Origin: Branchiostoma floridae
Taxonomy: Eukaryota; Chordata; Leptocardii; Amphioxiformes; Branchiostomatidae
Assembly (NCBI RefSeq): GCF_000003815.2
Contig: NC_049996.1
Location: forward strand, 11,812,301 to 11,876,300
Length of the DNA: 64,000 bases
Direction: 5' to 3'
In this document: in pieces, positions 1 to 64,000 of the stretch
Position numbering within the stretch: position 1 is the first letter of the stretch
Layout of the letters: every line of letters begins with the position of its first letter
The notes under the pieces: model-generated
The model's input: the letters and a program-made list of their open reading frames with translations, nothing else
Databases searched by the model: none
Told to the model about the DNA's origin: nothing
Made by a program: the position numbers and the translations under genes

Positions 1-283
1 ATTTTTTCCTTCCCCTATTCTCTCTTTGACCTGGTAGGTATGAGTTAACCATTGTGTAGGCAAAATAACACAAGTACATTGTAAAAATAATACCTAAAAC
101 TAATGATGATAATAGTCTGACGTTGAATAGCACTGGCACTAGTATCAGAATCCATGGTTTGAGACAATTACACACAAACAAAAACTTACCTAGCAGATTA
201 AAACAAAGAAAGTTCAGTTCTGATACTGTCTGAAATGACCCTATACGTTGCAATATGTACATTCTGTTCTTGTCCTAAGTTTT
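1..283. other. Flank of retrotransposon ORF1, no gene seen
   Basis: This AT-rich stretch lies 3' of the minus-strand ORF1 that ends at 284. If the element were complete, its reverse-transcriptase ORF2 would continue leftward here, but I find only a short open frame on the minus strand (about 36 codons from 154) with no recognisable motif. No LU-domain exon of the downstream mucin gene was recognised here either. Confidence 0.4.
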
Positions 284-1048
284 TCAAATGCCAGCATACT
301 CGCGTGTGCGGTCTGAGATGACTAATTTGTCAAATCTGATGTATGCTAACTGTCCTCTCTCTCTAGCTGCACGTAAAGCTGGCTGGAGCTCCCTTCTCTT
401 CCTTCTAACTCTATCAGAGAAGTCTTCGTTCACATAGATTGAAGTCCCTTTCAGCATTTTGGCTTTCCCGAGGATGGTTTGTTTGTCCTTATAGCGGAGG
501 AACTTTGCGACGATTGGACGTGGCCTCTCTCCTGGCTTTCCATTTCTGTGTGCCCTCTCAATCTCAATGTTGACTGGGTTTATGTGCAGCTTCTTCTTGA
601 TCACGTCTTTAACTTTCATCTCAGCTTGCTCCCATGTTTCCCCTTTCTCTTCTTTGATGCCATCAAAGATCAGATTATTTCGTCTTGATTGGTTTTCGAT
701 GTAGTCTAGTTTTTCAGTGAGACCTGTGGACACATCGTCGTTGCGAGATGCAATATCCTGTTCTAACTGTTTTATCTTCTTCAGATTGCTATCCTTGTCG
801 GCCTTCAGGTCTTTCAGTTCATCTTGGGAAAACTGTAAGCTGGATTTCAAATCCTGCATTTCTCGCACTAGGTTGTCCATTCTTTGGTTAGTAGAGTCAT
901 TAATCATTTGCACGAAAGATCGAAAGTTCTGTTCTTGTCTGTCTAAAAGGTCCTTGTAGTATAGTTTCTGTTGGTCTAACAGTTCCTTCATGAAAGTGAC
1001 ACTCACAAATTCTTCATCAGGATTGGTATTATTCTTTTTAGGAGGCAT
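284..1048 (-). CDS. Non-LTR retrotransposon ORF1 (L1 ORF1p / Transposase_22-like)
   Basis: This intact 254-residue ORF has the layout of L1-type ORF1 proteins, which bind element RNA and act as nucleic-acid chaperones. An N-terminal MPPKK start leads into a long coiled coil (about residues 15-115, rich in Gln, Glu, Lys and Asp). An RRM-like block follows at about 118-190, opening with RRNNLIFDGIKE and including IERAHR and RPIVAKFLRYKDK. The C-terminal domain (about 190-254) has VNEDFSDRVRRKRREL and an LAYIRFDKLVI segment. I found no ORF2 in the window, so the element is probably 5'-proximal only or continues left of base 1. It lies antisense to the mucin gene, probably in one of its introns. 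Its exact clade is not decided by ORF1 alone. Confidence 0.82.
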   Translation of the reverse strand: MPPKKNNTNPDEEFVSVTFMKELLDQQKLYYKDLLDRQEQNFRSFVQMINDSTNQRMDNLVREMQDLKSSLQFSQDELKDLKADKDSNLKKIKQLEQDIASRNDDVSTGLTEKLDYIENQSRRNNLIFDGIKEEKGETWEQAEMKVKDVIKKKLHINPVNIEIERAHRNGKPGERPRPIVAKFLRYKDKQTILGKAKMLKGTSIYVNEDFSDRVRRKRRELQPALRAARERGQLAYIRFDKLVISDRTREYAGI

Positions 1049-1775
1049 CTTGATGGAATCTTAGGTATCTTCTCCGGTAATGTAATTGTATGTCTGCACA
1101 CCTGGGCGGCTGCGTAATTGCGTGTGAGTGGGTGGGGGGCGCTCTGAAAAAGACAATCAGAAAGCCCGGCAACCAACTGTGTTCAATAAAAATAGAATAG
1201 AACAGCGATATGGTGTCAGTATAAGAGATCCTTAGAAACGGGAAGGAAACCTACCGGCGGGGGCTCCCAAAAGGAGCCCGCTGCGGTTGAGACGATCGCA
1301 AGACGGCTAGACGTGGCGTCCTTTTGTGGGGTAGCTATGGTGTCTCCCGGGAAACGCTTGGCTTCAGTCTCGTCAATTTTTTCCAGTACGGTGGGTGTTC
1401 CGTCAAATGTTCTGTACCATTGACTTCAGAAGAACGCCTTCTTACAGATTTTGAAGTAATGGATGCTGGATGGCAAGTTTTGAACATAAAAAATTGACAA
1501 AGTTGGCTGGAGGATGATGAGCTTAGATAGAAGCAGCCGCCATTTTCGTTTCGTGACGTAAGTTTTCCACGTCTATTTTACGTATCAAATATATCGAGTT
1601 TGGACCAATATTGCACACTGGCAGACATCTTTGGTGAAACAAAAGTATTTCAGTGTCATGAATGGAAACGGGACCCTATATGCCCTCACATGCCTTTGCT
1701 GGTGTTGACAGGCACAGAAAATAATTGTTTATATTTTTTTCTTCTAAATTGTTGTTTTGCCTCGTCTATGTCTAG
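1049..1775. other. Retrotransposon 5' flank and intron upstream of mucin exon
   Basis: The first part, to about 1400, is more GC-rich and sits upstream of the minus-strand ORF1 start, so it may be the element's 5' UTR. The remainder runs to a pyrimidine tract and the CTAG acceptor at 1772-1775. No complete LU-domain exon was found in it. Confidence 0.35.
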
Positions 1776-4700
1776 ATACGTACGACTGCTGTACGACTGA
1801 TCTGTGTAATGGCCAGATTACAACCACAACTCTGCAATCGACTGCGTCCGTGTCGACGACTACGCAAAAACCTGTGACGACAACACACGAAAGTATGACG
1901 ACTACACACAGAAGTATGGCGTCTACAGAGCCGTCTACAGCGCAGACGACCGTGCGTCACTTAACTACTTCAGCGTTTGAATTTACAACTGAGAACTCGC
2001 ATAGCCCTCAAACAACGGACAGAATATCAGAGATGCCCACAACATCATCGGTAGTGCACACTGGCGGTTCGACTTTCACCGCCCTTCCTACAGTTCAAAC
2101 GTCAACATTTGACGGGACACCCATTCAGAGCACTGACGTAGCTTCGTCTACTTTTAAAGAATCGGAGCTTGGCTATACAACTGAGACTGCAAAATCACCA
2201 AGCACAACTGTTGACGCCGCTTCATCGGAAGTGAACACTGTGGCTTCGACCTTTAAAACTTTTCCCACCCTTCCTGCGGTCCAAACGTCATCATTTGGCG
2301 GGAGCACCATTCAAAGTACTCACGAAGCTTCGTCTATTGTGGAGGACACAACGATAGTGCAGACGAATGCCCCGTCCTACATTTCGTCAGTGTCACCATA
2401 TACAACCAAAGCATTCGTAGGTACCGGGACTACAGAGAACACACCGACCACCTCAGCTAAAGCTACAGACCTGATCGTTTCTGCCTCAGAAACTGAAACT
2501 TCCACTCTACACTTTACCACCACTGGCCTGGTGTCAACATCAGTTGGCAGTACCACCTCAGATTCGGCTGTAGAACCATCTACAACGGAACCCTCTCACC
2601 AGATTCAAACAGACGAAGACGCCACTACTGCAAGTACCGCCAGCCGAACCACGGCAGATACGTATACCAAAGCAGTAACTGAGACAGCGCAAAGCACAAC
2701 CAATACTGCAACATCATCTCTCGGCTTTTCTACGGTCCCTGTATTCACAACAGAGGATTTAAGTATAACAACAGAGGAATCATCAGGAGTCCATACTATA
2801 GATTCAACTGGAACATTATATAGCACAAGCGCTACGGCAAATGACGCCCCGACATCGAGCTTAGGCACGGAAAACTTGGCTACGGAACCAGTGACAGTGT
2901 TCTCAAGTTACTCGACTCCTGCTGGAGAGACCACACTTACGGAAACCAGGCTACCTTCATCTACCATGTTAGATTACTTACTTACTACTCCTGCTACCAG
3001 CATGTCGCCAGCGCCTACATCTGTTACCCAATCATTGAGTACTCTTCAGACAACGGAAGAGATATCAGTGATGTCGGACGGCACAACTGCATCTACATCT
3101 GCGACATTACCTAGAACAGCGTTGTCAAGTCTTGAGACTACAGTATCTACTGCAGAGATGTTGACAGCAACAATCACAAAGCAGCTGCAGCAAACAAGTC
3201 AAAGTACAGCGCAACCGGCGACACCCTACACAACCACAACACAACCAACCTCTGAAGGCACACCTCAACCAAATGATACTATGAGAGCTACAACCGAAGA
3301 TGGAACAACGCTCACTGCTAAAACCGGCACAACTGTCACAAGCACAACCCAGCCAACCACTCCCTCTTGTACAATGGACAGTACACCTACGAGTACAGGT
3401 GAGAACACGACCACTTTCCACCAAACAACAGAGAGTACAGGTCAAAATACCAGCCAAAGGACTTCATATCTTAGCACACTTTTGAGTAGACTGGTGACAA
3501 CAAGTGACACTGCTTCTCAATCATCAGCAACACTTGCAGCAACTGAAACTATAAGTCAAATAACAACGCAACCGGCGACACTCTACACCACCACAGCATC
3601 AACTTCTCAAGGTACAACTCAACCAAATGCTACTCCGAGAGCTACAACCAAAGATGAAATTCAAGACACAGCTCAGCCAACAACACTGACGACTATAACC
3701 GGCACAATTGCCAAAAGCAAAACCCAGCCAACTACTAGGTCTATTACAGCTCACGTGACAGGTCAAAACACATTTGACCCAAGTACACTCCTCAGTACTT
3801 TGGCAAATAGAAGGGACATGACATCTCAAGCAACTAAACTCCTTCTAACAACAGAGACTACAGGTCAAGGTACAACACAATCAGATACAACGTCGTCGCC
3901 AGCAGCTCTCGCCAGTACAACTGACGCTACAAGCCAAAGCACAACTCAGGCAACCACATCAGATGCAACAACACCAACTACAGCCGCCCCAACTTCTACC
4001 CAGTCAACTACCTCCTTGACAAGTCAAAGCACATTTGACCCAAGTCCATTCTTGAGTACACAATCAAATAAAAGGGACATCACATCCCAACCAACTAACT
4101 TACCCCTTATCACAACAGAGATTACAGGTCAAGGTACAACGCAGAGAGCTGCTGTAGTTACAACTCAGCAAACTACTCCCTTTAGTACAGCTGCAAATAC
4201 GGCTATATCGACACCAACGCCAGTAGCTCTCGTCAGTACAACTGACACTATAAGCCAAAGCACAACTCAGCCAGCCGCATCAGATACAACAACACCAACT
4301 ACAACCATCCAAACTACAACCCAACCAACTACCTGCACTACCACAAATGACTTGACACGTCAAAGCACAAATACCCTTCTCAGCAAAGACACAACATCGG
4401 GTGCAACTGACATCACAATCTCTGAGACAAAACCTGAGCCTTCCCTGTCAATGACCTCAAGCCAGACTTCTACAATGGTTGACTCCACATCACATGAACT
4501 TAGTTCTGACGAAACTTTGATAACATTGATGACAACATCATACGAAACGTCAGCAACGAAAAATATGGCTACATTGAATAATTTGGAAACGTCGTCTCCA
4601 ACCTCCCACACTGTCTATATGAGAAACACGCAGACATTGCCGGACCAATCTTCGTCTATCTCGATAATCAACGCGTCAAGCCTAATCAACACTACCGGCA

Positions 4701-5485
4701 ACCCAAGCCCTTTAAAATCCTCCCATGACGCGGTAATAGAAACAGTGGGATGGGTTATGCTTGGTGTTTGCGCCTTTGCAATTTTACTGGGTTTATTAGC
4801 TTACATCGTTTCGAAAAAGGCGAGTGTTCAACCGACGACGATGGATTCTCCAGACGCTGATCCTGTGGAGATGATCATCCCTACCGCATGGTCTGAGATG
4901 CCTAATGAGCACGTTAGAGGCGACATCAACGGGGGGCAGTCAGCCATTGGTGTTAGCCAGGTGTTTGAACCACCCTCTGTCCCCGAGAGCGACAGATATC
5001 TTACAAGTACGCCGATTGGTGAAGGAGAAGATGTATTGCTTCCAGGAATGCCTGAGCAGTCGCAGAGTCATGCTGTAGACATTCCGGAAGAGGACAACAG
5101 CGTTCCGTTGTCTTCTAACGAAAACCATATCCATGCACCAGCAGGTGAAGAGAATGAAGAGGTGACTTCGCTTCCAAGACCGCCTGAGAGTCATGTTGTA
5201 GATATCAATGAAAACCAGGACGTACTGCCATCTCTATCCGGAGAAGATCCCTTACAGTACACACATCAACATCAGGGGGTTTCACAGAATAAACAACCCG
5301 ACTATTCCAGAGTTGTCATGGCTGACCCGGCGGAAAAGTCACTTCTGACACGAACACTAACACCTCTTCCATCCCAGGCAGAAAAGCTGCAGCTATTAAA
5401 AGATTTGATCGGACAACAGACAAAGATTTACACCAATGGCATTTTGAGTAACACGCATGTTAACTACGGACGCCCTTTACCGTAA
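1776..5485 (+). CDS. LU-domain mucin-like transmembrane protein A, last exon (5' partial)
   Basis: The acceptor at 1774-1775 opens an exon in phase 1 (G|AT gives Asp). It starts with TYDCCTTDLCN, the conserved end of a Ly6/uPAR (LU) three-finger domain. About 970 residues follow, very rich in Thr and Ser with Pro, in degenerate repeats such as TTQPTT and TSQSTTQ: a mucin-type, probably heavily O-glycosylated stalk. A hydrophobic segment at about 4738-4815 (WVMLGVCAFAILLGLLAYIV) is followed by Lys-Lys, giving type I topology and a cytoplasmic tail of about 220 residues ending GRPLP. The tail carries PTAWSEM and a twice-repeated SHAVDIP/SHVVDIN motif, also found in the neighbour at 7093-10656. 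The signal peptide and first LU exons are not in the window, and the retrotransposon may lengthen the intervening intron. The ATG at 1757 is intronic and not the start. No enzymatic role is suggested; cell-surface recognition or barrier function is inference. Confidence 0.85.
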
Positions 5486-6235
5486 GGCCACTCTTAGTTG
5501 ATTATATGGATGACATCTGCGCGCGCATCATTTCGTCCGTTTCCAGAAAAAGTTTGCAGTCACACAAAGAAGCTACAAACTGAGCATATGGGTGTTCCAG
5601 TCTTACTACTTATCCTCACGACCCTTTTCAGTTCAACTCTGATATATAAAGTTATAACACAAGACAAAACAATGATTTAAGACCAAACAAGATCAAATCA
5701 ACGTCAGTTTCCTACAATGCGAATCATGCGGTGCCTTAGATCTGGAATAAACTTCATTAAAAACTGTCGACCAATTCCAACATTTAAAAGCGCTAAAGCT
5801 GATGTTATTCTCAAGCCCATTTTATATCTACTTGACGATTGTTTGCGTTTGCTTGTTTACTCCATTTTTGACAAATTTGATTTATTTTTCTGCTATATTT
5901 TGTTTTGTTACCTGATTGTGTATTATTTCACTTGTTAATTAGTTGGTATTCTTTGGATTTTCGTTAGTTTTTTTATGTTATCGATATTGATTTGCTTTTC
6001 TTTTTTCGTTTTATCTTACCTTCACATGTAACGTATTTGCATATGTATTATAATTATCATATATACTAACATCAAAATGTTTAACTGGAGTAAGGGGAAA
6101 CCCATGATAAATCTTTCAGGATTTTGGTTCCGCCTGCATGCTTTGTTCTTATCGTTTGTATACTATCCTTTGTGATATTATGCTTTTTGTATTTTGTATA
6201 TGCAAATAAACAATAAACAAAAAAAACAAATATAT
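5486..6235 (+). other. 3' UTR of mucin A with polyadenylation signals
   Basis: AT-rich sequence follows the TAA at 5483-5485. Two AATAAA hexamers at 6205-6210 and 6213-6218 are followed by an A-rich stretch, so the transcript probably ends near 6230. No other gene was seen. Confidence 0.5.
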
Positions 6236-7092
6236 GCCATAAATTGTCAAGAAAAAAGTCAGAAAACGGATGCTAGCGCTAGTGAGCGAATGCTTCCAAA
6301 GTCAAGAAGAAGATGTGAAAGAAAACAAAAATAAAGAATGTGTTATATGGTACCCATGTGTTTAGTCATTTTAAACTTCCCTGTCCATTTAGATATCATA
6401 ATGTATGTGATGTTTTTGCCACGTTGGCGCAATTCATTTGCGTAATATGGCGAGGTCCATTAAGATGCCAGCTTATGTATCAGTTGGATCAGAAGCCCCG
6501 AAATACAACTGTATAAAACCAGGCTCACACCATGATGCTATCTTAAACAAACGGTAAATATGCCCAAATCCGTTTCTACGGATGTAAAGTCGCTAGCGAG
6601 GCAACACTAGAGGTGGGGCTTAATCCTAGGCACGTCAGTGGTCTTTTCCATAGCGCTCGAGCCCCAGACAACCAAACAGTCAGTAATAACATACTGGAAA
6701 CGTTGTGTTGGCGCATTTTTCATTACGGTCCGTTTTCACAGCTAAAGCACTCGCATCATAACACAAGGTACGTTTATAGTGATTGCACCTAATCATACGT
6801 TATGATGATGATGATGATAAACGCTATACTGTCGTAACCTAAGGTGGTAATACATTAAAATCCTGCCTATCTACATGTAACTTGCGTTGTTCAGTAGCTA
6901 ACCGAATGGCATTCTTCAAATGCTACATGTACGTAACTCTTGTATCTACTCGTGGATTTGTTAGGTTACCGTCGCAATTAAAGGTCTGCTTTACATTGCG
7001 TTTGTGCATTTTACAACCGCTCACTGCTTTATACGTTTTCATACAAAATTATCCATAAAATACATACATTTTTTCTATTCTCTGATTTTCAG
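6236..7092 (+). promoter_or_regulatory. Intergenic region with likely 5' UTR exon of mucin B
   Basis: The base before the ATG at 7093 is preceded by a strong acceptor (TCTATTCTCTGATTTTCAG, ending 7092), so an untranslated first exon must lie upstream. The best donor is ACACAAG|GTACGT at 6767/6768, which would end a 5' UTR exon in the 6600-6767 region. A GATGATGATGATGAT run lies at about 6801. The transcription start is not determined. Confidence 0.35.
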
Positions 7093-10000
7093 ATGTCGCT
7101 TATAACGTATCCAGTCAGCATGCAAGCACTCGTCATATTATGTTTTGTGGTTTGTACATTTCTAGGTAAGAACTTTTTTTGGGGGGGGGGGGGGGGGTCA
7201 AGCCTCTCCATGATCCGTTATAGTTTAAAACACTGGTACTATTTCGAAATGGCCAATTTAGATGGCCGTACGATCGCGAACTCAGGGCATTCTAGAGACA
7301 ATGGTGCGTGTATCGGGAAAGACTCAACTCTCTTGTTAGGGGAAAGTTGTAACTGTATGTGTATTTTCTGTCAACGTTTTTCTTTCAAACTTACTGCGCA
7401 GTCATATGTTGTCATATTTTAGGTTGTCATATTTTAGGTCGTAGAATTTTCAAGCAGGCTGTAACAGAAACAATCGCAAACAAGGCTAGGATTTATTAAA
7501 TTTACATTGAAAATCGCTTGATGTGCTATGCTGTTTTTCTCTCACTTGGTATCTATGCCAACCCTGTGGCATTCATATTACACAAATGTTAACGTTGATC
7601 ATCAATTGTATCTTTTATAGAGTTCAGTGACGGACTCAACTGTTACTCTTGTCAAGGGTTGAAGGGTAATAGCGGGTTCGACGACTGCATGACACCGACG
7701 GCCACCGAAACGTGTTCGGGCGATCAGGACACTTGCCAGGTATGCTTTTAGTGTCAGGATTACATCCACGAAGAGGAGGAATATAGATTCAGTCACCCCT
7801 CCCTCCATTCCTAAGAAATAGCCTACAATTGTTTAGTCTCTTTGTATTGTTGCTTGATACCATCTATGTAATACTATATATTACAATATTTTGTGTTTGG
7901 AACTGCAGTTGTAATACTGCAGCGATAGCTGTAGTTGCAGTGCAGTGTGAAGTAGAACCAATCAGTATAGGCCTGAGGAAGGTGACAGACAGTTCTTTTA
8001 AGCACAAATAGGGTAGTACTCATATATATGGTTTCGATGTCTTTAAGCCACCATCATCAGGGTTAGAAATACTGTATGATTGTGACCAAAGACCTTGTTT
8101 AACTGGGCCTGGTTTAACTAATATTTCACGGGTGCTAATGTGCTTGTCAACATAATTACTCATTTCTTACCTTTTTCATAATACTGGTCATCACAAAATC
8201 AGCAAAAGGCATCTACAGTATGATACTGACTACAATACCTACATTATAGCTTTGTTGTGATATGTTGGCTTCAATACGTTACGGCATTTCAATACATTTG
8301 GTCTGAAGCGCATGTGATTTTTCCAGTACTTGTTCCTGTCAACTACCTCTATCACACTGGTCAAGCGAGCCTGTATAACTGCAGCAGATTGTGCGTCGTC
8401 TGCATCTCTTACAGGTATGAACCGCATTCAGTTATTTATATAACTGCTTGAATGTCGTTTTTCTGTACAAGAGTTCGGAAAAAGTTCGGAAACTTGTCGT
8501 CGGTTATACTTCCTTACCGATTACAGTCATGCCATATTGCGTCTCTTATTTTGTCTCCAGATACGTACGATTGCTGCACGACCGACTTATGTAATAACTA
8601 CGTCATAACCACAACTCCGCAACCGACTACTGCCGTACCGACGACTACACACAGAAGTATGACGACTACAGAAACAGCAACAACGCAGACAACCATGGAC
8701 CCTACAACATTTGCTTCCACGCTTGGCTATACGACTGAGATCATAACATCACTAAGTACTAGTGAAACAACTGTTGACAATGGCGCTACTACCTACGAGA
8801 CTTCCACCGCGCTTCCTACTATTCAAACATTAATGTTTGACGAGACCACCATTCAAACTACTCAGGAGGCTTCGACAACCGCAGATGTAGCTGATGACAC
8901 AACAATAGTGCAGATAACAGAAGTGGTCACAGACTATTCGACATACATTTCTTCGGTACCACCTCCTACAACCCAGGCATCCACCCCTACCGAAACAACA
9001 GAAATATCGGTTATATCAACAGAAGTTACAGAAACTGAAGCGTCCACTCCATTGTTTTCTACCACTGGTCTCGGCTCTACAGCAGTATACATTGCTACCT
9101 CAGAAGTGGGCACTGAGGTAACCTCTACCACAGTACCCTCTCACCAGATTCCAACAGATGACCACACCACAGGTCCAACTACTGACATGACGTCATCCGT
9201 TCCTATGACAACGGTTGATGTGACACCATCCATTCCAAGCACAGAGTATGCGACAGAAATTGTTTCAGCGGATACAAGCACCTCTGACGCGACAGCTCAA
9301 GTTGCAACTTTCTCCAGTATAAAAAGTGACACTACATCTCAACCAACTACACCTGTTCAACCAACTACGTCCTATCTAGCAACGGAGACTACAGGTCAAG
9401 ATACAACAGAACCTACAACGCCCTCTAGTACAGATGTCACAACCCTCCGGCATACACTCTTTAGTATAACGGCGAGTACAAGTGACACAACATCTCAACC
9501 AACTACATCCCATCTAGCAACAGAGACTACAGGCCAAGGTTCAACACAACCTACAGCTCCTTCTAGTACAGCCCAGACAACTGTAACAGCGTCCTCGCCA
9601 ACAACCCTGGCCAGTACAATTGACAGTACCAGCCAAATCACAACTCAGCCAACCACGTTAGATGAGACAACTACAGCCCAAATTACAACCCAGCAAATTA
9701 CCCTGTCTAGTCCGACCGACGAAAACACGGCTCATGAAACAACGCCATTTGTTACAACCAGCATAGCTGTTACAACCACAGCCCAGCCAACCACAACCCA
9801 GCCTACTACTATCTTAGGTATAACAACTGACGCGACAAGTCAACTAACGACCTATCAAAGCACACTCTCCAATACATCAGCCAGAACTAGTGACGAAAGG
9901 ACTCAACCAAACACCGAAGAAACAAAAATTACAAGTACAGCACAGCCTACGACACCATCTAGTGTGACACAAACAACACTTGTAGCAGTTACAACGGATG

Positions 10001-10656
10001 AAGGGTCTACAACGCTTACTTCAGCTGGAACCACTGTCGACGACAGAGGGTCTTTGACTTCGATTTCTACCGAGATAAAAAGCACAGCAAAGACATCGAC
10101 AGAACAAAATTCGATAGGAACACATTCGTCTATTTCTGTCACCAATGTCTCAAGCATGATTAATGCAAACGGCAACTCAGGCGCTTCTAAGGCATCTCAA
10201 GACGCTGTGATTAGCACTGACGCAACAGTAGGTATCACACTGGGAATCATAACATTGGCTGTTGTTATTGGTTTCTTTCTATACGTCAAATGGAAAAAGG
10301 CAAGCGTTCGACCAATGGGATCTACCGACACAGAATCTCAAGCGATTACCCCCACTGCATGGTCTGAGATGTTCCGCGAATATTTTAGAAAAGAGCAGTT
10401 GGTCAGTGATGGCGGTCAGCAGGTAGGCGAATCGTCTCCAGAGGGAGACAGATATCGTATGCGAACGCCCTGTCCCAGAGGGGATTTTACATTCATGACT
10501 CCGACGCTACCGGGCACGCCCGACCGCAGGGAGAGTCATGCTGTAGTCATCCCAATGGATAACAGTGCATTGTCCCCTTCTAACGAAACCCAGCAACTAA
10601 TGCCATCTACGCCAGGAACTGGTATCACAGAAGAGACTCAACCGGAAAGCCAGTAG
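7093..10656 (+). CDS. LU-domain mucin-like transmembrane protein B, complete (4 exons, 791 aa)
   Basis: Exons join(7093..7165, 7621..7739, 8327..8414, 8561..10656); all introns are GT-AG and the frame closes at the stop. Exon 1 encodes a signal peptide (ALVILCFVVCTFL). Exons 2-3 and the start of exon 4 encode one LU (Ly6/uPAR three-finger) domain, residues about 29-104. It runs from LNCYSCQG to TYDCCTTDLCN with the ten cysteines expected. About 540 Thr/Ser/Pro-rich residues follow (TTQPTT, TSQPTTS and TTGQ repeats), a mucin-type stalk. The transmembrane helix is at about 648-669 (VGITLGIITLAVVIGFFLYV), followed by a basic stop-transfer KWKK and a 118-residue tail. The tail shares PTAWSEM, DRY...TP, ESHAVxIP and a PSNE-type motif with protein A. 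LU proteins are usually GPI-anchored or secreted, so an LU-mucin-TM layout with a long tail is uncommon. An ATG at 8452 lies in the intron and is not the start. Confidence 0.9.
7174..7197 (+). repeat. T7-G17 homopolymer run in intron 1 of mucin B
   Basis: Seven T followed by seventeen G begins eight bases after the exon 1 donor at 7165/7166. It is a simple-sequence run that can form a G-quadruplex on the transcribed RNA, and its exact length is error-prone in sequencing. Confidence 0.8.
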
Positions 10657-10772
10657 AACTCAATTTCTATAGAGGTTATGATTCTTGTTTGGTTGACACT
10701 GTATGTATTTCAAGAATCTGTCAACTATTCTTTTGTTGCGACCTATACTTAGCCCAGTGGGTATACATGTAC

Positions 10773-10778
10773 AATAAA
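10773..10778 (+). other. Polyadenylation signal of mucin B
   Basis: AATAAA lies 117 bases after the stop codon and is followed by T/GT-rich sequence, a short 3' UTR consistent with transcript end near 10800. Confidence 0.55.
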
Positions 10779-10799
10779 GGTCTTCATTATTCCAAAGGG

Positions 10800-13073
10800 G
10801 GATTAAAAGTTAGATTAAAAGCTAAATTGTCTCCAACTTAACAGATTATGCCAGGTTTACGACATGGAAAACTATTCTAAGGTCGTAGGCATCGACGGGT
10901 GCCGCCATTTTGGGATTCTGACACCTTCCGGTCTCCATCTTGTTTCCGGTCTATAGATGGACCCATCGACAATTCCAAAGCTGCAGTACCGTCGTGGATG
11001 GCGCTTCAGCACCACCGAGTTTCTAAACGTACGGCATAATCTTGAATTTCTGCAGATCGCTACAACAATTCTGTAAATAATTTTGAAATATAAAAGCATA
11101 ACTTCCAGACTGAAATTGCTATGATTTTTCCTTCACGAAGTCAGTATTTTTGCCGCGCTGAAGACTCGTTCCCAATCCACATGAAGACCTAAATATATGC
11201 ATTACAATGATTAAGTGTTTGTCAATTAAATCATGGCGTTCACACGCTTTGTGACACCGCATATATGCCTCGGAGACTCAATGCTCTTTGTTCGACGAAA
11301 ATGTAAAGGTTTTGCACAAATGTGAGTTGTAATTTCAGTGACAAGAAAATAATGCTTTTCTATGTGTCTTCTGTTAAGCCTTTGATCTCAATGTAGTGCT
11401 CAACACAATGTCTGACAATGGCAATAAGGTACTGATCATAGAACTGTAAATTATTTATGACTGGCACTGGTTAACCCTTCAAAATTCAAATGAATATAGT
11501 CATATTTTGAATGAGAAAATATGTTACGCCTTTACCGGACAAAATAGCGATGAATAACTCCATCAAGTTGCCAACCTGAGCATAGTTCGTTCAGAATGAA
11601 AATCATGTTCCTATGGCGATCGACGTTTCATCGCTGACATAGCTATAACGTGAGCCAGCATTCAGAGAATGGCATACTGCAAACCTATACTTCTTTGCAT
11701 TGTGCTTTGCCTTTATGTATTACATACATTTTTGAATGCACTGTCAGTAGTGTGACAGGAAGTGAGCGGGAACATCAACACAAAGGTTGGACGTTTGTTA
11801 CGTTCAGTAGCGACAGGAAGTATGGGGAAGTAAAGGCAACTTAGAGGTTTCAGAACTAGTTATTAATCAGACAGTCCAAGTCATGGAAGAGGTTACTAAT
11901 TACAGGAAAGTATTGTGTTTGGTCTGTCTGTGAGTTTGTGTGTGGTTTTGCAGTTATACTTATTCTACATGCTTGTCACGTTCACCGGGGGATGACAACA
12001 AAAAGTAATCAATGGCCTTACTTGTATGATTAATGATGCCCAATTAACACACGAGAAGCTCTAGATAATATTGCACGGGCTTATACGAGTTTTTTTTTCA
12101 ACTTGTCACTGACACTGTTTGTTTCATTATGTCACAAAAGCTTCGAAACAGAATTCAGAATCAGGGCAAATTCAGAAGGGCAATCCACTTACTGCGACAT
12201 ACACAGTATAACACACTTTCTAATATGCCTCCCCCAATAATCTCCACCAATATCTGCACATTGTGTCTTTATCTAAGACCAATAATTGTCTAAGTAGATA
12301 CAATATGACAGATAACATCAATCTTCCGATTCTCCTGACGAGCCCCTGGTCTTGATTGGCCATCTGTCTGATTTATCATTTTGATTGACGTGCCGGCAGC
12401 CTGTTACCGATACATATTACTTAGCTGTACAATACCTTATGACAATATAACGCTTATAACAACAGCTGGCTTTGTCACGCTTTCGATCATTGCATTTGTC
12501 TCTAGAATATCGAAACATGTCTAGGTATGCTCTTGGCTCCATTCTAATCATTGCACCGTTATTTACGTTCTTCTTCTTATTAGTGTAATTATAATTATTC
12601 TGAGCTGAAGTAGATATTAGGATTTTTAACACTTTGATGTCGCTTCTCAATGAACTTGACATGAAGGTTATTATTTAACCATGGTATCGTAAATTAGCTG
12701 TTTTAATAAAGACATCAATATCCATACGCACACAACTCACGCGATCAGTATTATTGAACATCTTGCCATTGTGTGACGGTAATTGTAGTCTGCGGTTTGG
12801 TTGTCCGTCTTTCTTGTAAATTTGAGTAGACAACCGCATTGTAACCGTTTACCATTGTAGTCCAATAGCGTACTGTTAGTCTCTACCAGACTGACTACGC
12901 TGGCTAATAATTTGCCAGGGGAGTTCTGCTACCAGAGGAGTTGGTCGGCCGTCTCCAGTGGGGACTGACTCCCCTGGCCAATTTCCCGATTTTGTTGCCG
13001 AATTCTACAATCCCCGCATCCCCGTAAGAAGGCCTGGTGGAGGCTAGCGTACTGTAGAGAGGGTTTCATCGGG
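10800..13073. other. Intergenic region, repeat debris and upstream of galactosyltransferase
   Basis: I see no convincing exon here. A block at about 11720-11990 is similar to 28105-28345 (GACAGGAAGTGAG..., shared order of words over more than 200 bases), so it is a dispersed repeat copy. At about 12911-12982 a short imperfect inverted repeat (TTGCCAGGGGAG / CTCCCCTGGCCAA) lies just upstream of the galactosyltransferase start. The transcription start of that gene is not resolved. Confidence 0.4.
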
Positions 13074-16000
13074 ATGGCTAAGGACCTGCTCCGTCGGGTG
13101 TGGTACCTGTCCCTCGGCGTGACGTTCGGGTATTTTCTCTCCGTTCTTACGGGACATGTGGACAATTCGTACCGAGCCTCAACTCAGAGGAGTACGTCAG
13201 GCGGACTGCCCGTCTATGTGTCGTCTGATTTTCAGGAAAGGCGCGAACTGAAGAGAGGGGTGAAATCGGACCGGTTTATACGCTCGCAGAAGGAATCTGA
13301 GGGCTTGGAAGGTAAGCTGTTGTACATAGAGTAGGGAAAGACTATTATTGCACGATAATGCCATGGTGATAAAGGAGAAGTACATTTTACAGTGTTATAA
13401 GAATGCAATATATTACTACATTTACAATGACTAATGTTTAATAGTATGTGTAACTTTAACTTCTTCTCACTAGAAGCTTCTTAAAACAGCTGTAAATTTA
13501 AGGACAGACGGGACTTGTAAAATATGGTATATCTAATTACATAATATCTCATTGTCCAATGCTATTGAAATATTATTAAATACTTAACCTTGTTTACAAT
13601 TGAAGATGATCGTTGTCCACATTAAAAGGCAGTTATCTTATAAAAGTTGCAACATTCTCTGGTACATCATTTGCTGCCAAAGGTCGTTATTATGTCTATC
13701 TTTCATAGTATGGAGTTTGTGTAAAGTGATTTAATATGATGATGTTACAGCGAGGATTTTTGACTTTTAAAACATCTATCGCTTCAATAGTCTGATCAAT
13801 TACGCGAAGTAACGTTTGGAATGTCCCTGTTGGAAGACATGGAATCAGAACACCTCAACCGTTATGTATGTCATATAGTAAAGAACATTTTATACAGTCG
13901 ATGAGTTGCTGTACATATACAATGTTAAAAACAGATGATGTATATTGATTTATGCTAACCAACGAACAATGTGGCTGACCCTATTTCAATAGCGGCCTTG
14001 TTGAAAGAAACGTTTCCAGATGACAAATCATCGATATAACGAGGGGCAACAAAAGATGACATAAATTCGGACAGCCAATTAACTGAACGTGATTTATTTG
14101 TACCACAGGTGATTGGACGGAGGCGGAAAAAAGGATCATTGAAAGGCACCATGCGAATATACGTCATGTGGGCGTGGCCCAACAACTGGTGCGCAAGATT
14201 CGCGTTCTGTGCTGGATCCTGACGTCACCAAAGAACCACGTTTCCAAGGCAAGGCACGTCAAAGCCACGTGGGGGAAAAGGTGCAACAAACTTCTCTTCT
14301 TCAGCACAAAACCTGACAGCCGACTGCCCACCGTCGTCATAGAAACGGGAGAGGGTCGGGATTTCCTGTGGGGAAAGGCAAAGGCCGCGTTACGTCACAT
14401 ACACGCGCACTACCTGCAGGACGCTGATTGGTTCTTGAAAGCTGATGACGACACCTACATCATCATGGAGAACCTCCGTTTCATGTTGTCCGAGTATACC
14501 CCGGATGCTGCGATGTATTTCGGCTTCAGGTTCAAGACGATCGTGAAGCAAGGGTACATGAGCGGAGGGGCGGGGTACGTCATCAGCCGGGAGGGGGTTA
14601 ACAGAGTCGTACAAGGGTTAAACGTTCCAGGAAAGTGTAAGGAGGGACAAGGTACAAAAATTCACTCATCTACTTAGTATACAGTGGTAACAGATGCGCT
14701 TATCATCTTTATTCGAAATATTTGAATTTATGTACATGTCGGTAACCGTTACCTATCAATTAACAGATTTTAAACTTTCAATGTGACTTTGGAGACCCCA
14801 AGTTCAGGTCACAATTTACTGTAAAACCTCATGCTAATCCTCGGTTTCCTACATGTTAACCACTTTCTAACGTTAGTAATAGGCATGTTCATGATTTCAA
14901 CTGAACATGCGCAGCAACATGCTTTGAGGGTAATGTCAAAGTTGAAGGCCCCTGAAATATAAACGAAGCATACATGAACATGAATTAAGTATGGTTTAGA
15001 CAAAGACTGTTAACGTGTTAGGGGAATTTCACCTTTGACATGTTACCCGTAATGCATCTCACTGCGCATGTGCAGTTGGAACCATGAACACGCTTATTGC
15101 GCTGTTTGCTTGACCCACCAGGTGGCGCTGAGGACGCTGAGTTGGGGAAGTGTATGCAGAACGTCGGTGTGAGGGCCATGGACTCACGTGACCACCAGGG
15201 GAGGGAGCGGTTCCACCCGTTCGACGTCAGCGCCCATCTCCAAGGCGCGTTTCCGGAGTGGTACTACAGATACAGCTTCTATAACGTGTCCAAGGTAAAC
15301 AAACTGCAGTATGTATCTGATTAGATTTGATCTAATTATGGTTATCTTCACGAAGTTCGCTCAAAGTTCACAGAAGGGATGTTTTGCTACTTATCCTCCT
15401 CATTTTCTTCATCTTCTTCTCCAAACAAATCAGGTTAATTACGGGTAAAGTAGAAGTAACTGTGAAGTTTGATAACATTATTTAGCAAGTGGGAGGACAG
15501 AGGTGGAGGGGGTGATATAGATGAATGTGTTTAGTATTTAATTAAAGAATGAACAGAGCACGTATAGTATGTTATGCCAGACCATGTGAAGGTAAGCATT
15601 ACTTTCCACTTATGTTTTTTAGTCTTTAAAAGTTGTGCCCAACATTTGAACAGCACAGCAACGTCCCATTTCACAGGTCGGGGTCTGTTGGGTAACCTGT
15701 AATTGACGATAAATCATTGTTCATTGAAATATCATAGAGAGATCATCCGAAAAACATGGAAACCATGAAAATCTTTGAAAGATCATCGGATGACGCTGGA
15801 AATCACTGATGTGAAAAGCCCTGAAGAGATCTTGCAGTTGAAACGAAACTGCACACGACACTATACTATCTAAGGCTCGCTCCCTGAGAGCGTCGCCAAA
15901 AAATTACGCTCAAGTGCCCGTATCATCGTATGCCGTTGTCCATGGTCCAAGCTGCAGTGTTTGTCTTTTCCGCTAGGGCTTGTCGTGCTGTTCGGACTAC

Positions 16001-16129
16001 TCCATCAGTTTCCACTACGTGCCCTGGGACCAGATGTACGCGCTGGACTACCTGGTGTACCGCCTCCGCCCGTACGGCATGTGTGACGACTCCACACTCA
16101 CAACGTCAAGGGCAACTCTCGGACAGTAA
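13074..16129 (+). CDS. C1GALT1: Core-1 beta-1,3-galactosyltransferase (T-synthase family), complete
   Basis: Exons join(13074..13311, 14109..14651, 15122..15294, 15977..16129) give 368 residues, close to the 363 of human C1GALT1. The enzyme adds galactose in beta-1,3 linkage from UDP-Gal to GalNAc-Ser/Thr in the Golgi, making the core-1 (T) O-glycan. The N-terminus is a short cytoplasmic tail and signal anchor ([18 protein letters not shown]). The catalytic GT31 region begins at about residue 110 with [14 protein letters not shown] and [12 protein letters not shown]. It has [13 protein letters not shown] with the metal-binding DDD at about 192-194, then YFGFRF and [12 protein letters not shown]. 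Exon 3 supplies GKCMQNVGV and exon 4 [13 protein letters not shown] and YRLRPYG, matching the family to its end. The intact DDD argues for an active enzyme rather than the chaperone COSMC. The family is expanded in some invertebrates, so one-to-one orthology with vertebrate C1GALT1 is not certain. Confidence 0.93.
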
Positions 16130-16576
16130 GATTAAAATGCAAAATCAATCCATGGCCCAGCCACTTAATCTGGACATACATGTATATTAATCATCATGAG
16201 CGGGTGGTACATTTGTATGTTAGGTAATGTACTTATATGTGTGTTAGGGTGTGTCGCCTCCTACAATGCTAAACTGAACAGCGCCTTCTGCACTACTTAT
16301 ATTGTGCAACGTCAACGGTAACTCCTGGAGAGTTTGGACCAAACGCGAAATTAAGATTCGTTCTCCCTTTCCATGGGATACATATTTGTGTGATGAAGGG
16401 GTTGGCGATAGCAACATCTTTACGATTATGTCCTTTGGTAAAATGTATGTACGCACGCGTTCGGTTGGGTTTGCATTTGGTTGCCTACTACAATGGTGAA
16501 TTGAAGAGCGCTTTTTCTACTACTTAGATTGTGCCAAAGCCACCACACACACACTTGCCTGAGCACCATAAATAAA
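16130..16576 (+). other. 3' UTR of the galactosyltransferase gene
   Basis: AATAAA at 16571-16576 lies about 440 bases after the TAA and is the first clear polyadenylation signal. No gene was seen in between. Confidence 0.4.
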
Positions 16577-17092
16577 CTAAACGTTACGTACAGCGACATT
16601 TTGCGAATTTCTTGACATGTACAAGTGGGCTAGTCGTTTTTGTCCCGTGCAATAATACGGACGAAATGTTTTGTCAACCTACTTTACCAGTAACAGTGTT
16701 GTTAACTAGGTGAAGGCCCTAGTCTAACGCAAATATAGTTCATGTTGTTAAACGTAAGTACAGGCCAGTATTACTGGGCATGAGCGGGTGTGTTTGACTA
16801 AAGCTGACATACTACGGTAATTTTTCCTGGTGTGTTAAACACCATATAAATAAACACAATCTATCCGCATTTTACATGCCTGTGTACTGTTGGAAGACAC
16901 TGTCGTAGATGTACTCTAACACTTAGAGTATACGCTCGGTTTCCTAAGACATACTGTAAGACAATAGACCACGTCTACGCCCTCACACCTGTCTCCTCAG
17001 CTGTAGTGGAGTGTGTATCTAATATTTGCGGTGTCTATAGGCTTTTTTGACCGTAACCAAGTCAACTAAGCGTTGTCAATTTGAGATAGATG

Positions 17093-17134
<42 letters not shown>

Positions 17135-19950
17135 ACACGCGCGCGCGCGCAAACACACACACACACACACACACACAACAGCAACAACAACTACACTCAA
17201 ATTTGGTTAGATCGACTTCTTTGATGGATGACAGCTGAAGATGTAACGTTACTTCAGATGTATAGGAACGTAAAAATAGTCGCAATGAGGGCAATTTTAT
17301 TTTGAATTTTTTTGTGAAAACATACGGGTTTGCTTGGAAATGATTGAAGTCAGGGCACCTGTTACATTAATTCAGAATCAAAAGCCCTACTTTAGAGCAC
17401 AATCACAAAGCACACATTGAATAACTGGTACAAAACTTGGTACAAAACTTCTACTCAAGTCCTTGTATTTCATTATGATGTACTATTCGAGTAAATAATG
17501 AACTATGTTTGTAGGTATTGCTCTAGAAAAGTAACGTAATAACAGTCTGGTACTTAAAACCAGCAAACTTGCCAGTTTTGACATAACCACAGTGAATCGG
17601 ACACTGCTGTTTCTAGACTAGAAAGGTCGGGAACTAAGTTCCTGTTAGGGCTGGGTTGCTGCTATTCAAGCAAGACCGCAAACATGCAAACAAATGACCG
17701 AGGTCAGTCGTCTACCTGGATATAACTTCGTATACAGCTACGTCTTTCCATGAATTAGTCAATTTCACAAAAAAAAGGAATACATATTCGAATCCTTGGG
17801 AATTGACTAAGATTTGATGCCTACGGCATCCGTTTTGTTAAAACTTCTGAACTGTTGCATGTTTCATTGTTCGTTCGCAAACAGACAGTGATGGCCATCC
17901 AAGATGGTGGCCGCCATCACAATTCACAAGTGGTGTTGCTAACTATGCAGGTCGAACCTTCTTGGTCTTACCACGCCTGAACATCCCTCTGGGGTATTGT
18001 TTCTGTCTGTGTCTGTGCGTTCGCACATATACCTCAAAATGCATTTAATGGATTCGTTTGAATTTTGGTACATTGGTAGTCTAGTATTGAAGTCCAGATG
18101 AAACATGACCACAGCCGTATTTTCAGGTACTACAGAGTTATAGACCGACACTGCCATCTTGAAGGCAGCATATGAAACATGGCCCATTCATTTCACTTAG
18201 AAGTGATTGATACTCTTGATATAAAACACCTTACCCCACACCACGAACACTAGTAATACTTCACGGACGTTTGTTTACCAGCTAGGGGAGTTACAGCAAT
18301 GTTCTATACCTCTAACCGGTTCTGTTCTTATCAAACGGAACCCACGTTTCTTTCTTCTTCTTGAAACTCAGTCCACCTTTCCTCCCCTTGTCACCGTCAG
18401 ACAAAGTGTGTTTACCGCTGCCCTCGTTGGGTGACTGTTATCTGAGGGTTGTGAAGTGCAGAGTAATAGACGCATTGAAGGGCTGGGTAAGGGTCAAGAG
18501 GCTAGGTTTGTGCCTGTATTGTATGATCTTTGTAAACTTTGCCCTCGTCTACATGATCGCCGTAACACACACTTCTTAGTGCCCTCATTTATTGTAAGAC
18601 AGAGAGGACCTATGGAACCCTAAATATTGTACAACACAACCACTACCATACTAAGAAAAATATCCTTTTATCTTAAAACTGTCATAGTCGACAAATGTGC
18701 CTTGGCGCGAGCACACTCTCCGTCGGTCGTCGTACGATTTTCATGTCGTAGAATTTTCAAGAAGACTGTAGCAGAGCCAACTACCGACAAGAATCTAAGA
18801 CAACCTTTTCGGTAACACGACAGCTGACTTTTGCACGACAAATGCATGACTAACCCAAGAATGCCCTCAGTTTGAGATCGTACGACGACAGTACGACAAG
18901 TGTGACCAGTAGTCACATTGATTAGCGTTTTAGAAAGGTGGTTACGGATTCATATATTCTGGTCAGAAATAGGGACTTGGTCGTAACACTATTCTTTGTG
19001 AAGAGCACTTCTCATTGAAAACAAGAGTGCAAAGATCCCACGCCTCCGTGAGATGTCTAGGAGATGTCTAGTGTTTCTTGTTTGCCTTCCTATGTCTAAT
19101 TGCCCTTGTCAACTCTGAACTGTGCTCCTCCTGTGTCACCCCTGTACATCTGACCTTTACTCTGACCCCATCGTCCCACTCGCTTCCTGTCTCTCCACTG
19201 ACAGTGAATCCAAATACCTGAGGACAGACACTGACCGAAACAAACACACCAAAAATAATCCCTGCGTTTTAATATTTAGAATATAATGCTCAAGGGAGGG
19301 TGGAGTGCCACTGCACAGCAAGGAAAGGGGCGTGGTCACATATGATCGGTCCTGCACATTCATTTTCTTACGAGGATAATGTTACTGATCTTTCTTCCCA
19401 TTTGAATGGTGGTGAGGCGTTCATGATTACAGCGTTCTCAGAGACTCAGACTAAACATCACTATCATTTTACAGTTTCATCAATGTTTATATTGTTTTAT
19501 TACCACGTATATCAGCGTCTCCTGTTATTACATAGCTGCTATGTCGTCTTAACACTTGCATGTTTGATGTTTGCTGAGCGATTGATGAGAAAAAAAAAGC
19601 TGCCTTCTCCCTTAACATCACTTTGTTTACAGCCGAAACACTTGGTTCAAACCGCACATTATTGTTGGTGTACCACTCCTCATACACAAACATAACGGTT
19701 CAGCTCGAAAACAAGAGTATAGATGGCAAAGTCATCTAAGTCGAGGATACGATCTTTTGGTCTATTCTCTCTTATGTCAACTCCTTGTTTATTAGGTTGG
19801 TTCAGGGCGACCTATAAGTAGTGAACTGTTGTAAGAGCACCTCCCCCGACGAAACGCATATCCATCCATGAATACTGGACTTGAACTCAGGTGAAACGTC
19901 ACAATGAATCACCTTTTGACCTTTCCAATCGGTCTGCTTTGGAAGGAAAA
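16577..19950. other. Intergenic region between galactosyltransferase and collagen genes
   Basis: Both strands have only short open frames without domain signals. It holds an AC/GC microsatellite (17095-17177) and, at about 18724-18815, a copy of the TCGTAGAATTTTCAAG repeat that also occurs near 7435 and 22055. I see nothing else supportable. Confidence 0.5.
17095..17177 (+). repeat. (AC)n-(GC)6-(AC)n microsatellite
   Basis: About seventeen AC units are followed by AT, four AC, six GC (17139-17150), AA and about thirteen more AC. The alternating purine-pyrimidine run with a GC core is the classic Z-DNA-prone composition. It lies in intergenic DNA. Confidence 0.95.
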
Positions 19951-19999
19951 CAAAGCAATGCCCCGGCTCTACGCTATCAGACTCCGCCTATTGTGTACC

Positions 20000-20113
20000 A
20001 ACCGGGCAGGTCTGAGCAAATATAGACAATAAAAACGTAGCCTGGCCACCTGAGGGGCCGACCCATTCGGGCACAGGTGCTTTGGAGAGGAGCTTGCGGA
20101 CGCACCCGCCAAC
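20000..20113 (+). promoter_or_regulatory. Likely promoter and 5' UTR of the collagen gene
   Basis: An AT-rich AAATATAGACAATAAAAA stretch at about 20018-20035 lies 80-95 bases before the ATG, in TATA-like position for a short 5' UTR that is otherwise GC-rich. The transcription start is inferred only. Confidence 0.3.
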
Positions 20114-23100
20114 ATGGGCCCGAGGAACGCTTTACGAGGACTGCTGACGGTTACGCTAGTCGTCAGCTGTGCAGGTGCGTGTTCAATGCTTTGTACTTTG
20201 TGTTCTATTGATGTTTTCAATCACATTCGTTGTTCAAAGTGCGCTTTCGTAAACAATTAGTACGACCGACTGCCTGATCATAACGGAATGTAGCTCCACA
20301 CCCGCGTGCTACTTTCGTCGGTCTTGCACAGTCATCACTTTCTTTGACAAAGTCGCTTCTACACTCATTGACATAGTTTATGTATAAACGCAAGCCTTTA
20401 TATTGAACAAGAGCTGGAAATCCTCACTATACGAAACAAGAAATCTTTTTAAAAAAGCTGTGCCTTGCCGCGTATTTTATGTTATTTTGGTAAGTTAGAC
20501 TAGATTCTACGCTTAAAAATCCCGAGTTCCACATGTCGCCCCCCCCCTCATTATCATAATTTATGTCAGATGAATTATTGGCACATTAAACAGGTTTTGT
20601 AAAACTTTTTGACCCACAATGAATATGCATTATTTTTTATTACAAACTAAGTTCCTTCTGATGCAATTTGTGATATATATTTATATAAACATGGTGAGTT
20701 AAAGCGTAGATTTATTACGCTGGACCACATACAGTAACATGCGTCTAGAAGAGCGTTTTAATACTCGCCTGGAATGTACCATTGTCTAACTAAGCCATGA
20801 ATCTCGGCAAGGAAAGAAGGGCCTTTGGAAGGGGCTTTGGAAGGGTTGGGTTAAAAGGTCCGTCCATTGATCCATGGAAAAAAGCTGGCGTAAAGCCTTG
20901 CCTGGCGGCAAGGCAAAAAAGCAGACTATAGTTAGAAGAGGCTTGCAGGCCATTTGTGACCCCAAGCCTACCGGTCTATGCACATATCACATGGCAGCGC
21001 CGGTGTTGTCCGGCTTTAGAGGCCTTTCCGATAAGAGATATATAAGCAAAGTGTTAATTTGACGTGATAGAAAGATCATTGCCGATAATCGGCTCTAGAT
21101 GATTCCTGACACCTGTACTTGTGCAACCCAGACGTCGTTCTGTTGATTCTGGAGTAGACGATAACAAACCGTGCACTCAATTGGTCGCCGTAAATTACAG
21201 TTTGGACTATGAATCGGGCGGGAAATGGGGAGGAAACTGCGCCTTTTCCTGAGTCTGGGACGTTCGCTAGCCTGGAGCCCAGCCTTCTTGTGCTTTAAGT
21301 CGCTCCCCGAAGGTACGCTCACGCCTGTTGTGTTTCTGGAAGCAACTAAAAGCACCACAAGGCTGGACTCCAGGCTAGCGTAACGTTCCAGACTCAGGAA
21401 AAGGCGAACGTTACGCAAACAGAACGGCGGAGTTTGCAGATGACCGACAACCAGCTTACGGACCATTTACCGGTAACAGAGTGGGATGGAAGAAGTAAGG
21501 AGTTCGCAAGGACACATGGCGTCGTCTGCAAACAGACAAAAGCAAACTTGAAAGTACGAACAGCCACCACAAGGATGCTAGTATTACCAAAATGAATACT
21601 GATCTACAGATCTACTTGATTGAATACAGAAGAAAAATGTTAAGACTATGCAAGATGTAGAAGATACCTTATAAACTGGTGGACGTACCAACTAGTATGT
21701 ATCTAATACGAGCTCAAAGAAGAACAGTAAATAGTCATGCATTGAAGTACCAGAGTTGTCAACCTAGAATTTATGTGTTCAAAAATTCGTTTCTTTAGAC
21801 CCATGGTAGAGTGGAATCATTGCTACTAAGTATAATAGGGTCATCAGATAGCATTAAACAATGCTTACAGCTATTAGATGTGCAATGGTTAGGTGTTCAG
21901 GGTGATATAACGTGAGCTTTTATACCGGCTATATACTTGCCAACTTTTGTTTTACTGTCGAAATGCACTTGTCAAAGCTGTCATAGTTTGTCCTCAATGC
22001 GCCCAAGGTCGTATCAACAAGAATCTAAGGGAGCGGTCGTCTTACAATTTTGATATCGTAGGATTTTCAAGTAGGCTAAGACATGGAACCAACCGCCGGC
22101 AGACGACTTTTACAGACTGAGAGACAACTTCGCCGACCAACTCTTAAGCAAAGATAACCTTCTTCGCGACTTACTCTCAACAGTGGTCTTTATATGACAA
22201 GGGTTTTAACGGATGATGTTTGCCGGAGGGAGTTTTAGGGGTTTAAGATTGGACTACTCTTAAGTTGATTGGGACAATCTGGTCGGTGGTCAGGTGTCTG
22301 CACCTGCGTCAACAAGGGCCGCGCTAATCACCCAATGTAATCACACCGTTTGTTTTAGCGACCCGAACGGTCCACTCTGTAAGCTAATTTGTTCAGCTCG
22401 TCGTTATCGTGGCGTGTAGATGATCAGTGGACGGTACGATAATGTTAAGTAGTTCCCAACGAATGGCAGCTATGGATGAGTTCATTCGCCCTATGCTATA
22501 GAAGATAGTACATACTATCGAATATTTACTAGTATATACTATCAAAGGTTTACTGGCGTAGATTTTGATTATTAGAAATAATGATTCAAAAATGGTTTGT
22601 TTGAAATCTCTAACCGGAGACGTACATTGGCTTATGGCTAACGATCGCAAATCGAGGACATTTTTGGAATAGCCGTGCATGTGCCCTGCAAAACATTGCT
22701 GTATTGTTGCAGAAGATCCTTGTCGGTAGTTGGTTCCGTCAAAGCCTGCTTGAAAATCCTACGACATCAAAGTCTTACGGCGACCTTATCTCTATGTCCC
22801 ACATCTCTGAACCCATCAACCCCAAAGATAGGATGTGTAGCGTAAAGATAGTTCAGCTTGTAAGTGGCCGAAACATCGTGCTATCTCCGATAAGACACTT
22901 GAAGAGACTACAGCATGTCTGATGGTATCTTTATTTTAGACAGACTTTAGCACACATTGTGTATAGAAACCACGTGTACCGTTCAGTCTTATTTAGACGT
23001 CATGCATCACGTTTAATAACCAGCGACCCTGTGTACTGTTAGGGTCAAAAGTATCAAACCGGGACCCGACCGGGCTGTTTGCGGGAACCAAAAGTATTAT

Positions 23101-26100
23101 ATACAAGGCAACGAAAGAGAACGTAAAAAGCTACATTGCACTACCACTAGGTACTTGAAAAATCATGATCATTTGAAGATGTCTGCTGCACCGAAGCAGA
23201 TAATGCAAATCGTATCTCAATATCTCGACAACTATTTAGCAAATGGCGACACGAGGGCTTCTTCGCGTTCAAACAGTGATTGCCATTAAGATAGCATCAT
23301 TGAGTGTTTGGTCGACCATTTTGCAAAGCACATTTTCGAGGCCTCTGTTCTTTTCAAAGGTAGATTGATGAAAAACATTGACACAAAATAAGCCACCAAA
23401 TACGTGCTGTAGTCACGTATAAGCTTACGTAATCCGCTTAAGACCTGATATACAAAGCATAAGATTACGTTTCACGGTGTAGCATTGTATCATGAAATTG
23501 ACACTCTACCAGGCAACTGGACAAGTCATTGGTCATTGGGTGACGAGAGAATTGGGTAAGGCCTTGGTCGCATTTCCATACTGGGGCCTGGCCGGGAAAC
23601 TTAATTTCGGGAACGAAAAGTATGATATAAAAGATACCAAACTACACAAGAAGTAAAGACAATAGTCACTCATGGGCATTAGTTTTGTTTATGTTCTACG
23701 TAAACATTTCTATCTTTCGCTTCCACAAGCAGCCCGGCCAGGCCCCGGTTTGGAAATGTGACGTTAGCCTTAGTGGAAAGAGCGGTCCAGTCCGGATGAC
23801 GGAAAAATCGGTCCTGTCAGCATAGCTATAGGGGTCGAACGAAGACGTCAGTCAAGGATAGTGGGTCATCCCTACTTTTCTTCATTAATCTGTTGGATCC
23901 TGTTACGTGCAGAAGTTTGACGGCTGGTATAAATGCCCGAAGCCTCCCTCCCCCCAAAACACACACTCATCAGTCAACCGAACTAGACATCTCTCTATTG
24001 CAGTAACAAGAAATTCACCAACGCCAATTGATGAATATTAACTAATGAAGCCGACGATTGAAGTATATAATGCCATAAAAAAGCGAAAGAAAATCAAGAC
24101 CGTAGCATGTCAAGGAGAAAAAATAGCGAAAAAAACAGGCAATTTTGCTTCAGCACCAAGGACAGCCACCAGGGTCCCAAATCAGCCTTGGCCTTCCGAG
24201 GGCTTGAAGACCTATCTTCATACCAAATAAGCAAATATCACCACTTTAAGATCCTTTAAGAAAACGCCAAGAATATCCAACAGGGTCTAGGGGGTTACTT
24301 CAATCTCCTTGAATCCATTCCAAATCCGAGACTCCAGTGTATTGTCTATAGTGATTGCAAACAGAGCGGCAACCAAACATACTGGACGGACAAACATCTT
24401 TCTGTATCTGTTGGAGGTGAGATTAGGCGCTCTATAGCCACGCCCTTTACATAGGGGAGGGGTGTGGACATATGTTAAGTCAGTGCCTTGTTATTGTGAC
24501 ATCTCAAACGTTAAATTGGTTCAACAAAATGTGAACATGTCAATGTTTAAAAATGCTAGATATGACTTATACGTCAATCAACGACGTGAATTTAGATAAC
24601 TACATATGTTCCTCATTTGTTGACTTCCCAACGGCTAATGGCTCACTGTCGACGTTCAACATTTAGGATCTCAAATTTACTCAACACTTCCCACTTAAAC
24701 AGACCATACAAAAGGCTTCAGCATCAGGCTATTGAATGTGATGTTTCTATTGACACGACACTCCTTAACTTGACTGTGTCAGATTGGGCTAGCAAACTGC
24801 ACCAACTTTGGGAATAAGTGACAATTTTCTCTTGCGGTCAAACCAATTTGCCAATTGCATTTTTTTTAATGTAAAAAAAGCATTTCAGGCAAAAATTGGC
24901 ACCACTTTGCAAAGACCTTTTGCAATTTGGTATAATTTGTTGCAGTACACCGAGGCATCTGGTAGACATTTTTGTTTTGAAATAAAAATGTCTTTGCAAA
25001 CTTACAAACATCAACAAGATGTTTCTTCATGTGTTTTTCTGTCAGGGAGTTGATTGGGACATACATGTACAATGCAAAGACACTAGTTATAGATCATTAT
25101 GCTGTTTTTAATTGAAGAACAAAACTATTAGAACAGGTCTCATCACCTTTGCTGACAATGATTCTTTACTTTGACAGTGGCTCAGCTGGTTGACTTTGAT
25201 TACAATGGTTTTGGAGGAACTAACGGGTTTGACAACACAAACAACAATGACCTAGGTACTGCTGCTGCCGCAAACGTAAGTATCCCTTATCTTCTCTTAG
25301 AGTCATTATAATGACTTTGATGCAGATGTCATTTCTTTTAGTATCCAGATTATAATGATCAAAGCTTGACTGAAAAAATGCTTGTTGGAATGAATACTTT
25401 TTCTCATTCACAAAATGGCACATTAGTGCAACTGCAATGGTACAAATTTCCAAAATTGGCACAGTCTTCTACCTAGCTACGTGTAGCACAATTTGGCATA
25501 GCACTGTGAGATATCAGGATGTTTCAACTAAAGTAAAAGACAGCAGTTGGTCCATCCCAAGACGTACAGTTTAATAATCAACCACTTGACATAGTTTCAG
25601 AAATATTTACTTGGGTTTGCTATTTATTGGCAGTTGTCTGTTAGGTGAGATTGGAGGTGCTATCTCATAACAGCCATCTCAAAGGAAGCCGCTATCTCAA
25701 GAAACGTGCAAACAACAAACACACTGTCTAGGAGGGCCATTCAATGATAACACTAGGGCTGTCATGAGGGAAGAGTCCAATGACCTTTTGTATTAAGGAA
25801 TCTTACTTTTTCTATGACAAATCGAGTGATGCACAATTTTTTTTTCTGATGAATCTCAAAATGAGGTAAGATAGAGTTAGCCAAGAAATGCTTACAAAAA
25901 TGCTTAATAAAATTATAATAACTCTGGACTCATCATATAACCACTGGAATGAATAAGAATAATGTTCCAGCACATATGTGATTGCTGCTGCAGACTCAGA
26001 GGCTGATGAAAGAAGTCAAGAGAAGAAAAACTGATTGTTGTTAACTGAAGTCCTGAAGTTTCTGGGATGATGTTTGTAATGTTAAATGTTTTGCTTCTTT

Positions 26101-29100
26101 CTATCCATCAGACAAACAACAACAACTGTGGAGGAAACAGTAACTGCTGTGGACCTAGTGCTGGTGCACCTGGGCCCAGGGTAAGTGTATGACAGCATAA
26201 GTTTATACATGTATAATGTTATACACCTTTTCTCAGTTTACTATGGCAGTTAATTACTGACCCAAGTCTGTATGATGTCATGTTGAGATGTTAGATTTTT
26301 CAAAAGTCATCAAAAGTTTGTAAGATAGTCATGTTCTCAGTATTAAAGGGATCCTTTCAATCCCCTTTGTCAAATATCAATTGACAACCAACTGTAACTC
26401 TTTGTTTCTATAATATGGGCCCTAAAAATGGATCCCCTAGTTAGGTTCTAAAAGTAGTCTGAACACTTTTTTGAGGTGTGTACTTTTGCTAATGAAAAAA
26501 TCAACAGGAAAATTTGGAGCCATCAGCGCAGGTCAAAGATCAGTGTACCAAGCATTTTGAACTTTGGCTGTAATGTCCCATAACAGTCTGCAGTATAGGT
26601 GTAAGCAAACCTGCCATGTCATAAAGTCATTGAGCTTGTTTGTGTACAGTTAATAAGTACACTACAGTTCAGGCAGCCATGGTCACAGGGCATGAAGGTG
26701 CAAATACAGGGGTTCATATTCTTATCAGTCGGTAAACAGGATATTTTTGCACCCATCTTGGACTGTAAAGAATGCTCTCTAGCTACTAGTTTTACCTATC
26801 AGTTTTACCTAGTAGACTGTTCGAAACAATCTGGAGACTTTTTCAAATGGTCTGGAGATTTTTTAAAAGAATCTCCAGATTTTCTGGAAGATCTGGGGAT
26901 TGTTCCAAAATTTCTCCAGATTTTTTTATTTTGAACGGTTTTTCAACATTTTCATATGAACAATGGCCTGGACGCTTTTCATCAAGTATCAACTTTATAA
27001 GTATTAGCTGTAAAGGGTTTGAGGTGTTTGTCCATGGTGCAATATTTGTCCTAACTATTCCGTAGGCTGTTCTCTAAGTTTTCTACTGGATGCTAAGATT
27101 CCAATCTATTTAAGAGATGAGTCGTGTCTTTTGTTTTGTCGTAATTAAAGTGATATACACCAGATCTTATGGACATCAATTTGGATGAAAGCTTGTGTTT
27201 GTAGTAAACCCAAGTGTCAATTACATTGCATAGCCAGAGACATTGACAAACACAACCCTTAGCCTCCGAAACACGTACGTTTTTGTATGTAGACAATAAA
27301 AGAACATCAGCACTGTCTGGTCTGGGTCACAAATCATGATTTTGACGTTTTAAGACTTGGTGTCATTTGTTAGCTTTTATGTGGCCTTTTACCTGTTACT
27401 TGGAAGGGACACAGATACATGTACTTGTTGATGGTTACTAGTGACTAAGTAATTTACTTCACTATGTTTTATTGCACAGCAATAAAACATAGTGACACTA
27501 CCTGAAATTACACTGAAATTACTGTCACTGCAACTTAGAAACATGACAGCTAAGAAACATCCCTTGAACAAATCTCCACCTGTATCCTACCTTGGCATTT
27601 ATCAGAAATTTGTTGCAATAGATCTAAATATATATGGCATACTATTTGAAGAATTGTACACACTGGAAGTTGTCAATTGTAATTACTATTAGCCCCAATG
27701 TAATTGGGCTCTATAAGCCCACCCCTCACTGTCTAGGCAGTGCTATGCCCCAAGATACCATTTTGTCCTTTGTGGGAAACATTCGCTGTCAAGATTGTAG
27801 TAGGTTACATGTTCTATGGCAAGAATAGATAAATGTTAGATTAAAACAGTCGGTGCTGTTTGCGTCAAAGTATGGTATAATAGGCTAAGCCCTTTTTTGT
27901 TATTGGTCGCACACCTGCCTGATGTATCACAATGCTTTTCAACTTAACAGTGACTTCCATGCCTGTGTTGTATGCTAGTGGTAAAAACCAGTGCAGGTGC
28001 ATTTGTAGGTTGTGTGGAAGTAAAGATTAATTGCCTCTTTTATTATAGCATACAGAGCCTCTGTGAAAAGAAAGGGATTTTTTTGGTGTTGGTGTCTGCC
28101 TATTAAAGTTATTTGAATACATGCACTGACAGTAGAGAGGCAGGAAGTGAGTGAGACAATGGGGTCACGACAAAGGTCAGACTCACTGGAGTGACAGGAA
28201 GCAGATTTCAGAGGTGTTAGAGCTAGTCGTTAATCAAACATGACAGTAGAGGTTATGTGGTCAATGGAGCAGGTTTAGCATGGGAGGGTATTTTTTGGGG
28301 TCTGTTTGTATTTTTGGAGTTATACCTTTTCTTGCAGAGTGACAGCAAGTGATTAATCGATACATGCAATTCTAACCAATACCATATTTGGATAATTAAC
28401 GAACGGTAATCAAACAAGACATATATGAGACTCTTTCATGGCGACATGAAATCTTTAAAGTTTTGTTCAAATTGCTAATGCAAGGCTACTGATAAAGACC
28501 AGTGTGTGTGTACACTTGTTATCTTTTATTGCGTTGACTTTCCAGTTCAAGGTCCATGACCTGAGGTAATCAGTGTCATATATTGCTTTGATCAGGGCTA
28601 CCCGGGGTCACGTGGTGCGCCTGGCTTCCCTGGACCGGAGGGTGTGCAGGGGGAGACGGGGATGCGTGGTCCCGCAGGTTTCTCTGGAGACCCTGGAGCA
28701 AAGGGAGAAAGGGTGAGTGAACTTTAGTTTTTTATTCAATTTTGGAAGACAGTGTCTAAGGTTATTTTCTATGATACTACTCTAAACTGTTGCTGCTTTA
28801 AAAAAAAGATTGATTAACAGTTTTCAAATTGGAACTTTGTCAGATTTTACAACCAATTTGATTTCTCACCTACAGGGAGACCCAGGACAGATGGGGCCAC
28901 CTGTAAGTATGAGCTACTTTTTGTTTGGTTTCTTCATTTTGTATGAGTGTTCCCTTGCAATTAGCCTTTGGGCATCAGTTTGCAAATAAAGATTATCGTC
29001 ACAGGCTCACAGCACACTTTTAACATTGATTTCATTGTCCAGTTGGTATGACATGTTAACCGGATGATTTAATTTTTCCCAGGGTATCATAGGGCCTGCT

Positions 29101-32100
29101 GGACCCGCGGGGCCGAGGGGAATACAGGGAGGAAAAGGCAGCAAGGGCACACAGGGTGATCCTGGGTTACGGGGAGAGAAGGGCTTAAGGGTAAGGAATT
29201 GTCTGTCCTTGCTGATTGATAAACATGCAACTTTTCAAACATGGAATTATTATATCAAGTCCTTGAGTGCAAAAATTGTATTCAGATTGATATTGCTGCT
29301 AAGAAGTTTCAACACTAATTTAAAGATTATTTTGAAAAAAAATCTTGATAATGTTTCAGAGCATCTTGACATTGTTTCAAACAATGAATAGATAACTGTA
29401 CAGATTAAAATCATGGAAACTCTTTTTTTTTCTTCAAAAAATTGAAAATAGATTTACTGTGTAATTATCATTGCTGCACTCTTACCATTGCTTGTTATCC
29501 CTTCAACAGATCTAGATAGGCAATAAAATAATTTAGCTTTTCTATTAATAATATTGAATGTTGCAATCTCTGTGCTATCAAGGCATTTCTGTTAACCTTT
29601 TTGCAAAGCTTTTCTTATCTTAGTTATCATATGTTTTCTCAAACAGGGACAACAAGGTCTTCCTGGTATGACTGGTGAACCGGTAAGCAGAAAATTTGTC
29701 TCAGCATAACATTAACTTTAAAATTTTGTGATACATTATCTGTCAGTGAATTCTGTTTCGGGCATCTCATTCAATTGCCTTTTTTTTTTTTTTTTTCATT
29801 ATGATGATATTGTTGAAACGTTATCTTTTGTATTTGTAGGGAAACCATGGAGAGAGTGGGCCCATGGGTATGCCTGGACTCTGTGTAAGTAACCTTCAAA
29901 GATGAGCAAATATATTTGGTCTAGGTGTTCAGGCAGTACCGTAGGTATAGAGGGTAACTTTTTATTTGAGCACTGTCTTCCTTCTAACACTATCTTTTAT
30001 TTTTTTTAATTGTTTTTACACTCAATTTTGTTGTTTTACTTTAAATCTAAATATTTTTGAGGACAGGGCTTTGCTTGCATGGTACTTCTTGCCCGATCCT
30101 CAATAAAAATATGCGAATAAAATGAATGGACATTTTCATTTTATTTTTTCTCCTCTTCTTTTCAATACAGGGACCTAAAGGAGAGGCAGGTAATTGGCTT
30201 AAAGTTTGTTTGATTAGAAATTTTGAATATTCAAGCTTACAATACTTCACCATAATACCTACATCACCACCTTATGGCCATTTTGGGTGAAAAAGTGTTT
30301 GAGTTAGGAGATAATTGTACCAGGACACTAAATACTGATGAAGCAGGGAGTTACGTATTTTTGTGTGTAAACAAGGACAAAATACGTCTGACACAGTGGT
30401 GATTTTTCTTATTCAAACAGGTGTTCCTGGTCTCCCTGGACCCCAGTCTCAAAGTGAGTATGGATACAACACATCATGATCATGTTATAACAAATTTCTT
30501 CATACTCCTTAACAACTGTGTGTTTAAGTTATAAGAATGTCAACAACATCAACTTTATTTTACAACTGAACTTTAATTTAGCAGTATGTCCTCTTGTTAA
30601 GGGCACACATAGTGCTGTAGCAAGCATGCATCAGTATGGGGGTAATGAGTGACTTATACAACATTAAAATGTAGTCAAGTGTTGTTTATATTGGACAAAT
30701 AACCACACACTAAGGCATGTATGGCATATCTGGGCCACGGAGCATAATAGCTAGACAGAGAATGGCTTACTAGGTTTGCATAGTGAAGCTCGCTGTGTTG
30801 GCCTTTATACAGCCTTTGTTAGTGCTGTTGGACATTGTAGTAAGAGTACAATTTTTAACGTGGCCCTAGAAATCATAGAAATACAAAGTTACCAAACACC
30901 AGAGACCACAATAATGTAATCCAACAGACAGCAGCACTGTAGTTTTGTATACTTTTACTTTACTTTTTACATGAACTCAGTTAGGCCACAATGACTTGGT
31001 TTTATGGATAGCATCTGCACATGCACGTCAATTGTTGTCTGTTAAAAAGAAATGTTTGCATCAATACTGTAAGTAGTACAATACAAAGAGGCTGGAAAGA
31101 AACCAATATGCTGTATTACAGTTGCAAAAACAATCTTTTTAGGGAAAACAGACAAATCAAAACAGAATGGCCTTAGTTTAGATGGAGGATCTTTTAGGCT
31201 TCATGAACATGATTTTCATCTATGAAACATATAATCTAATCCACCTCATCCTGCCTTGAAGTGAATCATTATGACATAAGTTAAGAGCGGGAATCTAAAC
31301 TTGTCATTGTCGTGTTTCATCAGCGGAGGGTCCATCGGGTCCATCTGGACCCCCCGGTCTCCCCGGTCAACCAGGCCAGCGGGGCCAGCCTGGGCCGCCG
31401 GGGTCCTCAGGATTCGGCAGCAAGGGAGAGCCTGGACTGCCTGGGAACCCTGGACTGGACGGTGAGTAGCTATCAGTCACTAGTTACCATTCAGTAATAC
31501 AAAAGTGAAATCCATTATCCATTCATTTGTTTGTTCATCGTTCATTCATTGCTATTCTTGTTGTTGTCCTGTGTATACCTGCCATTTTGATGCCCTTATG
31601 TTTCCATGTTAGCAAGTTTTAATACATCATAGATCGAATCATTATGCTACAATTCTAGCCTTTTGAAGTGAAATGTACTAACTTGTTGTGCTTATAATAA
31701 TCTTACTGTTGCAGGACCACCTGGAAACCCTGGGAGACAGGGACCGCCAGGTAGGTTATAAAACTGATCATCTGTAGATTAATAGTAGATCAGAGGAGTA
31801 GAGTTAAGTAAAGTAGAGCAGAGTATAATCTTTGGTCAGAGTCTTGTTGTTGTATTGCTTACTTTCCATGCTACATAGAAGTATGATAGCAGTATGATAA
31901 AATATGAGCTTGTTCAACATCACTTAAGAGCCAGAAAATCTGGAGGTTTAAGAATATTATATCACTGAAAAAGTTGTATTAATTTTCATATATCTTTACC
32001 TGGGGTGTCACAATAAAAATCAACCAACCTTAAAGGGTATTTGTTGAAAGAACATCTCTTGAATCTACTAGATATGATTACTGTGTTTTCCAGTTGAATT

Positions 32101-35100
32101 GTTGAGCATTGTCTTTTTTATTTCCCAAGGTGTGAATGGACTGCCAGGGGGCCCTGGACCAAAGGGTAAGTATATTGAATATTGATTAAAAGAAAACTTT
32201 ATGTATTTACTTGTGCAAGGGAGGGGCTGTATTATAAATGTTTGTTAAAATTTTACTTACATTACAAAAATAATAATACTATATGACAAACTCATTGTAA
32301 TTACACAAACTTAACTATTAAAACTAAACTTAGTCTATCCTGAATTATCTGTGACACATCATGCTTTTGACAAACCTAAAAAAACATTTATTGGTGTCAC
32401 AGAAGGTGTATGGTGTAGACTTTTGTATGACAAATTCTGTACTTTTCACACAGGCACCAGAGGAGACCCAGGATTACCAGGTCCACCAGGTATGAACTGA
32501 CTTTTTCCCCATCTCACCTAATGTTAGGTTAAAGCTTAAAACATTTACAAACCACTTCATCATTGACAGGTTAGAAACTGATCTTGAAGAAGGAATGTTC
32601 CATTATACATGTAGCTAACAAAGGAGTGTGGAGAATGGCTTGAGCTCCTTTGATACTAGTTCAGTGAGATACCCAATATGATGTGTCAACTGTCTGTAGT
32701 ATATTTTCAACTCTTCCTGTTGTGTAGGTTGAGATACAGTATGACTGTAATGGTAGATTTCTTCTCATTGTTCAGGAGCTGGAGGGGAGAGAGGAGTGAT
32801 GGGGTTCCCTGGACCAAAAGGTACATCACAAAATTGAAGCATGCAGCAATGGTAGAATTAAGAACAGTGTTGTACTTTGACTTTGGTTTGGTTTGTGCTT
32901 TGGTTCATAAAGACAACAATTATTGTGATGTGATACTCATTGTGTGAACTGAGAGAAAGGCAATGAGCTACACAATTATTTACCGTATATTTGTCATAAA
33001 GAGTAGTGGGTGAGACTTTCCCATTGTTTCCGTAATCCAGGTGCTCCAGGTGATGCTTCAGGTGTCAGTGGGCCACCTGGACCTCCTGGTCCCGGAGGTC
33101 CAGCAGGACCACCTGGTAAGTCTTGATCATTTCATCCCTAGGAGTGAAGTATTGTTTCTGGCTTGCCTGTGCATGTGTGTATGTTCAGCACCAAGAACAG
33201 GCATCTCTCTCTCTCTGTGTTTGTGTATGTGTGTGCCTTCAGCACCAAGGGCAGGCATGTGTGTGTTTGTATCTGTTTGTGTGTTGTATGTGTGCATGTG
33301 TGTATTGTGTGTGTGTGTTGTGTATATGTCTGTGTGTGTGTCTGTGTGTGTTTTTCAGCACCAAGGACAGGCATGTGTGTTTGTGTGTGTGTGTGTTTTC
33401 AGCACCAAGGACAGATGTGTGTGTGATTTCAGTACCAAGGACAAGCATGTCTCTGTATGTGTGTTTCCAGAATTAAGGACAGGTGTGTGTGTGTGTGTGT
33501 GTGCATGCGCTTATGTGGTATATGTGCGTGTCTGTGGTGTATAGTTTATACATTGTTTTACTTCATGTTATATAAGGTAAAGGAATCACTCAAATTGCAT
33601 ACTACCGTTAATAAATGTTTGTGTATGCTATATCTTACATGGATTGCTTACACAATATCACCTCCATCCCTCAATAGGTAGAAGTGGTCCAAAGGGAGAG
33701 ATTGGGTTGAATGGTCCCCCAGGTAAGCACAGAAAATATACCATGACTTTTTTAATGTTAAAATACATTGTCGTAGGGACATGCAGCTGGTTATGTTACA
33801 CTGAAAGAGCTGTCATGCCTAACCTTTGTTTTGCATTAGGCATATTGAGAAGTCAGTATAGACCAACAACATTTTTGTAAGACACATTTCTTTAACCCTT
33901 TTTGATGATTTCTCAGTTGCATGTAACGGGGGCCGCCCTAAGACGGCACCCGTCGTAAGACGGAACGGATTTTTTGCTGATCTTATCATCCATAAGTACA
34001 CCGTGTTTGTTACCACTGACTATGCTGATTACAAAGGTAAATAAACCAAGTCCATGCACACAGCTTTAATTTGCATTCCAAGTATACTTTAACATATTTA
34101 CTTCATGTTTTTTTTTTAAACAGAATTCTAACAGTAATGTTGACAGTGCTGAATCACTGCAGTCACCGGCCTCTGTGTATTGGCGGCTCGTGTCGCTAAC
34201 TATACGAACTCTTTCAAGCAGTCACAAACTGCCATGATACACATAAATAAAGCTCCATAAAACACTATGAATATGGGTCTTCAAATGTTTGTTGAGTTGA
34301 AAAGCAACCAAAAGGAAGCGACATAAACATTGCCACCATTGTACTCCCAAGGGAGTGTGGCCGTGAAAGTCGCAGACTAGAGAACGCTCGAAAGATTTAT
34401 TTGACTGTAACAAATGATTCGTGCTGTCTATGAAAATAAGACTTGATAGAGAGATGTAGATGATATTTTCATATAATCAGACAGAGTTTTGTTGATGTTG
34501 GCGGTGTCGTTTTTTCGTAATGGTTTTTTTAGTCGGGCATTCACAATCAGTGCATTCAGCCCATTGCCCGTAACATCAGCTGGATTGTTCTAGGTACAGC
34601 CTTCCTCATGTGAGACAAGAAGTACATACAGTCACGATTTTACTGTCAAAAGAAAGCTAAAATATCATACTATTAATTTTTTTTCTGTGTACTTAAATTT
34701 ACCACTTACTTCTGAAGAGAGCAAAATGTAAAAAAAGCGTACCGAGTTAGGCACACTGTCCAGCGTAGCACAAAATTGGAAGGTTACATACACGAAATTG
34801 TCTCTCAGTGTTTGCCGCTTGTAACACGCAGCGCGAAAGGTTCATGAACCACATGAATGCATTTCTTATTCAAGTATGTTGTTCAAATCTATGTGTAAAA
34901 AAATCAGTCATCAAAATTTGGCCACTCTCAGGCAACTAGCGATGGAGCGCCATGAGTTTGAGCGCAAGGAAAAGCGTACCGTGTTGGGGCACCTCCCGTT
35001 ATACAATTTTATGTTTATATTTCCAGGACCCATAGGGCCACCTGGTTTTGGTCAGCCAGGTCCTGCTGGAGAGAGGGGTCCTTCAGGTAAGAATCAGGAA

Positions 35101-38100
35101 TTAATGATAATTCAATGCTTTAAAAACTTCATTGTCATCATATTCTATAGATGGAATGAATGCTATCACAGTGACTTTTACAGATATGTACAGCAGCAAC
35201 TTATATCACAGAGTAGGGTTTCTTCTCCGATACATTTTGTAATCTATTACACCAGTCTTTCAGTGATGTCAAATAGCTGGGTGGCTAGGCTAGAGGAGAC
35301 AAGATAGCAAGGTCACAGGTTTGATTCCTGGCTAGGCGTTGTGTCCTTGAAAAAGGCACTTTACATGACTCCACCCAGGTGTAAAAAGGAGTACCTGAAT
35401 TTGTTTGAGGAGGTAAAATTAAATGTGGCAGAACAAGAGGCTCCACCTTTCAATACCGTGCCCTTTACACGTACAGTGGATACAACCCACTACCCATTGC
35501 AGCCTAGGCCTCAAACGGGCTTTTTGATTACCTACCGTTAAGTTTACTCTAATCAGTCACTTAAAGTAAGCACCATCATTTTGTTCCAATCACTCCTGTA
35601 GGTCCTCCAGGTTTCCCAGGTGCTCAAGGAAATCCAGGTGAGCATTCTGTCATCTCAGTCTTAGTTGTATAATGTTATGTCAAACCATTTTTTGTTAGCA
35701 AGGATACGTACATGTTTATTTTTTAAGAAACAGGTTTATTCTATCTACTCCTGTTTGCTGGAAATACAGATGACACAGACACTTTGTAACAGCAGTTTTT
35801 TTTTTTACATAACGCTAGTTCACCTTTATCCGCAGGGTAACCTATATTCGTTGTGTTTACCAACACTGTATTAAGGGATATCACATCGAAGGACGGTGGT
35901 TTCAAGTTGTAATATGTTCAAACTATTGTTACAGTAGTTTGAAACTATCGTCTGTCGACTTTAACCCCTAGATACCTGGGGTTTTACAGCAACGGATAAG
36001 GTTACCCTGCAGATAAAGGTGAACTTAGCGTTAACTGTTTAACTGCATTTTTGTGTAATACATTAGTTTTGTACAGAAGGTAAAAGCTGCATAAGACTAG
36101 ATTGGAAATAAGCAAGTTAAAAAGCCTGAGAAAGATAGGATCAGAGGGTTAGATAGGCCAGCTTTATTTGCTCTTAATACAACAATTATACTATAAATAT
36201 GGGATATTATACAAAGCAAAAATACTCAACTGTACTATTCTTGTACAATGGTACAATGTTTTCCATAAGACGGATACAAATGGTTGTTTAACATTTTCTG
36301 CAGGTCCAAAAGGAGAATCAGGCATCGGACTGCCTGGCGGACCTGGTCTTCCTGGTAGGTGTTGTTTGTATGGGCTAGGCAACTGTATTCATTAAGGTAA
36401 TACTTACAAGTTTTTAAAAAAGGGGTACAGGTGTACCCAGTTCTGCTAGCTCTCTATGCTGCCTATTTTTATAACAAAAACAGGTTTACTATTAAATGGT
36501 TACCTTGGTAACAGACAGTTGTCATATTGCTTTTGTTACTTTTCCTCCTATCCCCTTCTTTCATTCCAAACAAATAATGCCCAATCACCTGGATTTGAGG
36601 GTTGTCACCATGGATACTGGTGGCAGACAGACCATGGCATTTGATTACATTATGTAGCAAGTGGCAGGACAGAGCTGGAGGGGCTGGTCACCATATTCAT
36701 TTGGAAGGTGTTTGAGTAAGAATAAAGAGAGTAGTAGTTTGTTAGGCTAGACCATGTGGAGGTAAAGATGCATTTGCTTGCAGTTTGAAATCTAAAAAAT
36801 TGACCACCTCCAGTACATTCTTTCAGCACAGTTTACAGTTAGAAGGTTAAGCTTTGCCAATGTCTCACACAATAATGTCACTGCTATATTTCAGGCCCGC
36901 AGGGTGACACAGGTCCACCCGGTCCACAAGGATTACAAGGTCAGAAGTTTATCCTAAGTTACACTGGTTACCTTCGCCAAGAAGGTTATATTTTGGGTAG
37001 CGTTTGTGTGTATGTGTGTATGTGTGTGTGTTTGTAGAAGACCACCATAACTCAAGAACGCCTGCATGGATTGTATTGATATTTGGTATGTAGGTAGGTA
37101 TTGATGAGACCTAGAAACGATTAGATTTTGGGCCTCCTAGTGGCTTGCTATGGTACTGCAGCGGAACTTTCGTGTTGGATATCTCGAGTTCTGAACATGC
37201 TGTGGCTATGATTTTTGAGTGGTAGACAGGTCTTGATGCCGAGAGTAAGTGGTATAGGTTTTGGCCCCCTAGTGGCTTGTTTTGGAACTGCAGGGCAGGT
37301 TTAGTGTCAGACTTTGAAAGGGAATAACTCAAGAAGGGGTTGACGGATTGTTATGATTTTTGGTATGTAGATAGCTTAAGTGATACTTCATATAATGACA
37401 TATGATTATGCAAATTGGTATCTAATTTGCATAATTAATGAGGAAATTGTGTAAACACGCCCAGTTCCATTATAGGTCAATTGCAACATGTGACATTTGT
37501 AACTGAGAAAGAGAAGAATATTGATAGATATATTATGCAAAATAACGACCTAATTTGCATAATTAATGAGAAAATGCTATGATGTATTGTGGTAAATGAC
37601 GGGAACTTCTTACTTTTAGCATTTGGAAGTTATGTACAGGTGAATATCATTGAACATTAATTATGCAAATGAGGTCCTCATTTGCATAAATTATCAGAAA
37701 TTGCGACAAAAGCCTCCTTTCTTAACATATATTGCGCACGTCTGTTGTGTGGTGGACTAGATGATCAAGTTATATAATTTATGCAAATGTGAGCCTTATT
37801 TGCATAATTAATGACAAACCCAATTAATACAGCAGTTGTAAAAGATCGAATCATTTGGCGAAGGTATGAGGTCGTGGAACTCTAGTTATCAGTGAATTAT
37901 ATCTTTGTGTTATTTTGAATATTTGTCAGGCAGGCATATATAGTTAGATGTTGTCTTCATCTTCTTGTATCCCGGAGAATTTTCAATGTCCAAGAACTTT
38001 GCGAGTATCGAAATATCTGTGATATAATTGTCTGTTGCCCTCAGTCTGTTGACGTGCTTAGCTGTATATTTTTAGCTATAAATTTGTCACTTTTATTCAA

Positions 38101-40689
38101 CTTTTGTCATAGCCAGAAAAGTACTTGCCAAAATAGTTCATGCACAAATTTCACAGGCATATTTCCCTCTTTCATTTAGCACTCACACCTGTCCTTGGTG
38201 CTGAATGCAATCCAGGGTCACAAATTTTGTATGACTTTCAATCAACACTCTAGGTCAGGGAGGTTCCAGAACGTTTGACCTGATGACTCGCCACAGCCAG
38301 ACCACCATGGTGCCGCAGTGCCTGCCGGGAATGACCAAAATGTGGGAGGGGTACAGTCTGCTGCATGGGGAGGGAAATGAGAGAGCTCACGGACAGGACC
38401 TCGGTAAGGATGTTTGTAGCTTCATAGTCACAAAGGATGTCACTCACCATACAATGTCATTTGCTATATATTTCAGAGCCACTCGTGAGTCATTAAAATG
38501 GAGATATTAAATGACTTTTTTTTATTTCTTTGTCGTACTGTGTGTCCGCAACTGCCTCCACAGTGATTTGAATTTTGCTAGGCAAACAGACACAAGATTG
38601 GCATTCCTGGCTCAACCTAATGTGTCCTTGGGAAAGGCACTTAAACTGGCTTTCCTCATTCCACCAAAGTACAAAATGAGTACCTGAATTTAGTTGGCGG
38701 GGTAAAGGCAGTGAAAGAAAAGGGATGGGCTCTGCTTTACAATAATTTGCCATGGGCACAGTGTATGACAACTCACTGCCTCAAAAACCCATGGGACGCG
38801 TCTGGACGCGCAGGACGGGGTAAGGACGCGCGGGACGAGGCTGGACGGCCATCCGGGCCGTCCCCGACGGGCGGGGACGCTTAGAATTTTACTGAGGTAC
38901 CTTTTAACATTTTTAATGGATATTTTGATGACATTTTCTTACCAGGTACTGCCGGCTCCTGTGTACAGCGTTTTGCCCCCATGCCGTTCATGTTCTGTGA
39001 CATCAACTTCAACTGTCACTATGCCACCCGTGACGACAAGACCTACTGGCTATCCACTGTTGCTACTGAACAAGAGATCCCAGAAAGCCCTGTGCGAGGA
39101 AACGAGGTTCTGCGGTTCATCTCCCGGTGCGTGGTGTGCGAGGTCCCGTCTACCGTCATGGCATTCCACAGCCAGGGTTCCAACATTCCCGACTGCCCCC
39201 TCCCCACACGGGAGCACAGCTGGCAGAGTATTTGGGAAGGATTCAGTTTCTTCATGGTAAGTCTAACCTTCAATCTTTCAGTTTGTTTGTTTATTTGTTT
39301 TGATGTGTGTCCGTAGCTGTGTCCGGAATGATGTCAATTTTGCCGACTGACAGCTTGTAAGACAAAAGTGGTGCAATAGGAAACCTGGAGAATTGGAAGT
39401 CTGGTTTTTCTGACTTATGTTGTATGATGAAGAGTAACATACAAAGACATCATTTGAAAAGTATTACCTTAAACTGTGATGAGAGGATGTTGGTTGAAAG
39501 GCAAAGCATATGAGAAATAAACACAGAAAATGACATTTTTATACCAATGGTCTTCAAAACATTTTTTTTTACAAAAAATGAATATAACTTGAAAAAATTC
39601 GTTTGTTTTCTCAAAAGCCTAGACTTATATAGAAGCTTAGCTAGAAGCTTACATGTATATGTAGCGTATGTAACAATGTCAATGTTGTTTTCTTCCACAG
39701 CACACGGCTGCCGGAGAGGGCAGCGGTCAGATCTTCTCCAGCCCCGGCAGCTGTCTGGAGAGGTTCCGCCCCGCCCCCTTCATCGAGTGTCACGGAGCGC
39801 GGGGAACCTGCGGCTTCTTTGCCAACAAGTTCAGCTTCTGGCTGGCGTCTGTTCCGGCGTATGTCATGCTTATGATTTGTTTAAAAGATTATGTGGGGGC
39901 CTTTTTTAGTAGATACAAATAGCAGTTAGATTTAGATATGAGTGGTTTAAAAGTAATCAATGTTTAACAATCTCTTACTGTTGGGGGATGAGTGGGCCTC
40001 CTCTTCAAGAGGTTGTGGCCAATCAGCTAAGGTAACCAATCCCTTTTGAGGGTGACCAATGGGAGTTCAGGTCTGTTAATCAATTCAAAAATCCATCCAT
40101 TAGGAGCTCATGATTCTCTATTCTTCACTATGGAAAGCAGTCATCACAGCCTCCAATACCATGGTGACAGACAGTTGACATATTGCTTTAAAGGCTACGC
40201 TGGTCACCATATATATGAGGGTGTTTGAGTAAGAATACAGTAATACAGTGCAGTAGTCTGTTAGGCAGCCACGTGAAGGTTAATATGTATTTGCTTGCAG
40301 TTTGAAATCTTTTACCAAACTCCATCAGTGAACACCCCTCACTTTTATTAAAACTTAGATAAGTTGCTATGTGAAAAAATGTGTTGGTTTCCAGATGTTG
40401 CTTTTTACAACATGACATGTTGTTTTTTTGTTACTATAGTGATTACGACCCACTGAGGAACCAGCAAGCCTACGAGCCGAGAGACGGGCGGGTGAGAGAG
40501 ATGGTGCGTAACCAGCAGCCTGTGACAGAGATGGAGAAGATGGTGGGACGGTGCCGTGTGTGTATGATGATCACCGACACCGTTCGGGCTAAGATCTCCG
40601 AGGTGGGGCCGGTGAGAGGAGCCAGGCCTGGCATCATCATCGGAGATCCCAGATTGCGTGCACCACAGCCACCACGCCCCAGCTCTTAA
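20114..40689 (+). CDS. Short collagen with type IV NC1 (C4) domain, spongin short-chain-like, 25 exons
   Basis: Exons: 20114-20174, 25178-25275, 26112-26180, 28596-28712, 28876-28902, 29083-29190, 29647-29682, 29840-29884, 30171-30189, 30421-30453, 31324-31461, 31715-31750, 32130-32165, 32454-32489, 32776-32820, 33041-33115, 33678-33722, 35027-35086, 35602-35637, 36304-36354, 36895-36939, 38254-38403, 38946-39256, 39701-39858, 40440-40689. They sum to 2085 bases (694 aa) in one frame. Exon 1 is a signal peptide ([14 protein letters not shown]). Exons 2-3 encode an Asn-rich segment and a CGGNSNCC knot. About 330 residues of Gly-X-Y follow, with one break near exons 10/11. The last four exons encode a type IV NC1: [42 protein letters not shown], and a second C4 half ending GRCRVCMM; all 12 cysteines are present. 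About 40 extra residues follow. True type IV chains have some 1400 collagenous residues, so this fits the spongin short-chain family: extracellular, trimeric. Missed in-frame Gly-X-Y exons cannot be excluded. Confidence 0.88.
21240..21406. mobile_element. Foldback/MITE-like element with about 60-bp arms
   Basis: Left arm 21240-21300 (CGCCTTTTCCTGAGTCTGG...) and right arm 21346-21406 (...CCAGACTCAGGAAAAGGCG) are inverted copies with few mismatches, separated by a 45-base loop. There is no coding sequence. This is the form of a non-autonomous DNA element or a foldback repeat. Confidence 0.75.
22035..22785. mobile_element. Candidate non-autonomous DNA transposon with about 70-bp inverted termini
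   Basis: The left end (22035-22105, containing ATCGTAGGATTTTCAAG and GGAACCAACCGCCGGCAGA) is matched in inverted orientation by the right end (22710-22785, containing CTTGAAAATCCTACGACATC and GTCGGTAGTTGGTTCC). The 0.6 kb between has no coding sequence. Single-ended relatives of the terminus lie near 7435 and 18740, so the terminus belongs to a dispersed family. Confidence 0.6.
23567..23762. mobile_element. MITE-like element with 30-bp inverted termini
   Basis: Left terminus 23567-23596 and right terminus 23733-23762 are inverted copies (shared core GGGGCCTGGCCGGG) with about four mismatches over 30 bases. The interior shares words with sequence near 23060-23120 (GGGAAC-AAAAGTAT), which may be a decayed relative. 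Confidence 0.6.
27459..27495. repeat. Perfect 17-bp inverted repeat with 3-base loop
   Basis: TCACTATGTTTTATTGC (27459-27475), loop ACA, then GCAATAAAACATAGTGA (27479-27495) form a perfect hairpin in collagen intron 3. The right arm contains AATAAA. Confidence 0.85.
28105..28345. repeat. Dispersed repeat copy in collagen intron 3
   Basis: This block shares an ordered series of words with 11720-11990 (GACAGGAAG...GTGAG, AGAGGTTT/GTT, CTAGT..TTAATCA, GGTCTGT.TGT, GTTATAC). A shorter match lies near 57990-58070. The family is not identified. Confidence 0.5.
33175..33540 (+). repeat. GT-rich minisatellite in collagen intron 16
   Basis: Irregular units of TTCAGCACCAAGGACAGGCA alternate with (TG)n runs, about five unit copies. 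The several open frames across it are an artefact of the repeat. The same core recurs at 41.9, 42.8, 56.7 and 58.5 kb. Confidence 0.85.
33723..35026 (+). other. Collagen intron 17
   Basis: There is no in-frame Gly-X-Y exon with splice signals. A GC-rich motif at about 33928-33968 holds two copies of TAAGACGG. The rest is AT-rich and unassigned. Confidence 0.4.
35275..35535 (+). repeat. tRNA-derived SINE copy in collagen intron 18
   Basis: A pol III-like head (GGTTTGATTCCTGG resembles a tRNA B box) is followed by GTGTCCTTGAAAAAGGCACTTTACA, a body motif typical of invertebrate tRNA-SINEs, and by GGAGTACCTGAATTTG. The second copy at 38555-38775 shares these body motifs in the same order and orientation. 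Confidence 0.65.
35811..36032. mobile_element. MITE-like element with 36-bp inverted termini
   Basis: AACGCTAGTTCACCTTTATC (from 35811) is mirrored by GATAAAGGTGAACTTAGCGTT (ending 36032); the arms extend through the AGGGTAACC/GGTTACCCT pair. The total is 222 bases, non-coding, in collagen intron 19. A fragment GGTTCACCTTTATGC at about 41218 suggests further copies. Confidence 0.75.
36655..36820. repeat. Dispersed repeat copy in collagen intron 20
   Basis: It shares AGCAAGTGG.AGGACAG, GTTTGAGTAAGAATA, GTTAGGC.AGACCATGTG.AGGTAA and ATTTGCTTGCAGTTTGAAATCT with 40190-40320, and partly with 15483-15600. It is a dispersed family of unknown type. Confidence 0.55.
36969..37866. mobile_element. 0.9-kb element with 12-bp terminal inverted repeats and octamer-rich tandem interior
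   Basis: It is bounded by TACCTTCGCCAA (36969-36980) and its perfect inverse TTGGCGAAGGTA (37855-37866). The interior is a degenerate tandem array of about 120-130 bp units. The last four each contain an ATGCAAAT/ATTTGCAT inverted pair (about 37407, 37533, 37663 and 37781). It sits in collagen intron 21 and has no coding sequence. A truncated relative (TTTCGCCAAGAATGTTATATTTTG) lies at about 56987. Confidence 0.65.
38555..38775 (+). repeat. tRNA-derived SINE copy in collagen intron 22
   Basis: GTGTCCTTGGGAAAGGCACTTAAACTGGC, GAGTACCTGAATTTAGTTGG and a GGGATGGGCTCTGC-like tail match the copy at 35275-35535, in the same orientation. The tRNA-like head is more decayed here. Confidence 0.6.
38790..38880. 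repeat. GC-rich block with GGACGCG repeats
   Basis: A short region of very high GC holds several GGACG/GGACGCGC words and a GGACGGCC...GGCCGTCC inverted pair. It is embedded in an AT-rich intron between two NC1 exons. It is unlike the surrounding composition. Confidence 0.6.
40130..40330. repeat. Dispersed repeat copy in collagen intron 24
   Basis: This is the counterpart of the repeat at 36655-36820 (shared GTTTGAGTAAGAATA and TTTGCTTGCAGTTTGAAATC). The upstream part also shares CAGACAGTTG.CATATTGCTTT with about 36510-36535. Confidence 0.55.
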
Positions 40690-41215
40690 AGTAGCGTTGA
40701 TTGTGGCGGATGGGGCACCTTGCGACACTCCTTTGTACTGCAGTTTTTTTATGTACTCCCGGTGCTAATGTAGTTAAGGTCAGGGAATAGATGCCAAATG
40801 TTAGGGTTTATGATACTAGTTCCTAGCTCATAGTGTTTTGTCTTGTACTTTTTGTGAGCTGTATTATCATACTATTAGGAGAGAATGGTTAACTTCATCT
40901 TATCTTTTGACTCTGTAGTGACAGATGGACTAAAAGAAAGAAGATAGATAACCAAATTTGTAGTGCTTTTTTTACCAGTTTTCAGAGTAATCTCTACACA
41001 AAAAGCAAGACATATACACATTAGCACAAACACCAAGCCATCTCCTACCTCACGACAACTTTATCTTCATTGAGTTTTCTACACATGCATTTACACATTC
41101 AAAGATTAGATACCCAAATAATCTGACAGTAAAAAGGTCAATGTATGTTTAAGCTTCATTCCAATGGATATAAATCTGGAGTTTGTTTTGAATAAAATCC
41201 TCCTGATTCTAATGC
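40690..41215 (+). other. 3' UTR of the collagen gene
   Basis: AATAAA at 41191-41196 lies about 500 bases after the TAA, in an AT-rich stretch without open frames. It is the most likely transcript end. Confidence 0.5.
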
Positions 41216-41890
41216 TGGTTCACCTTTATGCATATACACTAGAGTTGTTTTTTACTTATCAATGTTGTAAATCAAGGTAACCGGTATTATTATAGTTCCT
41301 TGCTAATTAGCACTTTGATTCGAATTGTGATCTATAAACTAATTTTAGACAAAGGACTCTAGCTTTTTTGGTGTTTCAAAATCAGAATTTTACCATATCT
41401 TATCTACCTATAAATGTAATCTCAGAATAATTCGTAAGCATAAATGATGCTTAGAGCAACGAAAGTAAATGTCTAACGTAACACAAGGCCATATTGAATG
41501 GAATCCATATAACGATCTAAGGTGCTGTCTTTTATCCATTACCAAACATGGACTGCTATAGTGGTGCTAAACTATATTCCATAACAACCTCAAAAAGATT
41601 CAAACAAAATCTTACACATAGAAGTACAAATGCCTTTAGGCAAGTATTATAATATAAGATTTAGTTTTGTGTTCTTATGATTTGTTAATAAACGTTGTAT
41701 ACAAATAGGGTAGGAAAAAGTTACAATAAATTGATTCAATTTGTTTGTTTTCTTTATTTTTTGTTTTAATTAATTCTACAGAATTATTGAAATGTTTCAG
41801 GATTGGACTTTTTCATGATCCGATGATTCAGCTTGAAAATAGAGTTTTAACATTTGTCAATAGCCACATTCCACAAACTTTGACTTGAAT

Positions 41891-42165
41891 ATGTGAATAG
41901 CATTCAGCACCATGGACAGGTATGTTTGTCTGTGGATGACTTTAAGCAGAAGTAATGGCAATTTTACTGTGTGGATGGCATTCAGCACTATGGACAGTTA
42001 TGTTTGTCTCTGTGTAGATGACGTTAAGCAGAAGTAATGGCAATTTTACTGTGTGGATGGCATTCAGCACTATGGACAGGTATGTTTGTCTGTGTATATG
42101 ACTTTAAGCTGAAGTAATGGCAATTTTACCGTGTGTATGGCATTCAGCACCATGGACAGGCGTCA
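41891..42165 (+). repeat. Tandem repeat, about 80-bp unit, over 3 copies
   Basis: CATTCAGCAC starts at 41901, 41979, 42061 and 42141, giving periods of 78, 82 and 80. Units also share GACAGGTATGTTTGTCTGTG and AGTAATGGCAATTTTAC. Confidence 0.9.
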
Positions 42166-42774
42166 AAGATCGCATTCACACCACTCTATAACCACTTACT
42201 ACAATCATTTTGCTTATGGATTTTTTTTAGTTTAAAAGAAGAACATACGTCCAATGATAAAAACTATAAGCTGTTCACATGACGCATTGAAATGTTCAAG
42301 CACATTCAAACAAGTTGATTTAGATCATCAAATTTTTTGGATACTAATGTTGATGCGAGCCAAAAACGTCTAGATGTTAACTCGTGGTATAGTCCGTCCG
42401 TTTCTTTTGTTTTTGGAGTGTTGGAATGTGGAATATTTTTTGCGACGCCTCAGGGGCGTAGGCAGTCTTTACAGTATTACGATTGCTTTGAAAATATTTA
42501 AAAAATTGCACGGATGCATTCCCTAGGGAATTGGTTTTGAAGTAGCCTTTGCCTGTTCTTTTGTCGGGACAGAAACGGCCTTTGTTTCTTGTTAAAGTCA
42601 CTTACTGTTTCGGGCAATTTGCTTCTTTAAGCACTAAAAACATTGCCATAATCAATGTTTTAAGTACGTTTTTCTGTTTCTGGCAAATGAGAGCAAAATA
42701 GTGTCAATATTACAACTTTTAATCCCTCGTTTGGTGTTCTTTGAGACAAATAGGAATACTAGATAAAGACGTGT

Positions 42775-42965
42775 TTGCCTGTGTTTGGATGGTGTTCAGT
42801 ACCAAGGGACAGGCGCGTTTACCTGTGTGTGGATGGTGTTCAGCACCAAGGACAGGTCTGTTTGCTTGTGTGTGTGGATGGTGTTCAGTACCAAGGACAG
42901 CAAGTTTGCCTGTGTGTGGATGGTGTTCAGTACCAAGGACAGCATGTTTGCCTGTGTGTGGATGG
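42775..42965 (+). repeat. Tandem repeat, about 45-bp unit, over 4 copies
   Basis: Units read GTGTGGATGGTGTTCAGTAC, CAAGGACAG, then GTTTGCCT. The reading frames across it are repeat artefacts. The core is shared with the other minisatellites of the window. Confidence 0.9.
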
Positions 42966-43480
42966 TATTGAATTCATGTGCATAATACAGATTCAAGTAA
43001 ATGTTTGCAATGATTCTATGTTCGTTGTTTTGAGTTCCCCTCCGCTAGTCTGTTTACACAAACTGCGCTATCAGGGCTGTATCTGGCCCTCCGGTAAGGG
43101 GCGGCGGATGTTGGACGGGCTGCTATAAGTGCGAATTCATCAGACTACCCCCAAACTTGGCACATCGAATCTTCCATTAATTTTTCCCTATTGAACTGCT
43201 TCTATCGCGAAAGTGAATTGAGTTACAATAATGGTAAAAATCGAGCAAATATTTCCGTTCAGTTACATCGTGTGGTTGTATAAAAGCTTATCCGTGAAAA
43301 CTTTGTTGACAACAGAAAGTTTCTTGTCACTCTGTAGCTGTATTTCTAGGTTGTTTTAGAAAAGTCTTTTCTGAGATTTAGTTATTTCTAGTTCTAATTA
43401 GATTAGCAGCTTCAGATCAATCAGACAGGCTATTTTCAACACCTGTGTAAAAAAAACACGTTTGGCACGGCCCGACCAAA

Positions 43481-43636
43481 ATGGCGCTTCCATACGTTAG
43501 GCATGTTCTGGACTTACTTTTTACAACATTGCGGGTATTTCTCCGAGTTTCTGTCGGTATAATATTCCACCAAAGTGTGCAGCAGAACGTTGGGAAGTTT
43601 TCACGGTGGATTCAAGCCGCTCTCTGGATGTTTTGA
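43481..43636 (+). CDS. Possible 51-codon small ORF at a promoter-like region
   Basis: An ATG in a favourable context (CAAAATGGCGC, which also matches a YY1-type element) opens a 51-residue frame starting MALPYVRHVLDLLF and ending WMF. It lies in a locally GC-richer block that ends at a strong donor (43760). I recognise no family. It could be a translated small ORF in a noncoding transcript, or chance. Confidence 0.2.
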   Translation: MALPYVRHVLDLLFTTLRVFLRVSVGIIFHQSVQQNVGKFSRWIQAALWMF

Positions 43637-46102
43637 GGAGAAAATGTGGGTTTCCTTACCAGTGACTTGGGGAATTCGGAAAGGACAAGAAAATGGCGAG
43701 GCGGTTTGGAAGAGGTGCGTGGTGTTTGGAGACGACCTCGCTTGTTCCATATTGTAACAGGTAAGCCAATAAACTTTTCTCCATGTGTTAATTCGTAGTA
43801 GCTACTAAAGGACTACTAAGTACCTGTCAAGTTAATGTTCCATAAACTTTGCGTAGATCCGTAAGTTCCGAATGACTTTCGGGATTTCCTTATTCAAAAA
43901 AAATCTTTGACAGTCAATTCTGTCCCGATTTTGATAACACTTCCATGTGTGGTGTTATATATCTATATGTATGTGTTATTATTTGTCTATTATAGAACAT
44001 TTTGAGTTCATATTTGCAAAAATATTATGCTATCTTTTGTTTGTCTCTACGTGGTTGATAAACACCTGATGGAATGCGCACGTGTGCATGGTGACATTAT
44101 TTGGATGTTCCCGCCAAAACCTTGCGTAAACAAATTAAGGCGGGGCTGTGTGATTTGGAATGAGGAGATAATGAGTTCATATACATAGTGTCGTTTCATT
44201 GACATCATAGTAACTATAATTTGAATTCCCCTCTGCCCATATTGGTTACATCAATTTCTTCAAATACTATTTTTTATCAAAAATCTTGGGGTTATCTGAA
44301 AAATATTTTTTGTTGAATATGTTTCTAAAAGGACGTCAATTTACAGGCTTAGCAACTGAATTTTTCTCTTGCTTTATGATGGATCCAAACATTTTTTCCT
44401 CAGAAAACTTGAAGTGATGTTCAAAACTACATGGGAGTTCTTAAGACTAATGTTTGCAGAGGGTGTTTTGTCACAGAACAGTACTGAATCATCAGTTTGA
44501 AGCCTTAACTTTTTCTACCTAGATATATCTATTATAGTCTACATCATCACCTTCAAGGGTCTATATGGGGGGTTATCTAAGGCTTCTTATTAGCTACATA
44601 TATAGCATATTTAGAGTTACATAACAGTGGGCTGTGGCAAGCCCATTTAACAAAGAATATCGGAGTTGTAAATTATGGATAAAAAACGAACCAAGATATA
44701 TACTCTATCATAGGTATAGGTAACAGAAGGATGGTTTAGTTTTTTTTAATACCGACATTCTTGAATACAAAGTATTTCACCCTCATGAGGATACAATCAG
44801 TCTGATTTATATAATCATACTTGGAAGACTGCTCAAAGTATCTGTATGACAGGGCTCCAGGACCTCAAAAATCTGAATTTTATGACATGAAATTGATGGA
44901 AATGTATTTTTGTATGCTTAAATGACAGATTTAAAATGAAAACTAACAACATGGGCTCCCAAACAAAGAGTGGGATGGAAAAAGTGAATGCCATATCATG
45001 CACAACAGTCTGTCCAAAAAAAGAGCATTCTACAAACAGGTGCATCAAATTTAAATTTCTTCAGAATGGACATGTATCTGAGTCTGACACCTTTATCTCT
45101 TGTTAACATTTTGTAGGTGCATTTCTATGACTTGAATAATATTAAGTGAACATATTCTAATCTTACATTGGCGGTGCAGGAAAAGGTAATATACATTTTC
45201 AACATTACATTGGTGTTCTAAAGGTCATAAGAAATCTGAATTCATCTTGGCAGGTTGGGAGTTCTAACATTTTCTGAAGAAGAAATAATTTGTACAATTG
45301 TCTGCAACTCAATGTAGGAGCCTAGATAGCAAATTATGTTTTTTTTTCAATATGATGAGAGTCCTGATCTTTTCCAAGGTTTTCTTTCCAAACACTGGGA
45401 ATAGCTGATTTTAGTCTTGAGTATCTCATGCATGACATATAACGTTACTTCATTTCTATCCCATGTCATGATAACTTATAATAATATGTAGTAGCTGTGC
45501 TGTTGCCCATGTGTTAAGTAAACATAGTTAGGATTGATGTCCGACCTTTGAATGTACATTTAGAATACAACACTGGGTATTCCGTATCCCCTGATCATGA
45601 GTACGGCCCGACCGCAGGTAGGATTGCCCAAATGCTGGGACAGGAGGTGATATGGACTACCCTGTTTGTATATCTATATCATGCCTACCCAAGCAAACTC
45701 AAGTTTATGGCAAAATAAGAGCAAAAGACGGGACTTTTGTCAACAACTTTATTCGTCAATTCAAACAAAATAATGGACAAACAGTAATGAACAGCTCATG
45801 CAAGCAAGTTCAAAAATCATTTGAATATGGAGCCTGGGACTGGTGGTAGGTCATATGTCAATCACAGAGTTGATGAAGTTATAACTGAGATATGACTGGT
45901 TCTGTTGATTCTAGGTGGTTGCTGATGACTGTTACTGACTGATGTAGATCAGACCATGGACAGAGCTGTGTCCTGGTGGACAGTTGTGCAGAACCTGTTA
46001 AGTCTCTACAAGGTCAGACCTGCGATGACAAACAGACAAAGGCATCAGGTGAGGAAATTTGACATGCTTCTGTTTTCTTACCAATTCTGTACCAACTTTC
46101 AG

Positions 46103-46426
46103 ACAAGTGAGTAACTTATACTGTCTGTATAGTTAGGTGTCTGCTGACTGCTGCAGTAGTGAGGACTCCTGTCTAAACCTGACAAGACTGGATTGTACCA
46201 GACCAGGGAATTTCAAGACAAAAGGGGAACATATTTTAAGGTAATTAGAAAAATCTTAATTCTGCATTTTACCTACCATTTCCTTTGTGCTACTTGTGAC
46301 AAATGTGTAACTTGTAATATCTGTATAGTTAGGTGTCTGCTGACTGATGCAGTAGTGAGGACTCTTGTCCAGACAGAACCAGACAAGATGACATGAAAAC
46401 ACGCAGGAGATGAACAGTTTCTACAG
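46103..46426 (+). repeat. Tandem duplication, about 196-bp period, spanning exon-like blocks
   Basis: CTGTATAGTTAGGTGTCTGC, TGACTG.TGCAGTAGTGAGGA and CTC.TGTC recur at a 196-base offset (46137 versus 46333). Each copy carries an acceptor-like TATAG/TTAG upstream and ends at a donor-like GGTAA. Confidence 0.8.
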
Positions 46427-48526
46427 GTAAGAGAATGCTTCACAAGACACAATTATTATCAGACCCATTTACCTTCCTTAAGCATGAAATAGATAAGAAC
46501 CTTGACTTTGTAGAAATGTATGAAAACTAAGTGTAAAAGAACAAGAAAAACTTAATGTAGTAGATTTCTAAATTCACTCTAACACTTGAAACATTAAGAT
46601 TTAGTACCTGTAATCTCTGTATCTCATGTAGTTGTAGATGTTTAGATTTGTTTAGAGTTTTCCACCAAGTTGTCACTAGAAATGTACTATCCACATGTTG
46701 CTATTGTCAATGCCCCAAACTGATGGTTGTGTTTGTATGTGTGTTGTCCAGATCTAGCGGGTGTGAGTGAGCTGTGACCAGTCTGGACCTGGACAGCAGT
46801 ATTGCTGATGGAGTGGAATAGTTTCTACACAGTGAGGTCATCAAATCTAACTGAAATTCTTGTAAAACATAAACAATCAGTGTAGTTCTTTGCCACTGAC
46901 AAAGGTGCCCATGTTGTGCATACGAAGGATAAAGCACAGATGAAAAACCATGCTGTAGGAGCTGCGACCACAGTAGTTATTTAGCAAAAGTCAAAAATCT
47001 TAAGCAAGGATAAAGCCTCCTTGATAATACTGTAAATGCATTTAAGTTCGCAGGGATTTACTTTCTCGGTAGCATCATAGACTGCAGTCTCATGATATAA
47101 TGGAAAAATGTTTGCGGTGGTTTTAAGTTCGCGGTGATCACTTCACCGCAAAAACCGTGAACATTTCTGTATTTATAGTATGTGCTTTCCTATAATCATG
47201 ATATCTTTCCTATGTCAAGTCCCTTAACTCTATGTTTTCGTACATACGATATAGATGTGTGTCCAGAGCATCTGTGAGCTGGGATTCTTGAACAGACCAG
47301 TCATGAACAGTCTTGAACGGAGCAGACCAGTAGAGAAGTCATGGACACCGAAGGAGCCCCAAAGATTGGACAGGTACAAAAGATCGTTCTTTTTAAAATC
47401 TACTTTCTTGAAATTATATCCGCTTATAAATGCTGCATTCACACCTAAGTAAGACAGCCAGAGATGCACTGACAGTTCACTTTCAAAATTTTTTATTCAG
47501 TATGATACAAAACAAACGATTTCTCGATTGCATGTGTAATAGAAACATGTAATAGTGTTCCTTCTAGCAGACTATAACTTAGTCTGTATCATTTTGAAGA
47601 TGAAGCTCAACAACAATTGCATTACATAATTATCATGTAGAGTCGCAGCCTGGACTGTAATTTTTTTAGGACAATTCATGGTTTATTTTGGCTACTGATG
47701 TTTGGCAACTGTTTCCAAAATCTGATTTGGCAGCTTCTTTTCCTGTGGACAAACTTATATTTATTTGACAACATGCAGACCAACTTTTGTCTAGAAAAAT
47801 GGGAATATAGGTACAGGATGACATTGTACTGGCTTTACCAAGGAGAATTCATGCCATGAATACACTAATTTTGTTTCTCTCTTCATGAGGCCTGAACCCA
47901 GAGACTGTGTGGGAGGAAGAAGCAGACTTTTGTAAGCAGAGCTGTGGAAGAAGATGGTGAGTTGTGAGTATGGTCTCTTTGTTAACACAGGACAACACCA
48001 CATTACACTAGTCTTAGATTCCCTATATAAGAACCACTAATCCAAACACTAATTTTGACACAGAAGACTGCACTTCCCTCAGTTAGCTATACAACCTTTA
48101 CCAACAGTACATCACACCTTCATGCAGTCACTTTACCATACTTAAATCCTGTACACTTAAATGTTCACATTGACTCATACCCCACACCTGAGTACATCAT
48201 AGGAGCTTATCAAAACACTTAATAATTTTGACACAGAAGACTACACTCCACTCAGTTACCAACACAACCTTTTCCAACAGAAGATCACAATTCACTACAT
48301 TCCTTAAACACTCAGCCAAACTTTTACGCAGTACGTCACACCTTCATGCAGTCACTTTATCATACTTAAAACCTCCAGACCACTACATCTTAATTAGTTG
48401 TCCAAACACTTAGAATAATTTTACTCCTGTCAGCAATGCATACAGTATGCTTCCCAGGGAAGGTCTTTGCTAAGCTGAAGACCCGGTGCTTCGAAACACC
48501 AGCATACCTTGGCAATGACTGATCAG

Positions 48527-51268
48527 GTAAATAACTTAGAATTAAAAATACAAAAAAAACAATATATGAATATACACACACAAACCAACCACCTCCTTAC
48601 TATTTTAAGAACGTGTATATTATGCGCACTATGTCCCAGGAATACTGACATCAAGCAACCAAACCTAGCGTCGAAGCCTGGAGAAGAAAACCTCTGGGCC
48701 AGGGTAAAAAAATCCACATAGCCCCTCTCCTTTAGCGTAGTAGGCCTAATGACGGACAGAGCTGTTCGTCAACAGGTCCACTACACAGAGTTGAGGCATG
48801 TGTAACTTAGAACCCTGGGACAAAAGTTCCTCCTCCAGGCTAAGCCCAGGAAGTAGAAATAGAACATACAGAAAGAGAGGAATTGTGTTTGCCATGCAGT
48901 GATGGAAAATCTCTTCAAAGTTTGTAATAACTGTTTACATACTTGTAACAATTCTAACCCCCTGCTCCAAAATCCAGGCCTAGTCTCATGCTCATCAAAT
49001 AAAGTCTGTCAGCATAACACATCACTGTCAAACTCTACTAGATCAACATGAGACAAGCCCTAAATTTTGCAACAGAAAGTTGGGATTGTCACAGCTACAT
49101 AAACAATGATAACAAAGTCTGATATTAACTACATGACTTGAAGAAATTGGCCAAACAAAATTAAACCTGTCATTTCCTCAGAGATTATTCACTCAAAAGT
49201 TCTTTCCTTTAATTACATTTACAAATTATTGTCTGTTCTCTTTTACAACTGCCTTTGTGTCACACCACAATATGTGGTCTATATAGTAGAATCTTTATAG
49301 CTAAATTATCTACCTAAACTACTTAATGTTAAAATTGCTTATAAAATAACTTTGTAAAATAGGTCAACCTTAAACTGCAATTCTTGTTCTGTCTAAAGTA
49401 CTTAGAATTGACCATCTACCTATTAAACTAATTCAAGTTGTTACAATCAAACTATTTGTTACAATTGCCTTGAAAAACCAATCTCGCTGCAGCTGTCTGT
49501 ACCATTTACTTATCAATCTATCTCTGACTATGCGTTACGTAGAAAGAAACTTAAGAGTTATCATAACCTTTAAAGAAATTACAGATATACTTTTGTTTGG
49601 CCAATTTCTTGCACCCAATTCCTCTCTTTCCAACATCACACACAGCTTACCTGTAGTACATTTCACTCTACAGAAAGAAAGCACTACATTGTCTTTTTCA
49701 TTTTCAGTAAAGCAATGGGACATATTTCCAACAAACATTATGTAACCAAAGTATTTTCCCTGAAATCCACTTCATCAGTGAAATAATTGTTGACAGAAAT
49801 ACTGTGTGCCTCACTCATATCTTCAGATTGTTTAGAAAAACATTTTTTGTAGATTTTATTTGAATAATCTTGATTGTCTTTTAGCTAGTACCATCCAGCC
49901 ATTTTTGACTACTGCAGACACAAATAAGAAGAAATATAGACTTAAGGTTCCTAATTTATCATGTCAATAATAAATCATTCAAACAAGGTTTTCACTTGAA
50001 TTTCTTATTACATTGTGCTGGAAATATGTTGAAGGAAAAAAACACAGCAAAGTAGATTTTGAATTTAGTACTGAAAGCAAATGGGAATTTGTTCAATGAT
50101 CTTTTGTCATTATTCAATATCGTTTCCAGTTAATCAGTGCCACTAGTAACAACTTTATGTCCTTTGAACTGAATAAAATGTTGGTTGGACAATTTTGTGT
50201 CTGTTGTTACTCAATCACTACAATTAATGTTCCGTAATTTTATAGTACCATCTCATGATCAGTCAGTTTATGGTAATTTTGTAACTTTCTATTGCTATTT
50301 ATCATTTGGAAAAAAATCGATAAGTACCAGTAATTGTTTGAAGAAAGTAAATGCTTTTCCATGCATCTCTCCACCAGCATACTACAGCTTAATTCATGAT
50401 CTGTTGGTTCCATCTTATTTTTCCTTTTAGACTCTAAAAAAAACAATGAATTGCCTTGTTTGTCTCAAAACCTTTTGTTGCTTTAATGACTGCTTCCCCA
50501 TGTGCATTTTCTTTCTGTCACAGGTATGATTCATTTTGTTCATTTTAGAAACGGCTTCAAAAAGGGTGGATGTGAAAGATAATGAAGTATATCAGGGAAA
50601 ACGGTTTGGCTGTAAATGAGTTTGAAATTATGCCCCATTGCCTCACAGAATGAAACAACAGACAATCATACAAGTGCTCTCTTCAATAGGGAAATGTACT
50701 GTGTTCTCCATCAAATCTGCAATAAAATATTAGTCACAACCTTAGACTAAATATTAGTATAAGAAATGGAAACTCTTTAAGAAATGACAACAAATAGCTG
50801 GGAGGGCTTAAGTTTTCACAATGGAAGTTAAGAACTAGATATTCAGAAGATCACATACATGGCCTATCCCAGCACTTTCATTGTCATTTCTAAGGGTCTG
50901 CATGCATATGGGAGGTTTCGATCACTTTTTGTGCTAAATTCCAGAGATAGCGGCCAATTGTATTAGGCTTCATGGATGCTTCACGTTTCACATCAATTCA
51001 GCCACAGTGTTGTTAACTTCGAATTTTATGACCTCACAATTTGAAAAGCGAGGCGCAAAAACCAACGGCCACACATTAAGCTTGTTTCAGTCTCAGCCTG
51101 GCTAAACGTTTGAGCACATAATGCACAGCTGATATTTAACATTAATTTAAACTGAGGAAAATTCAACAGCAGATTACGTCTTGCAGCATGCAGACCCCAA
51201 TTATTTTATAAAGAGTCCTAAAAGTAGAAGCCAACTCACAGTTAAGTCCGATGTTCTCTTCTCTGTAG
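48527..51268. other. AT-rich stretch without recognised features
   Basis: No coding exon, RNA gene or clear repeat was recognised on either strand. If the surrounding noncoding transcript is real, this is intron. Confidence 0.4.
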
Positions 51269-51279
51269 ACAGCTGACAG

Positions 51280-51475
51280 ATCCTCCTGGAATACAGACAG
51301 GTGCACAGGATTGCTGGCAGGTAACATTAGCACAGGAATATGGACAGGTACACAGGATTGCTGGCAGCTAAAGTTAGCACAGGAACATGGTCAGGTCCTC
51401 CTGGAACTTGGACAGGCACACAGGATAGCTGACAGGTCCCACAGCACACACAGGAACATGGTCAGGTATACAGTA
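51280..51475 (+). repeat. Degenerate short tandem repeat
   Basis: Words GGACAGGTACACAGGATTGC, TGGCAG, GCACAGGAACATGGTCAGGT and TCCTCCTGGAA recur three to four times over 195 bases in irregular order. It begins inside an exon-like block (acceptor at 51267-51268). Confidence 0.7.
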
Positions 51476-53040
51476 TCAGCTTTCACTTCCCAAAACCTAG
51501 GGTGTAAAAGAAATCACATTTAGAAATATGTAACATTTACAAACACCAACAATATCAAAATAAACATCCATGTCATCTCACAAGATGCATACATGTATTA
51601 ATAACATTTGTTAAAGTTCTGAAACCTGCTTGGGGTTGAGGGAAAGAGAACATGATTTTTGTTAGTGAAAAAGAGTACAGCAAAATGTAAAAACAATCAT
51701 TACTGTAACAATGTAAAGTTTAACATGTCATTCAAAAGTAAACAAGCACATATTATGAACAAATAACCATCACATTATACATCTCACATTATCACATCAA
51801 ATCAATCCATAAGACAATATATCATACATCTCAAAAGACGTGTGGAAAATCTAAACGTTACCTACAAAAACATAATGCTGCATTTGAAGCAGATATCAAA
51901 TACCTCATCTCTGAGCACATGGAAAACTGGAAAGACAAGTTGCTGTATAGGTCAACAACAACACTTAGCTATTAGGCACACAGAGTACATTTTCCTGTTT
52001 CTGAATGAAGTATGTTTTTTGAGGGGTAAATAACTTCCATCAATCATTCAATGACACAATAATCAATTTCTTATCATTCATGTCAAAGGTGAAGTCATGT
52101 GAAGTCAACACCGTACAGTGTTACAATACAAAATATTCCCAGCAACAAACAATAAACCCATATCACATGACATGCAGGGATCATCATATAATCACATGTA
52201 TATCATGTAAAACAGCCAATGTGAACTAAGTTACCAACATACAAAAATGTACAACACATTACACATAATATATATAGTTTATATAGATACTGAACCTATA
52301 GACAAAAATGAGTGGGTTTTGGAAACATTGTTTTGCATCATGGCAATAAAAGTCGAAAACATGCAATTGCAAGATACATGTACACAGTCACATGCAAAAT
52401 TGACATAATTGTTATCAATCTAAACATTTTCATACAATCATATTCATGTACAATTTTTGCTGCATATCAAACACAGAAACAATATTAACACTAACAGCAG
52501 ACCAATTATAGTAAAAACCAAGCTCACTTTTGATTTAGATGTTACCTGCCTTTTAATACCACAGGCTGCAAGACCTGAAGATAGTCTCATCTTCCCCTAA
52601 CATCACAGTACTGCAGCTCAGCACCTGGAACAGAGTTGGAACTACAACAGAAGAGCTTATCTATAGGACTGGTGGCAACATGAATTAATCTATATATATC
52701 AACTGCTCTATTGGGCAGATACTCTGAGGCCAGTGTCTCTGCAGATACAACACCTTTGTTTAATTCTTCTCACACTGAGCAACTAATCTCACTGATGTTC
52801 TAGCTAAGACACCATCTTACATTTCCAGTAAAGACCTTAGCTTGGGTGGTCTAGACAGAACTGATGCAGAGGAAGTCTGCTGAGTTAACCACTTACCCAT
52901 CGAAGTCTCCAGGTACCTTCTCTAGAAATCCTTGTCAGGAACTTGTCTTCCTCAAGCCTGTCATCCCTGACCCTTCTATATGTCAGCGATGGAAGTCTGG
53001 AATACACAAGAACTAGTGAATACTAGTAATAAACTTTATT

Positions 53041-56000
53041 CTGACACACGTTAGTTTTATCACAACACTGGGACTCCACTAACATCAACACAATTTCTGA
53101 TCTCATAGTTTTTAAAGGCTTAATTCATAACAAGTTGTCCTTATAATCATCATTTGCATGCACCCATGCATAACAAAGAAATAATAGCTTTTGTAACTTT
53201 ATCAGACATTGACACCCCCCCCCCCACGTACAGAACAGGTTCAGAAAAACAAACATTCTTCAATCAGTGTTTTTGTTCCTCGTCTTTGATGAACTTTTTA
53301 TGGATGATAATAAACACATCCAATACGTGTATATATATTGTGTAAAACTACTCTCCAAGCACAAGTTGGATGGGAAGACTGTGAACTTCTTCTGACTTAA
53401 ACCATTTCAAGCAAGCCTTTAAGGCAAGTCAGTGTTTGTCTTTGGCTGCGTTCTTCTTCCAGTTCCAGTCCTCTATTTACAGAGAGTCCGAGCAAAATGA
53501 TATATGTATACGCTGAATTCGGAAGAAACCCATACTGTGTATGTATTACACTAGAATCATGGAAGGCAATTACACAATGTGGTCGCCCCCCTAATAAAGC
53601 AACGTTACTGAAATAAGACAAATTTGCCTACAACTCATAAGTTATGAGAAGCTGTCAAACCAAGCTGACAAACTTCCCATCAAATGTCCGCTTGGATCTC
53701 GAGTATCATATGGGGACTTCACAAATGGGCGAACATGATGGAACTTATAATAATGTTCAGACACGGTAAAGCACAAGTTAAGAAGTTGTTGAAGAACTTG
53801 TGAGACTGACTCAACAACATTCTGCAAGGTCTGAAGAGTTCCTGACCAAAACATCACCTCTGTTACGCTTCTTTATATCTTCGATATATTCTTGAATTTA
53901 TTTCTACTGATAACAAACTTCTTGCAGCTCTATATGGAGTGTATCTCTATCTTGACTAGTCTTTCGGATCGCAACAACTGTGTTACCGCCCCCCTCCCCA
54001 CAAGTATCGCACCTCGCACCTAAGCTACCACCGTCTGTTCCTCCTCTTGTATCACCCCTTAGATGTTCCCTTCATCAAAAACTAGCGTTATCATGGCCCT
54101 GTCTCCAGCGGCTGATCTTGGAATGCTCATTTTTACATCAAAACGCTCATAATTTCATCACAACTGAGAAGAAATCGACAAACCACGTTGACAGTTTGCA
54201 GTCAGGGGTCAGATGCATTAGTGACATCTAGCGGCCAGAAATACAAACTGCAGTAGCAACATGTTGTGCACACGGTCTAAAAGCGCCCCTATGCGGTTCA
54301 TTTACAAAATACAGGGCTTAAAGTGGGTTTTGCCTGAGAGTACATAGTACGTGTAGTTTATCAACCTGTACATGGTGATGAATGAATAATGACAAGATCG
54401 TTATCATTTAACAGATTGAAAAAAATATTAAGACTTGACTTAAACTGTGCCTGTATGGAATAGTTCGGCAAAAATCTTTAATCGTTTTGATGGAGAGAGC
54501 AGGCTCTTATTATCAAATCTTAGTTTAAAAGGCGTCTCTTTCTTCGAACCATCCCGACAGCCCGTGAGTCGCTCTACTTTTGCATCGTGCCAGAGGCTGG
54601 AAAGCAGACCTAATAGCAAACCCGTTTTATTCAATATTTGATATTTAAGTAGTTATCAAGCATCAAAATGACGCAAACAGTCAAACAAACCATGGAGACA
54701 TTGCATCACATATATGTCAAGTCCTTATTTGGTTAGAAAGGAGTTATCGACCGCAAGAACGCCCATAGCGTTTTAGATCGACAGTCGGTTATATTGTGCT
54801 CCCCAGCACTATCTGGGTGATCAAGCACAGTTCGCCTTGAACCTTTGACCTTTCCCGAGTGTCCTGGGTCAGGGTCATCATCATCAGACTATCCTGATTA
54901 TCCAGATGAGTGTATGAAGCGCAGTATAACTGATTGTCGATCTAAATCACAATAGACTATACTGTAATCAATAAAGCTCCCTTTTTGACATAAAAGAGGG
55001 CTTGTGTAATTCAGTGGGCGTCTGTGTTCTTGTCTTTTTCTTTGAGCCGTATCGGCGGCTGGAAAGAAGTGTTAAAACAAATAAAGTATGTGGCCGTTTC
55101 GGGGCGTTTATTACAGTGGATACACGCCGGAAATTGACAGGAACCAGGCTATAAGAGTCCCTGGTAAATCAGAACGCAAGACAAGAAGTCGTGGATAGAA
55201 TATTGCTGCATTTTAACGCAAGCTCACGGATTTACTATCTATACGAAACACACAGTACAAAACCATACGCAGTTCTCAATCAATGGTACATTTAGAGGAC
55301 CATACAGCAGCGCCTTTGGCGGTTGTATTACTAAGTGCAGCATAGAACTAGAGGGATCAGTTGCCTCAAGTTATTCGCCAAATTTTGCGTTTTGCTTTCT
55401 TTCATTTCAAGGAGGCTAATCTACAATAAGTCCGAAGAGTTTCAAAGACAATGTTTGGTACAACTTACCACCCAAAACGGCCGTGGTGCGTCTTCCCGGG
55501 CAGATTTTACCGCTGCATTTTCCCCTTACATGTTTACTCGCCATCTTTGCACGGCTTGATCCACGCACAGCTGCCACCTGTTTGTTCATCACGAGCAACA
55601 TTTGAATTTGATAATTAATTAAGCTCATAAGATCAACAACAGGACAATAGACGATCTTTTGCAAGCCCATTATGTAGGACAATACAGCGAGTAGAATTTC
55701 CTACAATTTCTTAACATTGTCCTTGGTTAAGTAAACCCTCTGACAAATTCCACCTGCAGTAATAATGTTTTTCGTTACGGGGCGCTTCTGAGCCGTGCTC
55801 TTGCTTTCATGTATGCATCCAATAGATTAGTTGGAACGGACTTTTGAAAACGTCCTAATAACGTCATGATTATTTCGTGCAAAGATTCGAAAATGATCAA
55901 AGACCCATGATTGTCTTTCCATACATTAGAAATTGTGTGCAACCTAAGGACAATCATCATGTTTCTATGTTATGTCAGTGAAAACAATAAGCCAGCACAG

Positions 56001-56580
56001 TGAATAAGTCTACGGAATCGGCTGTTTGTTTCGTGGCTATAGGTACCGGGCCGGCCATGAATTATTGCACCGTATACACCTCGGGGCGGGTCAGTATAAA
56101 GAAATAGACCGACCTACCTAGCTCTGTCCAAACGTAGAAATTCATAATAAGACTTAAAAATGTAAGTTGAACGATTTGGCAGACATACATCCGCACTTTC
56201 ATTGGTCAAACCGATAATTACCGTGCTTTCATTGGCCGAACTGAACAGTCAGGATAAGTCTATTTAACAAAACAATCTTGTTCCGAACTCCTGCCGGGGG
56301 CGTGGTACCTTTTAACTACCTGTTACAACTGATCTAATTATCAGGTTCCAAGCATTTAAACTTTTTCATACATATTAAACATGGGGCTCTGAATTCTGAA
56401 AGACAAGTTAAGTAGACAGCTATATTAAAACAAAAATAGAAAGTTAGATATTGGTTAAACGGTGCTTTTTCAAACAAAAATACATTTTCATGTTTGAAAA
56501 CACCTTTCATATTTTCTACATGTCCCATTTGACAAAAACACAAGTCCAAACAAGTGGTAAACGACAACTCTTTATCTTTT
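53041..56580. other. Intergenic region with one inverted-repeat element
   Basis: Only short frames occur on both strands, none with domain signals. A C-run lies at 53214-53225. The inverted-repeat element at 54767-54955 is listed separately. Confidence 0.45.
54767..54955. mobile_element. MITE-like inverted-repeat element
   Basis: The left arm has TTTTAGATCGACAGTCGGTT and the right arm AACTGATTGTCGATCTAAA, with pairing continuing inward (ATCTGGGTGATCA / CTGATTATCCAGAT). The total is about 190 bases and non-coding. Confidence 0.65.
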
Positions 56581-56599
56581 CATTCAACCCAAATATAGC

Positions 56600-56930
56600 C
56601 AAACATTTATGTCCTTAGAGCTGAAGACCTTCCACACACACATTAGGACATGCCTGCCCTTGTAGCTGAACACTATGAACGCATAGGCAAACATTCCTGT
56701 CCTTGGTGCTGAACACCATCTATAAACAACCAAATATTCCTGTCTTGGTGAACACCAATAATACATAGTCAAACATTCCTGTTCTTGGTGCTGAACACCG
56801 TTTATGCATAGTCAAACAGTCCTGTCCTTGGTGAACACCATTAACACAAAGTCAAAACAGTCCTGTCATTGGTGCTGAACACCATCCAAACATGCCAAAC
56901 TTATCTATCCTTGGTGCTGAACAACTTTTT
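56600..56930 (-). repeat. Minisatellite, about 45-50-bp unit, in reverse orientation
   Basis: About seven degenerate copies of CATTCCTGTCCTTGGTGCTGAACACC occur here, the reverse complement of the CAGCACCAAGGACAGG core seen at 33, 42 and 42.8 kb. Confidence 0.88.
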
Positions 56931-57380
56931 CTTCTTCTTCGTGTTAGTTGGCCACCATCAGCTTGTTGATGCTTCTGCCTTAATCACTTTCGCCAAGAAT
57001 GTTATATTTTGTGCAGCGTTTGTGTTTGTGTGTGTTTTAATACCCAAGATTTTTCCAATAAGTATTGCAGACTATTAGAAAGAGGTATATACAATCCTGA
57101 AGCAGAGGAGCATACTGTTCATATAGCTTCATTAATTCTTTTCTATTCATACGTGATGAAGCAATTTTCAGACTATGATTCCACAATCTCATATATCTTT
57201 AATAACAGATAACGTTAATATAACGTAAAGCAGATAAGTTTAGATAGCTACTGTGTGCTTGAATATATGAACATTTTTTATCACCTGCGTATAATTTGTT
57301 GGGGGTTTATCTAACGTGAGCTACTACTACTCTACTATATACTGTGAGCTACTACTACTCGTTACGTTTTCCTGTTCCCT

Positions 57381-60300
57381 TTAAAGATGTTCCTTTTCAT
57401 GTTCTATGACTTGAGCCAAGTTATCGTAGCATCTACCAAATCTTCTCTCAAATTTTCTATCACTCTCGGCACCTGCTGTTGTCTCGTCCTCTCTCGCGAT
57501 ACTTGAGTCCCAAGCCAAACTAGTATAGTCATTGTTTTCAGTGGTCTCTGGAATAAGTACTTGATAATCACGTTCAGAATCAGTAGCAAGTAATTCGCTA
57601 GAGGATGACGCTGATATCGGGCTTAAGTTTTCCATATCACTCTCCCTGCCTGCTGTGGTCTCGTCCACTCTCGCGAGAGTTGAGTTTAACGCCAGGCGTG
57701 TATAGTCATGGTCTCCAATCGTCACGGGAATAAGTTCCTGGTAGTCGGCTCCAGTTGGAATGGTCGGGAACTCGCAGGTAGAAGTGGACGAACTCCATGA
57801 TGCCGATGGTATGTTCTTCATTTCAAGAACATCAGGAATTTCTTCATAATCATGATCAGACATTTCGGAATCCTCTGTCAACCTGCAAACGTGCGAAAAG
57901 TGTCAGTGATATTTCGGTGAAGGTTTGACAACATCATTCATTCTTCATGTCCTTTACCAACTTTGGCTGAAAGCTTACAAACATTCCAGGTCATGGGGTC
58001 AATGGAAGAGGCCACTAATTCAGAGGGAGTTTTTATGTTTGGTCTGTCTATATTCTCTCAAAAATATGATCACCGTAGAGTACTAGTATCAGGAAGTTAG
58101 CAGTGGACAGATTAAAACCTTATTTGTAGAATCAATGAACTATGTACAATAACACAAGACATACGAGGGACTAAAATCTTGCACAGCTAATACAATCTGT
58201 ACAAGCCAAGTTAAAAGCTTGCTTGGCACGTTATTTATAGTACTAGCTCTTACCTTCTCCCTCTTCTACGTCTGAAGACGAAAAACGCGTTCACAATGCA
58301 AGAAATTAGAAGAACCGTAGCCACTGTCCCGGATACTATTGTGGACACTTGCAGTTGAAATGACCCCGTCTCTGGAAAACAATTAACATTGTTGTTGACT
58401 GTTGAAAGTGAAAACAATACACTTAGCGAAGTATTAAACCCGATTGTAAACCTTGGACACAATCTACTCCTAGCCAAACATTCATGTCCTTGGTGCTGAA
58501 CACCATCGACAAATAGTCAAACATGCCTGTCCTTGGTGCTGAACACCATGAACAAATGGTCAAACATGCCTGTCCTTGGTGCTGAACACCATCGACAAAT
58601 AGTCAAACATTCATGTCCTTGGTGCTGAACACCATCTACTCCTAGCCAAACATGCATGTCCTTGGTGTTGAACACCTCTAACTCACAGTCACATGTTCCT
58701 GTCCATGGCTCAAGTGAGAGATGATTTGTTGTAGGATCACGTGACTCACCGGTGCAATATGGACCTTGGACGTCGAAGCGTCTATTTTCCTGACACTCCA
58801 CTGCGACTGCGCGTCCGTCCTTGCACGTGACCGTCACTCGTTGACCAATGAGAGCGAGTGAAGGAGACACGGACCCGACGTGTGCGTCATTGGAGATGGC
58901 TTCACAGTGGCCAACAGCTTCGAGAAAACACACAGAAAATTTAAAAGAAACTTCTCTGGTAACTTTTAAACAGCGAAAAACTTAAATACCATCAACATTC
59001 AGTGATAAGTTATGAGCATCGCCATCTATTTGTTTAACTTCAACCTAAGATGTTTTTATTCATGGCCAGCTGAGACACTCACCTTCATAATGCAGAATGA
59101 ATCCACGTCTCAGCTGCTCCCCTTGCGGTTTTGTCCGGAACTGTATGCTGATGACATTGCTACCGCTGATATACTCTGTATCTGGTGACCAGTTCAGATG
59201 TTTGACGCGTCTTTGAGACGAGCCACACTCTCTTATCTGCAAAACGTCATCTGGGGATAGTTCTGATAGTTCTAAAGTGACCCTAACAACATTTTCAGAG
59301 TGAACTTGTATGTTCCACGTGCAGTTCTGGTTTGGAGAGTACGGCCCAGGGAAGTCTGGCGAGTAGATAGTTCCTCTGTCATTGTTTAAGTCACCTCCAC
59401 AGGCACCGATAGAAGCTGAAAAACAGGTTGACACTGTTTACTTAGCTTTCTTTATAAGAAAGGCTCTAATGTGTACTCTGAACGACCTGACTTAATGACC
59501 GTGTACAGCATTGGACCAGAGCCAAACTAGTCTTCTAATTGTTCGAGTATCGTATTACACCATTTCTGCATTATTTCCTGTCACTTTGTAATGTGCACAT
59601 ATCTACAAACTCGCCAGCTGACGAATCGTCCGAATTAATTAGAGGCGAAAAAACACATATTTCTTCAATACCAAAGAAAGGAAGATGTAGATGACGCTGA
59701 CAGGTTAGAGAGATTACCGCCTTACCTTCAAACACTTCGATTTTCTGCGAGCCGCTTGGTCCTCCACAAAACTGGGACTTGTCTCCTCCGCACGGTGCAG
59801 TGCAATCCGAATCCGGTAGTCGGCGCGACACAACGGTGTCGCCTTGAAAGCCATTACCACAGCGGCACCCGTACCTGTTGACCACCCCTGCGTACCTATG
59901 TTCAGACGACCTACAGAACGCCAGACAGCCTTGGACTGTCATTTTAGTGGCGGAGGTGGCCAGGCCGGACAATACAGGGCTCTGATAGGGGTTATCTTGG
60001 TAGCACCCCAGAGACGTGGGAACTGTAGGGAAGGACGTGAATGGGGTTTTTAAATAACAGATCGTTTTCGTGATACGCGATGGGTCTGAGGTCACACTTA
60101 ATATACGTCGATAGAAAAGTGCATTTCAAGAACTGTTTGTTTGTGGAAATACATTATGTAGTTGTATGTGTAGTTTGGATATTCATAATGGTTTTCAAGG
60201 TCCACTTTCCCCATGTCATATGCTGATCTTAGATTGCATTTCGCATTACTCCGAACATTATTTGTTTGTACCTTTATATCAGTATTGAAAATGATAAACA

Positions 60301-60595
60301 AGCGTGGATTGAATCTAATGTTTACCTCGGACGTTCATGATCTGTTATACATTTCCTGAACTCGGGGAAAGATCCTAGCGTTTCTTTCATTTAGCGCCAC
60401 TAGTAACCTTTGTTCACTGGACTGGACGATCAAATATTTCTACGACATTGCGAATAATAATATTCAGGTAGCAAAACGTAATTAGATAAAATAAAGTAAA
60501 ACTTGACACGTACCTGGAACCTTAGCAGCCGTAAGTATGATCGCCTTTGCGACAAAACAAAACGTATAGATTGTCTGAAATTTTCCCTCAGTCAT
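57381..60595 (-). CDS. WSC-CUB-CCP-like transmembrane receptor with duplicated ITAM-like tail (6 exons, 499 aa)
   Basis: Minus-strand exons 60595-60514, 60022-59726, 59415-59083, 58917-58750, 58371-58254 and 57882-57381 total 1500 bases with one stop. The start at 60595 is preferred over an upstream Met (60667) because it opens directly into a signal peptide (FVAKAIILTAAKV). Exon 2 is a WSC domain (residues about 32-125: LGCYQDN, GCLAFC, YGCRCGNG, CTAPCGG, QFCGG). Exon 3 is a CUB domain (about 127-237: CGGDLNNDRGTIYSPDFPGP, YSPNQNCTW, SIQFRT). Exon 4 is a four-cysteine sushi/CCP-like module. Exon 5 is a transmembrane helix (STIVSGTVATVLLISCIVNAFFVF) followed by RRRRGRR. The final exon is an acidic 167-residue tail. 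It has YEEI (Tyr345), YQEL-x9-YTRL (Tyr380/393), YQVL-x9-YTSL (Tyr439/452) and YDNL (Tyr485). WSC plus CUB recalls Kremen, but there is no kringle. The ligand is unknown; a signalling receptor role is inference. Confidence 0.88.
58465..58705 (-). repeat. Minisatellite in intron 4 of the WSC-CUB receptor
   Basis: Five copies of a 46-48-base unit contain CATGCCTGTCCTTGGTGCTG followed by AACACCAT. It lies between the CCP-like exon and the transmembrane exon. An open frame reads through from the CCP exon into it, but the CCP exon has a donor at 58749/58748, so that extension is not coding. Confidence 0.92.
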
Positions 60596-62536
60596 CGTGG
60601 ATGTAGGATATTTCGGCCTAGCGCAGTCAATTGCACACCTTGTCTTCAGTTCACCACCAGAAAGCAAACTGGGACATGTTACAACGACGTACGCGTCTGT
60701 AGGATATCCTTAAGGCCTTGCTGATGACGTGTGTTAGCAAGAAGATTGTCTTCGAATCTTCCTTTTTCCAAGAAAGGAACCTTAATACCTAAGAGGTCGT
60801 TAACCCAAGACACCGGAGGTGCCCGAGGCGTCTTCCTTGTTGTCTGAAAGTCGCAGGTGTCTTAAGTCGTCGTCTGTGCGCATTCAAAACAGCACCAATG
60901 GTTCAGCTTAAAGTCGAAATATCATGAAATAACTGACGGATGCGAACCTTTACATGCAGTTTGAACCAGACCTTCGAAGAAAAGAACTGCTTGTTGTATA
61001 AGGCAAGGTGTTCTGTCAGGCGAAGATAAGATCTCAAGAGGACGGAAGTGAAAACAGGGGACACTTAACGGCTGTCAATCTTCGTCTTCCGCAGGGCTCA
61101 CAGGGAAAACTTTAAATTATGCTCCTCCAAACTATCCACGAGACTAATCCTGACTATCCACCACAATGCATTAGCACTTTAACCAATGATAGCATGGCAA
61201 TTAAGCGGTTCATCCAATGAAAGTGTCCCTGCATGTCCGTCAAATATATAGTTGCAGATGCATGTTATGTTTTTATTTTGCATTTCTCCTTTTTGGCGGA
61301 GGTGGATCTGGATATGAGATATATATATATATACTGGTTGTGTTTATTGTCTTCAGTATGAACCCTTCCTAAAATGCCCCTAGCCTGCTCTGGTTTAATG
61401 ACATATGTCAATCACCGACAGTTCGAAATGTTTACGTGTACTAGACGCCACCTGTTTTTGTTTTGTATTTGTTTATTGTCTTTCGTAAGTTACGTCAGTG
61501 AAAAACTCAAATAACGCTACGCTTTATTGTTGTTGATACACATGTAATCTGTTTATCCCTTCAACACAAGTAGCCTTTCCCCGCTCTTGACCTCAGGTAA
61601 CCCCTGTATCTCAAATATTTCTACTTCCTGTACTCTGACGTCATGTCCGGTTGGTTTCCACAGAATGCGCGGGAAAAGCAATAACCACTTTGAAATTGTT
61701 GTAAAATGTTTTTCTCTCAGATGAGACACAACAGATTTCAGTAAGCACTTTCAGCTAAGTAAGTCAGTTAGGGGAACCACTATATGAATGTTATGAATAA
61801 TATTTTAATATTCTCGTTAGGAGGGCTGGCGAAGTACCTGATCTGGTAATTATTTAGCCACACAATTACTTGAAGCAGCACTGGTCTGTTTTCTGCCCCT
61901 CCCCCTGCATAACACACACACTTCCACACACAAACACTGAAATCATTTCACAACGGTCAGTAGTTATTCGAAATGTTTATTTAAAGCCAATATGTTCTGA
62001 CTTTGCATGTCTAACAGCTAAATGCATATGCCCAGACAACGACAAACGAATAAGTGTTTTGATGTAGCTTGTTTTGAAATAGTTCGAATAAAGCGTGTAA
62101 CGTTAGTTTTAATAGCTTAATACATGGTTATGTGATTGCGAGGGAGGATCCTATCTCATGATCAATTCATTTATAAGAATAAATAATATTACGAAGCTGC
62201 ATACACCAAATACAAAACCTAACAACAGCTATGGTATAAAGCAAGCACTACTTATGATCTACTTGTGCTTTTTGTATTGAAAAGATTTAATCCCCATTGC
62301 TGACTAAAATTATATTTAACAAAATTATACTAGCAAGCGATGTTTGGACCAAATATCTCTTATAGATTACAGATTATATAAACTATCATTTAAGGCCAAT
62401 CATATGGAATTTCAAGGATCTCTGACTTCTGTGCAGTACACGGATTTTTTTCATCAATACACTTCATGACAACAATGATCTGGTGTGCAGTTTACACCAA
62501 TATCGGGAGGTTGCGTTGCTGTCGTTGACATGCCAA
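60596..62536. other. Intergenic region between receptor and small secreted protein genes
   Basis: The stretch next to 60600 should hold the receptor's promoter, but no clear TATA or initiator was singled out. An (AT)n run lies at about 61318-61332. No gene was recognised on either strand. Confidence 0.45.
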
Positions 62537-63291
62537 TCAATCTTCGTCTTCCTCTTCCGCCGCGACTTTCACGTCAGCCGGGCAGCACTCCGTGATCTCC
62601 TTGTCGACGCAGCCCTTGTCGGACGAGCAGCACTCCATGCTCAGCGCTTTGCACTGCATTTGCTTCAGGAAGCCAGAGGCTTTCTTAGCCCCCTCGGCTG
62701 AAAAAACACAACACAGAAAGAATGAGTGAGTGAGTGAGTGAGTGAGTGAGTGAATGAGTGAATGAATGAATGAATGAATGAGTGAGTGGGTGGGTGGGTG
62801 GGTGAGTGAGTGAGTGAGTGAGTGAGTGAATGAATGAATGAATGAACGAACGAACGAACGAACGGACGGATGAAGGAATGAAGTCCTTTATAATAAGCTA
62901 TCCGAATTTCTTAGCTGATTGTAACATGATATTACTGATATGCCCGAAGTTCCTATTCTGTAGCTTGTAGTTGACCGTAAGAAAGTCACCGTAGTTTTTG
63001 TTGGGTCAAAATCTTCCCTATAGTCATTTAGTAGTAATACTTACTGTAGGACTCGAACTCGCTCTTGCACAGCGTGTTGTAGGACTTGGTCAGAGCCTTG
63101 TCCTTTTCTGTGTCACAGCGCTTCTTTTTCCCTTCCTCGTCCTCGTCGCCGCCGAAGAAGAACCAGCCCCGCCGCTGCTTCAGGGCACGCAGCCGCTGCA
63201 CGGCGGTGTCCCACGCCTCCTCGTCCGACCGGTCCGACGCCGAGGCCACGGTGGCGAGAATCACCACGAGAGCGAGAACAGACAGCTTCAT
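62537..63291 (-). CDS. Small secreted cysteine-rich acidic protein, complete (2 exons, 135 aa), unknown family
   Basis: Exons 63291-63045 and 62697-62537 join in phase 1 across a GT-AG intron, giving 135 residues. Residues 1-18 form a textbook signal peptide (MKLSVLALVVILATVASA). The N-terminal part of the mature chain is charged and has a hydrophobic island, RRGWFFFGGDEDEE, followed by GKKKR. The C-terminal half has eight cysteines arranged C, C, C, CC, C, CC (KRC, TLC, MQC, ECC, KGC, ECC) and ends in a run of acidic residues. Dibasic and polybasic sites flank GWFFFGGDEDEEG, so proteolytic processing is possible. I do not recognise a family. Secretion is well supported; everything else is open. 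The first exon is GC-rich compared with its surroundings. Confidence 0.82.
62721..62880. repeat. Tetranucleotide microsatellite (GAGT/GAAT/GGGT/GAAC)
   Basis: About forty tetranucleotide units run in blocks of GAGT, GAAT, GGGT, GAGT, GAAT and GAAC, in the single intron of the small secreted protein gene, 24 bases from its acceptor. Confidence 0.95.
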
Positions 63292-63389
63292 CGTTCAACT
63301 TGTGGTCTGGGTTTTAACGACAGAACATAGAAAACGATTCATGTGGGACGAACGTATGGATGGTGTCGTTTTTTCTAAAAGGGGTTCAC

Positions 63390-63410
63390 ACGTGCGTATA
63401 TATATGCACA
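63390..63410 (-). promoter_or_regulatory. TATA box-like element of the small secreted protein gene
   Basis: TATATATAT at 63397-63405 lies about 105-115 bases upstream of the minus-strand ATG, a plausible distance for a TATA box with an 80-base 5' UTR. Confidence 0.4.
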
Positions 63411-63509
63411 TGTACTGTAAGTAGGTATTATACTATATTTATAGACCTCACGAAAGTAGCTGTGTTACCTTAATTTGTTGTGTCAAAATAAAGAATTCCT
63501 ATATTCAAG

Positions 63510-63723
63510 TCCGTATGGAGTTCTTAGCCTTTATCAGCAGGCTCCACAGATCACGTAGTAGTTGGACAAATATAGATACATAACATGCCAAAGGTAGTGT
63601 AGCTGTCTATGGTTTGCGACCTTGCTAACTCGTCTGGCATGTTATCTATCTATATTTGTCCAATGTCTGTCATTTGTCCAGCAACCCGAGGGGCCTGGTG
63701 GAGGCTAAGACTTCTATACGGAT
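63510..63723. mobile_element. MITE-like foldback element with about 80-bp arms
   Basis: TCCGTATGGAGTTCTTAGCC (from 63510) is mirrored by GGCTAAGACTTCTATACGGA (ending about 63722), and TGGACAAATATAGAT.CATAA by TTAT.TATCTATATTTGTCCA near the centre. The fragment GGCCTGGTGGAGGCTA also occurs at about 13030, just upstream of the galactosyltransferase start. Confidence 0.72.
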
Positions 63724-64000
63724 CTCAGACTGTAATATGTACGCTCGTGTGAACCCACCAGTCCTTTATTGTACTGTACTGTATTGTACTGAGTAGTTAC
63801 CCTATGGTGCCGGTGAATGGTATAGAAAATCTAAGTTTCGAATTCGGAAAGTTTGCAATTGGTGAACAACTATTAAAACACATGCGCTGTTAACAATAAT
63901 CTCTTACTGCCACCTAGTTTACTACTCCCTACGATGGCAGAAAGAGAGATTAGCCATGCTCTGAGTTATGCCTTCAGGGCAAATCTGCACTCTCTCTCCC
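63724..64000. other. Window end, nothing recognised
   Basis: It contains a short TGTACTGTACTGTATTGTAC run near 63770-63790. No coding or RNA feature was seen. Confidence 0.4.

What the first reader, a model, noticed from the sequence alone, without database searches (positions are those of the whole stretch)
57381..57882. Two ITAM-like motifs in the tail of an invertebrate WSC-CUB receptor
The cytoplasmic exon encodes YQEL-IPVTIGDHD-YTRL and YQVL-IPETTENND-YTSL. Both fit YxxL/I-x(6-12)-YxxL/I, with nine residues between. Each Tyr follows an Asp. The tail also has YEEI (the preferred Src-family SH2 ligand) and YDNL (YxN, Grb2-like). Seen in sequence: the motifs and their position after a transmembrane helix. 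Known: phosphorylated ITAMs recruit tandem-SH2 Syk/ZAP-70 kinases. Inferred: this is an activating receptor carrying its own signalling tail. I know of no described WSC-CUB receptor with tandem ITAMs.
Basis: partly seen in the sequence, partly recalled or inferred. Interest (0 to 1): 0.82.

Follow-up and report, generated by a model that had tools for sequence, protein, structure and literature searches.

The report
Amphioxus receptor with exchangeable ITAM-like tail
This cell-surface protein, apparently from a lancelet, carries in its inner tail the paired-tyrosine code that vertebrate immune receptors use to switch cells on, and relatives in the same genome suggest that this tail has been exchanged between different outer parts.

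Summary
On the minus strand at 57381-60595, six modelled exons encode WSC, CUB, a sushi-like domain, a transmembrane helix and a 166-aa tail. All six tail tyrosines lie in YxxL/I. Two pairs are YxxL-x9-YxxL; they are one unit doubled by a 177-nt in-frame duplication, with dN 0.19 against dS 0.88. The genome is an amphioxus by inference. Two paralogues with a related ectodomain and the same intron phases keep the unit. A further copy of the transmembrane and tail exons lies behind fibrinogen, Ig and FN3 frames on another contig. L022, whose ectodomain is 77-78% identical to those two, has an unrelated tail. So the ITAM-like tail looks like an exchanged module. An activating, Syk-type receptor is the best reading but is untested. 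Asp at -1 suits Syk-family kinases better than Lck (PMC5089863, passages). The nearest described protein, amphioxus WSC receptor BbLcLRR, is inhibitory (PMC8211107, passages). My Syk search did not complete. New variant of a known kind.

The parts
60514..60595 (-). candidate exon 1 (start codon, weak signal-peptide-like stretch), end phase 1
   Evidence: hydrophobic stretch; not confirmed; three paralogues have a lectin-like exon upstream of WSC that tblastn did not find here
59726..60022 (-). exon 2, WSC domain
   Evidence: Pfam WSC E 6.1e-17; exon limits
59083..59415 (-). exon 3, CUB domain
   Evidence: Pfam CUB E 5.2e-12; exon limits
58750..58917 (-). exon 4, four-Cys sushi(CCP)-like domain
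   Evidence: no Pfam hit of its own; homologous to L022 exons (tblastn E 2.7e-13), which match Pfam Sushi at E 5.1e-7; all-strand model, pLDDT 86, no PDB fold match at E<=0.001
58254..58371 (-). exon 5, transmembrane helix and basic stop-transfer cluster
57381..57882 (-). exon 6, cytoplasmic tail of 166 aa plus stop
57837..57848 (-). YEEI, membrane-proximal motif (HDYEEI here; HDYDMV in L025, HEYDMV in L024; tyrosine lost in the C15 copy)
57693..57746 (-). ITAM-like unit 1, DYQELIPVTIGDHDYTRL
57516..57569 (-). ITAM-like unit 2, DYQVLIPETTENNDYTSL
57636..57746 (-). first copy of the duplicated unit (177-nt spacing)
   Evidence: 76% over 112 nt; dN 0.187, dS 0.877 over 37 codons
57459..57569 (-). 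second copy of the duplicated unit
57417..57428 (-). YDNL, YxN motif (YENT in L024, YENS in L025)
   Evidence: Grb2 preference for YxN recalled

Best explanation
A type I receptor of a small amphioxus WSC-CUB-sushi family that signals through its own ITAM-like tail. Ligand (probably a glycan or a microbial or damaged-cell surface, inferred from the domains) clusters the receptor. The YxxL pairs are phosphorylated, and a tandem-SH2 kinase of the Syk family docks on each doubly phosphorylated pair. Asp at -1 suggests that this kinase can then spread phosphorylation along the tail itself. YEEI would hold a Src-family kinase and YDNL would recruit Grb2. Shown: gene model, motifs, duplication, low dN/dS, recurrence in paralogues. 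Inferred: every biochemical step. The transmembrane and tail exons behave as a module joined to different ectodomains at the phase-1 intron before the transmembrane exon.
For: Motifs and architecture. Unit kept after duplication: the six D-Y..L/D-Y..L codons have no replacement while three have silent changes; block dN/dS about 0.21. L024 and L025, same phases from WSC to tail, hold YQALDPRTMCNSEYMSL and YQALDPSTMGNTDSEYTSL; tail dN/dS 0.25 between them. Window tail against theirs: 4 and 11 of 2000 shuffles reach the score. Tail family found at four loci. D at -1 in 5 of 6 tyrosines, net charge -25, fits the Syk/ZAP-70 preference (PMC5089863, passages). Draper and MEGF10 use ITAMs read by Shark and Syk (PMC8092387, passages); Syk-family kinases occur in invertebrates (PMC9601881, passages).
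Against: No phosphorylation, binding or expression data. The search for a Syk gene in this genome did not complete (nine calls). In 2017 no amphioxus Zap70 homologue had been reported (PMC5431462, passage). The schistosome Syk lacks the SH2 residues for ITAM binding (PMC2820527, passage), so an invertebrate Syk need not read ITAMs. Asp at -1 is not tolerated by Lck, so how the first phosphate is placed is unclear; two tyrosines also have Arg within two residues (YTRL, ERDYQVL), which the ZAP-70 rule disfavours. Spacing of nine exceeds the classical six to eight (recalled). The nearest described amphioxus receptor is inhibitory. YxxL is also an endocytic signal (recalled). Sparing of the six motif codons alone is P 0.058.
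Confidence: 0.47

Rival explanations
1. Endocytic or scavenger receptor: the YxxL/I motifs are sorting signals read unphosphorylated by the AP-2 adaptor, and the receptor internalises bound cargo.
For: All six tyrosines fit YxxPhi; YTRL resembles strong AP-2 signals (recalled); lectin-like exon in paralogues, below the Pfam cut-off.
Against: AP-2 needs one motif, not pairs at near-fixed spacing (recalled); what is shared by the four units is the pair with its acidic -1 residues, while the membrane-proximal tyrosine is lost in the C15 copy.
Confidence: 0.2
2. Inhibitory or switch receptor: phosphorylated tyrosines recruit SHP2 or SHIP-type phosphatases, as in amphioxus BbLcLRR.
For: BbLcLRR has LRRs, a WSC domain and HDY/DDY tail sites, is phosphorylated in an Lck-dependent way and inhibits TCR signalling in Jurkat cells (PMC8211107, passages). 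Its functional sites DDYATV and HDYSEV also lack the hydrophobic -2 residue and are called amphioxus ITIMs there; by that looser use the window's sites would qualify. An SHP2-like tandem-SH2 gene is present (named by recall).
Against: None of the six tyrosines has I, V, L or S at -2, so none fits the strict ITIM consensus (contexts). The +3 residue is L/I in spaced pairs.
Confidence: 0.18
3. LAT-like scaffold: the tail is mainly a substrate of a Syk-family kinase brought by another receptor, and gathers single-SH2 adaptors rather than Syk itself.
For: Acidic tail, Asp at -1, YxN near the end; ZAP-70 substrate rules in PMC5089863 (passages).
Against: Paired spacing is not expected of a scaffold; the large ectodomain suggests a primary receptor (inference).
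Confidence: 0.12

Closest known systems
BbLcLRR, amphioxus Lck-associated LRR receptor (PMC8211107; passages seen)
   Same: Amphioxus, WSC domain outside, single TM, tail tyrosines preceded by Asp (HDY, DDY), phosphorylation depends on Lck in cells
   Different: LRR ectodomain instead of CUB and sushi; ITIM or ITIM-like single sites; inhibitory; no YxxL pairs reported in the passages read
Kremen 1 (PDB 5fws, 7bzt)
   Same: Best PDB sequence match, E 2e-28 over residues 5-164 of the query, that is WSC and half of CUB; order WSC-CUB-TM (recalled for Kremen)
   Different: No kringle signature found on the minus strand of 57301-64000 by a simple pattern scan; Kremen has no ITAM known to me (recalled). 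A kringle occurs in the more distant amphioxus gene L028
Draper / MEGF10 engulfment receptors (PMC8092387; passages seen)
   Same: Own ITAM in a single-pass receptor, read by Shark or Syk
   Different: EMI and EGF ectodomain, NPxY motif besides the ITAM
Vertebrate paired receptors (recalled)
   Same: Closely similar ectodomains joined to different tails
   Different: Ig or C-type lectin ectodomains; here the function of the other tail is unknown

Membership tests
ITAM-bearing receptor | YxxL/I-x(6-12)-YxxL/I in a cytoplasmic tail | tested here: met
   two copies, spacing nine; also in L024, L025 and the C15 copy, spacing 9, 11 and 9
ITAM-bearing receptor | motif conserved by selection among relatives | tested here: met
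   paralogues only: 2 of the 3 nearest-ectodomain paralogues keep it, L022 has another tail; tail dN/dS 0.25 L024-L025, 0.40 L025-C15, 0.77 L024-C15; orthologues in other species not tested
ITAM-bearing receptor | double phosphorylation and tandem-SH2 (Syk/ZAP-70) binding | not testable with these tools
   no biochemistry; Syk search unanswered (nine calls)
ITIM receptor | I/V/L/S at -2 of YxxL/V/I | tested here: inconclusive
   0 of 6 tyrosines by the strict consensus (contexts), but the functional sites of amphioxus BbLcLRR fail it too
Kremen | kringle-WSC-CUB-TM order | tested here: inconclusive
   WSC and CUB met; no kringle signature on the minus strand of 57301-64000 (simple pattern scan); exon 1 uncertain
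Draper/MEGF10 | EMI and EGF repeats | tested here: not met
   Pfam gives only WSC, CUB and a weak CUB_2 on the modelled protein
Paired receptors | closely similar ectodomain, different tails | tested here: met
   L022 against L024 and L025: ectodomain 77-78% aa, CUB exon 94% DNA to L024, DNA matches end at the sushi exons; L025 and window tails unrelated to L022's by shuffles
Paired receptors | opposite signals | not testable with these tools
   L022-type tail (YAQP, YAKP, VDNVLY) has no assigned function

The most novel reading that the evidence does not exclude
Amphioxus builds receptors by exchanging a transmembrane-ITAM exon cassette: closely similar ectodomains are made with an ITAM tail or a different tyrosine tail, and the same cassette is put under a fibrinogen-Ig-FN3 ectodomain. 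This would be an invertebrate counterpart of paired activating and non-activating immune receptors, made by exon exchange.
Probability: 0.3. Interest if true: 0.8.

Novelty: new variant of a known kind. Interest (0 to 1): 0.62.

Why it matters
ITAM signalling is central to vertebrate lymphocytes. Amphioxus homologues of Lck, SLP-76, GADS and Itk are described (PMC8211107, PMC5431462; passages), but in the listings and passages I saw no amphioxus receptor with an ITAM was named (two of the 22 papers were opened). A natural set of receptors with matched ectodomains and exchanged tails gives a direct test of whether ITAM and non-ITAM tails already gave different outputs in a basal chordate.

Tried and rejected
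Pfam and PDB sequence search for exon 4 gave nothing useful; its fold model found no match at E<=0.001. A single-sequence model of 55 residues is weak evidence either way. The sushi assignment rests on the paralogue exons.

The window tail alone as a protein query found only itself and two weak matches at E 3.7 and 4.7. The L025 tail found three loci above noise, itself, L024 and C15, and three weak ones at E 1.5-3.9; the window gene, more diverged, was not among them. The DYQxLxPxT pattern links all four.

Of the 10 pattern matches (4 for the reversed control), 5 lie in the four ITAM tails and 5 do not continue into a second YxxL; those 5 are taken as chance.

A tree of seven ectodomains has no starred branch; L022+L024+L025 has support 87/91, and the ITAM label needs two changes, little fewer than shuffled labels (mean 2.3). 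In that tree L022 was entered without its first sushi copy, L023 has no WSC, L026 no sushi, and the C4 genes were left out. Whether L022 lost the ITAM tail or the others gained it is open.

The tyrosine-kinase search (141 matches, 134 of 1264 candidates scored) was swamped by kinases in single long frames and did not locate Syk. The SH2 search gave 60 matches; six small stretches from four candidates were read and look like SHP2, PI3K p85, PLC-gamma and an unassigned one (named by recall).

In one search the sixth query (29 aa) was mistyped and is disregarded. The queries held four residues upstream of exon 2, and one search had approximate junction residues; one search used the model.

Full report
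WHAT IS THERE. The minus strand of 60595-57381 reads as six exons: a candidate first exon, WSC, CUB, a four-cysteine sushi-like exon, a transmembrane exon and a tail exon, with five GT-AG introns and end phases 1,1,1,1,2, giving 499 aa. Pfam gives WSC (E 6.1e-17) and CUB (E 5.2e-12); the best sequence match among solved structures is Kremen 1 (E 2e-28). The sushi-like exon has no match of its own, but is homologous to paralogue exons, of which the L022 pair matches Pfam Sushi (E 5.1e-7). The first exon is the weakest part: its hydrophobic stretch is modest, and L022, L024 and L025 carry before WSC an exon resembling a SUEL lectin (L025 E 9.2e-5, but 23.2 bits against a cut-off of 31.4; L024 no match) that tblastn did not find in the window.

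ORGANISM. The genome has 513.4 Mb in 431 contigs and the window is G000:C18:11812301-11876300. Rfam finds mir-2060 four times; the one paper in the library that holds this name is on Branchiostoma belcheri (listing only).

THE TAIL. It has 166 residues and net charge -25, and 6 of 6 tyrosines are in YxxL/I. Two YxxL-x9-YxxL pairs sit in a 177-nt in-frame tandem duplication, 76% identical over 112 nt. Over the 37 aligned codons dS is 0.877 and dN 0.187; the six D, Y and L codons of the pairs show no replacement and three silent changes, while 13 of the other 31 codons have replacements (P 0.058 for sparing all six by chance). As a yardstick, the bare motif appears 25 times in the six frames of the window, so the motif alone proves little; the composition shuffles and above all the paralogues carry the case.

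PARALOGUES. A search with the ectodomain gave 92 matches at E<=0.001, a lower bound (144 of 318 candidates scored): by my count 75 in the CUB part, 11 in WSC and 6 in the sushi part. I read nine stretches around the WSC-CUB ones. L025 (C18, 18.51 Mb) and L024 (C18, 7.53 Mb) have the same order and phases from WSC to tail; their first exons were not modelled. Their tails hold YQALDPSTMGNTDSEYTSL and YQALDPRTMCNSEYMSL, a membrane-proximal HDYDMV / HEYDMV where the window has HDYEEI, and a later YEN where the window has YDN. Four units align with invariant D-Y-Q-x-L-x-P-x-T...Y-x-x-L. Of 2000 shuffles of the window tail, 4 and 11 reach its score against L024 and L025. L024 and L025 tails have dN/dS 0.25.

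MODULE EXCHANGE. L022 (C18, 7.68 Mb) has an ectodomain 77-78% identical to L024 and L025 and 57% to the window's, and its CUB exon is 94% identical to L024's in DNA, but the DNA matches end at the sushi exons and its tail has 0 ITAMs and 0 of 6 tyrosines with acidic -1. That tail is kin to those of L023 (E 3e-8) and L027 on C14 (E 3e-5). A genome search with the L025 tail finds three loci above noise, itself, L024 and C15:14.797 Mb; the window gene joins them by pattern. At C15 the transmembrane and tail exons are 79% identical in DNA to L024's and follow open frames for two fibrinogen domains, an Ig and three FN3 domains, with a fourth FN3 below its cut-off; 3 of the 10 frames sent had no match. 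The C15 tail keeps the ITAM pair but has lost the membrane-proximal tyrosine, and its dN/dS is 0.77 to L024 and 0.40 to L025, so it may be decaying. Its donor after the transmembrane exon, GTTTGT, is weak, and that the fibrinogen and FN3 frames belong to the same gene is inferred from order, strand and a possible phase-1 acceptor. All these joins fall at the phase-1 intron before the transmembrane exon.

THE WIDER FAMILY. More distant WSC-CUB genes on C4, C17 and C14 carry other tyrosine tails; one C4 gene, L028, has a kringle frame (Pfam E 1.3e-8), while a second frame sent, from L030, had no match. So the family is Kremen-like at large. Some of those tails show V-x-Y-x-x-L/V by eye, closer to ITIM; I did not build those genes.

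MECHANISM. From passages of PMC5089863: ZAP-70, like Syk, strongly prefers Asp at -1, and Lck does not tolerate it. The window tail has Asp at -1 in 5 of 6 tyrosines. Against a simple rule stands BbLcLRR, whose HDY and DDY sites depend on Lck in Jurkat cells (PMC8211107, passages), though ZAP-70 is present there and the effect could be indirect (my inference). BbLcLRR is also an amphioxus WSC-bearing receptor, and it is inhibitory; its sites, like those here, lack the hydrophobic -2 residue of a strict ITIM. The schistosome Syk lacks the residues that bind ITAMs (PMC2820527, passage). The activating reading is therefore kept at 0.47.

LITERATURE. Terms searched in the open library: ITAM with amphioxus (22 papers, 20 listed); ITAM, invertebrate, Syk, receptor, CUB domain (0); WSC domain, CUB, ITAM (0); the full ITAM name with invertebrate and Branchiostoma (3); amphioxus, Syk, ZAP-70, tandem SH2, any three (86, 15 listed); Draper, ITAM, Shark and others (17, 12 listed); WSC domain with amphioxus (1, BbLcLRR); ITAM-like, invertebrate, Syk, evolution, receptors (1); Kremen with amphioxus (17, 10 listed); mir-2060 (1). 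I saw passages of six papers (with 23, 39, 41 on the first) and read none whole. No described WSC-CUB ITAM receptor turned up in these; subscription papers are mostly not covered.

NOT DONE. Orthologues, transcripts and Syk itself. The Syk query was sent nine times and never answered.

Noticed in passing
window 42772-42966 and 58471-58676 (also 56648-56923): The Rfam microRNA family mir-2060 matches lie inside 42-43-nt minisatellite arrays in the first two places; this amphioxus 'microRNA' family may be a dispersed tandem repeat. Arrays of the same kind lie on both sides of the tail exon.
   Followed up: partly
L022 against L024/L025 (C18 7.68, 7.53, 18.51 Mb): L022 has a closely similar ectodomain but a different TM and tail with YAQP, YAKP and VDNVLY motifs; its tail is kin to those of L023 and L027.
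   Followed up: partly
L022, L024, L025 upstream of WSC: SUEL lectin-like exon (below the Pfam cut-off in L025, no match in L024), not found in the window by tblastn.
   Followed up: partly
L027 6278-6799, minus strand: A frame with many repeated YxAL / YxTL motifs spaced by acidic stretches, on the strand opposite to the C14 WSC-CUB gene.
   Followed up: no
G000 C12 0.6-0.98 Mb, C8 24.05-24.10 Mb, C7 24.41-24.45 Mb and others: Clusters of tyrosine-kinase-like domains, many in single open frames of about 900-970 aa, so apparently intronless.
   Followed up: no
window 38885-39313 (+): Type IV collagen C-terminal (C4) domain, E 2.2e-27; a collagen repeat just below its cut-off at 29068-29388.
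   Followed up: no
window 14093-14674 (+): Fringe-like glycosyltransferase frame, E 1.6e-13.
   Followed up: no
window 1748-5482 and 8452-10653 (+): Two long Thr-rich mucin-like open frames, each with a CCTTDLCN stretch near the start, no Pfam match.
   Followed up: no
window 62540-62700 and 63031-63294 (-): Small secreted-looking Cys-rich protein, probably in two exons; no Pfam match to the first.
   Followed up: no
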